Shown here: piece by piece, positions 1 through 64,000 of the stretch
Layout: each line of letters opens with the position of its first letter
How positions within the stretch are numbered: the first letter of the stretch is position 1
Source: Flavobacterium sp. IMCC34852
GTDB lineage: Bacteria > Bacteroidota > Bacteroidia > Flavobacteriales > Flavobacteriaceae
Assembly (NCBI RefSeq): GCF_030643905.1
Contig: NZ_CP121446.1
Span: 682,001 to 746,000 of the forward strand
Reading direction: 5' to 3'
DNA length: 64,000 bases
Position numbers and translations under genes: made by a program
Notes under the pieces: model-generated
Told to the model about the DNA's origin: nothing
The model's input: only the letters and a program-made list of their open reading frames with translations
Databases searched by the model: none

Positions 1-1
1 A

Positions 2-1906
2 CAGCATTCAATATTGTTGTATAAAGTTAATTTAATGGCTGAAGGATTTCAGGTAGATACCGATAAACAGAAAAATTTTCAATACCAAAAGGGTGTGCAC
101 TACAGAGGAATAATCAACGGCAATATAAACTCAGTGGCTTCTTTCAATTTTTTTAACGGCGAGTTTAACGGTATTTTTTCGAGTTCCGAATTGGGAAATA
201 TTGTAGTTGGAAAATTGGACAAACCTAATAATCAAACAGAATATATAGTATATTCTGATGCGAACATGAGAGTCGCAAACGATTGGGATTGTCATGTTAA
301 AGAAGAAGGATTTGAACCAAGTGAGTCAAGCACTACTGCCAGAGATGTGAATACCGCAAAATGTGTTACGTTTTATTTTGAAGTCGATTTTACTTTGTAT
401 GTTCAAAACGGCAGTAATGTTACCACCACAACCAATTGGATGACTTCGGTTTACAATAATGTGCAAACTTTGTTTACTAACGACGGAATAACCACCGCCT
501 TAAAATCTATTTTTGTTTGGACGACTTCTGATCCTTACAGCGCTATGCCTTCGGGCTCAACTTCGGGAGATTATTTGGGTACTTTTGCGCAAAACAGACC
601 GGTTTTTAATGGTGATGTTGGTATGTTGGTTGGAATTGATCCGGGCGGATTGGGCGGCGTTGCCTATTTAAATTCTGTTTGCGGTCAATCAAATTATGCT
701 TATTCGGACGTAAATTTCAGCTATGCTACTGTACCAACTTATTCTTGGACGGTACAAGTAATGACCCATGAGTTTGGTCATTCCCTCGGGTCACCACACA
801 CACACGGCTGTTATTGGAACGGAAGCAACACCGCCATTGACGGTTGCGGGCAACAAGCCGGTTACAGCGAAGGAACTTGTGCTCAAGGACCAATTCCTAC
901 CAGTACGGTAAAAGGAACCATTATGAGTTATTGTCATTTGGTTTCAGGAGTAGGAATTAGCTTTGCCAACGGATTCGGGCCACAACCGACAACTTTAATT
1001 ACCAATACCGTTAACGGAAAAAGTTGTTTGAGTACCGATTGTATCAATACTTGTATCAATACGGTGGCTCAAGTTTTTGTAGATAATGTTACAGAAACAT
1101 CAGCGGTTATCACTTGGAATGATTTGAATACCGGACAAACGTCTTGGCAAATATCTGTAACATTGTTGGGTGCTGCGTCTTCTTGGCAAACGGTAAATAC
1201 CAATAGTTACACAGTGACTAATTTGGCACCTAACACTTATTATGATTTTAGAGTAAGACCTATTTGTACGGGAATCACACCGGTTTTTGAAAGAACAATT
1301 TTTGCTACTGCAGGAAATTATTGCGGTGGTATGTTGTTTACGGATTCCGGAGGACAGTTTGATGAGCATTCTAATATGGAGTCATTTACCAGAACTATGA
1401 TTCCTAACCAACCCAACCAAATGTTGAGAGCGGTTTTCAATGCCTTCGAATTAGAGTTGGATTATGATTATTTATACATTTATGACGGACCAAATGAGAC
1501 TTATCCTGAATTTTTTCCCGGTGGTTACACCGGAACGAATTCTCCGGGAACTATTACTTCATCGGCTCCTGATGGTTCTTTAACTTTTAAATTTTTCTCG
1601 GATCAATACATTACTGCTTCGGGTTGGGTCGCCAATATTTCTTGTTTGCAATCACTAGGCACAGCTGACAGCAATTATATTGATTACTCTTATTATCCTA
1701 ATCCGACGAATGGAAATTTAACCATCAACTCTAAAGATCCAATATCAGAAGTTACCGTGTACAATGTTCAAGGGCAATTGTTATTCATCCAAAAAATGAA
1801 TGAAATGACCACCAATGTTGATATGTCTTCTTTTGCCGGCGGAACTTATTTCTTTAAGTTAAAAATCAATGGTGTGGAAGCCAATTTCAAAGTTTTGAAA
1901 ATGTAG
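2..1906 (+). CDS. Secreted zinc metalloprotease with Fn3, CUB-like and T9SS sorting domains (5' end outside window)
   Basis: The reading frame is open to the left edge, so the signal peptide and the start of the propeptide are missing. A reprolysin-like catalytic site HEFGHSLGSPH lies about 250 residues in (three zinc-binding His plus the catalytic Glu), followed by a Met-turn-like IMSYCH. Downstream come a fibronectin type III-like stretch, a CUB-like domain (the DYDYLYIYDGP region) and a C-terminal type IX secretion sorting domain (YYPNPTNG ... final lysine-rich strand). Known of the family: Bacteroidota secrete such proteases through T9SS to degrade proteins outside the cell. Inference: an extracellular or cell-surface protease. 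It ends at a bidirectional hairpin shared with mfd. The exact substrate cannot be told. Confidence 0.9.
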   Translation, partial: QHSILLYKVNLMAEGFQVDTDKQKNFQYQKGVHYRGIINGNINSVASFNFFNGEFNGIFSSSELGNIVVGKLDKPNNQTEYIVYSDANMRVANDWDCHVKEEGFEPSESSTTARDVNTAKCVTFYFEVDFTLYVQNGSNVTTTTNWMTSVYNNVQTLFTNDGITTALKSIFVWTTSDPYSAMPSGSTSGDYLGTFAQNRPVFNGDVGMLVGIDPGGLGGVAYLNSVCGQSNYAYSDVNFSYATVPTYSWTVQVMTHEFGHSLGSPHTHGCYWNGSNTAIDGCGQQAGYSEGTCAQGPIPTSTVKGTIMSYCHLVSGVGISFANGFGPQPTTLITNTVNGKSCLSTDCINTCINTVAQVFVDNVTETSAVITWNDLNTGQTSWQISVTLLGAASSWQTVNTNSYTVTNLAPNTYYDFRVRPICTGITPVFERTIFATAGNYCGGMLFTDSGGQFDEHSNMESFTRTMIPNQPNQMLRAVFNAFELELDYDYLYIYDGPNETYPEFFPGGYTGTNSPGTITSSAPDGSLTFKFFSDQYITASGWVANISCLQSLGTADSNYIDYSYYPNPTNGNLTINSKDPISEVTVYNVQGQLLFIQKMNEMTTNVDMSSFAGGTYFFKLKINGVEANFKVLKM

Positions 1907-1928
1907 TTACCACAATTACATACAAATG

Positions 1929-1957
1929 AAAAGCCACTCAATTCGAGTGGCTTTTTT
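1929..1957. terminator. Bidirectional intrinsic terminator between the metalloprotease gene and mfd
   Basis: An AAAAGCCACTC / GAGTGGCTTTT stem with a short loop is flanked by A and T runs. It lies between two convergent genes and overlaps the mfd stop by two bases, so it can serve both strands. Confidence 0.8.
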
Positions 1958-4900
1958 ATTTTTTCATCAATTCCATATACTCCAAAGCTCGGGAAATGGA
2001 TTTTACGTTTTCGAATGTAAGCAGCAAACGCAAACCGTTTTTGGTTTCTTTCTCTTTCATTTTACAAATATTGCCATGCTGTTGCACAAACTGTAGCATG
2101 TGTCGGAATTGCTTCGAATTATAATACTCCGATTGTTGGTCGGAGACAAAATACCCAATTAGTTTGCCTTGTTTCATCACAATTTTTTCAATACCGACTT
2201 GTGTCGCAATCCATTTGATACGGATGCTGTTGAGTAGTGCTTTCGCTTCTTTCGGTAACGGACCAAATCGGTCAATCAGTTTGTTTTCGTAGGCAATTAA
2301 TTCTTCTTCATTTTTGATATTCCCCAATTCATTGTACAAATTCAAACGCTCCGAAATGTTGTTGATGTATTCATCCGGAAAGAGCAATTCAAAGTCGGTG
2401 TCGATTTGTAAATCCTTGACATATTCTTTGGTGTCAATGTCAGTATCTGATTCGTATAATTCTTTGAATTCATTTTCTTTCAACTCTTCGATGGCTTCGT
2501 TCATGATTTTTTGATACGTTTCAAAACCGATTTCGTTGATGAAACCACTTTGCTCACCACCTAATAAATCTCCGGCACCGCGAATCTCTAAATCTTTCAT
2601 GGCAATATTGAAACCACTGCCTAATTCGCTGAATTGTTCTAAGGCCTGAATGCGTTTTCGAGCGTCTTCCGTCATCGCAGAATAGGGCGGACAAATGAAA
2701 TAACAAAATGCTTTTTTATTGCTTCGACCAACTCTTCCTCGCATTTGATGTAAATCTGACAAGCCGAAATTATTGGCGTTGTTGATGAAAATCGTATTGG
2801 CATTCGGCACATCCAAACCGCTTTCGATAATGGTGGTGGCGACTAAAACATCAAAATCACCATTCATAAAACCGAGCATCAGTTCTTCCAATTTCGTGCC
2901 TTCCATTTGCCCGTGACCAATGCCGACTCTGGCATCGGGCACCAATCGCTGAATCATACCGGCAATTTCCTTGATATTCTCGATTCTATTATTGATAAAA
3001 AATACTTGTCCGTTTCTTTGAATTTCATACGAAATCGCATCGCGAATCAACTCTTCATTAAAGCCAACGACTTGCGATTCGATAGGATAACGATTGGGTG
3101 GCGGCGTTGTAATAACGGATAAATCTCGAGCTGCCATCAAGGAAAACTGTAAGGTTCTCGGAATAGGCGTTGCGGTTAAAGTCAAGGTGTCTACATTGGC
3201 CGCAATGGTTTTGAGTTTGTCTTTGACGTTGACGCCAAACTTTTGTTCTTCGTCTACAATCAGCAAACCTAAATCTTTAAACTGTACATTTTTGTTCACC
3301 AATTGGTGCGTACCAATGATAATATCCAATTTTCCGGAAGCCAATTCTTCCAAAGTTTGCGCTTTCTGTTTAGCGGTTCGGAATCTATTTAAATAACCGA
3401 CTTTCACCGGCATATCTTTCAAACGTTCAGAAAAAGTTCGGTAATGTTGGTAGGCCAAAATGGTCGTTGGTACCAAAACAGCGACTTGCTTGCTGTTGTC
3501 CACTGCTTTGAAAGCCGCACGAATAGCGACTTCCGTTTTCCCGAAACCTACGTCACCACAAACCAATCGGTCCATTGGACGGTCTTTTTCCATATCGGCC
3601 TTGACATCTTGCGTGGCGGTGATTTGGTCGGGCGTATCTTCATAAATGAACGAACTTTCTAATTCTTTTTGCAAATAACTGTCGGGGGCAAATTGGAATC
3701 CTTTTTCCAGTCTTCGCTTGGCGTATAATTGAATTAAGTTGAAGGCAATGTGTTTGACACGCGCTTTGGTTTTTTGTTTTAAAACTTTCCAGGCATTCGA
3801 GCCGAGTTTGTAAATCTTCGGTGGTGTGCCGTCTTTGCCGTTGTATTTGGAGATTTTATGCAGCGAATGAATGCTTACGTAAACAATGTCGTTATCGGCA
3901 TAAACGAGTTTAATCGCTTCTTGCGTTTTGCCTTCGACTTGAATTTTTTGCAAACCGCCAAACTTCCCGATACCGTGATCGATATGTGTTACATAATCGC
4001 CTACGGATAAGGAATTGAGTTCTTTCAACGTCAGTGTTTGCTTTTTAGAATACCCGTTTTTGATGCTGAATTTATGGTAACGCTCAAAAATCTGATGGTC
4101 GGTATAACAGGCGATTTGGTTTTCTTCATCGATGAAACCTTGGTACAAAGAGGAAACTATCGTGTGGTATTGCTTGCGGATGTTCTCGTGGTTTTCTTCA
4201 TCTAAACTTTCGAAAATATCGTGAAAACGGTTGGCCTGACCTTCATTGGCACAGTACAAATAATTGGTGTAGCCGTTGAAATGATTATCGCTCAAATTGT
4301 TCAACAGCAAGTCAAATTGCTTGTTAAACGAAGGTTGAGGTTGTATGTGAAACTCGAAAGTTTTAGTCGTTTTGAATAATGGTTTGTTGGACAATTCTAC
4401 GATGGAAAAATCCAACGCTTTGCGCAAAAAGCCTTCTTGGTTTAAGAATAAATGCTCCGGAGAAGCGTGTTTAACGTCTTTAGAAAGTTTGTCAAATGTT
4501 TCGATGGCTTTGCCAAAAAGTTTGTCCAATTGCGATGTCAGAAACTCAGTATTTTCAATACACAATACAGTTTTATCGCTGATGTAATCGAGGAAGCTTT
4601 CGCGGTTTTCTTTGATGAATTTATTTTCTAAATTCGGGATGATGGTAATCTTGGTTTGCTTTTCTACTGAGAGTTGGGTTGCCACATCAAACGTTCGAAT
4701 GCTATCGACTTCATTGCCAAAAAATTCTATACGATACGGATTGTCATTGGAAAACGAAAACACATCCAAGATGCCGCCACGAACAGAGAATTCGCCGGGT
4801 TCAGTAATAAAATCTACTCTTTTGAATTCGTATTCAAATAAAACCTCGTTGATAAAATCGATGGAAACATTATCGCCAACCGCTACTTTTAAAGTGTTTT

Positions 4901-5318
4901 TGTCGAGTTCTTTTCGCGTCACGACTTTTTCAAAAAGCGCTTCTGGATAAGTAACAATGACTGCCGGTTTTTTGCGAGAATTGATTCGGTTTAAAACTTC
5001 GGAACGCAATAATACATTGGCGTTATCGGTTTCTTCAATTTGGTACGGACGGCGATACGAACTTGGGTAAAACAGCACGTCATTGGCGCCAATCATTTGT
5101 TCCAAATCGTTTAAGTAATAAGCAGCTTCTTCTTTTTCGTTTAAAATTAGAAGAAAAGGTTTTTCACTTTTTTTAAAAACAGCCTGAAAGACAAATGAAA
5201 GCGACGAACCCAGAAGTCCTTTTAACTGAATTTTAGCCAAAGGATTTTCAAGACTTTCGGCTATTTGCTTAACTTTCGCCGAGTGAAAGTAACTGTTGTA
5301 TAAAGAGTTTTGGCTCAA
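1956..5318 (-). CDS. mfd: Transcription-repair coupling factor Mfd
   Basis: Mfd is an ATP-driven DNA translocase that removes RNA polymerase stalled at lesions and recruits UvrA. At 1120 aa the protein has normal family length. The N-terminal UvrB-like part carries the FFGNEVDSIRTFD region, a CarD-like RNAP-interaction domain follows (GDYVTHIDHGIGKF), and then the RecG-like helicase with Walker A GDVGFGKTE near residue 588 and a DEEQ box near 689. The C-terminal TRCF domain is present. The start lies 3 bases after the stop of the upstream lipoprotein gene (5322-5918), so the two are probably co-transcribed. No anomalies were seen. Confidence 0.97.
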   Translation of the reverse strand: MSQNSLYNSYFHSAKVKQIAESLENPLAKIQLKGLLGSSLSFVFQAVFKKSEKPFLLILNEKEEAAYYLNDLEQMIGANDVLFYPSSYRRPYQIEETDNANVLLRSEVLNRINSRKKPAVIVTYPEALFEKVVTRKELDKNTLKVAVGDNVSIDFINEVLFEYEFKRVDFITEPGEFSVRGGILDVFSFSNDNPYRIEFFGNEVDSIRTFDVATQLSVEKQTKITIIPNLENKFIKENRESFLDYISDKTVLCIENTEFLTSQLDKLFGKAIETFDKLSKDVKHASPEHLFLNQEGFLRKALDFSIVELSNKPLFKTTKTFEFHIQPQPSFNKQFDLLLNNLSDNHFNGYTNYLYCANEGQANRFHDIFESLDEENHENIRKQYHTIVSSLYQGFIDEENQIACYTDHQIFERYHKFSIKNGYSKKQTLTLKELNSLSVGDYVTHIDHGIGKFGGLQKIQVEGKTQEAIKLVYADNDIVYVSIHSLHKISKYNGKDGTPPKIYKLGSNAWKVLKQKTKARVKHIAFNLIQLYAKRRLEKGFQFAPDSYLQKELESSFIYEDTPDQITATQDVKADMEKDRPMDRLVCGDVGFGKTEVAIRAAFKAVDNSKQVAVLVPTTILAYQHYRTFSERLKDMPVKVGYLNRFRTAKQKAQTLEELASGKLDIIIGTHQLVNKNVQFKDLGLLIVDEEQKFGVNVKDKLKTIAANVDTLTLTATPIPRTLQFSLMAARDLSVITTPPPNRYPIESQVVGFNEELIRDAISYEIQRNGQVFFINNRIENIKEIAGMIQRLVPDARVGIGHGQMEGTKLEELMLGFMNGDFDVLVATTIIESGLDVPNANTIFINNANNFGLSDLHQMRGRVGRSNKKAFCYFICPPYSAMTEDARKRIQALEQFSELGSGFNIAMKDLEIRGAGDLLGGEQSGFINEIGFETYQKIMNEAIEELKENEFKELYESDTDIDTKEYVKDLQIDTDFELLFPDEYINNISERLNLYNELGNIKNEEELIAYENKLIDRFGPLPKEAKALLNSIRIKWIATQVGIEKIVMKQGKLIGYFVSDQQSEYYNSKQFRHMLQFVQQHGNICKMKEKETKNGLRLLLTFENVKSISRALEYMELMKK

Positions 5319-5321
5319 AGC

Positions 5322-5918
5322 TTACTTAACGGAATTTAGAACTTTAGGTTTGTTTGGAATAGCACGCGTGGTGTCTAACATGCGCAACATATCACTTTCT
5401 CCTTCTTCAATTTTGATGTTGCTTTTGCGGGTGATTTCATCGAGTTGGAACTGCAAAGAAGCCACTTCAGTGTTGATTTCTTGTACCAATTTTACAATTT
5501 GTGAATCGGGAATTTGTTGCAAATTAATGTAAAGATTGATGGAATTAATCTTAGTGTTAATGGCAGCAATTCGGCTTTTTACTTCGGGAACGGCAAATTG
5601 TCCCGGGATATTGTTATTTAAATCAGCCGCTTTTTTAGAAAGTGTTTTGGCTTTTTGTTTGAAAGCACCGATACTGCTTTTGGGTTTTTGTCCTAATTCG
5701 TTTAAAAACAAGCGCCACTCTGTCCAATTGTTGGTCAGTGAGCTCGCGGTTAGATTAACGGGACGACTGTTGAAGTTCCAACCTCTATTGATGTTGTTAA
5801 AAATCACTTCTTGTTTCTTGGCTTCTTTCGCTTGTTCTAAGAGACGGATTTTTGGGTCTTCCTGACAGGAAGCCAAACACAGCAGCATTAAAACCAAAAC
5901 AGAAAAACGTATTTTCAT
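5322..5918 (-). CDS. Small lipoprotein of unknown function, upstream of mfd
   Basis: About 198 aa. The start is set at the ATG giving MKIRFSVLV; an in-frame TTG three codons upstream is less likely. A hydrophobic signal is followed by the lipobox LASC, so the protein is probably lipid-anchored after Cys cleavage. The rest is rich in Lys, Asn and Gln with predicted helices (KQKAKTLSKKAADLNNN) and no recognised catalytic motif. It sits 3 bases before mfd and probably shares its transcript. No function can be assigned. Confidence 0.75.
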   Translation of the reverse strand: MKIRFSVLVLMLLCLASCQEDPKIRLLEQAKEAKKQEVIFNNINRGWNFNSRPVNLTASSLTNNWTEWRLFLNELGQKPKSSIGAFKQKAKTLSKKAADLNNNIPGQFAVPEVKSRIAAINTKINSINLYINLQQIPDSQIVKLVQEINTEVASLQFQLDEITRKSNIKIEEGESDMLRMLDTTRAIPNKPKVLNSVK

Positions 5919-6043
5919 TGAAATCAATTTAAGTCGTAAAGGTACAAAGGTAAAAGGAAACTTCAGAATGAGGTAGTTAAACGGATTATAATTTTGTTAA
6001 AAAAGAAGGCCGCTTTTAGGTAATGAAACATTTCTTAAAACTG

Positions 6044-6051
6044 TATCTTTG
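6044..6051 (+). promoter_or_regulatory. Bacteroidota -7 promoter element for the threonine dehydrogenase gene
   Basis: TATCTTTG matches the TAnnTTTG -7 consensus of Bacteroidota sigma-ABfr, 58 bases before the start codon. No clear -33 element was seen. The 5928-6109 gap otherwise shows no gene. Confidence 0.55.
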
Positions 6052-6109
6052 CAGGACACTCGAACATAGCAACTGCATGGAACGAAGTGGAATAAAACAC
6101 ACAAACTAA

Positions 6110-7048
6110 ATGAGTACAAAAATTCTAATTATTGGTGCTTGCGGACAAATCGGAACCGAGCTAACCAAAAAACTAAGAAGCATTTACGGCGTTGACAATG
6201 TAGTGGCTTCCGACATCCGAAAGTTGAATATTGACATTGTTAACGAAGGCATTTTTGAAGTAGTCAATGCTTTAGATTACAATCAGATTGAACATTTAAT
6301 AGAACAATACGAAATCACCGATGTGTATTTGATGGCAGCTTTGCTATCGGCAACGGCTGAAAAGAATCCTGCCTTTGCTTGGGATTTGAATATGAACTCT
6401 TTATTTCACGTATTGAATTTGGCGAAAGCCGGCAAAATAAAAAAGATATTCTGGCCTTCGAGTATCGCGGTTTTCGGGCCCACAACCCCAAGAATCAACA
6501 CACCGCAATATACCATTATGGAACCGACTACGGTATACGGCATCAGCAAACAAACCGGTGAAAGATGGTGTGAATACTATCATAATATTTATGGTGTTGA
6601 TGTACGAAGTATTCGTTATCCGGGCTTAATCAGTTGGTCGACCGAACCGGGTGGAGGAACTACAGATTATGCGGTAGACATTTACCACAAAGCTTTGAAA
6701 GACGGCAAGTATGAATGTTTCCTTTCGGAAGATACAGCGCTGCCAATGATGTATATGGATGATGCGATTAACGCGACAGTAGAAATCATGCAGGCACCGA
6801 GTGAGAACATCAAAATTCGTTCTTCTTATAACTTGGCCGGAGTGAGTTTTACGCCCAAAGAAATTGCAGCCGAAATCAAAAACCACATTCCGGATTTTAC
6901 CATTTCTTATAAACCCGATTTCCGTCAGAAGATTGCCGACAGTTGGCCGGCTTCTATAGATGACAGTGCGGCACAGAAGGATTGGAATTGGAAGCACAAA
7001 TTTGACTTAGCTTCTATGACGGTTGAGATGTTAGAAAATCTTAAATAA
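6110..7048 (+). CDS. SDR-type L-threonine 3-dehydrogenase (NAD-dependent epimerase/dehydratase family)
   Basis: 312 aa. The N-terminal Rossmann motif GACGQIG is at residues 8-14, and the catalytic Tyr-x3-Lys is within YGISKQTGE near residue 143, after the SSIAVFGP strand. The overall pattern, including RYPGLISW and the GGGTTDYAV loop, matches the short-chain L-threonine dehydrogenase described from Flavobacterium frigidimaris rather than the zinc-dependent Tdh. Expected reaction: L-threonine + NAD+ to 2-amino-3-oxobutyrate in the cytoplasm. It is a single-gene unit with its own -7 element and a strong terminator. Confidence 0.85.
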   Translation: MSTKILIIGACGQIGTELTKKLRSIYGVDNVVASDIRKLNIDIVNEGIFEVVNALDYNQIEHLIEQYEITDVYLMAALLSATAEKNPAFAWDLNMNSLFHVLNLAKAGKIKKIFWPSSIAVFGPTTPRINTPQYTIMEPTTVYGISKQTGERWCEYYHNIYGVDVRSIRYPGLISWSTEPGGGTTDYAVDIYHKALKDGKYECFLSEDTALPMMYMDDAINATVEIMQAPSENIKIRSSYNLAGVSFTPKEIAAEIKNHIPDFTISYKPDFRQKIADSWPASIDDSAAQKDWNWKHKFDLASMTVEMLENLK

Positions 7049-7050
7049 TA

Positions 7051-7083
7051 AAAAAACGCTACTTTTTTGAGTAGCGTTTTTTT
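7051..7083. terminator. Intrinsic terminator (bidirectional)
   Basis: AAAAAACGCTAC / GTAGCGTTTTTT has a perfect 12-bp stem and an 8-base loop, directly after the threonine dehydrogenase stop. The A-rich left arm lets it also end the convergent globin-like gene. Confidence 0.9.
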
Positions 7084-7107
7084 GTTTGATAAAGTGGTAT
7101 TTGATTT

Positions 7108-7692
7108 TTATTGAACAATCGGATCTCTTAAAGATTCTAAAACTGCAACGATATCAGTATACAATTGCGTGTTGGCCGCTACTCCGTTTTGTTGGGCTGC
7201 TGCTCCAACATAGCCTACAAATTTAGTATAGTTGGCATCAGAGGAAGTCGTGCCCATTCTTGGGTTCAAAGCCGGATTGTGTGCCGTTACCATATCCAAG
7301 CCTGAATAAGTATTTACTGCATTGGTTCCGCCGGTGTTGAACGAGAAGAAGTCGGTAAGATTGTCTACCAAGATGGCTAAATTAGTGGTGTTTCCGGCAC
7401 CCACTTCTCCTAAAATCGGAGCAAAGTGCGCGCCTAGATTTCCTGAAGCATTGGCTTGAATGTCGGCCACGATTAAACCTACCGTGGAGTTGACTACTTT
7501 GCGGTAACTCAAACGACCTTGTTCAATCATTTGACCCGGATTGTCAGGGTCGGCTACCATGGTTGTTCCGCCTAATCTTTCATAGATAGAAGGTGTTGCG
7601 GGGGGATTAGAATCATCGTCACTGCTACAAGAAGTGAAGATTATTGCTCCGAAGACTAAAGCACTGAGTGCTAATTTTGAAAACTTTTTCAT
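7108..7692 (-). CDS. Lipoprotein with a truncated-hemoglobin-like domain
   Basis: 194 aa. A signal peptide ends in the lipobox IFTSC, followed by an Asp/Ser linker. From about residue 37 the sequence follows the truncated hemoglobin (bac_globin) pattern: YERLGGTTMV, an F-helix-like SGLDMVTAHNP with a His near residue 137 at the proximal heme-ligand place, then KFVGYVGAAAQQNGV and the closing LESLRDPIV. Family members bind heme and handle O2 or NO in the cytoplasm. Here the domain would sit outside the inner membrane, which is unusual. It lies 18 bases after a small membrane protein gene and probably shares its transcript. Heme binding is inferred from motif placement only. Confidence 0.7.
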   Translation of the reverse strand: MKKFSKLALSALVFGAIIFTSCSSDDDSNPPATPSIYERLGGTTMVADPDNPGQMIEQGRLSYRKVVNSTVGLIVADIQANASGNLGAHFAPILGEVGAGNTTNLAILVDNLTDFFSFNTGGTNAVNTYSGLDMVTAHNPALNPRMGTTSSDANYTKFVGYVGAAAQQNGVAANTQLYTDIVAVLESLRDPIVQ

Positions 7693-7710
7693 AACGTTAT
7701 ATTTAGAGGA

Positions 7711-8148
7711 TTAATTAAAAATTCCTTGGATGAATTTGCTGAACTTGTACTTGAAACTGTCTTTTTTCATGACAGGACAAACTTGTTTAGCGGCTAAGCT
7801 TGGTGGTAATAAAAAGCGTTCGGCTTTGTAATTGCCTTTGGTCATTAATTCGTCGTATATTTTTTTGGAGTCGGCTATGGTGTTGTCATGGAAGTAGACC
7901 ACTACATTTCTTTTGACAATGATATCGCTTTTCACACCCGGAATGCTGTGCAGGTTCTTTTTGATTGCAACAGCGCTGAGGGAATCAAAAGGTTGGTCAA
8001 AATCGATGCGACTGATTTGAATGGTGGCATTTTCAACCGATCCAACCGGTCTGGCATTGGCAATATGGTAAACCAATATGCCAAACAGCAAGAGTACTAC
8101 TCCTAGTATACTCAATACTATTTTTTTAACGGTTTTGTTAATTCTCAT
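7711..8148 (-). CDS. Small membrane-anchored protein with an HMA-like exported domain
   Basis: About 145 aa from the ATG giving MRINKTVKK; a start nine codons upstream is also open. One N-terminal membrane segment (IVLSILGVVLLLFGILVYHI) anchors an exported domain of about 100 residues. The stretch IKKNLHSIPGVKSDIIV looks like the alpha-beta start of a ferredoxin-like HMA fold but lacks the CxxC metal site. A single Cys occurs in KQVCPVMKK. It is directly upstream of the globin-like lipoprotein gene, so the two may work together. Function unknown. Confidence 0.65.
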   Translation of the reverse strand: MRINKTVKKIVLSILGVVLLLFGILVYHIANARPVGSVENATIQISRIDFDQPFDSLSAVAIKKNLHSIPGVKSDIIVKRNVVVYFHDNTIADSKKIYDELMTKGNYKAERFLLPPSLAAKQVCPVMKKDSFKYKFSKFIQGIFN

Positions 8149-8252
8149 GGTAAATTGTTTTTGTGTTTTCCTCATTTACGAGCGGAAATGATTTTTGGTT
8201 TTTGCAAAAACAAAAAAACTACAATACGACAGGAGAATTAGGGCTAAAATCA

Positions 8253-8281
8253 AAAAGCGCCACCATAGAAGCAGCGCTTTT
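8253..8281 (-). terminator. Intrinsic terminator after the small membrane ORF
   Basis: An AAAAGCGC / GCGCTTTTT stem has its T run on the minus strand, downstream of the ORF at 8355-8468. Apart from this hairpin I see nothing in 8149-8354. Confidence 0.65.
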
Positions 8282-8354
8282 CTTTAAACAAAAACAAAAC
8301 TAACATGGTATTAGTATAGGTTGATGCCTTTGGCTTGGTTTGCAAGCTGATTTT

Positions 8355-8468
8355 TTAAACTGGAGCAAACAGGGCTAAGTAGGAGGCTAAAAAAACTAAC
8401 AGGACCATGGTTAGCATAGCCACGGCTCCAAAAAGCATGTTGATTTTTTTATTGATGTCCATAGTCAT
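8355..8468 (-). CDS. Short single-pass membrane protein (37 aa), hypothetical
   Basis: An unlisted short frame encodes 37 residues: MTMDINKKINML followed by one strongly hydrophobic segment and the end FAPV. Start choices are two nearby ATGs (8468 and 8462). It lies 66 bases downstream of the NTF2-like gene on the same strand and is followed by an intrinsic terminator, which makes a two-gene unit plausible. Composition and position support a real small membrane protein, but no family was recognised. Confidence 0.45.
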   Translation of the reverse strand: MTMDINKKINMLFGAVAMLTMVLLVFLASYLALFAPV

Positions 8469-8534
8469 AGATTTGGGGTTCTTGTTCTCATGTACGAGAA
8501 AAGAATGGCTATGGATTTGGAAAAGAGGAAAAGT

Positions 8535-9059
8535 TTATTCCTTTTTGTCTTTTAACGTAGTGATTAGTTCGTCTTCGATAGGTGCTTTGACTTCAATGAC
8601 TTCGTCAATATTGTCGTTAGGGATTGTCATCGAAAGGACATAGTGTTTTATTTTCCACTTTCCTTTGACTAAAACCATCACACCCGAACCGCGACAGATT
8701 TTCATTTGGGTATCGAGTAATTCATCAAACCAAGCGACTTTTTTATCACTGCTGAAGTAAATATGTCTCTCTAAAGAGGTAAAGTTCCAAGCCTTTCCTT
8801 TGTCGAAATAAGGTTTGGCAAAAGCTTGAAAAGCGGTTTTATCCCAATGTTCGGTCGCATCAGTTCCTATAAAAATAGAATCGTCGGTCATTGCGTCGAA
8901 GTAGTTTTTAAAGTTGGCTTCGGCAGCGTCTTTGTGCCAAGCATCGAGCGTTTTGTTGATTTGTTCTTTAGGGTCAACTACCGGAGTTTTGGCTTTGACT
9001 TGAGCGGTTATAATGGTAGTTGTGATTAATGCTATCAATAGGAATACTGTTTTTTTCAT
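8535..9059 (-). CDS. Secreted SnoaL/NTF2-like protein
   Basis: 174 aa. The signal peptide MKKTVFLLIALITTT ends near ITAQ, so the product is periplasmic. The remainder follows the SnoaL_3/NTF2-like pattern: INKTLDAWHKDAAEANF..YFDAMTDDSIFIGTDATEHWDK, then SSDKKVAWFDELLD, and KGKWKIKHYVLSMTIPND. Such cone-shaped domains bind small ligands or act as enzymes, and many are of unknown role. The family call is firm and the function is not. Confidence 0.8.
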   Translation of the reverse strand: MKKTVFLLIALITTTIITAQVKAKTPVVDPKEQINKTLDAWHKDAAEANFKNYFDAMTDDSIFIGTDATEHWDKTAFQAFAKPYFDKGKAWNFTSLERHIYFSSDKKVAWFDELLDTQMKICRGSGVMVLVKGKWKIKHYVLSMTIPNDNIDEVIEVKAPIEDELITTLKDKKE

Positions 9060-9168
9060 GATATTATGTTGTTTAGTGGTTGTTTTTTTAGTGAAGTAAA
9101 TATAATACTTGCCGTTAGTTTTAAGCCATTAGTTTTTGTATTTTTATGAAAATAATTTCAAAGTTGGT

Positions 9169-10764
9169 ATGAGAAACAAGCAATGGTTTGGAGGAATTCT
9201 TTTGATAATGGTCTTGGGCTTCTCCTTGACCGGTTGGTATTGTGCCAAAAAAGAAGACACAAAAAAAGGGTCAACAACTGCTCTGAATAGTAAGTTTCGT
9301 TCGGAAGATATTGCTTTGTCGTTTGACAGTACTCAAGTTGCGACTTTTTATGCCAAATATCCGAAGTTGGTTTTGTACCAAAAACAAGCGGTTGATTTGT
9401 ATCGAAAAAACCAATACAATTACCTTTGGTATGACAAAAAAGGGCGAAAAGAAACCGCCGAGGTCATCTACAACAAATTGAACAATTTGTTTGAGGATGG
9501 TCTTTTGGCCAAAGTTCCTTACAAAGAAATATTGGACGGCATGTTTCAAAAAACAGCTTCCAAACCTAACCTTGAGGTTGAGTTGTTTTTGACCAATTAC
9601 TATTTCTATTACACCAATAAAGTGCTGCAAGGGATTGACAGCACTAAGACCGAAGAATTAGGTTGGTACTTACCGAGAAAGAAATTGTCTTACGGGCAAT
9701 ACCTCGATTCTATTTTGATTGACCCTAAACTCATCGACAACAAAGAACAATTAATCGGACAGTACTACAAGCTTAAAGCGGTTTTGCAAAAATACCGTGA
9801 GATTGAAAAAAGCGGTGGTTGGGAAGCGATTTTGGTACCGACTGATTTCAAGCAGCTTAAACCGGGGGATAGTTCGCAGTTGGTGACACAAATTAGAAAG
9901 CGATTGTTTTTGACCAATGACATAGCGTCGGATTCGAAAAGCAATATATATGATGAGTCGTTGCAAGAAGCCGTTTTGAGGTACAAAAAGCGCAATGGTT
10001 TTTCGGAAGATAAAAACATCACCACTAAACATATCGATGAAATGAACGTGCCGATTAGTGACCGCATCAAAACCATTATGGTGAATATGGAGCGCTGTCG
10101 TTGGATATCGACTGATTTGACCAAGGCTAAGGAGTTTATTGTGGTTAACATTCCGTCTTATCGACTAACTTATTTTAAAGAAGGGAAAGCCGCCTTGATT
10201 TCTAATGTGGTGGTGGGAACGGCTCTCAATGAAACGGTGATTTTTAGTGGAATGATGAGTTATATTGTATTCAGTCCGTATTGGAATGTGCCGAAAAGTA
10301 TCCGCGACAAAGAAATCCTTCCGGCGATTAAAAAGAATAAAAACTATTTGGCCAAACACAACATGGAGTGGAAAGGCAGCATGATTCGTCAGAAACCGGG
10401 GCCGAACAATTCGCTGGGCTTGGTAAAGTTTTTATTCCCAAATTCTAATAATATTTATTTGCATGATACGCCTTCAAAGAGTTTATTCAGTCAGGAGAAA
10501 AGAGCGTTTAGTCATGGTTGTATTCGGGTGGAAAAGCCTAAGGAGTTGGCCAAATTGATATTACAAGACGACCCGAATTGGACCCCCGAAAAGATAGAGG
10601 CTGCCATGAACGGAGGCAAGGAAAAATGGTATACTTTGAAGAATAAAATACCGGTTTATATTGGGTATTTTACCGCTTGGGTGGACGATGAAGGAACGAT
10701 TAATTTCCATAAAGACATTTACGACCGAGATAATGCTTTGGCGAATTTGTTGTTGGAGGAATAA
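9169..10764 (+). CDS. Murein L,D-transpeptidase (YcbB-like)
   Basis: About 531 aa from the ATG giving MRNKQWFGG; a TTG 33 bases upstream is in frame but less likely. An N-terminal hydrophobic signal or anchor is followed by an alpha-helical region with a peptidoglycan-binding-like repeat (LVTQIRKRLFLTND). The YkuD catalytic domain then carries HDTPSK and SHGCIRVE, whose Cys is the nucleophile. Family role: forming 3-3 crosslinks in peptidoglycan or attaching proteins to it in the periplasm. It is a single gene, divergent from the NTF2-like gene. It is followed by an inverted-repeat element rather than a clear terminator. Confidence 0.9.
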   Translation: MRNKQWFGGILLIMVLGFSLTGWYCAKKEDTKKGSTTALNSKFRSEDIALSFDSTQVATFYAKYPKLVLYQKQAVDLYRKNQYNYLWYDKKGRKETAEVIYNKLNNLFEDGLLAKVPYKEILDGMFQKTASKPNLEVELFLTNYYFYYTNKVLQGIDSTKTEELGWYLPRKKLSYGQYLDSILIDPKLIDNKEQLIGQYYKLKAVLQKYREIEKSGGWEAILVPTDFKQLKPGDSSQLVTQIRKRLFLTNDIASDSKSNIYDESLQEAVLRYKKRNGFSEDKNITTKHIDEMNVPISDRIKTIMVNMERCRWISTDLTKAKEFIVVNIPSYRLTYFKEGKAALISNVVVGTALNETVIFSGMMSYIVFSPYWNVPKSIRDKEILPAIKKNKNYLAKHNMEWKGSMIRQKPGPNNSLGLVKFLFPNSNNIYLHDTPSKSLFSQEKRAFSHGCIRVEKPKELAKLILQDDPNWTPEKIEAAMNGGKEKWYTLKNKIPVYIGYFTAWVDDEGTINFHKDIYDRDNALANLLLEE

Positions 10765-10798
10765 GGGATTAGGGAAAAGTAAAAAGGGATAAGAGAAA

Positions 10799-10923
10799 AG
10801 CCCTTCGACAGGCTCAGGGTGACAGCTTGCGTTTGTATTGTTTTTAGTTTTTACAGAAGATTTACTTTATTCAACAAAAACCAATTGATTATACTGTTGT
10901 CAACCTAAGCTTGTCGAAGGGCT
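10799..10923. repeat. REP-like inverted-repeat element
   Basis: Two 25-base ends, AGCCCTTCGACAGGCTCAGG.. at 10799-10823 and its near-complement at 10899-10923 (three mismatches), enclose about 75 bases of AT-rich DNA. The core CCCTTCGAC..CTCAGGGTGACA recurs near 21724-21747. It lies between convergent genes. It is non-coding, of extragenic-palindrome or MITE type. Confidence 0.6.
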
Positions 10924-10935
10924 TCTGAAGTTTGT

Positions 10936-12273
10936 TTAAAAAGCCTCGCCGTGTTGGGATAAGTCTAAGCCCATATTTTCTGATTCTTCTGAAACGCGTA
11001 TTGGGATGATGATATTGGTTAGTTTGAACAACAAATAAGCACCACCAAAGGTAAATACCGAAACCAAAACCAAAGCCAACATGTGATGCCCGAAGATGTT
11101 CCAGCCGCCGTATAACAAGCTTGCGTTTTCTCCTTTGGCAAAGATGGCCGTTAGGATCATTCCCATAATGCCGCCTACGCCGTGACAAGCGAATACGTCT
11201 AAAGTGTCGTCTATTTGTTTTAACTTTTTCCAGTAGACCATTTTGTTGGAGACTATGGCGCCGATGAAACCGAAGAAAATACTTTGCGGAATGGTTACAT
11301 AACCTGCCGAAGGTGTAATGACTACCAATCCAACCACAGCGCCGATACAAGCACCGAGGGCTGATACTTTACGTCCGTTCATTCGATCAAAGAATACCCA
11401 CGATAACATAGCGGAAGCCGAACAAATTGTGGTAGTGGCAAAAGCCATGGCCGCTGTAGCATTAGCCGCCAAAGCCGAACCGGCATTAAAGCCGAACCAA
11501 CCGAACCACAGCATTCCTGTGCCTAATAAGACAAACGGAATGTTGGTGGGAATGTGCTCGCTGTTTTTTCTTTTGCCTAAAACTAAAACACCAGCCAAAG
11601 CTGCAAAACCCGCACTCATGTGAACGACTGTTCCACCTGCAAAGTCCTTTACGCCGAAAAAGCTTCCCAAGAGACCGTTTGGGTGCCAAATCATGTGGCA
11701 TAAAGGCGTATAGATACAAAGGGTAAACAAACAAATAAAGAGCAAAAAGGAGATGAAACGGATGCGTTCCGCGAGGGCGCCGGTGATGATGGCCGGTGTT
11801 ATGACAGCAAATTTCATTTGGAACAAAGCAAACAAAATAAAAGGTATCGAAGAAGCCATGGTTTTGTGCGGGTGCATTTCGACATAGCTAAAGAAAGCAA
11901 AATCAAATGGGTTGCCAATGATGCCATAGTGAACGCCGTTGATGGTTGGGCCAATCGGGGCGCCAAAAGAAAGCGAAAAACCAACCGTAACCCAAAGCAA
12001 ACTGATTACACCCAAACAGATAAAACTTTTGAGCATGGTGGAAATGACATTCTTTTTCCCGACCATACCGCCGTAAAAAAATGCTAAGCCAGGCGTCATT
12101 AATAAAACCAAACAAGAAGCGGTAAGTAACCAAGCCACATCGGCAAAGCTGATGGTGTCAACGGCATTGAATGCGTCGTTGTTTTCGGCTAGTTTTTCGG
12201 GCCAAAATAAGCCTGAGATGGCGACTAAAGTAATGATGAGAAAAGAAACTATCCAACGTTTTTCGATTTTCAT
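10936..12273 (-). CDS. amt: Ammonium transporter (Amt family)
   Basis: About 445 aa from the ATG giving MKIEKRW; the three codons upstream start with TTG. Eleven or so membrane segments are visible. Amt signatures: FYGGMVGKKN, the pore His regions GTVVHMSAGFAAL and DVFACHGVGGIMG (twin-His pair), and MIWHPNGLLGS. It carries NH4+/NH3 across the inner membrane. No glnK/PII gene is adjacent, unlike in many bacteria. The first segment resembles a signal sequence. Confidence 0.95.
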   Translation of the reverse strand: MKIEKRWIVSFLIITLVAISGLFWPEKLAENNDAFNAVDTISFADVAWLLTASCLVLLMTPGLAFFYGGMVGKKNVISTMLKSFICLGVISLLWVTVGFSLSFGAPIGPTINGVHYGIIGNPFDFAFFSYVEMHPHKTMASSIPFILFALFQMKFAVITPAIITGALAERIRFISFLLFICLFTLCIYTPLCHMIWHPNGLLGSFFGVKDFAGGTVVHMSAGFAALAGVLVLGKRKNSEHIPTNIPFVLLGTGMLWFGWFGFNAGSALAANATAAMAFATTTICSASAMLSWVFFDRMNGRKVSALGACIGAVVGLVVITPSAGYVTIPQSIFFGFIGAIVSNKMVYWKKLKQIDDTLDVFACHGVGGIMGMILTAIFAKGENASLLYGGWNIFGHHMLALVLVSVFTFGGAYLLFKLTNIIIPIRVSEESENMGLDLSQHGEAF

Positions 12274-12506
12274 AAATAACAATTTTTATAACTACCCCTA
12301 AATTTACATAGGCAAAGTTATAAATAATTACGAATTATGAATTACAAATTACAAAATTGAGGGGGTGTAAATTAATTTTTGTGTAAATTTTAATGAAATT
12401 GAATTGTTTTTGAGGATTTGGAAAATAACCACTTTGTTTTTGAGAAAAGCATAAGTTAGGTTATAAAACAAAAGCCACAAACCCCTTTTGTTGCATTCAT
12501 AGAGCA

Positions 12507-12700
12507 GTCGTCAGTTCGAGTTCGCCTGCAAGGCGAGTATCGAGAACCGTTGTTAAGTGTAAGGGTTCTCGATACATTTTGTTTCGCCACTTTGAGTCGC
12601 TAGATTAATCGGGATTATCCGGAAGCGCAACAAAACACTCGAACTGACGACCTTTTGATAGGCTACATTTATTGCAAAGCTAAAAACACTCGAACTGACG
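12507..12700. repeat. Nested inverted repeats between amt and a secreted-protein gene
   Basis: An outer pair GTCGTCAGTTCGAG (12507-12520) / CTCGAACTGACGAC (12638-12651) is perfect. An inner pair GTATCGAGAACC (12537-12548) / GGTTCTCGATAC (12564-12575) is also perfect. A third copy ACTCGAACTGACG is at 12688-12700. A related ACTCGAAGTGACG occurs near 21707. The rest of the 12274-12704 gap is AT-rich with no visible gene. Confidence 0.65.
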
Positions 12701-12704
12701 GTTC

Positions 12705-13649
12705 TTACTTTTTCAGTGTGGCTTTTTGTAATTCTTTTAAATCACTTGATTTGAAATTGGTGGCTGAGCCGGTATAGGCTGAGTAAATGATTTCCCCGGT
12801 TTGGGAGTTGGTTACCGTTACAAATTTCTCGGTGGGTGTTTTGATGAATAGTAAGTAATAGAACGGCGTGGCGTTGGTTAGGATTTTATCGTTGAGTTCT
12901 GCTGTGGGCAAGACTTTATAGGCTTGGGTAAAGTCGTCGAAGATTTCTTTGTCGGTGTACTTTTTGCTTTCGTCGTCGGCGTTTTTGGGGAACTTAATCA
13001 TCACATAATCGGGGATGAATAGTGTTGCCGAAGCCAGTTTTTGTAGCTCACCAGTGTTGGCGATTTCGGTTTTCGCGGCACACTCGGTTCCTTTTTCTAA
13101 TAAAGTACAAAGCTGTTGTATATAATTGCTCAACACCCCGGTACCCCAGTTTTTGAAATGACCGGCCGCATCATAGTCCATTTTGTATAAAGCGCTTGGG
13201 TTGTTTTGGGCGAAGAAATCGGCGAAGAGTTCTACGGTAGCCACTACGATTTTATCTTGCTGATTGAAGTGCCGGCGTTTTTTGGGGTCGTAGGTGTATT
13301 TGCCGTTGGTGGTCCAAAGCTCTAAATAAATGCGGGTTTCGGTGGATGCCAAGGCGCTGTTGGAAGTCGTCATATTGGCCCCGATGGTTACGAAGCTATT
13401 GTTGGGTGCGATGTTTTTTTCTACCTCGGTGTATTTGATGCATTCGACTTTACCGAGTGTCCAAGCTTTTTTAATAGCCGCCACATACCCCGCTGCCGCA
13501 GGCGAAGCCGGATCTTTCATAGCGAAGTAAGTAGTGCCTTGTTTGATTTTGGTTACTTCGGCGGTATTGGTGAGGGTGATTTGGGAGAAGCTGAATAGAG
13601 GGAATAGGCTGACTAGGATGAAACTGAAAAATGAGTTTTTTGATTTCAT
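12705..13649 (-). CDS. Secreted protein of unknown function
   Basis: 314 aa. The signal peptide MKSKNSFFSFILVSLF ends near SFSQ. No known catalytic motif was recognised. The mature part has a VAAIKKAWTLGKVECIKY segment and a C-terminal half with FYYLLFIKTPTEKFVTV, suggesting an alpha/beta exported domain. Two Cys (TLLEKGTECAAK and the KVECIK region) could form a disulfide. The gene lies directly downstream, in its own direction, of the palindrome array at 13702-13898, so that array forms its 5' region. Confidence 0.75.
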   Translation of the reverse strand: MKSKNSFFSFILVSLFPLFSFSQITLTNTAEVTKIKQGTTYFAMKDPASPAAAGYVAAIKKAWTLGKVECIKYTEVEKNIAPNNSFVTIGANMTTSNSALASTETRIYLELWTTNGKYTYDPKKRRHFNQQDKIVVATVELFADFFAQNNPSALYKMDYDAAGHFKNWGTGVLSNYIQQLCTLLEKGTECAAKTEIANTGELQKLASATLFIPDYVMIKFPKNADDESKKYTDKEIFDDFTQAYKVLPTAELNDKILTNATPFYYLLFIKTPTEKFVTVTNSQTGEIIYSAYTGSATNFKSSDLKELQKATLKK

Positions 13650-13701
13650 AGGGTAAGGGATTGGTTTAGTGAGGTAAAGTTAGTAGAAAAGATAATATAG
13701 G

Positions 13702-13898
13702 TTGTGACAAAAATGAAATGAAAAATAAAATTGACACGCTTATTGTGTCAAAAAATAATTTGAAAACAAAATTGACACTGATTTGTGTGAAAAAGGAATT
13801 TGAAAACAAAATTCACACCGTACCGTGTGAAAAAGTAATTTGAAAAACGAATTCACACCGATTCGTGTGAAAAAATAGTTTTAAAACAAAATACACAC
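13702..13898. repeat. 40-bp-period array of palindromes with variable cores
   Basis: Four complete units begin at 13731, 13772, 13812 and 13852. A right half-unit lies before them (13702-13730) and a left arm after them (13892-13898). Each unit is a 7+6/7+7 palindrome followed by about 20 A-rich bases resembling AATTTGAAAACAAAA. Arms and cores: TTGACAC-GCTTATT-GTGTCAA; TTGACAC-TGATTT-GTGTGAA; TTCACAC-CGTACC-GTGTGAA; TTCACAC-CGATTC-GTGTGAA. The core differs in every copy while the arms are kept, and the third arm base changes in a paired way. The remaining 13899-14103 stretch is non-coding and holds short CACAGATGACACGGAT-like and AAATCCGCGTTAACGGAT-like motifs. Confidence 0.85.
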
Positions 13899-14103
13899 AG
13901 CATATAAAGGATAATAGTATTAACTAAGGATGTAGGTCCCGTTTGCGGTGTAGGATTGACTGTTTTAGGGAAGAATTGGAACACAGATGACACGGATGGG
14001 ACTGATTGTCAGGGATTTTTGGTGGGTTGGATAGTTTGGGGGATTGGATTGTAAATCCGCGTTAACGGATGAAGTAGGTATTTAATACTTGCTGTTGGTA
14101 AAT

Positions 14104-15054
14104 TTAAGTTTTGTTACCAATTCTAATCCAATGGTTTTTTAAAGCTTCAAGAGAAGGGTTTATTTGACGAGTTTTAATTTCAATATTTTCTCCTTGTTCT
14201 AAATAATCAAGGAGCCACTTCTTATTTTCAAACTTATTTCTAATTAGAATTACTTTATAATTATTATCTAAAGTAAAAAAACCTTTTTCAAATGCTTTGT
14301 CGTGCATTAAGCAAAGACATAATCCATTATCGGTATTACCTCTTAAATCTTTATTGTCAGCCCATCTCGTAATATGCCCACTAATTAAAAATCCTTTGCC
14401 CTCAACATTACATCCTGGGTAACAACATTTATAATTAAAATTGCTTTTGACATTTTCTGAAAACTCTTGGTGACCTATTCTTTGTTCTAATTCTTTAACA
14501 ACAACATCTGTTTTTGCTGTATTTTTTATTGTTTTCCTAACTTCTAATAATTCATCTGAAATTTTAGAAGCTAAAAAACTATCAAATTCAGAGAAATAAG
14601 CTCCATTCAAACATTGAAGCTTGTCTCTTTGTATGACATAAAATAATCTCTTTTTTTGAGCCTTTGATAGCTTTTTATTTTCTAAAAAATAATTTCTTAA
14701 TTCTTGATTATAATTTGTGAAAAAGTCATTTAATGGAATAATTGGATTTAACTCTTCAAAATCAGAAAGATCTACTTTGTAAAATTCATCTGTATAACTC
14801 CAAATATGATTTTTACTTGAAGTGAATTTTGTCAAATAACCATCAGTAGCAGCAATTGAGTATCCAACAAAATATTTAATCCCATTATTTTCTTTAATAT
14901 GGAATATTAAATCACCTTTAGTTACATCATTAACTAAGTTCCAAAAAGGCCAATTAGCACCATCAGCTTTTTTGGTTGGCGCCCAAACACTTTCTTTAAA
15001 GTTCCAACCTTTATCGAATATTGTGTTATTTGCACGGAGTTCTAACCAAATCAT
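14104..15054 (-). CDS. HNH endonuclease with N-terminal PUA/EVE-like domain (defence island, gene 5)
   Basis: 316 aa. The C-terminal half holds an HNH_2-type nuclease: YKCCYPGC (zinc Cys pair) near residue 208, SGHITRW near 229, and NGLCLCLMHDKAFEKG near 250, including the second zinc site and the HD-AF signature of restriction-type HNH enzymes. The N-terminal approximately 110 residues (MIWLELRANN, VTKGDLIFHI, YFVGYSIA) resemble the PUA-like EVE/ASCH fold used by modification-dependent enzymes to read modified bases; this is fold-level inference. It starts 29 bases after the DUF3883 gene stop and is the last gene of the five-gene unit. It is probably the DNA-cutting component. Confidence 0.8.
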   Translation of the reverse strand: MIWLELRANNTIFDKGWNFKESVWAPTKKADGANWPFWNLVNDVTKGDLIFHIKENNGIKYFVGYSIAATDGYLTKFTSSKNHIWSYTDEFYKVDLSDFEELNPIIPLNDFFTNYNQELRNYFLENKKLSKAQKKRLFYVIQRDKLQCLNGAYFSEFDSFLASKISDELLEVRKTIKNTAKTDVVVKELEQRIGHQEFSENVKSNFNYKCCYPGCNVEGKGFLISGHITRWADNKDLRGNTDNGLCLCLMHDKAFEKGFFTLDNNYKVILIRNKFENKKWLLDYLEQGENIEIKTRQINPSLEALKNHWIRIGNKT

Positions 15055-15083
15055 AAATTAAACTTATTAGGTTTTAACAATAC

Positions 15084-16058
15084 TTATATGTTAAAATTAG
15101 CTGTAATTTTCAGTTTATCAGTTTCTTTAGTCCATTTATCACTGTCAAGGATATTAGTAAATGGGTTCTGAATCATGACTGGTATATAGTTTTTATCATT
15201 TATTGAATCTCTATTTACCAAATAAATCCAGTAATTCTCATGCTTATATTTAGCAACTTGAAATTCGTTTCTTGACCAGTAAAAATATGGTGTTTTCCCT
15301 TGATATGATTTTACCTCAATGAATCTATTATATTCTGTATCATAATGATTATTAAATGAAGCAATATCGTAGCCTTCATTAGCAACATATTCTGCAATCC
15401 AATTAACTTCTTTGTTGTTTAATCGCTTTTTTTCAAAGTTTAGCACATATAATTCAGCCTCTTCTCCATAGATTTGTTGTTGTTGCATTTGTTTTTCCAG
15501 TGCATCAACTCCTATTTTTCTTTTCCTTATTTCAGGTAAAACAGTTTTATCAAATAATTTTTTATATCTATTGTTTACGATATAAGTATTTAATTCTAAA
15601 GTTGGATGTCTTTGGATAATTTCAAAATCTAAGAGAAGCTGTTTAAAACTTGAGAATTTAAATCCAAATGCTGAATTACTTATTTGAAGAGACTTGTATA
15701 TAATGTCATAATTGAGATGTTCGGAATTAAAAATATTAAATAATTCTTCATCATTTTTTAGAGTTAAAAAGAGAAATTCATTGAATTTATCAATCATTTG
15801 CTTATGGCTATTTAATGAGTCTAAAATTTTATCATTAACGCTAACAAAATCATTTTTTAAAATCAAAATTTCAATATGTAATGCTAAAGGAATACAACCA
15901 TCGAAAATGGAACGATTATCAAACATTTTGTTATATGTCAGTTGACGTATATCATTAATTTTCCAATCAAAATTATTACTCTTTTTTATTGTATCAAGTA
16001 AGTAATAATAATATGATGGTGTTCCAAGATTATTATATTTTCTTAGATCTTTCAGCAT
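15084..16058 (-). CDS. DUF3883 domain protein, PD-(D/E)xK nuclease-like (defence island, gene 4)
   Basis: 324 aa. The C-terminal third matches DUF3883: GYDIASFN near residue 226, FIEVKSY near 244, FYWSRNEF near 259, then the WIYLVNR strand. The Asp of GYDI and the E-V-K triad are placed as in PD-(D/E)xK nucleases. The N-terminal 190 residues are helical, without a recognised domain. The gene overlaps the helicase gene by 26 bases, so the two are translated together. DUF3883 is frequent in restriction and other defence loci. Role inferred: nuclease or DNA-binding effector beside the helicase. Confidence 0.8.
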   Translation of the reverse strand: MLKDLRKYNNLGTPSYYYYLLDTIKKSNNFDWKINDIRQLTYNKMFDNRSIFDGCIPLALHIEILILKNDFVSVNDKILDSLNSHKQMIDKFNEFLFLTLKNDEELFNIFNSEHLNYDIIYKSLQISNSAFGFKFSSFKQLLLDFEIIQRHPTLELNTYIVNNRYKKLFDKTVLPEIRKRKIGVDALEKQMQQQQIYGEEAELYVLNFEKKRLNNKEVNWIAEYVANEGYDIASFNNHYDTEYNRFIEVKSYQGKTPYFYWSRNEFQVAKYKHENYWIYLVNRDSINDKNYIPVMIQNPFTNILDSDKWTKETDKLKITANFNI

Positions 16059-18030
16059 AATTTTTTAGCAAGTCAACTATAATGTCGGTTTCATCGTTAT
16101 TATCAATTCTAGAGAATAGAGGGATTTCATCATCTATAATTTTTTCCATTCGTTTGACTTTTTCATTAAGTCTATTATTAATTACCGTGTCAATAGAGTT
16201 CTTGGAGACTATGTAGTAGTAATTAGTAATTGTATTTTCGGGTAAGCCCACACGATGAATTCTATCTTTAGATTGAATGAAATTTGAAGCATTATAATCA
16301 CGCTCAAGGTAGATTGCATTATGACACCCTTTGTGTAATGATATTGATTCAGCTACTGAAAATGGGTTGGCAATAATTACTGAAAAATCAAAATTTGTTG
16401 AGTCATTAAATAGTTTTATGGTTGTTTCTCTTTCTTCTTGAGGGATTTCTCCAATTAGAAGTTTACTTTTAATTTCATTCTTAATTAAAAATGACTGCAA
16501 CTCTTTTGCGTTTTGTATAAAAATAGTCCAAATTATCACTTTACCATTTTTTGGAAATATTTCATTTTTAATGATTTTGAAGATTTCGGTAAATTTTACT
16601 GGAATTTCAAATTTTGAATAGTTGCATATTTTATTGAAGAACTCTGAGTCATCAATAAATTCATCACTTAATGTTAAAAATTGAATGTTTGGGTCGGCGT
16701 CCCATTCTTCATTTCCTTGTTCAAGTGAATTTTTTAGTGTTTTTGCTAAAAGTGATGGATTGGTTGAAGCTTGTCTGAGTCTTATTAATTTGGCTCTGTT
16801 AAGCACATCTTTAACACTTCCTGAAGGATTATTTCTTAAAGACGGAAGATATTCATCTTCTATAAAATTATAAATTTCTTGTTGATATGATTCCATATCA
16901 ACATAAACTATCTTTTCATTTATTTTAGGAAGATTTAAATCTTTCTTTTTTATTCGAATAAAAAAAGGAGAAATGTTTTCTTTAAGTATATTTACTCTAT
17001 CACTATCTGGTTCATTATTTAAAGTTAAATCTTGTAAATTTTGATAATGATACCCTAATATTTCTTTATATTTAAATGGATAGATAAACTTGTATAGATT
17101 GTAAATGTCCTCATATCCATTGGGTAAAGGAGTACCAGTTAAAATCACTCTTGCAGTTGCTTCTTTAGAAATTTCAGTAACACTTGAACCCCATATTCTA
17201 TTAGGGTTTTTAATTCGATGGGCTTCATCAACCACTACCATTGTTTTATGCTTTTTCAAGAAATCAATAATTTCATTTTGAAACGAACTTACCCCGCCAT
17301 GAAAAATTAATCCTACTTCAGCCGGATTGGATGAATAAAAGTATTCTAATTTTTCCTTTTTAGAAATGTTTATATCACCCGATAATCTTTGAGAATTAAT
17401 TTTTTTTCCGAAGCACTCAGCATATTCATTTTCCCAAGGAGCAAATGAAGATATTGGACCTATGACAATTAATCTGTCGACGTGTTTTGGGTCATTTTTT
17501 GGTAAGCTTTTTAAATAAGCATAAGCACCGTAAACGATTGAAGTTTTGCCAGCACCAGGGACTGCAAAATTGCATGCGTTTTGAGAAAAAGCTAAATGAA
17601 AAGCAGATAGTAATTGAAGTGGATATAGCGTTCTTTTTAGTTCTTCTTGTAATATTTTCTGGAAATTATCAAATTCACTAACTAATTCAGGATGTTTTTT
17701 AAACTCATCATTTCTTATAGAATATGCTTTCAGTGAAAAGTTTTCAAAATTTAATTCTTCTCTATGAAAATTCTGGATATCATCTTCTATGTTTCGAGAG
17801 TAATCAAATTCAAAATCATATTTTTGGAATAAATCTTGAATCTCTTGAAGAGTACTAATTTGATCTTCTAATCTGAAAGGAATTAAAATTGATTCTTCTT
17901 TATCAATATAACCTAACCTTTTTAAAGATATTAAAATTCTTTTATTATTGCGTATATCTTGTATTTCTCCAGAGATATTAAAATATTCTGAACCATTATT
18001 AGAAGTTATATCAATGCTTAATTTTATCAC
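16033..18030 (-). CDS. SNF2-type DEAH helicase/translocase (defence island, gene 3)
   Basis: 665 aa with a GTG start that shares one base with the stop of the preceding gene. Walker A VPGAGKTS is near residue 160, the DEAH box VVVDEAHRIKN near 266, LTGTPLPNG near 294, and motif VI QSKDRIHRVG near 589. The RecA pair is complete, so ATP-driven translocation is expected. The 130-residue N-terminal part is not recognised. Known: SNF2-type motors occur in DISARM (DrmD) and several restriction systems, but no DrmA or DrmB partner is here. It probably moves along DNA for the nearby nuclease-like proteins. Confidence 0.9.
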   Translation of the reverse strand: MIKLSIDITSNNGSEYFNISGEIQDIRNNKRILISLKRLGYIDKEESILIPFRLEDQISTLQEIQDLFQKYDFEFDYSRNIEDDIQNFHREELNFENFSLKAYSIRNDEFKKHPELVSEFDNFQKILQEELKRTLYPLQLLSAFHLAFSQNACNFAVPGAGKTSIVYGAYAYLKSLPKNDPKHVDRLIVIGPISSFAPWENEYAECFGKKINSQRLSGDINISKKEKLEYFYSSNPAEVGLIFHGGVSSFQNEIIDFLKKHKTMVVVDEAHRIKNPNRIWGSSVTEISKEATARVILTGTPLPNGYEDIYNLYKFIYPFKYKEILGYHYQNLQDLTLNNEPDSDRVNILKENISPFFIRIKKKDLNLPKINEKIVYVDMESYQQEIYNFIEDEYLPSLRNNPSGSVKDVLNRAKLIRLRQASTNPSLLAKTLKNSLEQGNEEWDADPNIQFLTLSDEFIDDSEFFNKICNYSKFEIPVKFTEIFKIIKNEIFPKNGKVIIWTIFIQNAKELQSFLIKNEIKSKLLIGEIPQEERETTIKLFNDSTNFDFSVIIANPFSVAESISLHKGCHNAIYLERDYNASNFIQSKDRIHRVGLPENTITNYYYIVSKNSIDTVINNRLNEKVKRMEKIIDDEIPLFSRIDNNDETDIIVDLLKNYAERSKKI

Positions 18031-19466
18031 TATAGATTTTTATGAATTTGATATCCCAAACTTTGGATGGTTTTTGTTAATAATTTAGCTCCCTCTTTTT
18101 CTTGTTCAGGAATCTTCTCTGTGTCAATTTCTTCCAATAATTTTACAATGTGAGATAATAATCTTTTTGGAGATTTTTTTTGGAGAGTATTATTAACTAA
18201 GTCAGCCAACTTTTCTGTAAGTGCCAAAGAGTCTGGTTTTGAGAAATTTTTACTATTAATATTAATTGACTCTAGACTGTCAATTGCTTTGTTTAAAAGC
18301 TTAACCGGCTCATCTTGTGATTGTTTATTCCTTAATTTCTGATAATGAATATCAACATTCTCATCAATTAAGTCACCAATATTATTTTTAAGATTAGTGT
18401 CACGACTGTTTAAATGAGCTTCTAAATTATTAATATTAAAATCTATTTGTTCTTCTTTGAAGCTTGAAATTATCTTTTCATGGTTACTTAAGAAACTTGA
18501 CCAAATTTCACGAGTACCAAAAAAATGATTTTGTTTTTGACCTTGAGCAAGATACCTAAATTTCTCATTTTTAAATTTCATTCGGATTAAATCAAAAGCA
18601 ACCGACTTCAATTCATCTACATCGCTATTTTTATAACCATCAAATGCTTTTGCAGAAGTCTCACCATAAAATGTATTCAACCAATTTGTCAAACCTCTGA
18701 ATTGCTCTTCTCTTTCATCTAATGCAGTATATATACCATTATAATCTTGATATTCTAAATACTCATCCATTAGATTCATGACTTGAAGACTATACTCAAT
18801 GTCATTTGCACTATTTATGTTTTTATAATTTCCAATCCAATTATAAATTAAATCAATAGCTTTTTTGTCAACTCTAACTCCTTTTTTTTTGTCTCCTTCG
18901 TTAGGATAATTACTTTCACTTAATTGTTGGTATAGGCGTTGAATTTTTAAATAAATTTCAATTGGATTATAATCCAACTTTCTTTCCTCGCCTAATTGAT
19001 ACTTAGTTTCAAATTTTTCAATTTCAATAGGATTTCCGGCATATTCAACAGGAAGTATAACTGCTTTAAAATAATCAATTTCGTCAATCTTATTCAACAG
19101 CATAGCTCTTCTATTGCCATCAATAATGATTCCGTCCTTTGTTATAATTCCAACTTTTTCTTGTTTAAGTTTTTTTAAACTCTCAAGAGTCTCTTTATTT
19201 TTTGAAGGTTTTGAGTCCCATAATAATTTTTCTATTAATTCTTTACCTTCAGTAGATTCTGCATCAATTAATTGACGTTGGTTTTCATATGATTTTGTTC
19301 GACTTAAAATTCTACCATTATATTTATTATATACCAAGAATCTTAAAGGTATTTCATAAACATCCATTGGCTCTAATCTATCTTTCCAAGGAATTTCAAT
19401 TTTTCCAATTGGCTTATCGGTTTTTTCGATATCTTGGATTTTTAATATTCTTGTCTCTCTATTCAT
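18030..19466 (-). CDS. ParB-like N-terminal domain protein (defence island, gene 2)
   Basis: 478 aa. The N-terminal region has the ParB/sulfiredoxin-like pattern: PLRFLVYNKYNGRI, then GIIIDGNRRAMLLNKI near residue 115, and a KAVILPVEY strand. This fold can bind nucleotides (CTP in true ParB) or act on DNA. The remaining 300 residues are helical and not recognised. It begins 3 bases after the methyltransferase stop and shares one base with the helicase start. It is not a chromosome-partition ParB: there is no ParA neighbour and the helix-turn-helix pattern is not evident. Its task may be DNA recognition or regulation. Confidence 0.75.
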   Translation of the reverse strand: MNRETRILKIQDIEKTDKPIGKIEIPWKDRLEPMDVYEIPLRFLVYNKYNGRILSRTKSYENQRQLIDAESTEGKELIEKLLWDSKPSKNKETLESLKKLKQEKVGIITKDGIIIDGNRRAMLLNKIDEIDYFKAVILPVEYAGNPIEIEKFETKYQLGEERKLDYNPIEIYLKIQRLYQQLSESNYPNEGDKKKGVRVDKKAIDLIYNWIGNYKNINSANDIEYSLQVMNLMDEYLEYQDYNGIYTALDEREEQFRGLTNWLNTFYGETSAKAFDGYKNSDVDELKSVAFDLIRMKFKNEKFRYLAQGQKQNHFFGTREIWSSFLSNHEKIISSFKEEQIDFNINNLEAHLNSRDTNLKNNIGDLIDENVDIHYQKLRNKQSQDEPVKLLNKAIDSLESININSKNFSKPDSLALTEKLADLVNNTLQKKSPKRLLSHIVKLLEEIDTEKIPEQEKEGAKLLTKTIQSLGYQIHKNL

Positions 19467-19469
19467 AAT

Positions 19470-21188
19470 CTAATTAGAATTTGCTGTTGAAGAAATTTTA
19501 TTTATCGCATATAAAGCGAAAAGTTGCTTGGTAGGTATGATTTTTTTGCTTTCAAAAACAATAGTTCCGTTTTGGATAAACTGAGGCTCTTCGATATCAA
19601 TTTTGTCAATGATTCGTTTTACTTCATCCACTAATTCAGTGGGTTCCAGAATTGTGTTATTTGATTTTTGAACTTCATACATTTCTTGAAGTTGAGTAGC
19701 ATTGCCAATCTTTTCTGAAAAGCCATTATTAATAATTTTAATAAACAGTTTTCCCGATGGGTATTTAGAAATAATTGACTCTAAAGTTTTATAATATCCA
19801 TCTTCTATGTGTTGTATAGGGAAGCCTTTACCGGTTCCATATTGTATGGAAGTTAGCCATTTTCCAGTTGCCTTTCCGCCTTTTTCAATATCATAGTTTG
19901 ATAGTGTAACGGTTAGATTTCCCTCTTTAATAGGGTGTCTTCTAAATCGGGACCCTTTATTTTTAATAGGAGGATTGTTAAATGTTTTTAAAGAATAATT
20001 ATTTAGGTTTAGTACCCCTTTTAAATTTGGTTCTGTTGCTACTTGTAATTCATCTTCATGTTTTATTTTTAATTCATCAAGTACTATCTTGGCAAAAGCT
20101 CTACTCACAGAACAACAAACAGCGTTTCCAACTAACCTCCATTTATTATTTTCGCCTCCTATAAATTGATAAGTTATTGGGAATCCCATGATGATAGCAG
20201 CTTCTCTAACGGTTGGAAGTCTGAATTCTCCATCGCCTTTTCTTTTTACTTCTGATTTATAGATTATGGACTCTCTTGAATTGGCAATCTTAGTAGCTGT
20301 AATTGTTCGGCTGGGTTTGTTTTCGTTTTCTGGGAATGACATTTTACCCATGAATGGGTGGTTTGTTTTCCAATATTTAGAAAATTTCCATTCAATTTCA
20401 TAAACGCCTGTATCATAAAAATGGTCTGTAATTTTATCTTTCTCTATTTCAATTTTATATTGAATATCTTTAATTTTAGCAGTACTCTTTTTTTCAAAAG
20501 GAGAAGGAAAATTTCCTTTTATTAAGCTAATGGAATTATAAAGAGGCAAACTTAATTGAGATTCTTTTTGTTGATGCGTTGGCTTAGGAATAACAAGTTT
20601 TTTCTTTTTTATTATTTCACCAGAGATAACTCTTTTTCTGGATTGTATTGAACCATAATCTGCTGAATTGATTATTGTAGTGTTGTCATATAAATCAATA
20701 GCTACATTATTAGCTCCAATTTTGTGTTTTTTCGCCCATTCCTCTAACCCTAAATCTTTGAAAGTGTATGTTGTTTGTAAATATCTTTTTGAATTGACCA
20801 CATTTTCCATAAACCAAGCTTTCAATGTAGAATTTGGCTGATGTTTTTTCACTGCAACTACTCTTAAAAAAGTTTCTGTTAAATCTACCCCTAGAGATTT
20901 GTCTGCCGTTCCTGATTTATTAGAACTTGAAAAACTTACACAAGGAGGGCTGCCAATAATAACATCTGTATTAGGAAGGTTATCAATTTCTTCAATAGAG
21001 GTTTTAAAATCTAAGATATTTTTTACCTCACATTCTAGATTGAAATTATGATTGAATGTATCAACAGCGGGTTTCCAATAGTCGTAACCATATTTGATTT
21101 CAAAGCCCATTTGTCTGAAACCTTCAGAAAATCCGCCTGCACCGCAAAAGAAATCGATTACTGTTAAGTTGTCTGATTTATTGTTCAA
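19470..21188 (-). CDS. DNA (cytosine-5) methyltransferase with C-terminal extension (defence island, gene 1)
   Basis: 572 aa from a TTG codon. No ATG lies between it and the upstream in-frame stop, and motif I (FFCGAGG) falls at residues 13-19, so the start must be close. Catalytic PPC is near residue 81, ENV near 128, QSRKRV near 181 and motif X GNAVCCSVSRAF near 354, giving a complete C5 methyltransferase. About 200 residues follow motif X, with GTGKGFPIQHIEDG and no recognised domain, which is longer than usual. It transfers a methyl group from SAM to cytosine in an unknown site. It leads the five-gene unit and probably marks self DNA. Confidence 0.93.
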   Translation of the reverse strand: MNNKSDNLTVIDFFCGAGGFSEGFRQMGFEIKYGYDYWKPAVDTFNHNFNLECEVKNILDFKTSIEEIDNLPNTDVIIGSPPCVSFSSSNKSGTADKSLGVDLTETFLRVVAVKKHQPNSTLKAWFMENVVNSKRYLQTTYTFKDLGLEEWAKKHKIGANNVAIDLYDNTTIINSADYGSIQSRKRVISGEIIKKKKLVIPKPTHQQKESQLSLPLYNSISLIKGNFPSPFEKKSTAKIKDIQYKIEIEKDKITDHFYDTGVYEIEWKFSKYWKTNHPFMGKMSFPENENKPSRTITATKIANSRESIIYKSEVKRKGDGEFRLPTVREAAIIMGFPITYQFIGGENNKWRLVGNAVCCSVSRAFAKIVLDELKIKHEDELQVATEPNLKGVLNLNNYSLKTFNNPPIKNKGSRFRRHPIKEGNLTVTLSNYDIEKGGKATGKWLTSIQYGTGKGFPIQHIEDGYYKTLESIISKYPSGKLFIKIINNGFSEKIGNATQLQEMYEVQKSNNTILEPTELVDEVKRIIDKIDIEEPQFIQNGTIVFESKKIIPTKQLFALYAINKISSTANSN

Positions 21189-21211
21189 GGTAATTAAAAT
21201 TTGATTTTCAA

Positions 21212-21219
21212 CAAATATA
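21212..21219 (-). promoter_or_regulatory. -7 promoter element of the defence island
   Basis: TATATTTG on the minus strand matches TAnnTTTG, 23 bases before the TTG start of the methyltransferase gene. It is the only clear promoter element for the island. Confidence 0.5.
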
Positions 21220-21301
21220 AATTATTAATCAATAGGTAAGAGATCACATCTGAATTTAAAAATAGTAAAAATCAAATTTAAAAAAGAAATTTGGGACTGT
21301 T

Positions 21302-21547
21302 TTACGGATTTACGTAAAAATAATTCTCCAAAGCCCTTCTAAACAATTCCGTATCCAATTTCAAAAGTTCTTCTTTCACATTCCATCCCTCAATGTATTC
21401 CTCATCTTCTTTACAGATTTCTTGACCGTTTAGTTTTCGAGTTAAGATATCGCTAAGTAGGACGTCATCGCAGCTGTCATAAAGTGGATAATGTTTTTCG
21501 ATGAAGTCCCAATATTCAAATCCTGAGTTGTTTTTTTGTTCTTGCAT
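21302..21547 (-). CDS. Small acidic hypothetical protein
   Basis: 81 aa, starting MQEQKNNSGF, rich in Asp and Glu, with no signal peptide, membrane segment or known motif. Predicted helices run from WDFIEKHYPLYD to ELFRRALENYF. It lies 113 bases upstream of the methyltransferase gene on the same strand, so it could be a leading gene of the island or an unrelated cytoplasmic protein. It has no toxin or antitoxin signature that I recognise. Confidence 0.55.
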   Translation of the reverse strand: MQEQKNNSGFEYWDFIEKHYPLYDSCDDVLLSDILTRKLNGQEICKEDEEYIEGWNVKEELLKLDTELFRRALENYFYVNP

Positions 21548-21651
21548 AGCTTTGTTTTTGATTACTAATTTAAGAAAATGAGGTGATTTATAAGTCTACA
21601 ATTATTAGCACAAGTAGTATAATTTATGAACAATGGTTTTGCCTATAGGAA

Positions 21652-21747
21652 TGACAACGCGAAGGCTTCTCGATAAATTTCATATCGTTCGCGAACGATT
21701 AGAAACACTCGAAGTGACGGCTGCCCTTCGACTGCGCTCAGGGTGAC
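21652..21747. repeat. REP-like repeat cluster beside the defence island
   Basis: The stretch holds a perfect 16-bp palindrome ATCGTTCGCGAACGAT (21684-21699), an ACTCGAAGTGACG copy (near 21707) related to 12638-12700, and CCCTTCGACTGCGCTCAGGG (from 21724) related to 10799-10923. No gene is visible in 21548-21811. Confidence 0.55.
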
Positions 21748-21761
21748 AAAATGTGCAAAAC

Positions 21762-21790
21762 AAAAAACCCCAACGGCTCCGTCAGGGTTT
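21762..21790 (-). terminator. Intrinsic terminator of the M13 peptidase gene
   Basis: On the minus strand AAACCCTGACGG / CCGTTGGGGTTTTTT forms a stem with a T run, 22 bases beyond the M13 gene stop. Confidence 0.8.
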
Positions 21791-21811
21791 CTATATTATT
21801 AAAATTATCTC

Positions 21812-23827
21812 TTACCAAATCTTCACACGCTTTTCAGGCGCTAAGTACAACGAATCGGTTGGTTTAATATTAAACGCTTCGTAGAACTCCGGAATGTTGC
21901 GCACGGTTCCGTTGACTCTGAATAAGGCTGGTGAGTGTGGGTCGGAGGCAATTTGACTGCGCAAGGCTTCGGCACGGGATTTTTCTAACCATACTTGTCC
22001 CCAACCCAGGAATACGCGTTGCATGCCGGTGAAGCCATCCATTACCGGTGCTTCTTTGCCGTTTAAACTGGCTTTGTAGGCTTTGATGGAAATGCTTAAT
22101 CCGCCTAGGTCGCCTATGTTTTCCCCTAAGGTAAAGGCACCGTTGACATTCAAATCAGGGAAGGCTTTGAAGCTGCTGTATTGGTCAACCAAAGCGGCCG
22201 TTTTCTTTTTGAAAGCGGCTAAATCTTGTGGTGTCCACCAGTTTTTCATCACGCCTTTGCCGTCAAAAGCACTGCCTTGGTCGTCAAAACCGTGGCCTAT
22301 TTCGTGACCGATTACCGCTCCGATGCCGCCATAGTTTACGGCATCATCGGCATTCAAGTCAAAGAAAGGCGGTTTTAAAATCGCGGCCGGGAATACAATC
22401 TCGTTTAACGAAGGGTTGTAGTACGCGTTTACCGTTTGCGGGTTCATTCCCCATTCGGAACGGTCTACCGGTTTGCCCAGTTTGGCCAATTGTCGGTTGT
22501 ATTCAAATTCGGCGGCACGTACACCGTTACCGTAGAAATCGTTTTTGGCTATTTTAAGGGCTGAGTAGTCTCTCCATTTGTCAGGGTAGCCAATTTTAAT
22601 CATAAAATTGTCCACTTTTTTCAAGGCTTCTTTCTTCGTCGCTTCACTCATCCAATCTAAGGTTTTGATGCTTTCGGCATAGGCTTTCAAGAGGTTTTTT
22701 ACCATACCGGTCATGCGCTCTTTGGCTTCTGGCGAAAAGTGTTTTTTGACATACACTTTCCCCACGATTTCTCCTAAACCTCCGTTTACCGTTTCGACAG
22801 CGCGTTTCCAATCTTCCTGTTGTTTCTCGGTACCGTATAAGGTTTTGCCGTAAAATTCAAAGTTTTGATTGTCTAAAGCGGTGGTCAAACTTCCGGCTGA
22901 TTTGTTAATCACACCCCATTTTAAATAGGTTTTCCAAGTGTCAATTGGGGTGCTTTTGATGATGTTGTTCAGGCTTTTGGTGTATTCTACCTGAGTCACT
23001 ACTAGTTTTTTCTCTTGGTCAACCCCCGCATTTTTTAACATGGCATTCCAGTTGAAATCGGGCATTAGGGTTTTTAAATCTTTTACGGCGTAAGCATTGT
23101 ACAATTTTACAATGTCGCGCGTGTCTTCTTTTTTCATGTGGTTAGAAGCCAAAGTGGTTTCCAAAGCCATGATGGTGGCAGCACTTTGAGCCCCATTAGG
23201 CAGGTTGGCCAATTGGAACATCTTTTCAATGTGTGCTACATATTTTTTGCGGATGTCGGTCATCTTGGCATCGGTAGCCAAATAGTATTCTCTTTCCGGC
23301 ATACCTAAACCACCTTGCCAAGTGATTAAAGTGTATTTTGTAGGATCTTTAAAGTCGGTATAGACCGAAACATTAAACGGAATAGCCACGCCTTTTCGGT
23401 TGGCTTTTCCGAAATAGGCGGCCAAGTCATCGTAAGAAGCAATGGCATCGATAGCGTTTAATTCCGGTTGGATAGGCGCTACGCCTTTGGCATCACGACC
23501 TTTTCGGTCCATAAACGAAGCGTAGTAGTCACCTATTTTTTGTTCGTCGGAACCTTCGGCATTACTGCCTTTGGCGGCTTCTTCGATGATGGCTTTGACG
23601 TCTTTTTGCGATTGGTCGTACAGCATATCAAAAGCCCCATAAGAGGCTTTGTCTGCCGGAATCTTGGCGGTTTTCATCCAAGCGCCGTTGACATAAGCGG
23701 CAAAGTTATCGCCGGGTTTTACCAGCGTATCCATATTTTTTTTAGTGATACCCGAAGTGAGTTCTTTTTGGCTACAAGCTGTTAGTAAGACAGAAGCCAG
23801 TAGCAAAGTGATTTTTGCATTCCTCAT
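21812..23827 (-). CDS. M13 family metallopeptidase (neprilysin/PepO-like lipoprotein)
   Basis: 671 aa. The lipobox LLTAC near residue 18 predicts a lipid-anchored exported protein. The C-terminal catalytic domain has HEIGHGFDDQG near residue 507 (zinc His pair and Glu) and ENIGDLGG near 567 (third ligand Glu plus Asp), and the family's NAYYNPSLNEIVFPA substrate strand. M13 enzymes cut oligopeptides. Length and domain order are normal (M13_N, then M13). It is a single gene with its own terminator. Confidence 0.95.
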   Translation of the reverse strand: MRNAKITLLLASVLLTACSQKELTSGITKKNMDTLVKPGDNFAAYVNGAWMKTAKIPADKASYGAFDMLYDQSQKDVKAIIEEAAKGSNAEGSDEQKIGDYYASFMDRKGRDAKGVAPIQPELNAIDAIASYDDLAAYFGKANRKGVAIPFNVSVYTDFKDPTKYTLITWQGGLGMPEREYYLATDAKMTDIRKKYVAHIEKMFQLANLPNGAQSAATIMALETTLASNHMKKEDTRDIVKLYNAYAVKDLKTLMPDFNWNAMLKNAGVDQEKKLVVTQVEYTKSLNNIIKSTPIDTWKTYLKWGVINKSAGSLTTALDNQNFEFYGKTLYGTEKQQEDWKRAVETVNGGLGEIVGKVYVKKHFSPEAKERMTGMVKNLLKAYAESIKTLDWMSEATKKEALKKVDNFMIKIGYPDKWRDYSALKIAKNDFYGNGVRAAEFEYNRQLAKLGKPVDRSEWGMNPQTVNAYYNPSLNEIVFPAAILKPPFFDLNADDAVNYGGIGAVIGHEIGHGFDDQGSAFDGKGVMKNWWTPQDLAAFKKKTAALVDQYSSFKAFPDLNVNGAFTLGENIGDLGGLSISIKAYKASLNGKEAPVMDGFTGMQRVFLGWGQVWLEKSRAEALRSQIASDPHSPALFRVNGTVRNIPEFYEAFNIKPTDSLYLAPEKRVKIW

Positions 23828-23882
23828 AATTTTAGTTTGATGATTAGGACGCTAAAGTAATTAAAAATATTAGGTTATGGTG

Positions 23883-25868
23883 TTAAAAGCTGTAGTTGAG
23901 GTTGAGGAAAATATTTCTTCCCATGCGTGGGATTTTGTTCCAATCGGCATAGGTGGTGTAGAAGGCATCCAGCAGGTTTTCAATCCCCAACTTGGTATAT
24001 AGCAGACTTCCCGGCAATACAAATTTATAACCGAAATTAGCGTTGAGTAAAGCAAAATCGGGTGTTTTGGTTTCTCCATAGGCTGAGCCAAATCGGGTTT
24101 GAGTCGCATGGCCCACGCCTTCTAAATTGGCATTGAAACGGTTTTGGGTAAAAGTCAAAGCGGTTCGGTAACTCAACGGGTTGATGAGTGGTAAATTATC
24201 GTGGTTGCTGTCTTTTCCCAAACTGTACAACAAGTTTATATTCCATTTCCAGTGTTGGTTTAGGGTCCATTCCGAATTAAAATCGACATTAAAAATCGTC
24301 GCATAATTCAAAGCTGTGTACAATTTCACCCCATTGGCTCCAATGGTCATTGGTACTAATGATTCCACAGGGGTGCCAATGATATAATTGTTGATGTGGA
24401 AATAAGAGGCTGTGATTTTGGCCTTGATTTGTTCTTTTTTGTACCCAATGAATGCATTGCTTTCCCAAGATTTTTCATTTTTTAAATTCGGGTTGCCCAC
24501 ATAGTCAAAACGGTCGGAGCTGTTGAACAGATAGAAACCATATCCTTCAGACACTGATGGTGCTCTTTCGCCATAACCTAACCCCAAGCCGTATTCCCAA
24601 CCGTTTTTGGTGAAGTTGTAATTGGCCGCCAGACTTTTTAGGAAACGCGATTTTTGGGCTTGCATTTCGGGGTAAAAAATCTGCAGACTTTGCAGGCCGA
24701 AATCACTCGCCACCTTATTGGTATGATTGCCGAAGGACACCGACATTTTCAACCCCGAATGGCAATTGAATACCCAATGGTCTTCTACAAACCAACCGGT
24801 GTAGAAAGTGCGGACATCGGGCCAAGTGTACATGAACATGCTGTTTTCATCCGGATTGTTCGGATACATGGTCATTTCAGCTACGGATTGGTTGTAAAAC
24901 GAATTCAGATTCGCCAAAAAATGGTGGTTGTTTTTCACGCCGCTGATTTTAGAATACAGTCCGAAAGTTTTGCTCCAACCCGGCATGTCCATGTGAATCG
25001 GAACCGATGGACGAGTCGTGTCATCCATACGGTGGGTGATGGTGTTGAAATAGATTTTGGTTTCCCAGTCTTTTAGCCAAGGCGATTTTGGGAGCACTAC
25101 ATATTTGACTGAAGTGATTAAGGCTTTCGCCAAAGACACGTCCATAGGCAAAGCCGGATAACCCACATCAGTAGCTTTATCGTAAATCACGGAAGCTTCG
25201 AGGAGTTTATTTTGGCTGAATTTAAAACCCGAAGTGGCGGAGAAATTGAGTTTTCGGAATTGGGAATAAAGGATTTCTTTGTCATTTCCGGCGGCATAAT
25301 TATCGGCTTCGCGAAACATCACATCGGTATCAATGTAATAAGTGCTGTCTGCATAATTGATTGACGAACCAATTATTTTTTGGCGGTTGTTGGATTCAAA
25401 ACCGGTGTTGAGACCAAAGCTCCAAAGAGGTTGGCCGAATTTGCTTTGCGTGCGTTTCAAATCAATCGCGCCGCCAATGGTGGACCCAAAGCAACTGCCT
25501 TGTTGGCCTGAATTGACTGTGGCTTCCGAAAGATTAGACACTTCGATATAGGAAGTAATCGGGTCCATTTTATCGGTACAAGCACCAAAGATGCGCATAC
25601 CGTCGATGGTGATTAAGGTTCTTTCGGTCGCCATGCTGTTGAGTATGGGTTCCCATGCGTAAGCGCCACGTTTGACCAAATCGACTTTGCTTCCTTTGTC
25701 GAGAAACTCATCGATGGAAGCTAGAGATTTGGTTAGTTTTTCGTGGATTTGTGTTTTTTTGCCAATGACAATGACTTCTTTTAAATCTTTGGGCACCAAA
25801 GAATCTTTTACTTCTTGGGCATACGAAAAGAAGCTACTGAACAATAGCAACAGGATTGTATTTTTCAT
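23883..25868 (-). CDS. TonB-dependent outer-membrane receptor, OprC/NosA-like (copper)
   Basis: About 661 aa from ATG 25868; the preceding in-frame codon is GTG. A signal peptide ends near FSYAQ. The plug domain begins EVIVIGKK, and the 22-strand barrel ends in aromatic NLNYSF. Two motifs match the copper site reported for Pseudomonas OprC (CxxxM plus HxM): ACTDKMDP near residue 95 and THRMDD near 279. NosA/OprC proteins import copper, needed by N2O reductase, and a nosZ gene is 20 kb away. The lipoprotein upstream, rich in Met and His, fits a metal role. Copper specificity is inferred. Confidence 0.8.
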   Translation of the reverse strand: MKNTILLLLFSSFFSYAQEVKDSLVPKDLKEVIVIGKKTQIHEKLTKSLASIDEFLDKGSKVDLVKRGAYAWEPILNSMATERTLITIDGMRIFGACTDKMDPITSYIEVSNLSEATVNSGQQGSCFGSTIGGAIDLKRTQSKFGQPLWSFGLNTGFESNNRQKIIGSSINYADSTYYIDTDVMFREADNYAAGNDKEILYSQFRKLNFSATSGFKFSQNKLLEASVIYDKATDVGYPALPMDVSLAKALITSVKYVVLPKSPWLKDWETKIYFNTITHRMDDTTRPSVPIHMDMPGWSKTFGLYSKISGVKNNHHFLANLNSFYNQSVAEMTMYPNNPDENSMFMYTWPDVRTFYTGWFVEDHWVFNCHSGLKMSVSFGNHTNKVASDFGLQSLQIFYPEMQAQKSRFLKSLAANYNFTKNGWEYGLGLGYGERAPSVSEGYGFYLFNSSDRFDYVGNPNLKNEKSWESNAFIGYKKEQIKAKITASYFHINNYIIGTPVESLVPMTIGANGVKLYTALNYATIFNVDFNSEWTLNQHWKWNINLLYSLGKDSNHDNLPLINPLSYRTALTFTQNRFNANLEGVGHATQTRFGSAYGETKTPDFALLNANFGYKFVLPGSLLYTKLGIENLLDAFYTTYADWNKIPRMGRNIFLNLNYSF

Positions 25869-25881
25869 CACAGTCAGATTT

Positions 25882-25917
25882 AAAAAGGTCTCACCAGTCT
25901 TAAAGCAAGACCTTTTT
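25882..25917 (-). terminator. Hairpin between lipoprotein and TonB receptor genes
   Basis: AAAAAGGTCT / AGACCTTTTT (10-bp stem, 16-base loop) lies just after the stop of the lipoprotein gene and before the receptor gene. It may attenuate rather than fully end transcription. Confidence 0.6.
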
Positions 25918-25926
25918 GAAGTGGAT

Positions 25927-26775
25927 TTAGAATTCGAGTTCGAAGAAAATGCTGCTTTCCAACACGGTGTCGGTAATGGCTTCGCCTTTTAAAACAGTGG
26001 CTTCGGCATTCAACAATTGTAGGTTGATTTTCCAATAACCGGTCATGGTTAGGGATAGTTTTCCTTCGTATAAGCCGCCGTTTGCTTTTTGCGTAGCATC
26101 AACATTATTGGGAGAACTGTGGTTGCCCATGCTTGGCATTCTCGGGTCGATTTTTACGGTGTAACCGTCAACCACCGGAAAGTTCATCATGTCTTGCATT
26201 TTCCAAACGCCCAAAACGATATCGTTAATCGCTACTTTTGGGTGATGCGGTTCGGCGTAAGCTACGATGTATTTGGCACCATCGGTACCGGTAAAAGTAT
26301 TCACTCTTCTTTTGGCTGAAGCGGGAACATCAATCACAGAAGTGGCGGAATAGGCTGTTCCGTTGAGGGTATAATCGACTTTTAAATCCCAATATTCGGT
26401 TGCATTTTGAGCCATTTGGAAGACAATGTACCCTTCGTATAAAGTTCCGTTAGGGGTTGCTTTTTCCACAGTTGATTTTGGACAAGAATGGTTCATCATC
26501 GCCATGTGCATGATGGGTGTCCAAGTCACTTCTGCATTGGTAACATACTCATCGGTAATGTTGTCTTTGATTCGGATGGAGATTTCGTTATAACCTTGTT
26601 CCAAACTTCCGATGGGCGAATACAATTCGATGGTATGCGTGTCGTTAGTAATTTCTTTGAATTTAGTAAGATTGGCTAATTCATCTGTGGTAGTATTGTT
26701 GTCGTCAGAAGAACAAGAAATAAGGGTTGAGGCCAATAAAAATAAGGCAAGCGTATATTTTAATAAGGTTTTCAT
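25927..26775 (-). CDS. Lipoprotein with two YtkA/FixH-like domains, Met/His-rich
   Basis: 282 aa. The lipobox STLISC near residue 21 is followed by an Asp/Thr linker. Two similar halves each contain a Met-His segment: TPIMHMAMMNHSCP and PRMPSMGNHSSP, each followed by LYEG and a strand ending in Trp (YWDLKVD, YWKINLQ). This is the YtkA-like pattern, whose members are found around copper and respiratory proteins. It lies directly upstream of the copper-type TonB receptor, so a role in periplasmic or surface copper handling is plausible but inferred. Confidence 0.7.
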   Translation of the reverse strand: MKTLLKYTLALFLLASTLISCSSDDNNTTTDELANLTKFKEITNDTHTIELYSPIGSLEQGYNEISIRIKDNITDEYVTNAEVTWTPIMHMAMMNHSCPKSTVEKATPNGTLYEGYIVFQMAQNATEYWDLKVDYTLNGTAYSATSVIDVPASAKRRVNTFTGTDGAKYIVAYAEPHHPKVAINDIVLGVWKMQDMMNFPVVDGYTVKIDPRMPSMGNHSSPNNVDATQKANGGLYEGKLSLTMTGYWKINLQLLNAEATVLKGEAITDTVLESSIFFELEF

Positions 26776-26879
26776 TTTTGTACATTTTAGATCATAAGGA
26801 TTTCATTGGAACAGTTTCCAATAGATTTTGGACATGCATCGTCCGGTCAACCTGGATGAGATTGATTAAAGTTTAGTGT

Positions 26880-27254
26880 TTAAGAAGAAAAGGTAGGCGG
26901 ATGGAAAACGGCACCACTGTTTAAGTGAAAGTATAGATTGGTATAGTGGTTGCCAATAACATTTTTATGTTGAAAATAAGATTGTTCGGGAAGCATTGGT
27001 TTTATTTCCTGAAAGAACAAGACTTCAGTTTCTTGGAGTTGTATTTTTTTGTTGGGAGAAATGGGTTTTTCCTGTTCGGAAGCTTTGGCGAGTTCTTTCA
27101 TTAACTGACACTTTCCGTTACACTGTAATTCGGGTTTGGCTTTGTTTTCACAAAGTACTTTTGAAATGTAATCATAATTAATGATGTAATCTGCCACCGG
27201 AAGTATCGGTTTGAGGAACATTACAATTGCGACTATGATTACTAACTTTTTCAC
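26880..27254 (-). CDS. Small exported cysteine/histidine protein of unknown function
   Basis: 124 aa from a GTG start. An N-terminal hydrophobic segment (LVIIVAIVMFLKPILPV) acts as signal or anchor. The body has VLCENKAKPELQCNGKCQL with three Cys and a His-containing tail (YFQHKNVIGNHYTNLYFHL, FHPP). It lies upstream of the copper lipoprotein and receptor genes and under the divergent FNR-type site at 27289-27304. Its minus-strand -7 element TAAATTTG (27266-27259) ends 5 bases before the start codon, implying an almost leaderless mRNA. Metal binding is a guess from residues. Confidence 0.65.
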   Translation of the reverse strand: MKKLVIIVAIVMFLKPILPVADYIINYDYISKVLCENKAKPELQCNGKCQLMKELAKASEQEKPISPNKKIQLQETEVLFFQEIKPMLPEQSYFQHKNVIGNHYTNLYFHLNSGAVFHPPTFSS

Positions 27255-27288
27255 GAGACAAATTTAGGACGGAAAAAACACCTTTTTA

Positions 27289-27304
27289 TATGACTATGGT
27301 CATA
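27289..27304. promoter_or_regulatory. FNR-type inverted repeat, divergent (site 1)
   Basis: TATGACTATGGTCATA is a perfect 6+4+6 inverted repeat. Its centre (27296.5) is 37.5 bases from the last G of TAAATTTG at 27327-27334 (plus, toward the crp/fnr gene) and 37.5 bases from the last G of TAAATTTG at 27266-27259 (minus, toward the 124-aa gene). This fits class II activation near -41.5 in both directions. Confidence 0.75.
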
Positions 27305-27396
27305 TTTTTTGTAATTTTATTCGAATTAAATTTGTAACCATTCGTTGGGAGGGCTTGTAAAATAAGCGTTTTCGACTTAAAACACTCAAAATCAAA

Positions 27397-27987
27397 ATGC
27401 AAATAGACTTAGATTTACTCTTTACTTGGGGCGCTATAGCTAAGGAATATAAAAAAGGCGAAATGATTTTTTGTGAGGATGAAATGGCTAATTTTTATTT
27501 CCAAATTATTGAAGGCAGTGTTCGAATGTACAATTCCAATGACGAAGGCAAAGAGTTTACCCAAGGGTACTTTTTGGCGGGGCAGAGTTTTGGGGAACCG
27601 CCTTTATTTATAAATGAAATGTATCCTTCTACCGCAGTGGCTTTTCAGGACAGCGTGGTGGTTAAATTGTCAAAGGAAAAGTTTTTGAAAATTTTGGATG
27701 AATATCCGTCGATTCAGAAACAGTTTTTAAACTTGATGTCACGGCGCATTCATTCGAAGTCGATGACGTCCAAAGACATCATCAACCAAAAGCCTGAGTT
27801 TAGGATATTGGCTTTTTTGAATGCCAACAAGAAAGGTAAAGATTCGGCTGAAAAAGAGCAAGTGCCTTTTACGCGTCAGGAGATTGCCAATTTCACCGGT
27901 TTGAGAGTGGAGACGGTTATCCGGGCTTTGTCTAAAATGGCGAAAGCTAAGAAAGTCGACATTATCAATCATAAAATATATTACTAA
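27397..27987 (+). CDS. Crp/Fnr family transcriptional regulator
   Basis: 196 aa. The N-terminal cyclic-nucleotide-like beta barrel spans about residues 10-115 (YFQIIEGSVRMY, GQSFGEPPLF). The C-terminal winged helix has TRQEIANFTGLRVETVIRAL near residues 160-180. The recognition helix keeps the FNR-type V-E-T-x-x-R, with Ile where FNR has Ser. The four Fe-S cysteines of FNR are absent, with only one Cys near position 26, so it is closer to DNR/NnrR-type NO regulators. Its own promoter carries the TATGAC-N4-GTCATA box, pointing to autoregulation. It shares one base with the next gene (TAATG). Confidence 0.9.
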   Translation: MQIDLDLLFTWGAIAKEYKKGEMIFCEDEMANFYFQIIEGSVRMYNSNDEGKEFTQGYFLAGQSFGEPPLFINEMYPSTAVAFQDSVVVKLSKEKFLKILDEYPSIQKQFLNLMSRRIHSKSMTSKDIINQKPEFRILAFLNANKKGKDSAEKEQVPFTRQEIANFTGLRVETVIRALSKMAKAKKVDIINHKIYY

Positions 27988-29234
27988 TGACCTTTAATGC
28001 CAAGTTCTGGTTGAAATTTTCCCTACTCAATTTGTTGATTGTAGCATTATTAGGGCTTTTGATGCGGTATAAAATAGGTTTTGAATTTCCTTTTTTGAAC
28101 CAAAAGAACTTACAGCATTCCCATTCTCATTTTGCATTTGCCGGTTGGATCAGCCATACGTTGATGGTGTTGATGGTGGGGTTTTTGGAGAAGAAAGGGA
28201 AAAGGGAAAAGGGAAAAGGGATAAGGTGGACAAATTATAATAAGATTCTATTGGCCAATTTAATTTGTGCCTATGGGATGTTGGTTTTCTTTATTGTTCA
28301 GGGTTATGGCGCTTTTTCGATAGCATTTTCTACCGCTTCGATAGTGGTATCTTATGTTTTTGGATACCGGTATTGGAAAGATTTGAAGCTGGTTGACGCT
28401 ACTTCGTTTTCGATTCCTTGGTTTAAAGGCGCGATTTTTTTCAATGTGATTTCTTCTTTGGGCACTTTTGCTTTGGCGTATATGATGGCGACCCAAAACC
28501 TCCATCAAAATGAATATTTGGCATCTATTTATTACTATTTGCATTTTCAATATAACGGTTGGTTTTTCTTTGCCTGTATGGGATTGTTGGTGTATTTTCT
28601 CGATTTAAAAGCCACCGATTCGCCTTTGTATACCAAAGTGTTTTGGCTGTTTTTTATCGCTTGTATTCCGGCATATTTTTTATCGACGCTGTGGTTGGAT
28701 TTGCCGTTGTGGATTTATATTCTAACCGTAATGGCTGCTTTCCTTCAAGTGTTTGCCTGGTTTCTGTTTTTGCTCAGGGTTATCAAAACTAAAAAAACCG
28801 TTTTTGAAAACTATCCGTTCTTTCTGCGTTACATTATCGTGTTTGTGGCTTTGGCTTTTAGTGTGAAATTGTTGTTGCAATTGGGTTCGACTGTCCCGGC
28901 GCTCAGTCAGTTGGCTTTTGGTTTCCGACCTATAGTGATAGCCTATTTGCACTTGGTGTTATTGGCAGTTATCAGTTTGTTTTTGTTGTTTTACATTTAC
29001 ATCAATCATTTCTTCTTTATCCGTAAATCCATTAAATTCGGAATTACCCTTTTTTCTGTGGGTGTTTTTTTAAACGAGTTGGTATTGGCTGTTCAAGGCG
29101 TTGCTTCGTTTAGTTATACCTTAATTCCTTGGGTCAACGAATCGCTTTTTGTGATTTCAGCCTTGATGGTTTCGGGGATTGCTATCACTGCTTTTTATTC
29201 GATAAAAAAAGTTGAAATTCCCGCAGTTTTATGA
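27987..29234 (+). CDS. Polytopic membrane protein, heme-copper-oxidase/NorB-like, unknown function
   Basis: 415 aa with about 12 membrane segments. Histidines sit where heme ligands would be expected: QHSHSHFAFAGW near residue 41, YYLHFQYNGWFF near 188 and AYLHLVLLAV near 320. This resembles subunit I of heme-copper oxidases but is not a full match, as no HH metal pair was seen. It is translationally coupled to the Crp/Fnr regulator and stands at the head of the NO-reduction genes, so a role in NO metabolism or heme/copper handling is likely. A cytoplasmic loop near residues 70-78 (GKREKGKG) is encoded by a heptanucleotide repeat. Confidence 0.7.
   Translation: MTFNAKFWLKFSLLNLLIVALLGLLMRYKIGFEFPFLNQKNLQHSHSHFAFAGWISHTLMVLMVGFLEKKGKREKGKGIRWTNYNKILLANLICAYGMLVFFIVQGYGAFSIAFSTASIVVSYVFGYRYWKDLKLVDATSFSIPWFKGAIFFNVISSLGTFALAYMMATQNLHQNEYLASIYYYLHFQYNGWFFFACMGLLVYFLDLKATDSPLYTKVFWLFFIACIPAYFLSTLWLDLPLWIYILTVMAAFLQVFAWFLFLLRVIKTKKTVFENYPFFLRYIIVFVALAFSVKLLLQLGSTVPALSQLAFGFRPIVIAYLHLVLLAVISLFLLFYIYINHFFFIRKSIKFGITLFSVGVFLNELVLAVQGVASFSYTLIPWVNESLFVISALMVSGIAITAFYSIKKVEIPAVL
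28197..28217 (+). repeat. GGGAAAA heptanucleotide tandem repeat inside a coding region
   Basis: Three exact GGGAAAA copies are followed by a degenerate GGGATAA, inside the 415-aa membrane protein gene. Gain or loss of one 7-base unit would shift the reading frame. Confidence 0.75.
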
Positions 29235-29245
29235 GTTCAATCATA
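29230..29245 (+). promoter_or_regulatory. FNR-type inverted repeat upstream of the fasciclin gene (site 2)
   Basis: TATGAGTTCAATCATA departs from TATGAY-N4-RTCATA in one base. It overlaps the stop of the previous gene. Its centre is 36.5 bases from the last G of TACTTTG (29268-29274), and the fasciclin ATG follows at 29301. Confidence 0.65.
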
Positions 29246-29300
29246 AAATAACTGTTTCATAGTTAGGTACTTTGTGTGTATAAACCAAGTATTTATTATT

Positions 29301-29852
29301 ATGAAAAATTCCATTAAAATTTTGCTCTTAGCTTGCTTTTTTGCTGCTGTAGGTTGCAAACAAAGCAGTGAAACCCCAACAGAATCTACCGAAAGCGCAC
29401 CGGCCCAAAATGTGGGACAAGAAGGTGTAAAAGATGAAACGTCTAATCCTAATATCGTTCAGGTGGCTTCGGGAAGTAAAGACCACACAACCTTAGTAGC
29501 GGCTGTTAAAGCGGCCGAATTGGTTACTTCTTTAAGTAATGCCGGACCATTTACCGTTTTTGCACCAACCAATGCTGCTTTTGATAAATTACCGGCCGGA
29601 ACGGTTGACGGTTTGTTAAAACCCGAGAAAAAAGCCGATTTGCAAAACGTTTTAGGCTACCACACTTATGTAGGCACTTTGAAAGTTGAATACATGCAAG
29701 ACGGACAGGAGTTTGACATGGTGTATGGCGGTAAAGTGAAAATTACCAAGCAAGGCGAAAAAACCTTTGTCAACGGTTCTGAAATAGTCGCTTCTATCGA
29801 AACCTCCAACGGGATTATTCACGTGATTGGAGACGTCTTACTTCCAAAATAG
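29301..29852 (+). CDS. Fasciclin-domain lipoprotein
   Basis: About 183 aa from the ATG giving MKNSIKILLL; nine extra codons upstream start with a non-ATG codon. Lipobox AAVGC near residue 19, then a Ser/Thr/Glu-rich linker. The fasciclin domain follows: TLVAAVKAAELVTSL, the FTVFAPTNAAFDKLP signature, and the closing SNGIIHVIGDVLLPK. Fasciclin domains usually mediate adhesion or ligand binding, and their role in bacteria is little known. The gene has its own FNR-type site and lies between the regulator unit and norCB, so it belongs to the NO/anoxia regulon. Its part in it is unknown. Confidence 0.88.
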   Translation: MKNSIKILLLACFFAAVGCKQSSETPTESTESAPAQNVGQEGVKDETSNPNIVQVASGSKDHTTLVAAVKAAELVTSLSNAGPFTVFAPTNAAFDKLPAGTVDGLLKPEKKADLQNVLGYHTYVGTLKVEYMQDGQEFDMVYGGKVKITKQGEKTFVNGSEIVASIETSNGIIHVIGDVLLPK

Positions 29853-29898
29853 GATAATTATTAATTCAAATCTTGTTTTTCTTTTTTGAAAGGGAAAA

Positions 29899-29928
29899 GG
29901 CGTGAAAGTTGTCATTCACGCCTTTTTT
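29899..29928 (+). terminator. Intrinsic terminator of the fasciclin gene
   Basis: GGCGTGAA / TTCACGCC has a perfect 8-bp stem and an 8-base loop, followed by six T, 47 bases after the stop. It abuts the norC regulatory site. Confidence 0.9.
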
Positions 29929-29943
29929 GTGATTAAAATCATA
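29928..29943 (+). promoter_or_regulatory. FNR-type inverted repeat upstream of norC (site 3)
   Basis: TGTGATTAAAATCATA matches the T[A/G]TGAT-N4-ATCATA pattern. Its centre is 36.5 bases from the last G of a TTTG (29969-29972), and the norC ATG is at 29999. Confidence 0.75.
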
Positions 29944-29998
29944 AGCAATCGCTTTTTGTTTGCTTCTCTTTGCACTACCAATTCAATGTCTTTCGGCT

Positions 29999-30433
29999 AT
30001 GACTCCACCGAGAAAATACCTATTCTTAATACTGCTGTTGCTGGCTTTGTTTTCAAGTTACAATTACATTATTTATACCGATACCTCGGCTTATGGTGCG
30101 GTTCGATTGTCGGGAAAAGCAGTTCAGGGCGAGAAACTTTGGCTGGATAACAATTGCCATTCCTGTCACCAAATTTACGGCTTGGGCGGTTATCTCGGTC
30201 CCGATTTGACCAATGTCTATTCCTTTAGAAAGCGGGATGATAAGTTTTTGAAATCAATGTTCAACAGTGGTATCAAAGCCATGCCGCAATTTGATTTTAA
30301 TGAAACAGAAAAAGAAGAATTGCTGCAATTTTTAATCGAAATAGACCAAACGGGACAGTATCCGAATACCAAAGCTCAAATTGAAGCTGACGGTTGGGTC
30401 AAAATTGAAAACCAAAATAAAACGCATGAATAA
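29999..30433 (+). CDS. norC: Nitric oxide reductase cytochrome c subunit NorC
   Basis: About 144 aa from the ATG giving MTPPRKYLF; the 13 codons upstream begin with TTG. One N-terminal membrane anchor is followed by a periplasmic c-type cytochrome with heme motif CHSCH near residues 52-56 and a likely Met axial ligand in KAMPQF. The GGYLGPDLTNV strand is typical of NorC. It passes electrons to NorB for 2 NO to N2O. It overlaps norB by 8 bases and is driven by its own FNR-type site. Confidence 0.93.
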   Translation: MTPPRKYLFLILLLLALFSSYNYIIYTDTSAYGAVRLSGKAVQGEKLWLDNNCHSCHQIYGLGGYLGPDLTNVYSFRKRDDKFLKSMFNSGIKAMPQFDFNETEKEELLQFLIEIDQTGQYPNTKAQIEADGWVKIENQNKTHE

Positions 30434-31757
30434 TACCCGTTATCCTTTTTACTTTATTGCTGCCGGATTGCTTTCTTTGCTGTTGGGTTTGCTGTGCGGA
30501 TTGCTCGCCGGTTTCCAATATGTCATTCCCGAATTTATCAAAGAAACGCTACCGTTCAACGCACTTCGACCATTGCATACTTTGTTTGTGGTTTCATGGG
30601 TTTTGCTCACGGCCATTGGAGGTGCTTATTATTATTTGGGCCAAAATAATCCCGCAAAAGCACTCAATCAAAAGCTGATCAAGAGTCACTTTTGGTTGTT
30701 TATCCTTACCGGATTCGGCATTGCAGTATCTTATTTGTTTCAAAATTTTGCCGGAAAAGAATACCTCGAATTCCCAAGCTATTTCTATTTCCCGATTGTG
30801 TTGGGCTGGATTTTATTCGGTATTACCTACTTCAAAAATTTAGCGGTTTCTTTCAAGAGTTGGCCGGTTTACTACTGGATGTGGGCAACAGGCATCGTCT
30901 TGATGGTTTACCATTTCACCGAAGCCCATTTGTGGTTGCTGCCTTATTTTAAAGAACATTTTGTGCAAAATGTGGCCCTGCAATGGAAAGCCGGCGGTTC
31001 GTATGTAGGTTCTTGGAATATGCTGGTTTATGGTACGGCAATCTATATTATGGCTAAAATAGGGAATGATGACCGCTATGCTAAATCAGGGAAGGCGTTT
31101 TTCTTTTACTTTTTAGGATTGACCAACTTGATGTTTGGCTGGGCGCATCACGTTTATATTGTTCCTACAGCGCCATGGATTCGCTATCTCGCTTACGGCA
31201 TCAGCATGACCGAATGGATTATATTGTTTTCAATTGTTTACGACTGGAAAAAAAATTTGGGGAAGGAAACAAAAACGGCATTTCCTTTGGCATATCAATT
31301 CATGCTTTTGGCTGATTTCTGGGTGTTTTTAAACATTATTTTAGCCCTTGTGATTTCTATACCGGCCATTAATTTATTCACGCATGGCACGCATATTACA
31401 GTGGCGCATTCGATGGGAACCACCATTGGAATTAACACTTTGATATTGCTGTCTTCGGTCACTTATATTTTGGAATCAAATAAGGGTTTGGGTGCCGTAA
31501 GAAGAATTCAAATCGGGATTCGCTTTTTCCATATTTCGTTTTTACTTTTCTGGATTAGTTTATTGTTGATGGGGGTTAAAAAAGCGTATTGGACCCATTT
31601 TAATCAAGTACTTTCCTTTGCCCAATTTCAAGAAGGAATGCATTGGTTTTATGTGCTTTTTGTGCTTTTCGGTTTGGGAATTTTGGCAGGATTGTATCTG
31701 ATTGTCTTTGAACTGCTGAAAAATATTAAAAAACAACTCGTTTCATTGCCGAGATGA
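30426..31757 (+). CDS. norB: Nitric oxide reductase catalytic subunit NorB, variant active site
   Basis: About 443 aa from the ATG giving MNNTRYPFYF. Twelve membrane segments. Heme and metal ligands are visible: RPLHTLF near residue 48, HLWLLPYF near 167, GWAHHVY near 240, THGTHITVAHS near 320. In classical cNOR the first FeB His is followed by Glu at +4 (HLWVEGVWE), and here that position is Leu and the +8 Glu is Lys. A Glu just before the His (FTEAHLW) and one at +9 remain. The subunit reduces NO to N2O in the inner membrane. Assignment as a NOR rests on norC linkage and the His pattern. Confidence 0.88.
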   Translation: MNNTRYPFYFIAAGLLSLLLGLLCGLLAGFQYVIPEFIKETLPFNALRPLHTLFVVSWVLLTAIGGAYYYLGQNNPAKALNQKLIKSHFWLFILTGFGIAVSYLFQNFAGKEYLEFPSYFYFPIVLGWILFGITYFKNLAVSFKSWPVYYWMWATGIVLMVYHFTEAHLWLLPYFKEHFVQNVALQWKAGGSYVGSWNMLVYGTAIYIMAKIGNDDRYAKSGKAFFFYFLGLTNLMFGWAHHVYIVPTAPWIRYLAYGISMTEWIILFSIVYDWKKNLGKETKTAFPLAYQFMLLADFWVFLNIILALVISIPAINLFTHGTHITVAHSMGTTIGINTLILLSSVTYILESNKGLGAVRRIQIGIRFFHISFLLFWISLLLMGVKKAYWTHFNQVLSFAQFQEGMHWFYVLFVLFGLGILAGLYLIVFELLKNIKKQLVSLPR

Positions 31758-31768
31758 CATATATCATA
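31753..31768 (+). promoter_or_regulatory. FNR-type inverted repeat upstream of the 604-aa gene (site 4)
   Basis: GATGACATATATCATA has one arm mismatch to TATGAY-N4-RTCATA and overlaps the norB stop. Its centre is 36.5 bases from the G of a degenerate AAAATTCG (31790-31797). The start codon is at 31821. Confidence 0.55.
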
Positions 31769-31820
31769 CTTTATCCGGAATGATTTTGCAAAATTCGCCC
31801 CTTATTTAAAACGTTACCAC

Positions 31821-33635
31821 ATGACTACTACGAAAAACATCCATACTTTCCACATACCCGTAATGGGTTTGGCTTATACCATTGACAGCCCGATTCGCGT
31901 AGCACAATACGGAATTTCCTCTGTAATCTCCATCACCGATGATGAACTGATAGAAAAGATGCGTGCTTTTTACAGTAAAAAATTTAGCTTGCCTTACCAG
32001 GAAATTACTCAAAAATGCCATGACTATCGGGCGGAACGCATCAAGCACTATTTGAACATGGTGGATAAAATCGTCAAAGATAAGTTTGAAAGTTTTAAAA
32101 ACGAGTTGGCGGAAAACAAAACCGCTTTGGAAAACTACATTGCCTTATTGCCCAATAAATCCGAATTGAAAAAGGGACTGCAAAAGTTCATCGATGAAGG
32201 GTTGTTGATAAAAGAATCGGTGAAGAATTACTTGGCCGAACACTTTTCGCCCGGTGAGATAGATGTGAATATCATGACCAAAGTGGATAAGGATAATTTT
32301 GATAAAAACGAGCAATTGCCGGTTGAATTTAACGATGCTCATGCTTCTTTGCGCGGTTTTGCCGAGAGCGATTTGAACTCTTCAGTGGTTCTTTCGGCGG
32401 GCATGAATCCGAGATTGTACAGCTATTTTGAGCAGTTTCCGGTGTTTTATCCTGATGCTCACGGACAATTACCAAAGAAAATAATATTGAAAGTAAGCGA
32501 CTTTCGTTCGGCGATGATTCAAGGGAATTTCTTGGCCAAAAAAGGGCTTTGGGTTTCGGAATACCGTATTGAATCCGGCTTGAATTGCGGCGGACATGCG
32601 TTTGCTACCGATGGTTTTTTAATGGGACCGATTATGGAAGAATTCAAAACCAAGAAAGACCAATTAATCCAATCCGCTCATGAGTTGATGGTGAAGGCTT
32701 TGGCCGCTAAAAACCTTCCTGTTCCGGCGCAGCCCTTCGACTTAAAAATTACAGCCCAAGGCGGAGTTGGAACGGCTGAAGAGCACGAGTTTTTGTTGAC
32801 TCATTTTGAAATGAATGCTGTAGGCTGGGGTTCGCCTTTTTTATTGGTTCCCGAAGCGACATCGGTAGATGAAGAAACCAGAACGCTTTTGGCGAAAGCC
32901 CAAGAAAAAGATTTTTACCTGAGTGACATCTCGCCGCTGGGAGTTCCGTTTAATTCCGTAAAAGGGATGAGTAATGATCTTTGGAAACAAAAACGCATTG
33001 ACGAAAACAAAGCCGGAAGTTCATGCCCGAAAAAACTATTAGCACTAAGCAAAGAATACGATCCGCAAGGCATTTGTACTGCTTCTAAAAAATACCAGGA
33101 TATTAAATTGGCTGAATTAGAAGCGCAAAAAGACCGATTAACTGAATTAGAAATTGAGAAAAAACAGCACAAGATATTTGAAAAATCGTGTCTGTGCGTC
33201 GGTTTGGCCAATGCTTCTTACATGGAAAACAATCTCGAAGTCAAAGGACAACAGCAAGGTGTGGTGATTTGTCCCGGACCGAATTTGGCGTATTTTGACC
33301 GCGTCGTTTCTTTGGCCGATATGGTGAAACACATTTACGGCAACGCCAATGTAATGCCTGATTTGAAGCGACCGAATATGTTTGTCAATGAGTTGAAAAT
33401 GTATGTTGATTATTTGAAAAATGAATTGGACCAGTTTACCGATGATTTTACGACAGCACAACTTAAAAAATGGAATGCTTTTAAAAGCAATTTGCTTTCG
33501 GGAATTGAGTATTACTCGGATTTGTTTGTCAACACCGATTTTTTCAGCAAGGAAAAAACGGTTATTGAGCAACAGTTACAGTTTTACAAGTCAGAAGTCA
33601 ACGGGATTACTTTGCCTGTTTTGGAAGCCGTATGA
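31821..33635 (+). CDS. Conserved 604-aa protein with nitronate-monooxygenase-like TIM-barrel motifs, unknown function
   Basis: The start HIPVMGLAYTIDSPIRVAQY and the middle GGHAFATDGF plus ITAQGGVGTAEEH recall FMN-dependent 2-nitropropane dioxygenase / enoyl-reductase TIM barrels (PVMG..DSP.RVA, GGHA, GG.GTAE). A helical insert of about 100 residues (70-170) lies after the first strand. Cysteines SSCPKK near 395, GIC near 415 and KSCLC near 455 could hold an Fe-S cluster. There is no signal or membrane segment, so it is cytoplasmic. It follows norB with its own FNR-type site, so it is tied to NO respiration. The substrate is unknown; it could be a new flavin or Fe-S enzyme acting on nitro or nitroso compounds. 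Confidence 0.65.
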   Translation: MTTTKNIHTFHIPVMGLAYTIDSPIRVAQYGISSVISITDDELIEKMRAFYSKKFSLPYQEITQKCHDYRAERIKHYLNMVDKIVKDKFESFKNELAENKTALENYIALLPNKSELKKGLQKFIDEGLLIKESVKNYLAEHFSPGEIDVNIMTKVDKDNFDKNEQLPVEFNDAHASLRGFAESDLNSSVVLSAGMNPRLYSYFEQFPVFYPDAHGQLPKKIILKVSDFRSAMIQGNFLAKKGLWVSEYRIESGLNCGGHAFATDGFLMGPIMEEFKTKKDQLIQSAHELMVKALAAKNLPVPAQPFDLKITAQGGVGTAEEHEFLLTHFEMNAVGWGSPFLLVPEATSVDEETRTLLAKAQEKDFYLSDISPLGVPFNSVKGMSNDLWKQKRIDENKAGSSCPKKLLALSKEYDPQGICTASKKYQDIKLAELEAQKDRLTELEIEKKQHKIFEKSCLCVGLANASYMENNLEVKGQQQGVVICPGPNLAYFDRVVSLADMVKHIYGNANVMPDLKRPNMFVNELKMYVDYLKNELDQFTDDFTTAQLKKWNAFKSNLLSGIEYYSDLFVNTDFFSKEKTVIEQQLQFYKSEVNGITLPVLEAV

Positions 33636-33636
33636 T

Positions 33637-34311
33637 TTACCGAAGCACAATTTTCACAGCCGTGTTGACCGGCAAATGGTTCTCTAAACGGGTGTGTGAA
33701 TTGGGCAATTTTCCGATGGTTTCTACATTGTTTTTGAAATGTTGGATGTAATAGGTTCCGGTATATTCATTGAATTTTAGGTAATCAATCATGTCTTTGA
33801 CTTCCTCTTTGGCCAGCAGTTCAGAATGGTAAGTGGTGCGAATTTCAAAAGGAATATTCGTTTTGAAGAGCAACTGTACGGATTGCTCAAATTGGTCATA
33901 CAAATCCGTTTGGGTAATTGACAGGAAAGATTCTCGGGTAGATTTAAAATCCAGCGCTACATAATCTAGCAACTTTTGTTCTATGAGCGATTGTAAAACG
34001 TCGGGTTTAGAACCGTTGGTGTCTACTTTTACTAAAAATCCCATGGCTTTTACCAAGCGTATTTGTTCTATAATGTCTTTGTGAATTAAGCATTCACCAC
34101 CGCTAAAGACTACCGCATCCAGCAAACCTCTTCGGGTTTCCAAAAAAGAGATCATTTCGGAAAAGGTAAATTTGCCTTTCCCGAAAACAATCTCAGGATT
34201 ATAGCAATACAAACACCGCATATTGCATCCGGCATACCACAGGATACAAGCAGATTTGTCCGGATAGTCCAATAGGGTAAACGGGGTTATATTGCTGACT
34301 GATTTAACCAT
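33637..34311 (-). CDS. nrdG: Anaerobic ribonucleotide reductase activating enzyme NrdG
   Basis: 224 aa. A radical-SAM protein with the CxxxCxxC cluster motif (CNMRCLYC) near residues 29-36, followed by FSGGECL (SAM-binding GGE). It makes the glycyl radical of NrdD under anoxia. Its ATG overlaps the stop of the small glycyl-radical ORF by 8 bases, so nrdD, this ORF and nrdG are translated as a coupled set. Convergent with the 604-aa gene. Confidence 0.95.
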   Translation of the reverse strand: MVKSVSNITPFTLLDYPDKSACILWYAGCNMRCLYCYNPEIVFGKGKFTFSEMISFLETRRGLLDAVVFSGGECLIHKDIIEQIRLVKAMGFLVKVDTNGSKPDVLQSLIEQKLLDYVALDFKSTRESFLSITQTDLYDQFEQSVQLLFKTNIPFEIRTTYHSELLAKEEVKDMIDYLKFNEYTGTYYIQHFKNNVETIGKLPNSHTRLENHLPVNTAVKIVLR

Positions 34312-34471
34312 TTGGACATTCTTTAAAATGGAGCCGCTGCTTGTGTTCGCCTTTTTTTCCGATGTTAAAGCTTTCCACCGGTCGATGGTACCCCATTACT
34401 CTGGTGTATACGAGGCATTTTGTTCTGGATTGTTGGTGTTGTTCCAACAGTTCATTGGTCTTGGTTTTCAT
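34304..34471 (-). CDS. Separate glycyl-radical domain of anaerobic ribonucleotide reductase (55 aa)
   Basis: A short frame encodes 55 residues. The stretch YTRVMGYHRPVESFNIGKKG, followed by EHKQR, matches the C-terminal glycyl-radical loop of class III reductases (R-V-x-G-Y, then N-x-G-K and E-x-x-x-R). The radical Gly would be residue 27. It overlaps the end of nrdD by 20 bases in another frame, and its stop overlaps the nrdG start by 8 bases. The large ORF ends just after the zinc-site cysteines and lacks this loop, so the enzyme must either use two chains, join them by frameshifting, or be broken. The intact coupling argues for a true split gene. Confidence 0.8.
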   Translation of the reverse strand: MKTKTNELLEQHQQSRTKCLVYTRVMGYHRPVESFNIGKKGEHKQRLHFKECPNG

Positions 34472-36569
34472 AGGTGTTTTGGTTTAGTTTTTCTAATAAG
34501 GCATCGTCACATTTCGGACAGTACTCGTGTTCGCCGTTGAGGTAACCGTGAACCGGACAAACACTAAAGACAGGTGTTACAGTGATATAGGGCAATTTGA
34601 ATTTGGACAAGACGGTTTTGACAAAGTTTTTACAGGCAACAGGTGTGCTGATTCTTTCATTCATGTACAAATGCAGTACGGTTCCGCCGGTGTATTTACA
34701 TTGCAATTCGTCTTGCATTAAGAGTGCTTCAAACGGGTCTTGGGTAAAATCAACCGGGATTTGCGAGCTGTTGGTGTAATAAATGTTCTCTTCCATGCCG
34801 GCTTGCAGAATGTTCGGGTAACGCTTTTTGTCTTCTTTAGCAAAGCGATAGGTCGTGCCTTCGGCCGGAGTGGCTTCGAGGTTGTAGAGATTTCCGGTGG
34901 CTTCCTGAAATTCTTTCATGCGGTTGCGGATGTATTCCAAAATTTCGATAGAAAATTCATGTCCGAAACGCGTCGTAATGTCTTCCTTGTCTTCAGTAAA
35001 ATTGCGCACCATTTCATTCATACCATTAACTCCAATGGTCGAAAAGTGATTTCTGAAATGCGGTAAATATCTTTTGGTATAAGGATACAAACCGCGGTCA
35101 TACATCTCTTGGATGAACTTTCGCTTCTTCTCTAAAGTTGATTTTGACAGTTCCATCAATCGGTCTAGTTGATGGAACAACTCTTCTTTATTGCCTTCGT
35201 AAAGATGGCCCAAACGCGCCATGTTGATGGTGACCACGCCAATGCTTCCGGTCATTTCTGCGCTGCCGAATAAACCGTTGCCGCGTTTTAACAATTCTCT
35301 TAAATCGAGTTGCAAACGGCAACACATGCTGCGCACAGCATTGGGTTTGTAAGCATTAGGGTTTTCGATTTTATTCCCGTTTTCATCTAAAAGATATTGG
35401 CTTCCGATAAAATTCTGGAAATATGACGAGCCAATCTTAGCGGTGTTTTCAAACAGCAATTCGGTGTTTTCGCCATCCCAATCAAAATCTTCGGTGATGT
35501 TTACAGTCGGAATTGGGAAGGTAAACGGTTGCCCATTGGCATCACCTTCAGTCATCACGGTATAATAGGCTTTGTTGATGAGGTTCATTTCGGGTTGGAA
35601 GTGTTCGTAGCGCATTTCAATCAAGGAATCTACGCCACGTTCTTTGGCGCGTGCCAAAATGTTTTCATCGGATATGGTTCCAAATAAATGGTGGTCATTC
35701 TTGGTCGGAATTTGTTCCTTTAAATCGGAAGGCACTACCCAGTCTAAGGTAATGTTGGTAAAAGGCGATTGTCCCCAACGCGCCGGTACATTTAAGTTGT
35801 AAACAAAACTGCGAACTGCTTTGAGCACCTCGTCAAAAGACAAATTGTCTTTGAAAACATACGGCGCCAAATAGGTGTCAAACGAACTAAACGCTTGAGC
35901 ACCGGCCCATTCGCTTTGCAATATCCCGAGGAAGTTGGCCATTTGTCCCAAAGCTTCTCGGAAATGCGATGGTGCTTTGCTTTCCACACGCCCACGAACG
36001 CCGTTGAAACCGTCATTGAGCAACACCCTTAAACTCCAACCCGCACAATAGCCGGTTAGACAATCTAAATCGTGGATATGAATATCGCCGTTGCGGTGGG
36101 CGTAACCTTCTTCCTTAGAATAGACTTTATCCAACCAATAATTGGCAATGATTTTTCCGGCCACATTGTTGACTAAACCCGCATTGGAATAAGAAGTATT
36201 GGCATTGGCATTGATGCGCCAATCGGTTTGGGAAATGTATTCTTCGATGGTTTGGGTGCTGTCTACATAAGTCGTGTCGTCATTTAACCCTTGAATGTGT
36301 TCGCGTTGTAGCTTTCGCGTATGCCTATACAACATAAACGAACGCATGACCGTGAAATATTGGTTTTCAAAAAGCGTTTGCTCAATGATGTCCTGAATTT
36401 CTTCGACCGCCCAAGTATCTTTAGCAGCAATCGCAGCGCTTACTTTTTCAAAAACACGCTCATCAAACGGAAGCGAAACGCTGGTAAAGCTCTTGACTAT
36501 CGCATCCTTTATCTTAAAAGGTTCAAAAGGTTTATAATCTCCGTTTCTTTTGATGACATATTTTTCCAT
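34452..36569 (-). CDS. nrdD: Anaerobic ribonucleoside-triphosphate reductase NrdD, large part
   Basis: 705 aa. N-terminal ATP-cone (MEKYVIKRNGDYKPFEPFKI), then the ten-stranded barrel with CRLQLDLRELLKRGNGLFG and GSIGVVTINMARL. The C-terminal zinc site is CPVHGYLNGEHEYCPKC. It converts ribonucleotides to deoxyribonucleotides under anoxia. The protein stops about 19 residues after the last zinc Cys and has no RVxGY loop of its own; that loop is encoded by the overlapping ORF at 34304-34471. It lies 29 bases after ric on the same strand and may share the FNR-type site there. Confidence 0.93.
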   Translation of the reverse strand: MEKYVIKRNGDYKPFEPFKIKDAIVKSFTSVSLPFDERVFEKVSAAIAAKDTWAVEEIQDIIEQTLFENQYFTVMRSFMLYRHTRKLQREHIQGLNDDTTYVDSTQTIEEYISQTDWRINANANTSYSNAGLVNNVAGKIIANYWLDKVYSKEEGYAHRNGDIHIHDLDCLTGYCAGWSLRVLLNDGFNGVRGRVESKAPSHFREALGQMANFLGILQSEWAGAQAFSSFDTYLAPYVFKDNLSFDEVLKAVRSFVYNLNVPARWGQSPFTNITLDWVVPSDLKEQIPTKNDHHLFGTISDENILARAKERGVDSLIEMRYEHFQPEMNLINKAYYTVMTEGDANGQPFTFPIPTVNITEDFDWDGENTELLFENTAKIGSSYFQNFIGSQYLLDENGNKIENPNAYKPNAVRSMCCRLQLDLRELLKRGNGLFGSAEMTGSIGVVTINMARLGHLYEGNKEELFHQLDRLMELSKSTLEKKRKFIQEMYDRGLYPYTKRYLPHFRNHFSTIGVNGMNEMVRNFTEDKEDITTRFGHEFSIEILEYIRNRMKEFQEATGNLYNLEATPAEGTTYRFAKEDKKRYPNILQAGMEENIYYTNSSQIPVDFTQDPFEALLMQDELQCKYTGGTVLHLYMNERISTPVACKNFVKTVLSKFKLPYITVTPVFSVCPVHGYLNGEHEYCPKCDDALLEKLNQNTYENQDQ

Positions 36570-36598
36570 GATGAGCGTGGTTTTTAGGTTAGCATTGA

Positions 36599-37327
36599 TT
36601 ATAAAAGGTTGAATTTGGCTTCCATGGCTTTCGCTTTTGGAAACACGATATTGTTTTCCAAGTGGATGTGTTTGTGTAAGTCCTGTTCGAATTCTTTCAG
36701 CATTGCAAAGGTGACTTTGTAAGTTTCACAAGCATCTGCCGGCGGATTGTAATCATTAGTCAACTGTGCAATTTTGCGGAAGCGTTCTCCTTCATTTTCG
36801 TGTTCGTCCTGCATCATGGCAATCGGATTGTCTACGGTTCCGAAATGCGGTTGTTCGATGTTGGTGTTATCTCTCAGCGCGTAGTACATTTTTTTGACGA
36901 ATGGAAACAGTATTAATTCTTCTTTTTTCATGTGTTGGGCCAATTCGCCGGCACAAATTTTAAAATGAAGCGCAATTTCAAACAGTTCCGGATGTCTTTG
37001 TCCGTGTACTTTACAAAGTTTGTCGAGGTAAAACAATAAGGCTATCGATTTTTCTTCCACATAACGGTGGTGCGTTTTTTCGATATAGTCAATCAGTAAA
37101 TCGGTTGGCCAAGATTTGAAATCAATGCTACTGTCTGATTTCGATTCTAAGACAGCAATTAATTCGTCTTCTATCGCGTTACTGTCCAATCCTTTTTTTT
37201 CGCAAACTTCCTCTAATGTTCGGTTTCCTTTGCAGCAAAAATCTATACCATATTTTGAAAAAACGGCAGCGGTTCTGAAATCACCTGCCACCAATTCTCC
37301 GACAGTTATTTGTTCTAATGCATTCAT
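36599..37327 (-). CDS. ric: Iron-sulfur cluster repair di-iron protein Ric (ScdA/YtfE)
   Basis: 242 aa. The N-terminal ScdA domain has DFCCKGNRTLEEVC (residues 30-43), and the C-terminal hemerythrin-like domain shows the His/Glu ligands of a di-iron site (KTHHRYVEE, HMKKEELILFPF, DEHENEGE, HLENNIVFPKA). Ric restores Fe-S clusters damaged by NO or oxidants. It is divergent from nadA across a shared FNR-type site, with a minus-strand -7 element TAATTTTG at 37378-37371. Confidence 0.95.
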   Translation of the reverse strand: MNALEQITVGELVAGDFRTAAVFSKYGIDFCCKGNRTLEEVCEKKGLDSNAIEDELIAVLESKSDSSIDFKSWPTDLLIDYIEKTHHRYVEEKSIALLFYLDKLCKVHGQRHPELFEIALHFKICAGELAQHMKKEELILFPFVKKMYYALRDNTNIEQPHFGTVDNPIAMMQDEHENEGERFRKIAQLTNDYNPPADACETYKVTFAMLKEFEQDLHKHIHLENNIVFPKAKAMEAKFNLL

Positions 37328-37400
37328 AATAGTTATGTTTTTAAATTAAATTTTAAATATTAATGTTTCTCAAAATTAAGCCCATAAGTGGGTACAGATA

Positions 37401-37416
37401 TATGATTAAAGTCATA
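37401..37416. promoter_or_regulatory. FNR-type inverted repeat between ric and nadA (site 5)
   Basis: TATGATTAAAGTCATA matches TATGAY-N4-RTCATA. Its centre is 36.5 bases from the last G of TATTTTG (37439-37445) toward nadA, and 37.5 bases from the last G of TAATTTTG (37378-37371, minus strand) toward ric. Divergent control of both genes is likely. Confidence 0.75.
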
Positions 37417-37465
37417 GAAAATTGACTTTTTCAGTCCTTATTTTGTGGTCACTTAAATAAAACGC

Positions 37466-38395
37466 ATGGAAAGTTTAAAAGAGAAGATTCTCCAACTGAA
37501 AAAAGAGAAAAATGCCGTGATTTTGGCCCATTATTACCAGCAACCAGAAATACAGGAAATTGCCGATTATGTGGGCGACAGTTTAGGATTGTCGCAGGAA
37601 GCCAAAAAAGTGAATGCTGATATTATTGTTTTTGCCGGAGTGCATTTTATGGCCGAAACCGCCAAACTACTCAATCCCAAGAAAAAGGTTTTGTTGCCCG
37701 ATTTGGAAGCCGGTTGTTCTTTGGCCGAATCTTGTCCGCCGGATATTTTTAAAAAATTCATTGACGCGCATCCCCATCATATCGTGATTACTTATGTGAA
37801 TTGTTCAGCCGAAATCAAAGCCTTGAGTCACATTGTTTGTACGTCATCCAATGCAGAAAAAATAGTAAACTCTGTTCCCGAAAACATTCCGATAATCTTT
37901 GCGCCTGATAAAAATTTAGGAAATTATATCAATCAAAAAACAGGAAGAAAAATGCTCCTTTGGGACGGTAGTTGTGTAGTTCACGAGGCTTTTTCTTTGG
38001 AGAAATTAATTGCATTATACAAAGAACATCCCGACGCCGGCATCATTGCACATCCTGAATCTGAGAACCACATTTTGGAAACCGCGAGTTATATCGGTTC
38101 TACTTCCGGGATGATTGACTATGTAAAACGAAGTCCGAAAACCAAATTTATCGTAGCTACCGAAGCCGGAATTTTATACAAAATGCAAGAAGCCGTACCC
38201 GATAAAATTCTGATTCCCGCACCGGCTCTGGAAGACAACACTTGTGCCTGCAGCGAATGTGCCTATATGAAACTCAATACGCTGCGCAAAGTTTACGATT
38301 GTTTGCTCCATGAATCTCCTGAAATAAAAGTACCGAAAAAGATTGCCGACAAAGCGATTATTCCAATACAACGAATGCTTGAATTATCGAAATGA
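37466..38395 (+). CDS. nadA: Quinolinate synthase NadA
   Basis: 309 aa. It joins iminoaspartate with dihydroxyacetone phosphate to quinolinate in NAD synthesis, using a [4Fe-4S] cluster. Candidate cluster Cys: AGCSLAESC near residue 87, YVNCSAE near 112, and [11 protein letters not shown] near 257. The substrate-binding HYYQQPEIQ near residue 22 is present. It overlaps nadB by 4 bases. The promoter carries an FNR-type site, which is unexpected for NAD synthesis. No nadC is in the window. Confidence 0.96.
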
Positions 38396-39930
38396 TGAAT
38401 AGGCAAACCTATTATTTAATCTTAGGTTCGGGTATAGCCGGATTGACCGTCGCCATCAAATTGGCACAGCAGTTCCCTGACCGAAAAGTGTTGGTGGTCA
38501 CCAAATCTAACGAAGACGAATCGAATACCAAATACGCCCAAGGCGGTATAGCTGTTGTGATGGATGGCGTGACGGATGATTTTGAAAAACACATTAACGA
38601 TACTTTACTTTGTGGTGATGGTTTGTGCGTCCGAGAGGTGGTGGAAATGGTAATCAAAGAAGGACCAAAGCGCTTAGCGGAACTCATCCAATGGGGAACG
38701 CATTTTGATACGGCTGCTGACGGAACACTTGATTTGGGTAAAGAAGGCGGACATTCCAACAATCGGGTGGTGCATTTTAAAGACCAAACCGGACGCGAAA
38801 TTGAACGCGCTATTTTGACCAAAGCCCATCAGCAACCCAATATTGAAATCCTCGACTTCCATTTTGCCATTGATTTGATTACAGAAAACAATATTTGTCA
38901 CGGCGTTTTTGTTTTGGATGAAAAAAGCAACGAAATCATAACGATACATTCGCGTTTCACCATTTTAGCCACCGGTGGCATCGGTCAGGTTTACCAACAA
39001 ACCACCAATCCGAAAATTGCGACCGGCGATGGTATTGCGATGGCTATTCGGGCGAAGGCCAAAATCAGTGACATGGAATTTATCCAATTTCATCCGACGG
39101 CTTTGTATGCGCCACATTCGGCTTCTACTTTTTTAATTTCTGAGGCAGTTCGTGGTTTTGGCGCGTATTTAAAAACCAAGAACGGCCATCGGTTTATGTT
39201 GGATTATGATGTTAGAGGCGAATTGGCCTCGCGCGATATTGTCTCGAGAAGTATTGAAACCGAGTTGAAGAATTCGGGTGATGATTGTGTTTATTTAGAT
39301 TGTACGCATTTGGATATAATCGAATTCCAAAAGCATTTCCCCACCATTTATCAGAATTGCGCGTTGGAAGGCATTGATATCGCCCAAAATTGGATTCCGG
39401 TGATTCCGACCCAACATTATTTGTGCGGTGGCATTGCGGTGGATTTAAACGGGGTAACTTCGATAAACCGATTATTGGCTTGCGGCGAGTGTTCCCGAAC
39501 CGGTTTGCATGGCGCGAACCGATTGGCGTCGAATTCGTTGTTGGAAGCGTTGGTTTATGCGCATCAGATTTTTAAATTTTTAAGCCAAACGGATTCGGAA
39601 ATCAAATCGGTAAAATATGATTTCAAGCGGAAAGGCAATCCAATTGCTGCCGAATGGGTATCGACTTTAAAAGAAAAATTACAATCCATCATGCAGCAAA
39701 ATGCCGGGATTGTTCGGAATGACACCGATTTGAAAAACACTTTAAAGCAATTGCAAGTTTGGAAAAATGATTGCCGAGAAATGGAACGGGAATATGCAGT
39801 TACCAAAGCCTTTTTGGAACTGAAAAACAGTATAGAAGTCAGTATTCCGATAGTGGCTTATTCACTCAAGCGAACCCAAAACAAAGGAAGTTTTTATAAA
39901 GAAGGGAAAACTATAAACCTCCAATTCTGA
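38392..39930 (+). CDS. nadB: L-aspartate oxidase NadB
   Basis: 512 aa. FAD-binding [14 protein letters not shown] near residue 13, the [14 protein letters not shown] [11 protein letters not shown] near 47, HPTALYAP near 235, and [17 protein letters not shown] near 375 are family signatures. It oxidises L-aspartate to iminoaspartate for NadA, and can use fumarate instead of O2 under anoxia. Co-transcribed with nadA. Its end overlaps the convergent CopD-like gene by 20 bases. Confidence 0.96.
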
Positions 39931-40354
39931 CCCAACTGCCCAAAACCAGCATCGCTACACCAATAAGGGTAATCGTTATAATTTGAAAAGCAACCGGGCG
40001 TAAATTTTCCGATTTGACTTTGGGGAAGACGAAGAGCTGGGCATTAATGGCCATTCCGACGGAGATAAAAAGCAATATTAGTTTGATTGACACAATTTTT
40101 TCTATGCCATTGGAAAACGAAAACCATTGGGTAAATGTCACATCATAATGGTACGCCATCAAGATTCCGGTTATGAGCAAAGTCAGTAAAGACGGCAAAC
40201 CTACCGGTTCGAATTTGTCTTTGAAATTAATTAGAATCGAAGCGTCTTTCTTTTGCAACGCTTCAGGCAAATAGCGAATGGATAAAAAGAGATGACCGCC
40301 CACCCAAACGGTCGCGGCCAATAAATGGAATATTAAGATAATTTGGTGTGTCAT
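39911..40354 (-). CDS. CopD-like four-helix membrane protein at the end of the nos cluster
   Basis: 147 aa with four membrane segments. A His in the first helix (IFHLLAATVWVGGHLF) and a His near AYHYDV suit the CopD/YcnJ-like fold that may bind heme or copper. It overlaps the trHb gene by 4 bases and so belongs to the nos transcript. A copper or heme delivery role is inferred from context. Confidence 0.75.
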   Translation of the reverse strand: MTHQIILIFHLLAATVWVGGHLFLSIRYLPEALQKKDASILINFKDKFEPVGLPSLLTLLITGILMAYHYDVTFTQWFSFSNGIEKIVSIKLILLFISVGMAINAQLFVFPKVKSENLRPVAFQIITITLIGVAMLVLGSWVRIGGL

Positions 40355-40725
40355 TGGCTCAAGGTTTTATACATCATAGCGGCTGAAATGTTCAGTGCGC
40401 GGTTTTTGATTTCTTCCGCTTTTGGACCTTCGAAAAGTTTGTCCACCGTTTCAGTGAAGAGTTTGTTCCAATGGCCAAAGTGCGTCGGATTCATCGGGCT
40501 TTTCTCGTGCAATTCTTTGTGTCTTGCCATGGGATTGCCTTCATAATTTCCGGTAAAGAAAAGAATGTTTTCCCAAAAATTATACATTTTAGGCAAATGA
40601 GTTTCCCAATTCACTTGAGCAATTTCGGTAAACAAATAGCCAATAACCTCGTCGGTTTTTACTTTGTCGTAAAAAGTATTGACCAGTTTTTCGATGTCTT
40701 TTCTATTTCTGATATCGGTTTTCAT
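40351..40725 (-). CDS. Group III truncated hemoglobin
   Basis: 124 aa. It follows the group III trHb pattern: IEKLVNTFYDKVKTDEVIGYLFTE, WETHLPKMYNFWENIL (E-helix region), NPMARHKELHEK with proximal His, and HFGHWNKLFTETVDKLF. These globins bind O2 or NO. Sitting between nosY and the CopD-like gene, 1 base after nosY, it is probably co-expressed with N2O reduction and may scavenge or sense NO. Confidence 0.9.
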   Translation of the reverse strand: MKTDIRNRKDIEKLVNTFYDKVKTDEVIGYLFTEIAQVNWETHLPKMYNFWENILFFTGNYEGNPMARHKELHEKSPMNPTHFGHWNKLFTETVDKLFEGPKAEEIKNRALNISAAMMYKTLSQ

Positions 40726-40726
40726 G

Positions 40727-41494
40727 TTACAAATCTTTTTGGTTGAATTTTTTAAGCGAAATAAAAAACGGAACCATAGCCCACAAACAAAGCAATAAGA
40801 AAGACACGATCAAACCGATAGAAGTTCCGAAAAAGTCTTTGAAAATAGCGCCGGTGTAACCCATCATTGCCGATACATCCAAGTGCATCAAAATTTGAAT
40901 TCGGGCCAAGTCAATCGGACTCAAAGCGGTGATGCCTACCATCGCATTTTCGATAGGATAATCGGCCAATTGGAACAACAAAAACAACACGATGCCGTCA
41001 AAAAGCAAGGCAAAAAACAGCCAGGTCATAATCGCAATCCCGATGCCTTTCGCTTTGTCGCGGGTGAGTATCGAACTCAAAAACGCCAAAGCCACAAAGA
41101 TGACCGAGATCAAACAACCAATGGCAATCATCATGAATCCTACACTGTCGGGCGCATTGACCAACAACGGAATTCCGGCTCCGACAACAAAAGCCAACAC
41201 CATGGAAAGGGACAAACCCAGAAACAAACTCGTCCAAATTTTTCGGCGTTTGATGGGTTGGCTCAATAGCAATTCGATAAACTCGGAACTGTTGTACAAG
41301 TAAATGGTGGAAAACAAAATGGAAACCAACGGCACCGTGAATAAAATGACATTGAGTATGGTCAATAAACCTTTGGCAGCATTGTCTTCCAGGGCAAAAG
41401 AACTCCACGACAGTGCGGCCAAAATCACGGTGTAAGCCAAGACGATTTTGTTTTTGAGGATGTCGAGTAAGATGATTTTAATGATGCGGTTCAT
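40727..41494 (-). CDS. nosY: Nos ABC transporter permease NosY
   Basis: 255 aa with six membrane segments and the ABC-2 family pattern (YNSSEFIELLLSQPIKRRKI). NosY with NosF and NosD supports assembly of the Cu-S centre of N2O reductase. It overlaps nosF by 17 bases. Confidence 0.92.
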   Translation of the reverse strand: MNRIIKIILLDILKNKIVLAYTVILAALSWSSFALEDNAAKGLLTILNVILFTVPLVSILFSTIYLYNSSEFIELLLSQPIKRRKIWTSLFLGLSLSMVLAFVVGAGIPLLVNAPDSVGFMMIAIGCLISVIFVALAFLSSILTRDKAKGIGIAIMTWLFFALLFDGIVLFLLFQLADYPIENAMVGITALSPIDLARIQILMHLDVSAMMGYTGAIFKDFFGTSIGLIVSFLLLCLWAMVPFFISLKKFNQKDL

Positions 41495-42200
41495 GGCGGT
41501 TGTTTTTTAAGATTTTGGCAATCGCTTTCGAGATTTTAGCCTCTTGGGTGGATGCCTTTAAGTCTTCTATTTTTTGGTGGAAATGGACTCTTCCTTCCTG
41601 CATAAAAATGATTTCGGTAATCAAATCGTCCAGTTCGCTAAGCAGGTGCGACGTGATGAGAATCAATTTTCCTTTTTCTTTTTCGCGGATGATTTTTTCT
41701 TTCAGAATTTCGGAAGCCAATGGGTCTAAACCGGCTGTGGGTTCGTCTAAAATCAACACTTCAGGATTGAATAAGAATGCCAACACTGCGCTAACTTTTT
41801 GTGTCGTTCCGCCCGAAAGCGTGCGCATTTGTTTGTCGAACATTTTTTCCAATTCAAAAGCATGGATCAAATCTTCGTCCAATGCGGTGTTGCTGTTTCG
41901 TACTTTTTTAATCATCTCGATAATCTGACCGATAGTCATATTGTCGGGGTAACGTCCGATTTGCGGCATGTAGCCGATATTGTTTCGGTACAAATATTCA
42001 CCGAGGATTGATTTTCCGTTGACGGTTATCGAACCGCTATCGGGTAAGACCATTCCTAAAATGGATTTGATTAAGGTTGTTTTTCCGCAACCATTCGGGC
42101 CGATGAGCGCAATGCATTGGCCTTTTTGAAACGAAAGGTTGATGTCTTGGAGCACGGCTAACTTGCCGAACTTTTTAGTAATATTTTGTATGTCAATCAT
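41478..42200 (-). CDS. nosF: Nos ABC transporter ATPase NosF
   Basis: 240 aa. Walker A GPNGCGKTTLI near residue 33, Q-loop region MPQIGRYPD, signature LSGGTTQK near 128, and Walker B VLILDEPTAGLDP near 150 form a complete ATPase. It powers the NosDFY complex. It overlaps nosD by 4 bases and nosY by 17. Confidence 0.95.
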   Translation of the reverse strand: MIDIQNITKKFGKLAVLQDINLSFQKGQCIALIGPNGCGKTTLIKSILGMVLPDSGSITVNGKSILGEYLYRNNIGYMPQIGRYPDNMTIGQIIEMIKKVRNSNTALDEDLIHAFELEKMFDKQMRTLSGGTTQKVSAVLAFLFNPEVLILDEPTAGLDPLASEILKEKIIREKEKGKLILITSHLLSELDDLITEIIFMQEGRVHFHQKIEDLKASTQEAKISKAIAKILKNNRHEPHH

Positions 42201-43426
42201 AATGGCAGCGACTTCATTAGGGGCGTATTGTCTATAAAATTGTCAGGCGTAATACTGGGTAATACTTTTTCTGATTTGTCTAAAAGCGTAATCATAAAAC
42301 TTCGGAACAAAATCATGGCCGACGGATTGTTTTCGGTCAAAACGGCAAACAAACTCAGCGGATGATAAGGCACATCGCCAATACCGTCTTTGTTTAAATC
42401 ATAGCCTTCATATTTGTCCCAATAATTGCTGTTGAAGGTATTGAGCACTAAACTTCCATTGGTACTGATGTCAAAAGTGTTTCCAACGTAATTGTTGTTG
42501 ACGATTTCATTTTCCATGCAACTGGCTTGGATTTTCATGCCCCAGCCGTTGGCTTCAAAGACGTTTTTCTCGACTTTAATTCGGGAGGTGCCTTCCATAT
42601 AAATGCCGGAAGTGTTTCGGGCAAAACGGTTGTTGAAAATATAACTGTCGGCAATCTCTTTGAGCAATAAGCCATAAGCCGAATCGCCCCAGTTTTCCTC
42701 AAAATAATTATTGAACATTTTTACGTTTTTGGTAAACATTACTGCAACACCGGCGCCGTTTCCTTTGAAAACATTGGTGATATAAGAATCGTCATTGGAA
42801 AACATAAAATGCAAACCGTAGCGGATATTGTGGTTGGAAATGTTTCTCCAAATCACCGATTGGGTTACAAATTCGAAGTAAATCCCGTCGCGATGGCCCG
42901 AGATTCGGTTGCCAATGATTTGCAGTTGCTCACTTTTCCAGCAATGAATGCCGTTTCCGATGAGTTGTTCCTGCTTGCCGTAGGCTTTAATCGAATTGTT
43001 TTTGACCAAGCTGTTTTTACAGTTTTGCAGGTAAATGCCAAAGAAGTTATTGTCGAGGATATTGTTTTCAATGCTGACAAAACTTCGGTCATACACTTTG
43101 ATTCCGCAAGGATCATCCAAAGCGGCGTGGCCTGAGTTGATGATTTTGAACCCTTTTACCACCACGCTGTCGGCAGCAATAGAAAGCACTTCGGCTTTGT
43201 TTTGACCGTCGAGTATTGGATACTGTTTGCCCAAAAAGGCAATTTTTTTATCGATGATAATATTCCCTTCTTTATAAATTCCTTTGGTAACGATAATAGT
43301 ATCGCCATCGGTTGCCATCGCCAAAGCTTGTTTGATGGTTTTGACCGGATAGGATTTACCCACAGTAATGGTTTTGGCATTACTAATCAGGCAAAAAAAG
43401 AAGAGTATATAAACTAGATTTTTCAT
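42197..43426 (-). CDS. nosD: NosD, periplasmic beta-helix copper/sulfur assembly protein
   Basis: About 409 aa from the ATG giving MKNLVYILFF, which overlaps the nosL stop by 4 bases; an upstream TTG gives nine extra codons. A signal peptide is followed by parallel beta-helix repeats (NNILDNNFFGIYLQNCKNS, YIFNNRFARNTSGIYMEG). NosD matures the CuZ site of NosZ. Length and context agree. Confidence 0.95.
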   Translation of the reverse strand: MKNLVYILFFFCLISNAKTITVGKSYPVKTIKQALAMATDGDTIIVTKGIYKEGNIIIDKKIAFLGKQYPILDGQNKAEVLSIAADSVVVKGFKIINSGHAALDDPCGIKVYDRSFVSIENNILDNNFFGIYLQNCKNSLVKNNSIKAYGKQEQLIGNGIHCWKSEQLQIIGNRISGHRDGIYFEFVTQSVIWRNISNHNIRYGLHFMFSNDDSYITNVFKGNGAGVAVMFTKNVKMFNNYFEENWGDSAYGLLLKEIADSYIFNNRFARNTSGIYMEGTSRIKVEKNVFEANGWGMKIQASCMENEIVNNNYVGNTFDISTNGSLVLNTFNSNYWDKYEGYDLNKDGIGDVPYHPLSLFAVLTENNPSAMILFRSFMITLLDKSEKVLPSITPDNFIDNTPLMKSLPL

Positions 43427-43854
43427 TTGTAAGCATTGTAAACTTCGGACCAAGTTGTGGGTTGGGCTTCAAGTTTTTGGCCAAATTCGGCTTGTTCTTT
43501 AGCAGAACTGAAGGCCGCCAAATTACCTCTCATAGGCGAATTGATTTTACCGCCTTTGATAAAATGAGCCGTTTCGGCCGGAATTAGCGTGTTGTCTTTC
43601 AGATAGTCATTGACAAAGAATGATTGGTAAGGCACCACAGTATTCGATTTGGCAAATTGTACCATGCAGGCCAAGTCATCAAACTTGTAATAGCGTCCTT
43701 TTTTGGTGATTAATTCGGCTCCGAATTGGCCATTGGCAATCGTCATCTTGCAGAAATCGCAGGAATCTGTATTGATTTTGATGGGTTTTGGCTCATTGGA
43801 ACCACATGAAATTAGGGTTAGCAATGCGATGCAAGTAAGGGCGATCGTTCTCAT
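43423..43854 (-). CDS. nosL: NosL, copper chaperone lipoprotein
   Basis: 143 aa. Lipobox TLISC near residue 17, then SCDFCKMTIANGQFGAE, whose Cys/Met set is the copper-binding signature, and LACMVQFAK. NosL delivers Cu(I) for NosZ assembly at the periplasmic face. It lies 2 bases after the NosB-like gene. Confidence 0.95.
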   Translation of the reverse strand: MRTIALTCIALLTLISCGSNEPKPIKINTDSCDFCKMTIANGQFGAELITKKGRYYKFDDLACMVQFAKSNTVVPYQSFFVNDYLKDNTLIPAETAHFIKGGKINSPMRGNLAAFSSAKEQAEFGQKLEAQPTTWSEVYNAYK

Positions 43855-43856
43855 GA

Positions 43857-44441
43857 CTAATTGTTTTTGTTAAACTTATATTCTTTTAGGACGATTAAAA
43901 ATAATAAAATACCGGCAGCGGTTAGCATCCAACCTCCGGTATCCGGAATGGAATAGGCGCCAAAGTTTAGCAATTGTTTGTAACCAATAAGTGGTGGTTG
44001 ATAAGCCATTCCCGGTACTCTGATGGCGGCATTAGGGTCGAGGTTGTGTCCGTATTCATAATTCCAACGGTAGAAATCTACTGCAGCTAAGGCGATAAAA
44101 ACCACATAAGTGATTAGGAAAGCCAGCACTGCTTTTCTTTTGGCCACAAAAACTAATAAGATGGCGATTAGGGCAAAAGTGCCAAAGACATAAGGCAAAA
44201 CTTTGAACTCAAAAAAGTTTTCGGTGTGCAATGTGGCCATACCGATGTAGTGATTTAATCCGTTGATGATTTCCACGTCACCGCCTATTTTATTGGCATG
44301 TAATCTAAGTACGAGTCCTTCGGGGTACTGAGGTGCTTCGAGTTGGATTTGCCACATTGGGACAAATAACGCACCGAAAAATAAGAGTCCTGTGATGACC
44401 AGCAATACTTTTGACAAACTTGAAATTTTTATATTTTTCAT
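43857..44441 (-). CDS. Nos-cluster membrane protein, possible NosB counterpart
   Basis: 194 aa with four membrane segments. Conserved-looking residues are GLNHYIGMATLHTENFFEF in the first exported loop and YRWNYEYGHNLDP plus IRVPGMAYQPP in the second. Clade II nos clusters (for example Wolinella) place the membrane protein NosB after nosZ, and this gene has that position and topology. The name is inferred. A hairpin separates it from nosZ, so it may be expressed less. Confidence 0.75.
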   Translation of the reverse strand: MKNIKISSLSKVLLVITGLLFFGALFVPMWQIQLEAPQYPEGLVLRLHANKIGGDVEIINGLNHYIGMATLHTENFFEFKVLPYVFGTFALIAILLVFVAKRKAVLAFLITYVVFIALAAVDFYRWNYEYGHNLDPNAAIRVPGMAYQPPLIGYKQLLNFGAYSIPDTGGWMLTAAGILLFLIVLKEYKFNKNN

Positions 44442-44455
44442 TTTGTAGGAGAAAA

Positions 44456-44484
44456 AAAGGGAACAAATAAAATCTGTTCCCTTT
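44456..44484 (-). terminator. Hairpin after nosZ (terminator or attenuator)
   Basis: On the minus strand AAAGGGAACA / TGTTCCCTTT has a perfect 10-bp stem and a 9-base loop, followed by a T run, 9 bases after the nosZ stop. Partial read-through would give more NosZ than the assembly proteins. Confidence 0.85.
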
Positions 44485-44492
44485 GGTTAATT

Positions 44493-46472
44493 TTATTTGG
44501 TGGCCTTCGGCAAGTTGGTTCCCACGCTCCAAGAGAGCGGAACACTGCTTCCGGCCGGTGATACTCTGACATAGCCTTGCATTTCTTGGTGTAGCGCACT
44601 ACAGAAATCGGTACAATACATTGGCCAGATACCGGTTTTTTTCGGAACCCATTTTAAGGTTGCGGTTTCACCAGGCATGATTAACAACTCTCCGTTGTCG
44701 GCGCCTTTGATGGCAAATCCGTGTGGTACATCCCAGTCTTGTTCTAAGTTGGTTACGTGGAAATATACTTCATCACCTACTTTAATTCCTTCAATATTGT
44801 CCGGAGCAAAGTGAGAACGGATAGAAGTCATGTAAACATCTACGCGGTTTCCTTTGCGAGTGACTTTGGCTTCTTTTTCCCCTTTGGCCACAAATGGGTG
44901 GTTGTTGTCGGCAATTTTATAGAATTTCAACTGACCGTTGTTTCGGATTAAATCGGCCGGTGCGGCTTGGGCGTAGTGTGGCTCACCAATGGTTGGGAAG
45001 TCAAGTACTAATTCCATTTTATCTCCGCTGATATCAAATATTTGGGCAGATTGTGCTAACTCAGGACCGGTTGGTAAATAGCGGTCTTTTGTGATTTTGT
45101 TGTAAGCGATTAAGTATTTACCGAATGGTTTTTTACTGTCACCGCCGGGAATACACAAGTGACCTACAGAATAATATGTTGGTACTCTATCCAATACTTT
45201 CAAAGATTTGATATCCCATTTTACTACTTCAGAAGATACGAAGAAAGTGGTATAAGCATTTCCTCTACCGTCGAACTCGGTGTGTAATGGTCCTAAGCCC
45301 GGTTTTTGAACTTCACCGTGTAAAGCAGCTTCGTATTTAACTACATTGATTCCGCCGTAGTCACCTTCAAATTTTTTGTTTTTGATAGCACCCATTAATT
45401 TGTCAAAACTAAATACCGGAATCAAAGCAGCCAATTTACCTGAACCTACGATGTATTCTCCTGTTGGATCCACGTCACAACCGTGAGGTGATTTCGGGCA
45501 AGGAATCATATAACAAATGTCTTTTAAAGCAGCAGCATCTAAGACCAATACTTCGTTTTTGATTTCAGAAGTAGCAGTATGTGTTTTCTCATTCCATTTG
45601 TTGTGAGCGTATTTAACTGTTTGTTTTTTACCTTTTCCGGCTTTGATGTATTCTTCGGCTTTTTTCCAGTTTACGGCCATGATAAAATCTTTGTCGCGTT
45701 GAGAAGCATTTACTTCCAACAACGTATTGGCTTGTTCGGTGTTGTAGCAGGAGAAGAAGAACCAACCGTGTGATTTTCCTTTTCCGGCGTGAGAAAGGTC
45801 GAAGTTAACACCCGGCGTTACAATTTGGAACGCTAAGTCCATTTCCCCTTCTTTCCCCACTTTTACAAAACTGATGTGGCCTTTGAAGTTTTCTTTATAA
45901 GTATTGATAGCTACATCTCCGTTAGCATAATCGGCTGGTACACTAAAACGTGTTCCTGCTACTACATATTCGGTGTTTTCGGTAATGAACGGAGAAGAGT
46001 GATTTCCGCCACTGTTAGGCAGCTCGATTATTTCCGCAGTTTTGAAAGTTTTCAAATCGATACGAGCGATACGCGGCGTGTTATTGGCATTACCAAAAAC
46101 CCAACGACCATCTACTTCACCATTGGTTTGTGACATTTCGGTATGGTGTAAATCATCCCAAGGCACAAACCCATTGGAGGTATTTAACATGGGTTTGGTT
46201 TCCTCACTGTATCCCCAACCTTTTTCAGGGTCAACGGAGAACACCGGAATTACTCTGAACAATCTTCCACTTGGAAGACCGTAAACGCTCAGTTGTCCAC
46301 TGAAACCACCAGACACGAAGTTATAAAACTCATCATATTTTCCCGGAGCAACATAGGCTTTTTGAGCGGCGTCACCACTCACGGCATCTCCGGAGTTTTT
46401 TGGCTTACAAGAAGTGAACAAAGCACTCCCAAGAGCAATCGCAAAAATTGCTTTAACAAACTTATTTTTCAT
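44493..46472 (-). CDS. nosZ: Nitrous oxide reductase NosZ, clade II (lipoprotein-type signal)
   Basis: 659 aa. It reduces N2O to N2. The C-terminal cupredoxin domain carries the CuA site CTDFCSALHQEM near residue 625. The CuZ-binding propeller has DDLHHTEMS near 107, plus GNHSSPF, SHAGKGKSHGW, HGCDVDPTG, GPLHTEFD, VGHLCIPGG and GEPHYAQ. The signal has no twin-Arg motif, so export is Sec-type, as for clade II. FTSC at about residue 22 is a lipobox, suggesting a lipid-anchored enzyme. It lies 63 bases after a cytochrome c gene that may feed it electrons. No nosR is in the window. Confidence 0.97.
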   Translation of the reverse strand: MKNKFVKAIFAIALGSALFTSCKPKNSGDAVSGDAAQKAYVAPGKYDEFYNFVSGGFSGQLSVYGLPSGRLFRVIPVFSVDPEKGWGYSEETKPMLNTSNGFVPWDDLHHTEMSQTNGEVDGRWVFGNANNTPRIARIDLKTFKTAEIIELPNSGGNHSSPFITENTEYVVAGTRFSVPADYANGDVAINTYKENFKGHISFVKVGKEGEMDLAFQIVTPGVNFDLSHAGKGKSHGWFFFSCYNTEQANTLLEVNASQRDKDFIMAVNWKKAEEYIKAGKGKKQTVKYAHNKWNEKTHTATSEIKNEVLVLDAAALKDICYMIPCPKSPHGCDVDPTGEYIVGSGKLAALIPVFSFDKLMGAIKNKKFEGDYGGINVVKYEAALHGEVQKPGLGPLHTEFDGRGNAYTTFFVSSEVVKWDIKSLKVLDRVPTYYSVGHLCIPGGDSKKPFGKYLIAYNKITKDRYLPTGPELAQSAQIFDISGDKMELVLDFPTIGEPHYAQAAPADLIRNNGQLKFYKIADNNHPFVAKGEKEAKVTRKGNRVDVYMTSIRSHFAPDNIEGIKVGDEVYFHVTNLEQDWDVPHGFAIKGADNGELLIMPGETATLKWVPKKTGIWPMYCTDFCSALHQEMQGYVRVSPAGSSVPLSWSVGTNLPKATK

Positions 46473-46535
46473 TATAATTGATTTTAAATAAGATTGGTCA
46501 GCACTTTCGCGGGTTAACCAATCTCTGGTTTTGGT

Positions 46536-47018
46536 TTATTTTACACCGTCGTTTTTACGCATATATTCCAAGATGTGTCTGGCATCGTCGTCGCTAAGAC
46601 CTTGATTTGGCATACGAACCAAACAAATCTCTAATTGCGCTTGAACTTCAGGATCTTTGTCAATCATTGGGTCAGGATTAGTGATGAAGTTCATAATCCA
46701 TTCCGGTTTTCTTCTTTCGGTTACGCCTTTCCATCCCGGTCCGACTAATTTTTCATCGGTCATTTTGTGGCAAGAGGTACATTTTACTCCGGAAACTTCT
46801 TCGCCTTTAGTTGCCATGGCTTGGTCTAAAGCAGCGCCTAGTTCTACAGTTGTAAATTTACCTTCACCTCTTTTTGGGTCATAAGAAGATGGGTCAGTAG
46901 CCGTTGTTTCTGTTGCACTTGGGTCAGCCGCAGGATTATACTCTTCGGTTTCTTTTTCCTTTTTACCACAAGCGATTAACAGAGAAAAAGCAAGAGCAGT
47001 TAAAAATAATTTTTTCAT
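46536..47018 (-). CDS. Monoheme cytochrome c lipoprotein leading the nos operon
   Basis: 160 aa. Lipobox SLLIAC near residue 17, an acidic linker, then heme motif CTSCH near residue 80 and the axial Met in VRMPNQGLSDDDA. A C551/C552-type cytochrome c domain. Being first in the nos transcript, it is a good candidate for the electron donor to NosZ. Its promoter holds FNR-type site 6. Confidence 0.88.
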   Translation of the reverse strand: MKKLFLTALAFSLLIACGKKEKETEEYNPAADPSATETTATDPSSYDPKRGEGKFTTVELGAALDQAMATKGEEVSGVKCTSCHKMTDEKLVGPGWKGVTERRKPEWIMNFITNPDPMIDKDPEVQAQLEICLVRMPNQGLSDDDARHILEYMRKNDGVK

Positions 47019-47074
47019 GATTGGATGTATTAAAATTTCTTAAACAAATTTCGACATTAAACGATTGTTAATTT

Positions 47075-47090
47075 TATGATTAGAATCATA
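47075..47090 (-). promoter_or_regulatory. FNR-type inverted repeat upstream of the nos operon (site 6)
   Basis: TATGATTAGAATCATA is a perfect 6+4+6 inverted repeat. Its centre is 37.5 bases from the G of GAAATTTG (47052-47045, minus strand, a degenerate -7 element) and the cytochrome c start is at 47018. The rest of the 47091-47379 gap is AT-rich; two short frames there (13 and 18 codons) are not convincing genes. Confidence 0.75.
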
Positions 47091-47379
47091 GTTGGGGAGA
47101 AACTTTTTCCGACAACTTCGATTTATAAAATTAAGATTTCAAGAAAAAAAGGCGTTATACAATTATGGAAGATGTTTTTGTAATTCTTAGGTTTTTTCCT
47201 TATTGAAGCTAAGATTATGGAAAAACACCGGGCAACAGAAAATCTGCAGCAAGGCATTTTAACAAGCTTGTAAAGATGTGAGCAAAGGTTAGACACGATT
47301 AATACGCATAGAGGAGAAATAAAATTGCTATCAAAAAAATGTTCTAATAAATACTATCTTTACTATTCAATTTACCATC

Positions 47380-48345
47380 ATGCCTAACCAAGATATTAAG
47401 ATTCTCCATATCGACAGCAATCATCCTTTATTGTGGGAACAATTGGAGCAAGCCGGTTTTCAGAATGAAGCCGATTTTTCTTCTTCTAAAACTGAAATAG
47501 AAGCCAAAATTCATAACTATCACGGTGTGGTTATTCGCAGTCGGTTTAAAATTGACAAAGATTTTTTAGACAAAGCCACGAATCTGAAATTCATTGCCAG
47601 AGTTGGTGCCGGATTGGAAAGCATTGATTGTGAGTATGCTGAGACCAAAGGCATTCATCTTATCGCTGCTCCTGAAGGGAATCGGAATGCGGTTGGGGAA
47701 CATGCTTTGGGCATGCTTTTATCTATAATGAACAAACTGAATCGCGCTGATAGATTAGTGCGTGAAGGCAAATGGATAAGAGAAGGCAATCGAGGGTATG
47801 AGTTAGAAGGCAAAACGGTGGGACTTATCGGTTATGGCAATATGGGAAAAGCATTTGCCAAAAAATTACGCGGATTTGATGTAACCGTTTTGTGTTATGA
47901 TATTCTTCCTAATGTGGGCGATGCCAATGCGAAGCAAGTTTCCCTTACCGAATTACAAGCCCAAGCCGATGTGTTGAGTTTGCACATTCCGTGGACGCCC
48001 GAAACGGATAAAATGGTTACTACTGAATTTATCAATGCTTTTGCTAAGCCGTTTTGGTTTGTCAATACTTCCCGTGGGAAAAATGTAGTAACTGATGATT
48101 TGGTTGCTGCTTTGGAATCGGGTAAAATTCTTGGCGCCGGATTGGATGTTTTGGAATATGAAAAATTGTCTTTTGAAAATCTTTTTATCGATAGCGAAAA
48201 ACCCAAAGCTTTTGAGTATTTACTCCAAGCAGAGAATGTTTTATTAACGCCACATATCGCCGGTTGGACGTTTGAAAGCCATGAAAAATTGGCACAGACT
48301 ATCGTGGATAAAATTGTTCAATTACGAATTACAAATTGTTTTTGA
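47380..48345 (+). CDS. D-2-hydroxyacid dehydrogenase (phosphoglycerate dehydrogenase-like)
   Basis: 321 aa. The substrate-binding loop RVGAGLESID near residue 85, NAD-binding GLIGYGNMGKA near 149, catalytic Arg in VNTSRGKNVV near 230, Glu region and TPHIAGWT His near 292 make a complete D-isomer 2-hydroxyacid dehydrogenase. It most resembles SerA (3-phosphoglycerate to 3-phosphohydroxypyruvate) but lacks the C-terminal ACT domain, as in short SerA forms. The exact substrate is not certain. Confidence 0.85.
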   Translation: MPNQDIKILHIDSNHPLLWEQLEQAGFQNEADFSSSKTEIEAKIHNYHGVVIRSRFKIDKDFLDKATNLKFIARVGAGLESIDCEYAETKGIHLIAAPEGNRNAVGEHALGMLLSIMNKLNRADRLVREGKWIREGNRGYELEGKTVGLIGYGNMGKAFAKKLRGFDVTVLCYDILPNVGDANAKQVSLTELQAQADVLSLHIPWTPETDKMVTTEFINAFAKPFWFVNTSRGKNVVTDDLVAALESGKILGAGLDVLEYEKLSFENLFIDSEKPKAFEYLLQAENVLLTPHIAGWTFESHEKLAQTIVDKIVQLRITNCF

Positions 48346-48368
48346 ATATGAACTAAACCCTTTTGATT

Positions 48369-48770
48369 ATGAATAAAGTGAGTTATTATTTAGTGGTAAT
48401 TGTGGGAATCCTAACTTTCCTTCAGTTTTTTCCTCATGCGTTTATGGGCATGCCCGCGGTTTTAGAACACATTAAAAAAGGAGAAATTCAGCCGGTTGCG
48501 GCACAAGGCATGCAGATGATTTGGCTGTATTCTTCGATTATGATGTTGCTGTCGAGTATTTGGTTGTTCTTTTTGGCTAAACCCATAAAAGAAGGCAAAC
48601 ATGTTGCGCGTTTGCAGGTATTGTATATGAGTATCGGATTATTGGCTTTCGGTTTGGGATGTAGTTATATTGCTCAAGACGTATTCAATCATTTGTTTTT
48701 CTTTACTATTGAAGGTATCTTGCTTTTGTTAGCGGTAACGGTATTTTATAAAAGGGAAGCACAACCATAA
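48369..48770 (+). CDS. Four-helix membrane protein, hypothetical
   Basis: About 133 aa from the ATG giving MNKVSYYLV. Four membrane segments with short loops and no known family motif beyond conserved-looking FFPHAFMGMP and GLGCSYIAQD. It lies 23 bases after the dehydrogenase gene and may be read through from it. Confidence 0.7.
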   Translation: MNKVSYYLVVIVGILTFLQFFPHAFMGMPAVLEHIKKGEIQPVAAQGMQMIWLYSSIMMLLSSIWLFFLAKPIKEGKHVARLQVLYMSIGLLAFGLGCSYIAQDVFNHLFFFTIEGILLLLAVTVFYKREAQP

Positions 48771-48848
48771 TACTTTTTCACGAGGCTTTGTTTTTTATAA
48801 GAATTTTATATATTAGCCTATCTTAACAAAAACCAATAAAATAGTATT

Positions 48849-49187
48849 ATGGATTCACAGAAAGTAGACTTGTTTATGATGATTAACGCCAAGTATTTTG
48901 AAAGTCATCATTTAAACGCTGTTAGAGAAAAATTATTAAGCCTTGACGAAAGTAAATGGGGATTGGTAGTTACACTTCAGTTTAAAGAGCCAAGCACTTC
49001 ATTGATTGTATCGTTAATGGGTGGCCAATTAGGAATTGACCGCTTTATGATTGGAGATACCGGAATGGGAGTTGGAAAGCTATTAACCTGTGGTGGCTTT
49101 GGTGTTTGGGCTATTATTGATTGGTTTTTAATCATGGGCGCGACTCGTGAAAAGAACATGGAAACTTTCCAAAACACCTTCTATTAA
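48849..49187 (+). CDS. TM2 domain membrane protein
   Basis: 112 aa. The TM2 pattern is present: GGQLGIDRFMIGDTGMGVGKLL, then GGFGVWAIIDWFLIMGATRE, giving two membrane segments with a DRF-like turn. Function of TM2 proteins in bacteria is unclear. First of four closely spaced genes that end with an M48 peptidase. Confidence 0.85.
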   Translation: MDSQKVDLFMMINAKYFESHHLNAVREKLLSLDESKWGLVVTLQFKEPSTSLIVSLMGGQLGIDRFMIGDTGMGVGKLLTCGGFGVWAIIDWFLIMGATREKNMETFQNTFY

Positions 49188-49190
49188 TAA

Positions 49191-49598
49191 ATGACGCGAA
49201 AGAAGTTATATTCCTTGTTACTCATCGCTTGTTTAGCAGGGTTTATTTACCTTTTTTTAAATCATTTTTTTAACACCGGAACAAAGAACATCAGTTTATG
49301 TCCCATCAAAAATGTGACCGGTTATGCTTGTCCGTCTTGTGGCACTACTAGGGCTGTAACTTTGATTTCGGAAGGCAGAATAATCGACTCATTGAGGCTG
49401 AATCCTTTTGGAATAATTGTTGCGGTCATCATGACTGTTTTCCCGATTTGGGTTTTGACCGATATTGTTTTAAAAAAAGAAACCTTTTTTTTAGCTTACA
49501 AAAGAGCAGAAGCTATTATGAGAAAGCCATGGATTGCCATTGTTTTAATTCTGTTAGTGTTGCTCAATTGGATTTGGAACTTATATAAAAATCTATGA
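49191..49598 (+). CDS. DUF2752 membrane protein
   Basis: 135 aa. The DUF2752 signature CPIKNVTGYACPSCGTTRA spans residues 36-54, with Cys pairs beside a membrane segment and RLNPFG after. Three membrane segments. It is 3 bases after the TM2 gene and overlaps the next by 4, so they are co-translated. Function unknown. Confidence 0.85.
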   Translation: MTRKKLYSLLLIACLAGFIYLFLNHFFNTGTKNISLCPIKNVTGYACPSCGTTRAVTLISEGRIIDSLRLNPFGIIVAVIMTVFPIWVLTDIVLKKETFFLAYKRAEAIMRKPWIAIVLILLVLLNWIWNLYKNL

Positions 49599-50026
49599 TA
49601 CAAGAAACCACTTTTGTCTACAAACCCGGTGAACACGAATGCGAAAAGTCATCCAATAGTTATTTGATGTCCTTGGTAGCCTTGATTGCCGGATTGCCTT
49701 TACCGATTATTAACTTGTTGGCCACTTTCTTTTTCTTTTTGGCCAATAGAAAAGGGACTTACTTTGTACGATGGCATTGTACACAAGCTTTGTTGTCACA
49801 GTTAGCTTTATTGGGAATTAACAGCGCCAGCTTTTGGTGGACGGTTTCCATTTTGTTCTCGGATGAAAAAGTGAGCAATGAATATTTCGCTTACATTTTT
49901 ACGGTAATTATATTCAACGTATTTGAAATTTTTTCTACCATTTATGCCGCTGTACAAACCCGAAAAGGGAAACATGTACAGTTTTTATTTTTCGGTAATG
50001 TTACTAACTTAATCTGTAAACCATAA
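49595..50026 (+). CDS. DUF4870-like membrane protein
   Basis: 143 aa with three to four membrane segments. The RKGTYFVRWHCTQALLSQ element resembles the FVR.H..QAL helix of DUF4870/Tic20-like proteins. It overlaps both neighbours by one to four bases. Function unknown. Confidence 0.7.
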   Translation: MIQETTFVYKPGEHECEKSSNSYLMSLVALIAGLPLPIINLLATFFFFLANRKGTYFVRWHCTQALLSQLALLGINSASFWWTVSILFSDEKVSNEYFAYIFTVIIFNVFEIFSTIYAAVQTRKGKHVQFLFFGNVTNLICKP

Positions 50027-50823
50027 TGATACAAAGAACCATTTTTCAGGGATTGATTATAGTAATGACCTTTGGCGCTGTCTGGTTTGGTTTTTCCCAA
50101 TTGGATTTCATGAAATTTTTCAAAGTAGAGGCAAGAACCCATGAACTTGAAAATGAATTGGGCGAAATGATTTGGGATGAAATCTCCAGAACTGAAGACC
50201 TTGTCAGCAACGATACGCTTACCAAAACATTAGACAGTTTGATTAATCCGATTTGTAAAGCCAATGGCATAGAACGCGATTCTTTAAAAGTACATATCAT
50301 AATTAAAGATGAAATTAATGCTTTTGCTTTGCCCAATAATCACTTGGTTGTTTACACCGGATTGATAGAAGATTGTAAAAGACAAGAAGCTTTGCAAGGT
50401 GTTTTGGGACACGAAATTGCCCATATCGAGAAAAATCACGTGATGAAAAAATTGTCCAAAGAGTTAGGATATAGTGTTTTAATTCAGGCGACCGGTAATG
50501 GTGGCGGCAGATTGGCGAGAGAGGTTTTACAATCGTTGACTTCTTCAGCCTACGACAGAACATTAGAGAAAGAAGCTGATATTACCAGTGTTGATTATTT
50601 GATAGCCGCCAAAATAGATCCAAAACCTATGGCCGATTTTATGTACCAAATGGCTCAGGACAGCAATATGAGTGATGCCATGTATTGGATTTCCGATCAC
50701 CCGGAATCAGAAGAACGAGCCCAATATATTTTAGAGTATATCAAAGGCAAAAAACTAAAAAGTAAAGCCACACTTTCGGATAAAGACTGGAAAGCTTTTC
50801 AGGATAGAATTAAGGAAGAATAG
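50026..50823 (+). CDS. M48 family metallopeptidase
   Basis: 265 aa. One N-terminal membrane segment, then the zinc motif HEIAHIEKNH near residue 129 and LEKEADITSVDYL near 186 supplying the third ligand Glu. Relatives are HtpX/BepA-like quality-control proteases. The final gene of the TM2-DUF2752-DUF4870 set, which suggests that it processes or checks membrane proteins. Followed at once by a strong terminator. Confidence 0.9.
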   Translation: MIQRTIFQGLIIVMTFGAVWFGFSQLDFMKFFKVEARTHELENELGEMIWDEISRTEDLVSNDTLTKTLDSLINPICKANGIERDSLKVHIIIKDEINAFALPNNHLVVYTGLIEDCKRQEALQGVLGHEIAHIEKNHVMKKLSKELGYSVLIQATGNGGGRLAREVLQSLTSSAYDRTLEKEADITSVDYLIAAKIDPKPMADFMYQMAQDSNMSDAMYWISDHPESEERAQYILEYIKGKKLKSKATLSDKDWKAFQDRIKEE

Positions 50824-50859
50824 ACAAAAAAGGCAACTCATTGAGTTGCCTTTTTTGTC
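50823..50859. terminator. Bidirectional intrinsic terminator
   Basis: GACAAAAAAGGCAACTCA and its exact complement flank a one-base loop, giving an 18-bp perfect stem with A and T runs between the convergent M48 and olsF genes. Confidence 0.95.
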
Positions 50860-52676
50860 TATTTATAATTCTTTTCTTTTCGTTCGAGTTCGGCTTGGAA
50901 TTCTTCCATCACCGGTTTTACCGTGCTTTCCGGTAAATCGGCGATTCTGATGTACATCAAACCATCGACAGCGTTATTAAATAACGGATCAACATTAAAC
51001 GCTACTACGCGTGCATTTTGTTTGATGTATTTTTTGATTAAAACAGGAAGTCTCAAACTGCCCGGTTCTACTTCGTCTATAATTTTATCGAATTTATTTA
51101 AATCGGCTTCCGTTTCATTGAAAACGAAATCTTTATCGGCATCTTTTAGTTTTACTTTGAATTCTTTTTTCGGGTGAATGTATTGTGCCACATACGGATC
51201 GTAATAATGCGACTTCATAAATTCTATCATCAACGATTTAGAGAATTCTGTAAATTGGTTACTGATGCTCACGCCGCCAATCAAATATTTATGTTCCGGA
51301 TAACGCAAAGTGGTATGCACAATGCCTTTCCAAAGCAAGAATAAAGGCATTGGTTTTTGTTGGTATTCATTCACAATAAACGCTCTTCCCATTTCTATGG
51401 ATTGCGACATCATGCCATACAATTCGGGTTCAAAACGGAATAAATCCTGCAAATAAAAACCTTCTATACCGTATTTAGGAAAAATCTCCGCGCCCAATCC
51501 CATGCGGTAAGCACCGGCAATTTGTTGGTTTTCATCGTCCCAAAGAAACATATGATGGTAATAATTGTCGTATTGGTCTAAGTCGATAGACTCGTTGGTT
51601 CCTTCGCCAACGGCTCTAAAGGTAATTTCGCGCAAACGACCTATTTCGTGTAAAATATTCGGAATCTTATCGGCAGTCACCAAAAAGACAATGTAGTTTT
51701 TACTTTGCAACAAGCGGTAATCACCCTCTTTCAACACTTCTACTTCTTCTAAAATTTTGTCGTGGTTGGCCGGTTTTACAATTTGTTTCGGACTCTTAGG
51801 GGTTTTTAAATTCAAGTTGAGGTTCAGGTTTTGCGAACTCAATAATTTGGATTCTTCGTTGAAAGAATTGGCCAACATATAAGTCTTACGACGCAAAAAC
51901 TCCGAGTATTCTTCTATGGTTTTGTGTTCGTTTTGTTCGGCTACTGAAATGGGTTTCCCGATACGCACTTTAATTACTCGGTCTTTTTGGGTCAACAATT
52001 CCGAAGGCAATTTCGCAGTGCGAAGCGTTGGGTTGATTTTTGATAAAAAGTAAAAAAAGCGACTATTTTTGGCGTGAAAATAAATCGGAACCACCGGGAC
52101 TTGGGCTTTACGGATTACTTTAATGGCGCCTTCTTCCCAGGCTTTGTCTACTACCAATTGGCCGTCTTTATAAGTGGATACTTCTCCGGCGGGAAACATG
52201 CCCAAAGGTTTGCCGTCACTCAAATGGCGTAAAGTTTCTTTAATTCCGATCACACTCGATTTGGCATCTTTGTGATTCTCAAAAGGATTGACCGGCATGA
52301 TGTATGGTTTCATCGGTTCGATGCGATGCAACAGGAAATTGGCGATGATTTTGAAATTCGGTTCTCTTTCGAGCATTAATTTCAATAATAAAATACCGTC
52401 AATCCCACCAAGCGGATGGTTGGAAATGGTAATATAAGCGCCATCTTTGGGTAATCGTTTTAAATCGTCTTCCGGAATTTCAAATTTAATTTGAAACTCA
52501 TCCAAAATCGCATTCAGGAATTCTACTTCGCTCAAATGTTTGTTGCGGTCGTAGATTTTGTTTAAGGTTGAAATCTTTAAAGCTTTCATTAATAGCCAGC
52601 CGCAAAAAGTACCGAAAACCCCGTATTTATCAGCATTTATTGCTTTTGCAACTTCTTTAGCAGTAACTAAACCCAT
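50859..52676 (-). CDS. olsF: Bifunctional aminolipid acyltransferase OlsF
   Basis: About 605 aa from the ATG giving MGLVTAKEVA; a TTG ten codons upstream is in frame. The N-terminal half is a PlsC-type O-acyltransferase with NHPLGGIDG near residue 88 (HX4D) and MFPAGEVS near 165. The C-terminal half is a GNAT-like OlsB-type N-acyltransferase (RLREITFRAVGEG, YDNYYHHMFLWD, SIEMGRAFI). This fusion is the OlsF type described in Serratia and Flavobacterium johnsoniae, which makes ornithine-type (or glycine) lipids in the membrane. Assigned by domain order. Confidence 0.85.
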   Translation of the reverse strand: MGLVTAKEVAKAINADKYGVFGTFCGWLLMKALKISTLNKIYDRNKHLSEVEFLNAILDEFQIKFEIPEDDLKRLPKDGAYITISNHPLGGIDGILLLKLMLEREPNFKIIANFLLHRIEPMKPYIMPVNPFENHKDAKSSVIGIKETLRHLSDGKPLGMFPAGEVSTYKDGQLVVDKAWEEGAIKVIRKAQVPVVPIYFHAKNSRFFYFLSKINPTLRTAKLPSELLTQKDRVIKVRIGKPISVAEQNEHKTIEEYSEFLRRKTYMLANSFNEESKLLSSQNLNLNLNLKTPKSPKQIVKPANHDKILEEVEVLKEGDYRLLQSKNYIVFLVTADKIPNILHEIGRLREITFRAVGEGTNESIDLDQYDNYYHHMFLWDDENQQIAGAYRMGLGAEIFPKYGIEGFYLQDLFRFEPELYGMMSQSIEMGRAFIVNEYQQKPMPLFLLWKGIVHTTLRYPEHKYLIGGVSISNQFTEFSKSLMIEFMKSHYYDPYVAQYIHPKKEFKVKLKDADKDFVFNETEADLNKFDKIIDEVEPGSLRLPVLIKKYIKQNARVVAFNVDPLFNNAVDGLMYIRIADLPESTVKPVMEEFQAELERKEKNYK

Positions 52677-52810
52677 GTATACCGTTCGTTTTTGAGTAAG
52701 AAACAAAGATAGTAATTCTACTCAAATAGCCTTGAGAAAATGTGGAAAACACCGTTGAAACTTTAATTTTTTATTAAGGTTTTTGGGTTTCAAATGTTTG
52801 GGTTTTTACC

Positions 52811-52818
52811 TATTTTTG
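52811..52818 (+). promoter_or_regulatory. -7 promoter element for the exonuclease III gene
   Basis: TATTTTTG fits TAnnTTTG, 52 bases before the start codon, with a TTTG about 25 bases upstream as a possible -33 element. Confidence 0.45.
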
Positions 52819-52870
52819 ACCCAAGGCCATTCGGTCGAAGTAACGGAGTTAAAAACTAATGTAAAGCTTA

Positions 52871-53632
52871 ATGCGAATTATCTCTTATAATGTAAATGGC
52901 ATTCGTGCGGCCATATCCAAAGGGTTTTTGACTTGGTTGCAACAAGCCAACCCCGATGTTATTTGTCTCCAAGAAATCAAAGCGACCGAAGATCAAATCC
53001 CGTTATTAGACGTTGAACTCTCCGGCTATCCTTATCATTATTGGTTTCCGGCTACTAAGAAAGGCTACAGCGGAGTGGCTATTTTATCCAAAATAAAACC
53101 CAATAATGTGGTTTTCGGAACCGGAATTGACCATATGGATTTTGAAGGCAGAAATCTTCGCGTAGATTTTGATGATTTTTCAGTGATGAGTTTGTATTTG
53201 CCTTCAGGGACAAATATTGAACGATTGGACCACAAATTCATGTACATGGATGACTTCCAAAATTATATCAACGAATTAAAAAAAGAAATCCCGAATTTGA
53301 TTATCTGTGGCGATTATAATATTTGTCACGAAGCGATTGATATTCACGATCCAATTAGAAACAAAACGGTCTCAGGATTTTTACCCGAAGAACGCGCCTG
53401 GTTGGATAAATTCATGAAAAGCGGTTTTATCGATACTTTCAGATTCTTTAACAAAGAACCGCATCATTACAGTTGGTGGAGTTATCGCGCCAATGCCAGA
53501 GCCAATAACAAAGGTTGGAGGATTGATTATTGTTTGGCCAGCGAACCGTTGAGAAACCGATTGAAAAGAGCCGTGATTTTGCCCGAAGCCAAGCATTCCG
53601 ACCATTGTCCGGTTTTGGTGGAAATTGATTAA
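52871..53632 (+). CDS. xth: Exodeoxyribonuclease III
   Basis: 253 aa. Signatures: RIISYNVNGIRAA at the start, VICLQEIKAT near residue 35 (metal-binding Glu), LIICGDYNICH near 143, WRIDYCLAS near 218 and HSDHCPVLV at the end (catalytic Asp-His). It cuts DNA at abasic sites and degrades 3' ends during base excision repair. Normal length. Confidence 0.95.
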   Translation: MRIISYNVNGIRAAISKGFLTWLQQANPDVICLQEIKATEDQIPLLDVELSGYPYHYWFPATKKGYSGVAILSKIKPNNVVFGTGIDHMDFEGRNLRVDFDDFSVMSLYLPSGTNIERLDHKFMYMDDFQNYINELKKEIPNLIICGDYNICHEAIDIHDPIRNKTVSGFLPEERAWLDKFMKSGFIDTFRFFNKEPHHYSWWSYRANARANNKGWRIDYCLASEPLRNRLKRAVILPEAKHSDHCPVLVEID

Positions 53633-53642
53633 AACAATAAGC

Positions 53643-54227
53643 ATGGAAACTATTTGTTCAAATTGTCAAACAGCGCATAATCATGAGACAAAATATTGTT
53701 TGGATTGCGGGCATTTGTTAGTGGTCAAGGAAGTGGAAAAGACAGAAGCGTTAGCCTTTGGGTATAAACCAAAGAAAAAAATGCATCCCCTACTATTGGT
53801 AATTTTTGTAGTTTGTTTTTGGGCTGCTTTTTTTGGAATATACACTTTACTAAAACCGTCATTAGATTCGCTAAAACCTTCAGTTGAAGATTTAAATCCG
53901 AAAATTGATGCAGAATTGGCCAATGTGGCAGAAAACATGAATAGAGGTTGTCCTTTTCAGGTAGATGAAATAACAGTGTTGGTAAATGTTAAGGCAATGC
54001 CCAACAAAACTATTCAGTACAACTACAAATTGAACGATATCACAAAAGCCGAAATCAATTTAGATACGGTAAAGAAATATATTTTTCCGAATCTTTTGAA
54101 AAATGCAAAGGAAAATCCGGATGCTCAATCCTTTCGAGATAAGGAAGTCACCATCAAGTATAATTACTCAGATAAAAATGGAGAACACGTAACCGAATAT
54201 GTGGTGACTCCCGATATGTACAAATAA
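53643..54227 (+). CDS. Zinc-ribbon membrane protein, hypothetical
   Basis: About 194 aa from the ATG giving METICSNCQ. The N-terminal zinc ribbon has CSNC and CLDC pairs, one membrane segment (LLLVIFVVCFWAAFFGIYTLL) follows, and then an exported domain of about 120 residues with YNYKLNDITKAEI. The topology, a cytoplasmic ribbon with an exported domain, recurs in proteins of unknown role. 18 bases before the OmpA-like lipoprotein gene. Confidence 0.75.
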   Translation: METICSNCQTAHNHETKYCLDCGHLLVVKEVEKTEALAFGYKPKKKMHPLLLVIFVVCFWAAFFGIYTLLKPSLDSLKPSVEDLNPKIDAELANVAENMNRGCPFQVDEITVLVNVKAMPNKTIQYNYKLNDITKAEINLDTVKKYIFPNLLKNAKENPDAQSFRDKEVTIKYNYSDKNGEHVTEYVVTPDMYK

Positions 54228-54245
54228 AATAAAACAAAATAACTT

Positions 54246-55211
54246 ATGATAAAAAGAATAGTTTTAGGAGTAGTAGCATTGACTGTAATGTCTTCTTGTG
54301 TGTCTAAAAAAATCTACAATGATTTAGAGAATAAGTACACCGATTTAAAAAAAGAAAATCGTTCGTTGTCGGATGAAGTAGATGAATTGCACAAAGCGAA
54401 TGCCGAGTTTGATTCGGTTAACAAATCATTAATGGCAGAATTGTCAAAACTCAAAGCTGACCGCGACAAACTCCAAGCCGATTGTACGGCAACGACCAAT
54501 AATTTAAAGGCTCTACAAGAATCGTATGCGGCTTTGGAGAAAAATAGCAACGATGCTTTGGAAACCAATATGAACAAAAACCGTGAGTTATTGGCTCAGT
54601 TAGAAGCCAAAGAAAAAGCCATGGCTGCAGAACAAGATCGATTGAATAAATTGAGAGATGAATTGGCTTCGAGCACCAAAAGATTAAACGAATTGGAAAG
54701 CATGATTGCCGCCAAAGATGCAAGCATGAAACGATTAAAGGAAACGTTGTCAAAAGCGCTGAATGCCTTTGAAGGAAAAGGACTGACCGTAGAACAAAAA
54801 AATGGCAAAGTATACGTTTCCATGGAAAACAAATTGTTGTTTCAAACCGGAAGTTGGGCTGTAGGTTCAGAAGGTAGAAAAGCGGTAGTAGAAGTGGGGA
54901 AAGTATTGGCTCAGAATCCTGACATTACGGTTTTAATTGAAGGGCATACCGACAACGACAAAATTTACGGCGCTATTGGCGGCGGTGTAGAGAACAACTG
55001 GGATTTATCGACCAAAAGAGCCACAGCGATAGTGAATATTTTGGGAGAAAATGCCGGAATTCAAAAGAAAAATTTAACCGCAGCCGGTAGAGGAGAATAC
55101 GCACCGCTAATGAGTAACGATACGCAAGAGGGCAAAGCCAAAAACCGCAGGATTGAAATTATTTTGACTCCGAAATTGGATGAGATTTCAAAGATGTTGA
55201 ATGAGTTTTAA
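54246..55211 (+). CDS. OmpA family lipoprotein with coiled coil
   Basis: 321 aa. Lipobox VMSSC near residue 18, then about 150 residues of heptad-rich coiled coil (KKENRSLSDEVDELHK, MNKNRELLAQLEAKEK), then an OmpA C-terminal domain with TVLIEGHTDND and KNRRIEIIL. Such proteins tie the outer membrane to peptidoglycan. It may share a transcript with the zinc-ribbon gene. Confidence 0.92.
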   Translation: MIKRIVLGVVALTVMSSCVSKKIYNDLENKYTDLKKENRSLSDEVDELHKANAEFDSVNKSLMAELSKLKADRDKLQADCTATTNNLKALQESYAALEKNSNDALETNMNKNRELLAQLEAKEKAMAAEQDRLNKLRDELASSTKRLNELESMIAAKDASMKRLKETLSKALNAFEGKGLTVEQKNGKVYVSMENKLLFQTGSWAVGSEGRKAVVEVGKVLAQNPDITVLIEGHTDNDKIYGAIGGGVENNWDLSTKRATAIVNILGENAGIQKKNLTAAGRGEYAPLMSNDTQEGKAKNRRIEIILTPKLDEISKMLNEF

Positions 55212-55239
55212 GAGATAGGTACTGAGGTTCTAAGTAACT

Positions 55240-55273
55240 AAGGTTCTAAGTTTTTGCTTAGAACCTTTTTTTG
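55240..55273 (+). terminator. Intrinsic terminator after the OmpA-like lipoprotein gene
   Basis: AAGGTTCTAAG / CTTAGAACCTT has an 11-bp stem and a 6-base loop, followed by a T run. A second GGTTCTAAG copy just before it makes a direct repeat. Confidence 0.9.
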
Positions 55274-55329
55274 TAACAAACGATTCCAAAAAATGTGTTA
55301 ATCGGTTAAAATTAACGGGTACAATATTT

Positions 55330-55337
55330 TACTTTTG
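55330..55337 (+). promoter_or_regulatory. -7 promoter element for the aldo/keto reductase gene
   Basis: TACTTTTG fits TAnnTTTG, 20 bases before the ATG. The leader would be about 15 bases long. Confidence 0.55.
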
Positions 55338-55357
55338 CGCAGCGAAAAACAACACTA

Positions 55358-56392
55358 ATGAACTACACTACTTTACCCAATACCGATATCAAAGTCAGCA
55401 AAGTCTGTTTGGGCACGATGACTTTTGGCGAACAAAATACTGAAAGCGATGCGCATGCCCAATTGGATTACGCGATTGAAAAAGGAATTAACTTTATAGA
55501 CACTGCCGAAATGTACCCGATTGCGGCACGACAAGCTACTTTAGGTTCTACGGAAAAGTATATTGGGAGTTGGTTAAAGAAAACCGGAAACCGAGACAAC
55601 TTGGTTATCGCTACTAAAATCGCAGGACCGAATCGCGGGATGGAATACATTCGCCAGCCTTTGAATTTCTCTAAGAAAAGCATACACGAAGCGGTAGAAC
55701 TGAGTTTAAAAAATCTCCAAACCGATTATATCGATTTGTACCAAATGCATTGGCCGGAACGCGTGATGAACATGTTCGGACAACGTGGTGTTTCCAAAAT
55801 TGATACTCAATGGCAAGATAATTTTTTTGAAGTCTTAAGCGTTTATGACGGTTTGATTAAAGAAGGGAAGCTAAGACACATTGGTGTTTCTAACGAAAAT
55901 CCGTATGGCGTGATGAAGTTTTTAAACGAAAGCGAAAAGCATAATTTGCCCAGAATTGCCACGATTCAAAATCCGTATTCTTTATTGAATCGCTTGTTTG
56001 AAGTAGGTTTGTCGGAGATTTGTATGCGCGAAAATGTGGGTTTGATGGCTTATTCTCCACTGGCGTTTAGTTTTTTAACCGGGAAGCATTTGAACGGTCT
56101 GCAACCGGATTCTCGTTTGGGATTGTTTCCTCAGTTTACCCGATATGCCGGTGAAAATTGTTGGAAAGCCACCAAACTGTATCAAGAATTGGCGCAAGAC
56201 AACGGATTGACTTTAACCCAAATGGCTTTAGCTTTTGTAAACCAACAAGATTTTGTGATGTCAACTATTATCGGTGCGACTAAAATGGAACAACTACAAG
56301 AAAACATTGCGGCCTTTGAAGTGCAATTATCGCCCGAAGTCATTGCCGAAATTAATAAAATCCAATCGGTATTTCCTGATCCGGCGCCTTAA
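55358..56392 (+). CDS. Aldo/keto reductase (Tas-like)
   Basis: 344 aa. The (beta/alpha)8 family pattern holds: KVCLGTMTFGEQN, DTAEMYPIAARQATLGSTE with the catalytic Tyr, LVIATKIAGPNRG with Lys, and QMHWPERVMNMFG with His. GQRGVSKID and IDLYQMHWP are characteristic of the Tas-type subgroup. It reduces aldehydes or ketones with NADPH in the cytoplasm. The substrate is unknown. Ends 4 bases inside the convergent YkuD_2 gene. Confidence 0.92.
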   Translation: MNYTTLPNTDIKVSKVCLGTMTFGEQNTESDAHAQLDYAIEKGINFIDTAEMYPIAARQATLGSTEKYIGSWLKKTGNRDNLVIATKIAGPNRGMEYIRQPLNFSKKSIHEAVELSLKNLQTDYIDLYQMHWPERVMNMFGQRGVSKIDTQWQDNFFEVLSVYDGLIKEGKLRHIGVSNENPYGVMKFLNESEKHNLPRIATIQNPYSLLNRLFEVGLSEICMRENVGLMAYSPLAFSFLTGKHLNGLQPDSRLGLFPQFTRYAGENCWKATKLYQELAQDNGLTLTQMALAFVNQQDFVMSTIIGATKMEQLQENIAAFEVQLSPEVIAEINKIQSVFPDPAP

Positions 56393-57012
56393 TAGTAAAT
56401 GTTCAGAAGGATTTTCTTCTCCGCATTATCCAATATTTTTTCGAGTCTGTTGAAGAATTTTTCATTGACCATCGGACAGCCTAAACTATTGCAAATGGGT
56501 TCTGATTGTTGTTCGTAAGGCACTTTATCATAGTAATGCAAGACGATGAAACGCTCAAAAGCTTTGTCGTTGGTTTTGTCTAAACCATACAATTTATAGG
56601 CTTTTCCAAATTTGCCCACATAATGATGCCCGATAGCATATTTACCCAAAGAAGTCGTGTTTGAATTGGGAATATTGCTGAATTTCAATTGGTTTTCACT
56701 ACCGGTTTCCGAACCCGAACCATGTGCCACTAAACCTTGGTCTTTAATTTTATGTTCTTTTAAATCGTAAACAAAAAAGCGATTTTCACCCGATTTTATT
56801 TTCATATCAATTAAAAAAACGAGGTCACTGTTGTATTCGCTGTTTTTTTTGATAAATGTTTTGAGACTTTCAGCCTGTTGTTGTAGTCTCCGGTTGATAG
56901 TATCTTCTGATGTCACCGCAATAGAGTGGGTTTTGAATGGTTTTTTGGAAATAAATTGATAACCGAAAAAGAAGACCGTTAGGGTAAAACAGCCCAACAT
57001 TATTTTCTTCAT
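56389..57012 (-). CDS. Murein L,D-transpeptidase catalytic domain protein (YkuD_2)
   Basis: About 207 aa from the ATG giving MKKIMLGCF; a TTG two codons upstream is in frame. A signal or anchor segment is followed by a YkuD_2 domain: FVYDLKEHKIK, VAHGSGSETG, SLGKYAIGHHYVG, and the catalytic NSLGCPMVN. It is expected to act on peptidoglycan in the periplasm, though the activity of this subgroup is not established. 8 bases after the sugar dehydrogenase gene, so probably co-transcribed. Confidence 0.85.
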   Translation of the reverse strand: MKKIMLGCFTLTVFFFGYQFISKKPFKTHSIAVTSEDTINRRLQQQAESLKTFIKKNSEYNSDLVFLIDMKIKSGENRFFVYDLKEHKIKDQGLVAHGSGSETGSENQLKFSNIPNSNTTSLGKYAIGHHYVGKFGKAYKLYGLDKTNDKAFERFIVLHYYDKVPYEQQSEPICNSLGCPMVNEKFFNRLEKILDNAEKKILLNIYY

Positions 57013-57020
57013 ACGCAAAA

Positions 57021-58394
57021 TTATTTCACCGCTAATTTAGATTGAAATAATTTTCCGGTTTGGGTTTCTATGGTTACCGAATAAATGCCTCGGGCAACAC
57101 CCGAAATATTTATAGTGTTAACTTCAGTTTCAGTGAGTTTTTGTGTGTGGATAGTTTTTCCGGTAAGATCGATAATCTTTAAAGAAGATAGTTCGACTGC
57201 AGAACTGTTTTTGAGGAAAAACTGATCGTTTGCCGGATTAGGATAAAGACTCAACCCGTTTTGGCTGAAATCATCAGTGGTTAGTGACGTATCGATTAAT
57301 TTGAAAAGGCTGCCACCATTAAACACATACAATTCGCCGTCTTTGTCTTCTCCGAATGTGGTTATTACGCCTGTGGCATTGTAACCCCAAGTAATGTTAC
57401 CTAAAGTATCAATCCATCCGATTTCTGCGGTGCAATAGTCGGCAAAAATGTACTTATTGGTAAAATTTGGGAAAGCAGTTCCGGTATAAAAATAACCACC
57501 GGTAATAGAACATCTTCCTGTTGAGCCATGGGTATAAACCGAAATGGGTGCCACGGTATTGGCATAAGTCGGACAACCGCCCGAATTGTCATAAGCCACG
57601 TTGCCTTCGTAGCATCGCCAACCAAAATTTAATCCCGTATTTGGCAATGGATTGGCTGTTTTATTTACTTCTTCTATGGCATTCTGACCTACATCAGCAA
57701 TCCACAAATCGCCATTCAAACGGTTAAAAGAAAATTTCCATGGGTTTCGTAAACCAATCGCCCAAATCTCATCATTACCGGCAACACCCACATAAGGATT
57801 GGTTGGCGGAATACCGTAAGGCGAAGCTGAATCCACATCAATACGCAGCATTTTACCCAAATTATCATTGATATTTTGCGCACGGTTTCCGGGATCACCA
57901 CCGCTGCCGCCATCACCCATACCTATGTATAAATAGCCATCCGGACCAAATTTGATAGAGCCGCCGTTGTGATTGCTGAAAGGTTGGGCAACCGTCAATA
58001 AAACTGTTCCGCTTGAAGCATCGGCTACATTCGGGTCTGAGGAAACTGTATAGCGGGCAATTACGGTAGCGCCATCACCGGCACGCGTATAATTGACATA
58101 GAAATAACCATTGGTAGCATAATTGGGGTGAAAGGCCAAGCCCAACAAACCTCTTTCGCCACCGGAGACTATAACAGTACTTAAATTTATGAAAGGCGTC
58201 GTATTAACTGTGCCATTGGCATTAACAATTCGGATTAAGCCGCCTTGTTGCACCACAAACAAACGGGCATCATTAGCCGGATGGGCTATTTCAACAGGAG
58301 AGGAAAATCCGGTAGCAAAACTTTGTAACCCGATGGTTTGTGCAAAAGCGGGAATAGTTAAAAGGCCAAAAATGAATGGTATTATTTTTTTCAT
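57021..58394 (-). CDS. PQQ-dependent sugar dehydrogenase with T9SS sorting domain
   Basis: 457 aa. A signal peptide (PAFAQT) precedes the six-bladed propeller of the soluble aldose sugar dehydrogenase family: VEIAHPANDARLFVVQQGG, GERGLLGLAFHPNY, NHNGGSIKFGPDGYLYIGMG, IWAIGLRNPWKFSFN. The C-terminal 80 residues are a type IX sorting domain (LYPNPANDQFFL). It oxidises sugars with PQQ outside the cell. No PQQ synthesis genes are in the window. Confidence 0.92.
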   Translation of the reverse strand: MKKIIPFIFGLLTIPAFAQTIGLQSFATGFSSPVEIAHPANDARLFVVQQGGLIRIVNANGTVNTTPFINLSTVIVSGGERGLLGLAFHPNYATNGYFYVNYTRAGDGATVIARYTVSSDPNVADASSGTVLLTVAQPFSNHNGGSIKFGPDGYLYIGMGDGGSGGDPGNRAQNINDNLGKMLRIDVDSASPYGIPPTNPYVGVAGNDEIWAIGLRNPWKFSFNRLNGDLWIADVGQNAIEEVNKTANPLPNTGLNFGWRCYEGNVAYDNSGGCPTYANTVAPISVYTHGSTGRCSITGGYFYTGTAFPNFTNKYIFADYCTAEIGWIDTLGNITWGYNATGVITTFGEDKDGELYVFNGGSLFKLIDTSLTTDDFSQNGLSLYPNPANDQFFLKNSSAVELSSLKIIDLTGKTIHTQKLTETEVNTINISGVARGIYSVTIETQTGKLFQSKLAVK

Positions 58395-58450
58395 AGCTAA
58401 TAGGTTTTTGGTAAAGTTAAAAATAAAACCATTACAATCAAAGGGTTATA

Positions 58451-58482
58451 AAAAAACGCCATCGGTAAACATAGCGTTTTTT
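58451..58482 (-). terminator. Intrinsic terminator of the OmpA-like / MuiA-like gene pair
   Basis: AAAAAACGC / GCGTTTTTT has a perfect 9-bp stem and a 14-base loop, 12 bases after the 58495 stop on the minus strand. Confidence 0.85.
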
Positions 58483-58494
58483 AAATGAGTAACA

Positions 58495-59817
58495 TCAATT
58501 CAGTTGCTGCAAGGCCGTTTTAAATTCGGCCACTGATGTTTTTCGGAGGTCTAAACCAACACTTGCGTTTTTGTTAATTACTATTTCTTTGACGGCAAAA
58601 TAAACTTCATTGTCAACACAACTAAAAGCCATCAACGTCGCTGTTCTGCCTAAGGGAATTCCGCCTAAAACCAGTTTGTTGTTTTTATCGATATGCCCCG
58701 ACATAATCGAATTGATATCTTTGAAAACCAATCTGATTTCGGGTTTGTATTTCAGATTAACGTCGACAAATAAATCGGTTTTGTCTTTTATTTCGTAGAA
58801 ACGATCGCAATTTATCCAGCCCAACTTTGTTGATTGCAGAATAGTGGTGTTTATGGCACTCACTTTCTCAGCATCAGTAGTCGCTCTTTTAAAGGATTTT
58901 TTTGTGCTTTTTCCGTTGTAAATGGTATCTCTTTGTTCTTTTCCGTCCCAATAAAAAACAGCATAGGTAGTCCAGTTTTCTTGTTCGGTCACTATATAAT
59001 TGTCATCAGTACTCCAATCAACCGTTTTGTCTTTTTTGGGATAACCATAAAAAGTTTGCATGTCACTCGGGTTGTTTTTTGAGGCCATTTCGATAGTCAT
59101 TTCAGCGCCTTTTTTCAATTGCAATTCCTCGCCTTTTGAAGTGGCTTTGATATAAATCATTCCGCCGCTTTCGAGCATTATTCCATCGGACATGGTATGT
59201 AAATTGGCAGCCACAGCATCCGACTTTTGGTAGAATTCTTGCAGCTCAATATCAATTTTACCAATCGCATATTTGCCATTGGGTTTCATCAAGGAATTTT
59301 TAGGGATGGTAATTTTAGTGCCTTCTTTTCCGGTGATTGTAATGACCTCATTGGATTTTCCGGTGAAAAACTGGCTTTCTTTTTTTAGTAGATTAAAAAT
59401 TGTATTGGTGTATTCTTTTTCAGCGAAGACAAAAGTAATTTCCACTCTTCGGTTTTGTTGTTTGCCTTTATCGCTGGCGTTTTCAGCTACCGGTTTGTTT
59501 TCACCTTCAAATTTCAATTCAATTTTCTCCGCCGAAATGCCTTTGGCTACCAAATAATTCAATACTTCGTTAGCCCTGTTTTTAGACAAAGTGATGTTGT
59601 ATTTCGAATCGCCGTCGGCATCAGTATTGCCGTTGAGCACAACGGTTTGCAATTGAGCCAAGTCTAATTTCGACACTACTTCTTCCAGTTTTGCCTTGGC
59701 ATTAGCGGTCAAAACGAATTGGTCATAGTCAAAAAGTACGGTTTCTTTTTGGTTTTGAGCCGTTGCGAATTGTGCCCAACCGCAAACCAAAAGAACTATA
59801 AGAATGGTGTTTTTCAT
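58495..59817 (-). CDS. OmpA-domain protein with large C-terminal region
   Basis: 440 aa. A signal peptide ends at ATAQ. Unusually, the OmpA domain is at the N terminus (VVLNGNTDADGD, SKNRANEVLNYL, QQNRRVEITFVF, residues 20-130). About 300 residues of beta-rich sequence follow (GTKITIPKNSLMKPNG, DGIMLESGGMIYI), without a recognised family. Expected to sit at the outer membrane and hold peptidoglycan. It is 2 bases after the MuiA-like gene, so the two are one unit. Confidence 0.85.
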   Translation of the reverse strand: MKNTILIVLLVCGWAQFATAQNQKETVLFDYDQFVLTANAKAKLEEVVSKLDLAQLQTVVLNGNTDADGDSKYNITLSKNRANEVLNYLVAKGISAEKIELKFEGENKPVAENASDKGKQQNRRVEITFVFAEKEYTNTIFNLLKKESQFFTGKSNEVITITGKEGTKITIPKNSLMKPNGKYAIGKIDIELQEFYQKSDAVAANLHTMSDGIMLESGGMIYIKATSKGEELQLKKGAEMTIEMASKNNPSDMQTFYGYPKKDKTVDWSTDDNYIVTEQENWTTYAVFYWDGKEQRDTIYNGKSTKKSFKRATTDAEKVSAINTTILQSTKLGWINCDRFYEIKDKTDLFVDVNLKYKPEIRLVFKDINSIMSGHIDKNNKLVLGGIPLGRTATLMAFSCVDNEVYFAVKEIVINKNASVGLDLRKTSVAEFKTALQQLN

Positions 59818-59819
59818 AG

Positions 59820-61481
59820 TTATAAATTATCAATGATTTTGTCTTTAGGATATTTGACTTTGTAACTGATGCGGACTTTCTTGGTTTCGTTAGGTTGTAA
59901 TTTCAAATCCCATGTCAGGATGCCGGTTTCGGTGTTGATTTTGGCACCGCTGCTTTCGGTCAATTCAATTTCAATGTCTTTGTCCGGACTCAACGGATAT
60001 TGGTCTTTTAACAACAAGTCTGCGGCTTCTTTTTTGTTGTTTCTAACGGTGACATCGAAAGTAAAGGTTTGTTCTTTTTTGGAAGACAAGAAACGCGTTC
60101 CCGATTTGTCGACCACTTTTTCGCGCTTGATTGAAATCTTTTTGTCTCTTCCCATGCTCAAATTCAAAGTGTCGGAAGTTTGGTTAGGATTAATAGATGT
60201 TTTGCCAACATACAAACCTTCGAAGATTATATTGGCTTCGCCCGGTAACAAATTGTATTTGGAATAATCGCTGATTTCTGCCAAAAGAAACGCTTCTTTT
60301 TCTACCCTTGGCACGGCATAATATTTATAAGTCGCCGGTAATTGGATGTCTTTTAAAGCTACGCTGTGGGGTTTGTTATTAGACAGAATATCATAGGGAA
60401 TGTCGATGTCGAAGGAAACATTGAGTTGGTTTTCGTTGATGTTGGTGTAATTGCCAATGTCTCTGGAAAATTTTTTTCCATTAGACAAAGTGTCAAATCT
60501 TAGATCGCCATCTCTGAAATTTTCTTTGTCTACTTTCATTCCGGGAACTGTATTTTGGATTACATTAGCATTTCCACTACCGCTTAAATACCCAAAGGCC
60601 TCATAATTCACTGATTTTTGGTATCTCAAAAACCACGCACTCAACAATGGTGCTTGATTGTTCTGATTGGGGTTGCCCGAAGACAAAGTCAGCTTTACTT
60701 TTTTCCAGTCGATGCCGGTGTTTTGCACTACTTGTGCTTTGTACATCATGTTAATAGGTGAAGTAATATTCTCAGCACGCAAATCGTAAAAAGGCGACCA
60801 AGAAGCCGAATTGGTGATGTAATTGATGTCTAAGTTTACGGCACCGGCAATGTCATTCATGACTTGAACAATCAATTTACCTCTGGAATTTTTGTCTTCT
60901 TTTTGGGTGTTAATTTCGAGTTTATCGTTGAGGTTTTTGAGTTTGGCTTTGAGTTTGGTTTCCTTTTCTCCTAAAGCTACAATAACATTGTCCATTTCCA
61001 TTCGTTTGGCTTTGTAGTAGTCAACCAATTTCATTAATTCGGTTACGTTTAAACCGGTATTGGCACCACCAACATTTTGATTGGCATCCAAAAGCGCTAT
61101 GGCTTGTTGGTTGGAGTAGGTTTCAATTTGGATTTTTTTGATTTCTTTGTTTACTAAAGTAATGCTGTCGCGCACTTTTTTAATCACGGGATTGGTTTCG
61201 TCAATTTCGTATTCTGAAATGTAATTCTGGGTAAATTGCACTGATAAAACGGTCACCGAACTCGGAGCGCCAATTTGAACCGTACTTTCATTCAGGTAAT
61301 CGGCTACATTTTTTATCACAATTTCACTGGTTCCCACCGGCAAATTGACAGAAGTGGTTTGGGATAATTCGGCGGCACTGAAGTAAACGGTTGCGGCTTT
61401 GATTTTGGCGGTGGTAAAAATAGGTTTTTGGGCAAAGCCAATGGCAGTAACCCAAAAGGCTAATAAGAAGAGTCTTTTCAT
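59820..61481 (-). CDS. MuiA-like DUF4139 protein
   Basis: 553 aa. A signal peptide ends at IGFAQ. The N-terminal DUF4140 part has AATVYFSAAELSQTTSV, a coiled-coil region follows (LKAKLKNLNDKLEINTQKED), then the DUF4139 beta-rich part with YKAQVVQNTGIDWKKVKLTL, LSSGNPNQN and WDLKLQPNETKKVRISYKV. The family is named for the mucoidy inhibitor MuiA; its molecular role is unknown. Co-transcribed with the following OmpA-like gene. Confidence 0.88.
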   Translation of the reverse strand: MKRLFLLAFWVTAIGFAQKPIFTTAKIKAATVYFSAAELSQTTSVNLPVGTSEIVIKNVADYLNESTVQIGAPSSVTVLSVQFTQNYISEYEIDETNPVIKKVRDSITLVNKEIKKIQIETYSNQQAIALLDANQNVGGANTGLNVTELMKLVDYYKAKRMEMDNVIVALGEKETKLKAKLKNLNDKLEINTQKEDKNSRGKLIVQVMNDIAGAVNLDINYITNSASWSPFYDLRAENITSPINMMYKAQVVQNTGIDWKKVKLTLSSGNPNQNNQAPLLSAWFLRYQKSVNYEAFGYLSGSGNANVIQNTVPGMKVDKENFRDGDLRFDTLSNGKKFSRDIGNYTNINENQLNVSFDIDIPYDILSNNKPHSVALKDIQLPATYKYYAVPRVEKEAFLLAEISDYSKYNLLPGEANIIFEGLYVGKTSINPNQTSDTLNLSMGRDKKISIKREKVVDKSGTRFLSSKKEQTFTFDVTVRNNKKEAADLLLKDQYPLSPDKDIEIELTESSGAKINTETGILTWDLKLQPNETKKVRISYKVKYPKDKIIDNL

Positions 61482-61552
61482 GATAATTAAGTTAAGGTCA
61501 TACTACAGAGAGTAGTTATAACGCAAAAAGGTTGGAATTAGTATGAAATTTA

Positions 61553-63505
61553 TTAAAAATCAAACTCCTCCAAACTCAAACTATCATTTGTTGTAGTGTT
61601 GACAGGCTTTTGTTTAAGGTACATTTTGGCCGGACCTGAAATATCCAAAGCAAAATTGCCTATGGTATCGGTTTCCGTGATAAGATTTCTTTTAAACATT
61701 AAGCGCATTAAGAAATCATTGTGCTGTTGGGCATAAGGTTTGAATGTTTCACTATTCTCCAAACGCGACATAAAGCCTTTGGGTTTTGGGATAATTCCGG
61801 CCAAAAACAAGCATTGATTTACGTTTAAATCTTGCGGAATTTTGTTGAAATAAAAACGTGATGCTTCGCCTATGCCGTATACATTCGGACCCCATTCTAT
61901 AATGTTGAAATACACTTCGAGCATGCGTTCTTTGGAGCTGATGCGGTTGTTTTCTAAAATGTAAACCAATAGGATTTCTTCGAGTTTTCGCGATAAAGTT
62001 TTTTCCCGGGTTAAGAATACATTTTTGACCAATTGCATGCTGATGGTACTCGCACCCCGGGCAAATTTCTTGGTCTTGATATTTTTGACAATCGACTGTT
62101 TGAAGGCCGAATTAATAAAGCCGCGATGGGTAAAAAATGACGGGTCTTCGCTGGTTAAAACACATTTTTGCAAGTAGGGCGAAATCTGATCTAAAGGCGT
62201 AAAATTCGGGTTTGATGCACCCACTACGATAGGTCGTTGTGCTACACCATTGTCGATGGCCCGATAAATAAATTCTCCGTTGATTTTGTTCAAATCGGCT
62301 TCTCCATACTTGGTAATTTTCAAGCCTTCGGGATTTAATTTACTCTCAAAAATGATGTCGTTTGGTTTATGGTCATTGTATTCAAAATGCAGCGCATAAC
62401 TGAAATTCCCTTTCGCTTCCATCCCTTCAAAATGGCGGAACAAACCGGTTGGCAATGACGTGATAAAATCGTTGGCGGTCATTTTCGGAATGGCTAATTT
62501 GAGCGCATAAATTTTATCGGTTTCATGGGTATAAGAAACATACGGCTGGCACTTAATATTGTTCAATTGCACGGTTGACGTACTGTCTAATGCCATAAAT
62601 CTTGGTCCGACAATCCATCGGTAATCAAATCGGGCGTTTTTAATTACTACGTCTTTGCTCGCAATTTTGGGGTGATTGACCATTAAATTCTGAATGGATG
62701 AATAACCGTCGATATGCAAATCGCCACTATCCATCGAAAGGTTTTCCAAATTGAAATGAATCGATTGAAAACCGGTTTTCAGGTTGAATTTTTTATCCAA
62801 ATAAGGAAGTTGAATTGTATCGCTTTTGGGGTTGAAAAATTCCAAATCGGCTTTTCTGTCTCTGGGATCGGCAAAACCGTTAATCGCCCATTCTTGAGAA
62901 AAACCATCCGAGGTGACTTGAATCAAAGTGTTCAGTTTTTTATCGGCTAAAGCCAATTTAGTAAAATCAAAAACTACTTTATTGCCTTGGTCATTAATCT
63001 TAAAAGCAAAACCTTTGACATGCATGTCTGTCGGTACTAAATCCAAAAGATTGGAACTCAAACGATTTAAAAGTTTGGCATAATTCACTTCAGTATTGTC
63101 TGTTTTCTCTTTTTTGGAACGCAGAAAAGCGTCGAAGTTACTTCCGTTTTTGTTTTTTACCAATTGGATATAACCCTTATTAATTTCGAGTTTGCCGAGT
63201 TGAATATCACCCACTAAGAGTTTCCAAAAACTCACCTTGGTTTTCAATTCGTCAATGCGCACCAAAGTGTCAGCATTTTTTGGGACTAAAGTAATTTGTT
63301 GGAATTCAAGACCGGTTAAGCCCTGAAATTCAGCTTTAGCAATGGTCAAACGGCATTGGTAATCGCGCTCCATTTTGGCATCAATGCGATGAATGACTTT
63401 TTCAAGAATGGTATTTCGAAAAGCAAAAAGCAATACTATTCCAAGCAGTAAAATGATGCTGCTTATTTTAAGGAGAAGGAATACTTTTTGTTTTTTGGTT
63501 CTCAT
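61553..63505 (-). CDS. Glycosyltransferase-51 transglycosylase with long AsmA-like N-terminal region
   Basis: 650 aa. One N-terminal membrane anchor (SSIILLLGIVLLFAF) is followed by about 380 residues resembling AsmA/DUF-type beta-rich domains (VHRIDAKMERDYQCRLTI, ADTLVRIDELKTKVSFWKLLVG). The GT51 catalytic domain is C-terminal: LTSEDPSFFTHRGF near residue 450 (catalytic Glu), RGASTISMQLVKNVFL near 490, KEEILLVYILEN and GIGEASRFYF near 550. No penicillin-binding domain. It polymerises lipid II into glycan. The domain order, with a large AsmA-like part before GT51, is unusual. Confidence 0.85.
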   Translation of the reverse strand: MRTKKQKVFLLLKISSIILLLGIVLLFAFRNTILEKVIHRIDAKMERDYQCRLTIAKAEFQGLTGLEFQQITLVPKNADTLVRIDELKTKVSFWKLLVGDIQLGKLEINKGYIQLVKNKNGSNFDAFLRSKKEKTDNTEVNYAKLLNRLSSNLLDLVPTDMHVKGFAFKINDQGNKVVFDFTKLALADKKLNTLIQVTSDGFSQEWAINGFADPRDRKADLEFFNPKSDTIQLPYLDKKFNLKTGFQSIHFNLENLSMDSGDLHIDGYSSIQNLMVNHPKIASKDVVIKNARFDYRWIVGPRFMALDSTSTVQLNNIKCQPYVSYTHETDKIYALKLAIPKMTANDFITSLPTGLFRHFEGMEAKGNFSYALHFEYNDHKPNDIIFESKLNPEGLKITKYGEADLNKINGEFIYRAIDNGVAQRPIVVGASNPNFTPLDQISPYLQKCVLTSEDPSFFTHRGFINSAFKQSIVKNIKTKKFARGASTISMQLVKNVFLTREKTLSRKLEEILLVYILENNRISSKERMLEVYFNIIEWGPNVYGIGEASRFYFNKIPQDLNVNQCLFLAGIIPKPKGFMSRLENSETFKPYAQQHNDFLMRLMFKRNLITETDTIGNFALDISGPAKMYLKQKPVNTTTNDSLSLEEFDF

Positions 63506-63511
63506 CTTAAA

Positions 63512-64000
63512 TCAGTTTTCTATTATTTCATAAGAGCCTTTTTTAAAAATCAATTTATAACGAGGCAACATATTTCCTTCAACTGAAATTTCTTCCAAAG
63601 TTCCAGACAATACAATTAGTTTGCCATTTAGTTCGGCGGCAGTTTCCTTTATTCCATCTTCTATGGTAACATATTCAAAGGAAAAAAGTTGGGTTCCATT
63701 GGCATTATTGACCATTGATATAAAGGTACTTTTGTTGTTTTCAGCTAAACTCGTGACATTGATGTAAGAATCCGAACTGAATGGATGAGCAGGCATAATC
63801 AGTTCTTTTCCTTTTAACCATTTAATTTTTTCGTAAGCTTCTTCTTTTGAAATAACTTTTTGATTTAAAAGGCCGGCATTGGTGTAAATAAAAATGTAGC
63901 GCAACACTTTATTCTCATGAGAAAACAAGGTGTCGTTTTCTATTTTTTTGAGTAATTCTGAGGTTGTTTTTTCAGCTTCTTTCCACTTTTCGGAAGTTAG
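63512..64000 (-). CDS. Hypothetical protein, 5' end outside window
   Basis: The frame is open to the right edge, so the N terminus is missing. The visible 163 residues have a helical start (SEKWKEAEKTTSELLKK), YIFIYTNAGLLNQKV, and a beta-rich end KLIVLSGTLEEISVEG..YKLIFKKGSYEIIEN. No motif was recognised. Its stop is 6 bases before the transglycosylase gene start, so the two are probably one transcript. Confidence 0.7.
   Translation of the reverse strand, partial: LTSEKWKEAEKTTSELLKKIENDTLFSHENKVLRYIFIYTNAGLLNQKVISKEEAYEKIKWLKGKELIMPAHPFSSDSYINVTSLAENNKSTFISMVNNANGTQLFSFEYVTIEDGIKETAAELNGKLIVLSGTLEEISVEGNMLPRYKLIFKKGSYEIIEN

Follow-up and report, generated by a model that had tools for sequence, protein, structure and literature searches.

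A Conserved Methylase-ParB-SNF2-NOV_C Cassette with an Accessory EVE-HNH Gene in Flavobacterium: A Candidate ATP-Dependent Restriction-Modification-Type Defense Locus

Introduction

The CglI and NgoAVII systems, in the sections of the two reports used here, combine a methylase gene with separate ATPase and nuclease genes, and couple ATP-driven translocation to cutting (PMC4267653, PMC5737866). MORC-type restriction-modification operons bring together a cytosine methylase, a SWI2/SNF2 protein and an HNH or other nuclease, often with Vsr; the sections that describe them centre on a GHKL/MORC ATPase and mention no ParB-like or DUF3883 gene (Iyer et al., 2008; PMC2292703). A further set, COG1743-DUF499-SWI2/SNF2-nuclease-EVE, is proposed in the pertinent part of its description to act on both unmodified and modified DNA (Bell et al., 2020; PMC7641849). 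The same domain families as those treated below occur in a restriction-modification context in the relevant sections of Anantharaman et al. (2013; PMC3710099), which list ParB-methylase-HEPN operons and DUF3883-SNF2 fusions and regard DUF3883 as a novel REase domain, but the order methylase-ParB-SNF2-DUF3883 is not described in those sections.

The window analyzed here is a 64,000-nt stretch of the Flavobacterium sp. IMCC34852 genome. Five minus-strand genes occupy positions 14104-21188, with an inverted repeat in front of them:

19470..21188, minus strand: C5-cytosine DNA methyltransferase, 572 aa, TTG start (Pfam DNA_methylase, E 1.5e-37, above the curated cut-off)
18030..19466, minus strand: ParB-like protein, 478 aa; N-domain of the ParB type bearing IDGNRR, central region that aligns with the DNA-binding portion of ParB proteins, helical C-terminus
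16033..18030, minus strand: SNF2-family ATPase/translocase, 665 aa, GTG start (Pfam SNF2-rel_dom, E 3.7e-26; Helicase_C, E 5.2e-9)
15084..16058, minus strand: NOV_C (DUF3883) protein, 324 aa, predicted PD-(D/E)XK nuclease (Pfam NOV_C, E 4.3e-18)
14104..15054, minus strand: predicted accessory EVE-HNH nuclease, 316 aa; EVE/PUA at about residues 1-175, HNH with H227, N243 and H251 (Pfam HNH_2)
21194..21282, no strand: imperfect AT-rich inverted repeat directly upstream of the methylase start; 30-nt arms, 77% complementary, 29 nt apart

Comparison with Known Systems

Like CglI and NgoAVII, the locus encodes its C5 methylase, its ATPase and its nuclease in separate genes. However, the nuclease candidate is a NOV_C protein, no PLD domain was found in the five proteins with Pfam, and the motor belongs to the SNF2 family, whereas the ATPase of those systems is given in the sections used as DEAD-family. 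The R protein of CglI and NgoAVII carries PLD and B3 domains, and we know of no ParB-fold subunit or NOV_C protein in either system. The GHKL/MORC ATPase of the MORC-type operons is missing here. With the system of Bell et al., as described in the part cited, the locus shares a methylase, an SNF2-nuclease pairing and an EVE domain; that system has another methylase family, DUF499 and a stand-alone EVE protein, and the word "ParB" is absent from the text of PMC7641849.

Resemblance to other defense systems is confined to single components. The C5 methylase matches DrmMII of DISARM (5.5e-25), although PADLOC gives generic type II methylase models better scores, and the SNF2 motor matches DrmD (6.6e-14); the motor also gives the DrmA match, of only 19.7 bits, and DrmB is not found among the five proteins (for the methylase, among the best 25 of 49 PADLOC rows). 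Within the same scope, the original prediction that DrmB, Pgl, Dnd and HsdS are absent was correct: none is listed for the five proteins. The motor matches ZorD of Zorya (5e-23), but ZorA and ZorB were not found among the five proteins; BREX-related SNF2 proteins are a further point of likeness, without a PglZ among the five. Searches with Pfam, PADLOC and NCBIfam assigned none of the five proteins to the HsdM, HsdS or HsdR families of type I systems. For the gene set as a whole, PADLOC and NCBIfam gave no system-level match and the open-licence PMC literature no name, in line with the earlier claim that it has no named counterpart.

Gene Organization and Flanks

The five genes run in one direction, and an ORF check reproduced exactly the noted junctions of +3, -1, -26 and +29 bases, in gene order from the methylase. 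As had been noted, the set is more AT-rich than its flanks (26-32% against 36-46% GC): 1-kb bins contain 25.8-31.6% GC at 14001-21000, compared with 34.2-45.8% elsewhere in the window and 35.8-45.8% at 9001-14000 and 21001-27000. The surroundings are indeed repeat-rich, with five copies of a 40-nt repeat on the left (13702-13902) and a 16-nt repeat on both sides (12634, 12685 and 21704) that was found 0 times in 100 window shuffles and occurs 12 times across the 3.17-Mb genome (0 for the reversed-pattern control). The inverted repeat at 21194..21282 is a possible operator or promoter region, and could also be due to chance in such AT-rich DNA; a promoter scan found 55 candidates, versus 43.3 in shuffles. 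Matches to the ParB-like protein were present in 1/150, 7/395, 10/397 and 3/395 genomes (own genome counted), and this sparse spread, together with the low GC content, fits horizontal transfer. The gene set is probably mobile. Comparison with empty sites through the left-flank gene gave weak partial matches only, in 2 of 39 relatives.

Component Proteins

A C5 methylase had been proposed to mark self DNA, and the Pfam family match and intact motifs (PPC at 81-83, ENV at 128, QxRxR at 182) support an enzyme able to do so. The nearest solved structures are M.HaeIII, DNMT1 and M.HhaI. Its conserved C-terminal domain of ~190 residues (about 382-572) gave only noise against the sequences of solved structures.

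The ParB-like protein matches nothing in Pfam or PHROG, and its best E value in NCBIfam and PADLOC is 0.017; comparison with solved-structure sequences likewise yielded noise only. The proposed ParB fold is nevertheless backed by UniRef, where two relatives are labelled "ParB/Sulfiredoxin domain-containing," and by the predicted structure, which matches the ParB/Noc/KorB fold over residues 30-325 (Foldseek, VIA-align). The matched span of KorB and Noc contains the HTH. As modelled, the protein combines the N-domain with its GxRR motif and the DNA-binding HTH part of the ParB/Noc/KorB group, and G117, N118, R119 and R120 are invariant in 19/19 aligned relatives; the predicted fold would be compatible with a clamp like the CTP-gated sliding clamp of that group, one half of the "sensor or clamp" role suggested originally. 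No DUF262 protein is among the 50 VIA-align matches listed for the model and SspE reaches Foldseek E values of only 2.4 and 7.2, which leaves room for kinship with both. One search returned at least 1494 homologues of this family.

The predicted SNF2 motor stands, with Pfam scores above the curated cut-off and the motifs GAGKT (Walker A), DEAH, LTGTP and QSKDRIHR, the motif residues being kept in 15/15 aligned relatives (some with DEVH); its first ~130 residues are variable, and its nearest solved structures are DDM1, SNF2 and ISWI. Both nuclease-like proteins of the original prediction were likewise recovered above curated cut-offs (NOV_C/DUF3883 and HNH_2). In the NOV_C protein, residues E202, D231 and E248-x-K250 are invariant (13/13 aligned) and, judged by sequence, would supply the E, D and ExK of a PD-(D/E)XK site; solved-structure sequences gave noise only, and a search of plasmids gave no match. 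This protein is likely to be the main cutter.

Related Loci

Related loci were collected through ParB or SNF2, so that long methylases without the module would escape notice; 47 were tallied, some of them near-duplicates, since clustering at 90% identity of ParB leaves 37 groups, and the 15 with a long methylase were all found through ParB. Left out were L088 (no ParB ORF by profile), short search loci, L043 and L044 (which share contigs with L007 and L004), L083, L089-L099, L101 and L102 (contigs already represented), and, among the records with a ParB match, 13 of the 16 from plasmids and 2 of the 3 from phages. The order methylase-ParB-SNF2-NOV_C is kept in all 15 long-methylase loci, three of which have a damaged member, and the arrangement is therefore not due to chance. 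Identity to the window is down to 54% for the methylase of L024 and to 41% for its ParB. ParB and SNF2 genes are adjacent (-29 to +15 nt) in 43/47 loci, and NOV_C is present in 34/47, five of the 13 without it running into the sequence end. SNF2 and NOV_C overlap in 29 of 33 measured loci, by exactly 26 nt in 12: 6 Bacteroidota, one Streptococcus equi prophage and 5 viral contigs related to that prophage.

The neighbors of the module vary. A C5 methylase with a BanI/DpnII-like enzyme is found beside it, the enzyme in 13/47 loci (three by Pfam, the rest by profile); a Dam-type methylase in 4 loci; an N6/N4 methylase with a BglII-like enzyme in L100; and type III mod/res genes in L029 (annotation) and L084 (Pfam). 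A weak C5-methylase-like profile match (53 bits) lies beside L104/L106. Vsr-type genes, present in 7/47 loci, fit lasting 5mC. L028 lacks NOV_C and its SNF2 protein bears a PLD domain, as though one nuclease could be exchanged for another. L015 and L050 keep ParB-SNF2 with no recognized nuclease adjoining, and L048 keeps ParB and methylase without SNF2; an LmuA-like alpha/beta hydrolase is present in L048 and a phosphorylase in L050.

Every one of the 15 long-methylase loci has the methylase C-terminal domain (E <= 3e-82) and none shows a restriction-enzyme gene in view; the domain occurs in 0/11 enzyme loci with a methylase in view. This association is largely confounded with phylogeny, the sole locus of the same family (Flavobacteriaceae) with an enzyme and a short methylase being L047. 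In loci with a Dam-type methylase, the domain is absent and no enzyme gene is in view.

The EVE-HNH Gene

The predicted EVE/PUA reader on the HNH protein is backed, as to domain presence, by sequence and by a structure model that resembles the EVE-HNH nuclease VcaM4I (Foldseek, 2.4e-15). The fold of both domains, the catalytic histidine (H227, aligned with H224 of VcaM4I) and the base-pocket proline are alike, but W82 of VcaM4I aligns with a tyrosine, a counterpart of Y130 was not found, and the gene here closes a C5 methylase cassette. With an EVE domain (PUA superfamily) followed by an HNH domain whose catalytic residues are present, the protein agrees in domain make-up with the type IV EVE-HNH nucleases, a group that prefers 5mC/5hmC DNA; H227, N243 and H251 are invariant in 26/26 aligned relatives. 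The protein database holds 290 relatives, and a search of viral contigs gave 30 pattern matches and 0 relatives.

The neighborhood check proposed with the original prediction divides its claim: the four genes travel together, whereas the HNH gene accompanies them in only 2/15 long-methylase loci (2/47 overall), so that the five do not form one unit. The fifth gene counts as an accessory and not as a fixed part of the set. Only two whole-length matches to the EVE-HNH model were found in 296 genomes of the phylum and 319 of the genus (overlapping samples); in the phylum sample, 33 genomes have some match, those other than the whole-length ones being to one half. Both whole-length genes immediately follow the cassette, in two species of one genus (HNH 67% and ParB 57% identical). 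The EVE-HNH protein probably acts as an arm against modified DNA. If the protein read 5mC, methylated host DNA would itself become a target, barring a difference in specificity.

Co-variation of ParB and Methylase

Twelve cassettes could be compared (the 15 long-methylase loci minus L006, incomplete, and L022 and L023, with broken genes). Identity in the ParB HTH does not track identity in the recognition domain of the methylase (partial r 0.12, permutation p 0.25), while that in methylase motifs IX-X, the positive control, does (0.75, p below 0.001). In the pair L046/L004, the recognition domain (0.95), SNF2 motor (0.93) and NOV_C (0.93-0.95) are nearly identical and the ParB HTH is not (0.38); in L005/L004, the ParB HTH is conserved (0.93) and the recognition domain diverged (0.45; methylase core 0.67). 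In the 12 cassettes, none of the tested regions of ParB, SNF2, NOV_C and the C-terminal methylase domain co-varied significantly with the recognition domain; the N-terminal half of NOV_C (partial r 0.30, p 0.078) and the C-terminal methylase domain (0.27, p 0.077) came nearest. ParB gave 0.28-0.34 with the SNF2 N-terminus (p 0.053-0.086), and its C-terminus 0.33 with the NOV_C N-terminal half (p 0.085). The role of methylation-site reader, expected for ParB from its HTH, is not supported, as ParB alleles vary independently of the recognition domain.

Proposed Mechanism and Alternatives

The locus is very probably a defense or restriction cassette, although its activity is inferred. As a whole, it seems best explained, with somewhat better than even confidence, as a horizontally moving ATP-dependent cassette of the restriction-modification type. 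The C5 methylase would mark host DNA, as its intact motifs and the Vsr genes near some relatives suggest. The ParB-fold clamp may load on unprotected DNA and recruit the SNF2 motor, which would travel along the duplex, and NOV_C, whose gene overlaps that of SNF2 and whose PD-(D/E)XK motifs are seen, would cut. Where a separate restriction enzyme is missing, as here, specificity would come from the methylase, not ParB, with the methylase C-terminal domain coupling methylase to effector. That this domain is the coupling element is plausible but somewhat short of an even chance, and the proposal leaves specificity unexplained in the Dam-type loci, which lack both enzyme gene in view and domain. 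The EVE-HNH protein, from its modelled fold, could serve as an optional type IV arm against modified-cytosine phages that escape the first arm.

ParB might instead be the sequence reader, its HTH binding the unmethylated methylase site before SNF2 and NOV_C are loaded. The alignment of the model with ParB/KorB/Noc over residues 30-325 agrees with this, and enzyme-less cassettes offer no other obvious reader, but the HTH fails to track the recognition domain across the 12 cassettes and the pairs L046/L004 and L005/L004 decouple the two, which makes such a role improbable, even though n is small, a diverged recognition domain may keep its target, and HTHs of 38% identity could share a site. It is unlikely, too, that ParB-SNF2-NOV_C merely follows up non-specifically on ends or gaps left by a partner nuclease, here EVE-HNH, and degrades the cut DNA. 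The module does occur with BanI/DpnII-like, BglII-like and type III enzymes and would then need no specificity of its own, yet 13/15 long-methylase loci have no such partner (profiles searched, within 6.5-7.5 kb), so that there it must start cutting alone or use an unrecognized or unlinked enzyme.

A selfish or maintenance cassette instead of a defense system, in which ParB and SNF2 help a mobile element to partition or persist and methylase and nuclease form an addiction module, is suggested by the ParB fold, by several relatives on plasmids and viral contigs, by the Exiguobacterium plasmid L030, which carries two ParA-family genes 1-3 kb upstream of ParB, and by three Lactiplantibacillus plasmid relatives annotated as partition proteins. 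We consider it very unlikely: none of the five genes encodes a ParA, the contigs of the window, L006, L021, L022 and L024 measure at least 2 Mb, and restriction-modification genes recur beside the module. The HNH gene itself could be an unrelated neighbor captured by chance in one lineage; its absence from 13/15 long-methylase loci, the 29-nt gap and its own start would fit, but both whole-length EVE-HNH matches in the 296 phylum and 319 genus genomes sit directly behind the cassette, and chance capture is fairly unlikely.

Implications

A wider and speculative possibility is that the ParB clamp, usually with SNF2, forms a portable surveillance unit licensed by methylation and joined to modification systems of many kinds (C5, Dam-type, N6/N4, type III) and to several different effectors (NOV_C, the SNF2-fused PLD of L028, the LmuA-like hydrolase of L048, the phosphorylase of L050), some versions perhaps disabling the cell instead of cutting. 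Phosphorylases of the L050 kind serve as toxic effectors in other systems. We know of no earlier immune use of a full ParB (N-domain and HTH), as opposed to the DUF262 branch. That ParB alleles differ while methylase specificity stays raises the question of what ParB senses. What emerges is a conserved four-gene cassette with an add-on, not covered by any named PADLOC or NCBIfam system. If the proposal is true, one pathway would join partition clamps, eukaryote-like SNF2 motors beside C5 methylases and DUF3883 nucleases, and a large ParB-like family would stand at the center of an ATP-dependent restriction module that is widespread.

The locus and its surroundings

The five genes lie in a single-contig genome of 3.17 Mb and were re-found exactly by ORF calling, all in one direction:

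19470-21188, minus strand, C5 methylase
18030-19466, minus strand, ParB-like protein (ParB)
16033-18030, minus strand, SNF2 motor ATPase
15084-16058, minus strand, NOV_C/DUF3883 protein, a predicted nuclease
14104-15054, minus strand, HNH nuclease with an EVE domain (EVE-HNH)

The junctions agree with those originally noted: +3 (methylase/ParB), -1 (ParB/SNF2), -26 (SNF2/NOV_C) and +29 nt (NOV_C/HNH). The AT-richness ascribed to the set was likewise borne out (GC 26-32%, against 34-46% in the rest of the window). An 81-aa ORF upstream of the methylase (21302-21547) has intermediate GC, gave no significant match in a family search and probably lies outside the cassette. To the left of HNH, at 13702-13902, stands a tandem array of five 40-nt units whose inverted ends resemble TGTGTcA/TGACACA; only one weak match to this repeat (73% over 75 nt) was found elsewhere in the genome. 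A dispersed repeat with the core AACACTCGAASTGACG occurs as direct copies at 12561-12701 and 21662-21720, which enclose a stretch made up of the island and a single host gene. It has 12 copies genome-wide, seven of them in one array with ~160-nt spacing near 2.537 Mb, and may have helped the island to enter or leave.

Pfam assigns a family to four of the five proteins. The profile check for a known system, in PADLOC and NCBIfam, matched single components only: the methylase to type II methylases, the SNF2 motor to ZorD/DrmD, NOV_C to TmtA and PDC-S36, and the HNH protein to HNH restriction enzymes. ParB had no noteworthy match in Pfam, PADLOC or NCBIfam; UniRef names two of its relatives 'ParB/Sulfiredoxin domain-containing'. 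Each domain of the set is already familiar from restriction systems. ATP-dependent restriction-modification that uses separate motor and nuclease proteins has a precedent in CglI, and cytosine-methylase SNF2 operons are known from the MORC type. The claim that the gene order has no named counterpart stood within PADLOC, NCBIfam, PHROGs and the open-licence PMC papers searched, where ParB, SNF2 and NOV_C did not turn up together as a named module.

A four-gene cassette with an added nuclease

The set is a four-gene cassette with an HNH add-on. Fifteen loci carry a long methylase, with a C-terminal domain of ~190 residues: the window, six genomes or MAGs found with ParB, and eight from further search. 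The order methylase-ParB-SNF2-NOV_C is kept in all 15, every one found through ParB or SNF2, an approach to which stand-alone methylases of the long type would stay invisible. The HNH gene is present in two, the window and L021, so that the expectation of five genes travelling together held for the first four and failed for the fifth. A member is damaged in three of the 15: inserted DNA splits SNF2 (L022), ParB is in two frames (L023) or NOV_C is incomplete (L006). In L022 (5636-8865) the inserted DNA carries two opposite-strand ORFs, and the other three cassette genes have kept their full length; this copy may have lost restriction and may still methylate. The SNF2 gene of L086 (6204-9306) is split as well.

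A single-sequence query (E<=1e-5) found ParB matches in 1/150 near relatives; alignment queries found them in 7/395 phylum, 10/397 family and 3/395 class genomes. The samples partly overlap, each count includes the window's own genome, and some of the matches belong to distant module types. This sparseness fits spread of the cassette by horizontal transfer.

A nuclease cutting 5mC would harm a host carrying its own C5 methylase, and a clash of this kind has been described for a different HNH nuclease, which was silenced upon arrival of a restriction-modification system (PMC8989522). The EVE-HNH protein of the window would probably avoid the conflict through specificity for 5hmC or another context: VcaM4I and other EVE-HNH enzymes, when assayed for cleavage, prefer 5hmC to 5mC (PMC7897488). 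For a different methylase-SNF2-EVE system, Bell et al. argued that unmodified DNA and modified DNA are acted on separately (PMC7641849). Of 296 phylum genomes, 33 had some match to the EVE-HNH model and two matched the whole of it; 319 genus genomes gave two whole-model matches as well. These are the same two genomes, each with the gene behind the cassette. Protein databases hold 290 relatives, known there from proteins alone.

The wider module and its partners

A survey reaching ParB identities of 35% and below, via viral contigs, plasmids and a prophage, gave 47 annotated loci (37 clusters at 90% ParB identity). SNF2 directly follows ParB (-29 to +15 nt) in 43; the remainder are contigs ending inside ParB (L081, L082), a locus in which SNF2 comes after a split ParB (L023) and a locus lacking SNF2 (L048). 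NOV_C is present in 34, and five of the 13 loci without it run into the sequence end. Of the 33 measurable SNF2/NOV_C junctions, 29 are overlaps, and 12 of these have a length of exactly 26 nt: six Bacteroidota loci, among which L003, L004 and L007 are closely related, and six comprising a Streptococcus equi prophage (L027) and related viral contigs. Retention of the overlap at only 44-47% motor identity (window against L016 and L027) points to coupled translation of the two genes, apparently under selection.

Effector swaps, each resting on a single locus, are leads. In L028 no NOV_C adjoins SNF2, which has an N-terminal PLD domain (PLDc_2, 2.5e-8), and in L030 SNF2 has an alignable extension. 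L050 (6204-11187) reads phosphorylase-superfamily gene, ParB, SNF2, Dam-type methylase, without NOV_C; the first gene (PADLOC 'Effector, PN-superfamily', 3.6e-25) stops 17 nt ahead of the ParB start. The L048 operon (8996-12738) consists of ParB, an LmuA-like alpha/beta hydrolase (4.3e-15) beginning on the final base of ParB, and a C5 methylase, without SNF2 or NOV_C, and is possibly an abortive version. The ParB-SNF2 pair of L030 (5674-10143) is carried by an Exiguobacterium plasmid and has two ParA-family genes a short way upstream, which may connect it with partition.

Partner modification genes also vary. A BanI/DpnII-like restriction enzyme stands immediately ahead of ParB in 13/47 loci (called by Pfam for L016, L027 and L047, the rest by a profile from these and L020), accompanied by a short C5 methylase in all 11 with a methylase in view. 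The enzyme gene spans two ORFs in L016, as the methylase possibly does in L027. Dam-type D12 methylases occur at L025, L026, L050 and L052; L100 has an N6/N4 methylase, of a family shared with L103 and L105, and a BglII-like enzyme; type III mod/res genes adjoin the module in L029 (by annotation) and L084 (Pfam). Vsr repairs mismatches left when 5mC deaminates, and a Vsr-type gene is found in 7/47 loci (L016 and L024 by Pfam; L023, L051 and L079-L081 by a two-sequence profile).

Recognition and ParB diversity

As a reader of the methylation site, ParB should vary along with the methylase recognition domain. Across 12 complete cassettes it does not (HTH, partial r 0.12, p 0.25; N-domain, partial r 0.04, p 0.43), and this role is not supported. 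L046 and L004 are alike in recognition domain (0.95), motor (0.93) and NOV_C (0.93-0.95), with a ParB HTH identity of only 0.38; for L005 and L004 the HTH is at 0.93 and the recognition domain at 0.45 (methylase core 0.67). Between the window and L021, ParB is the most diverged (57%), followed by HNH (67%), SNF2 and methylase (78-79%) and NOV_C (93%). The SNF2 N-terminus differs where ParB differs (L046-L004 0.57; L003, L004 and L007 mutually 0.77-0.83), but is also at 0.71 for L005-L004, though their ParB is nearly identical, and its correlation with ParB over the 12 cassettes was not significant. Since ParB varies independently of the recognition domain, its diversity seems, from these sequence comparisons, to be driven by something other than the methylase target, perhaps phage inhibitors.

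The ~190-residue methylase domain is present in all 15 long-methylase loci, none of which shows a BanI/DpnII-like enzyme, and in 0/11 enzyme loci whose methylase is visible. This contrast mostly separates distant lineages, with L047 the sole exception to that separation. Among 3160 ORFs of the collected loci, its matches are confined to long-methylase loci. It could be a coupling domain replacing the restriction enzyme as reader. The BanI/DpnII-like version of the module occurs in viral-collection contigs and one prophage record (L016, L017, L019, L020, L027, L076-L082), and phages may therefore turn it on their rivals.
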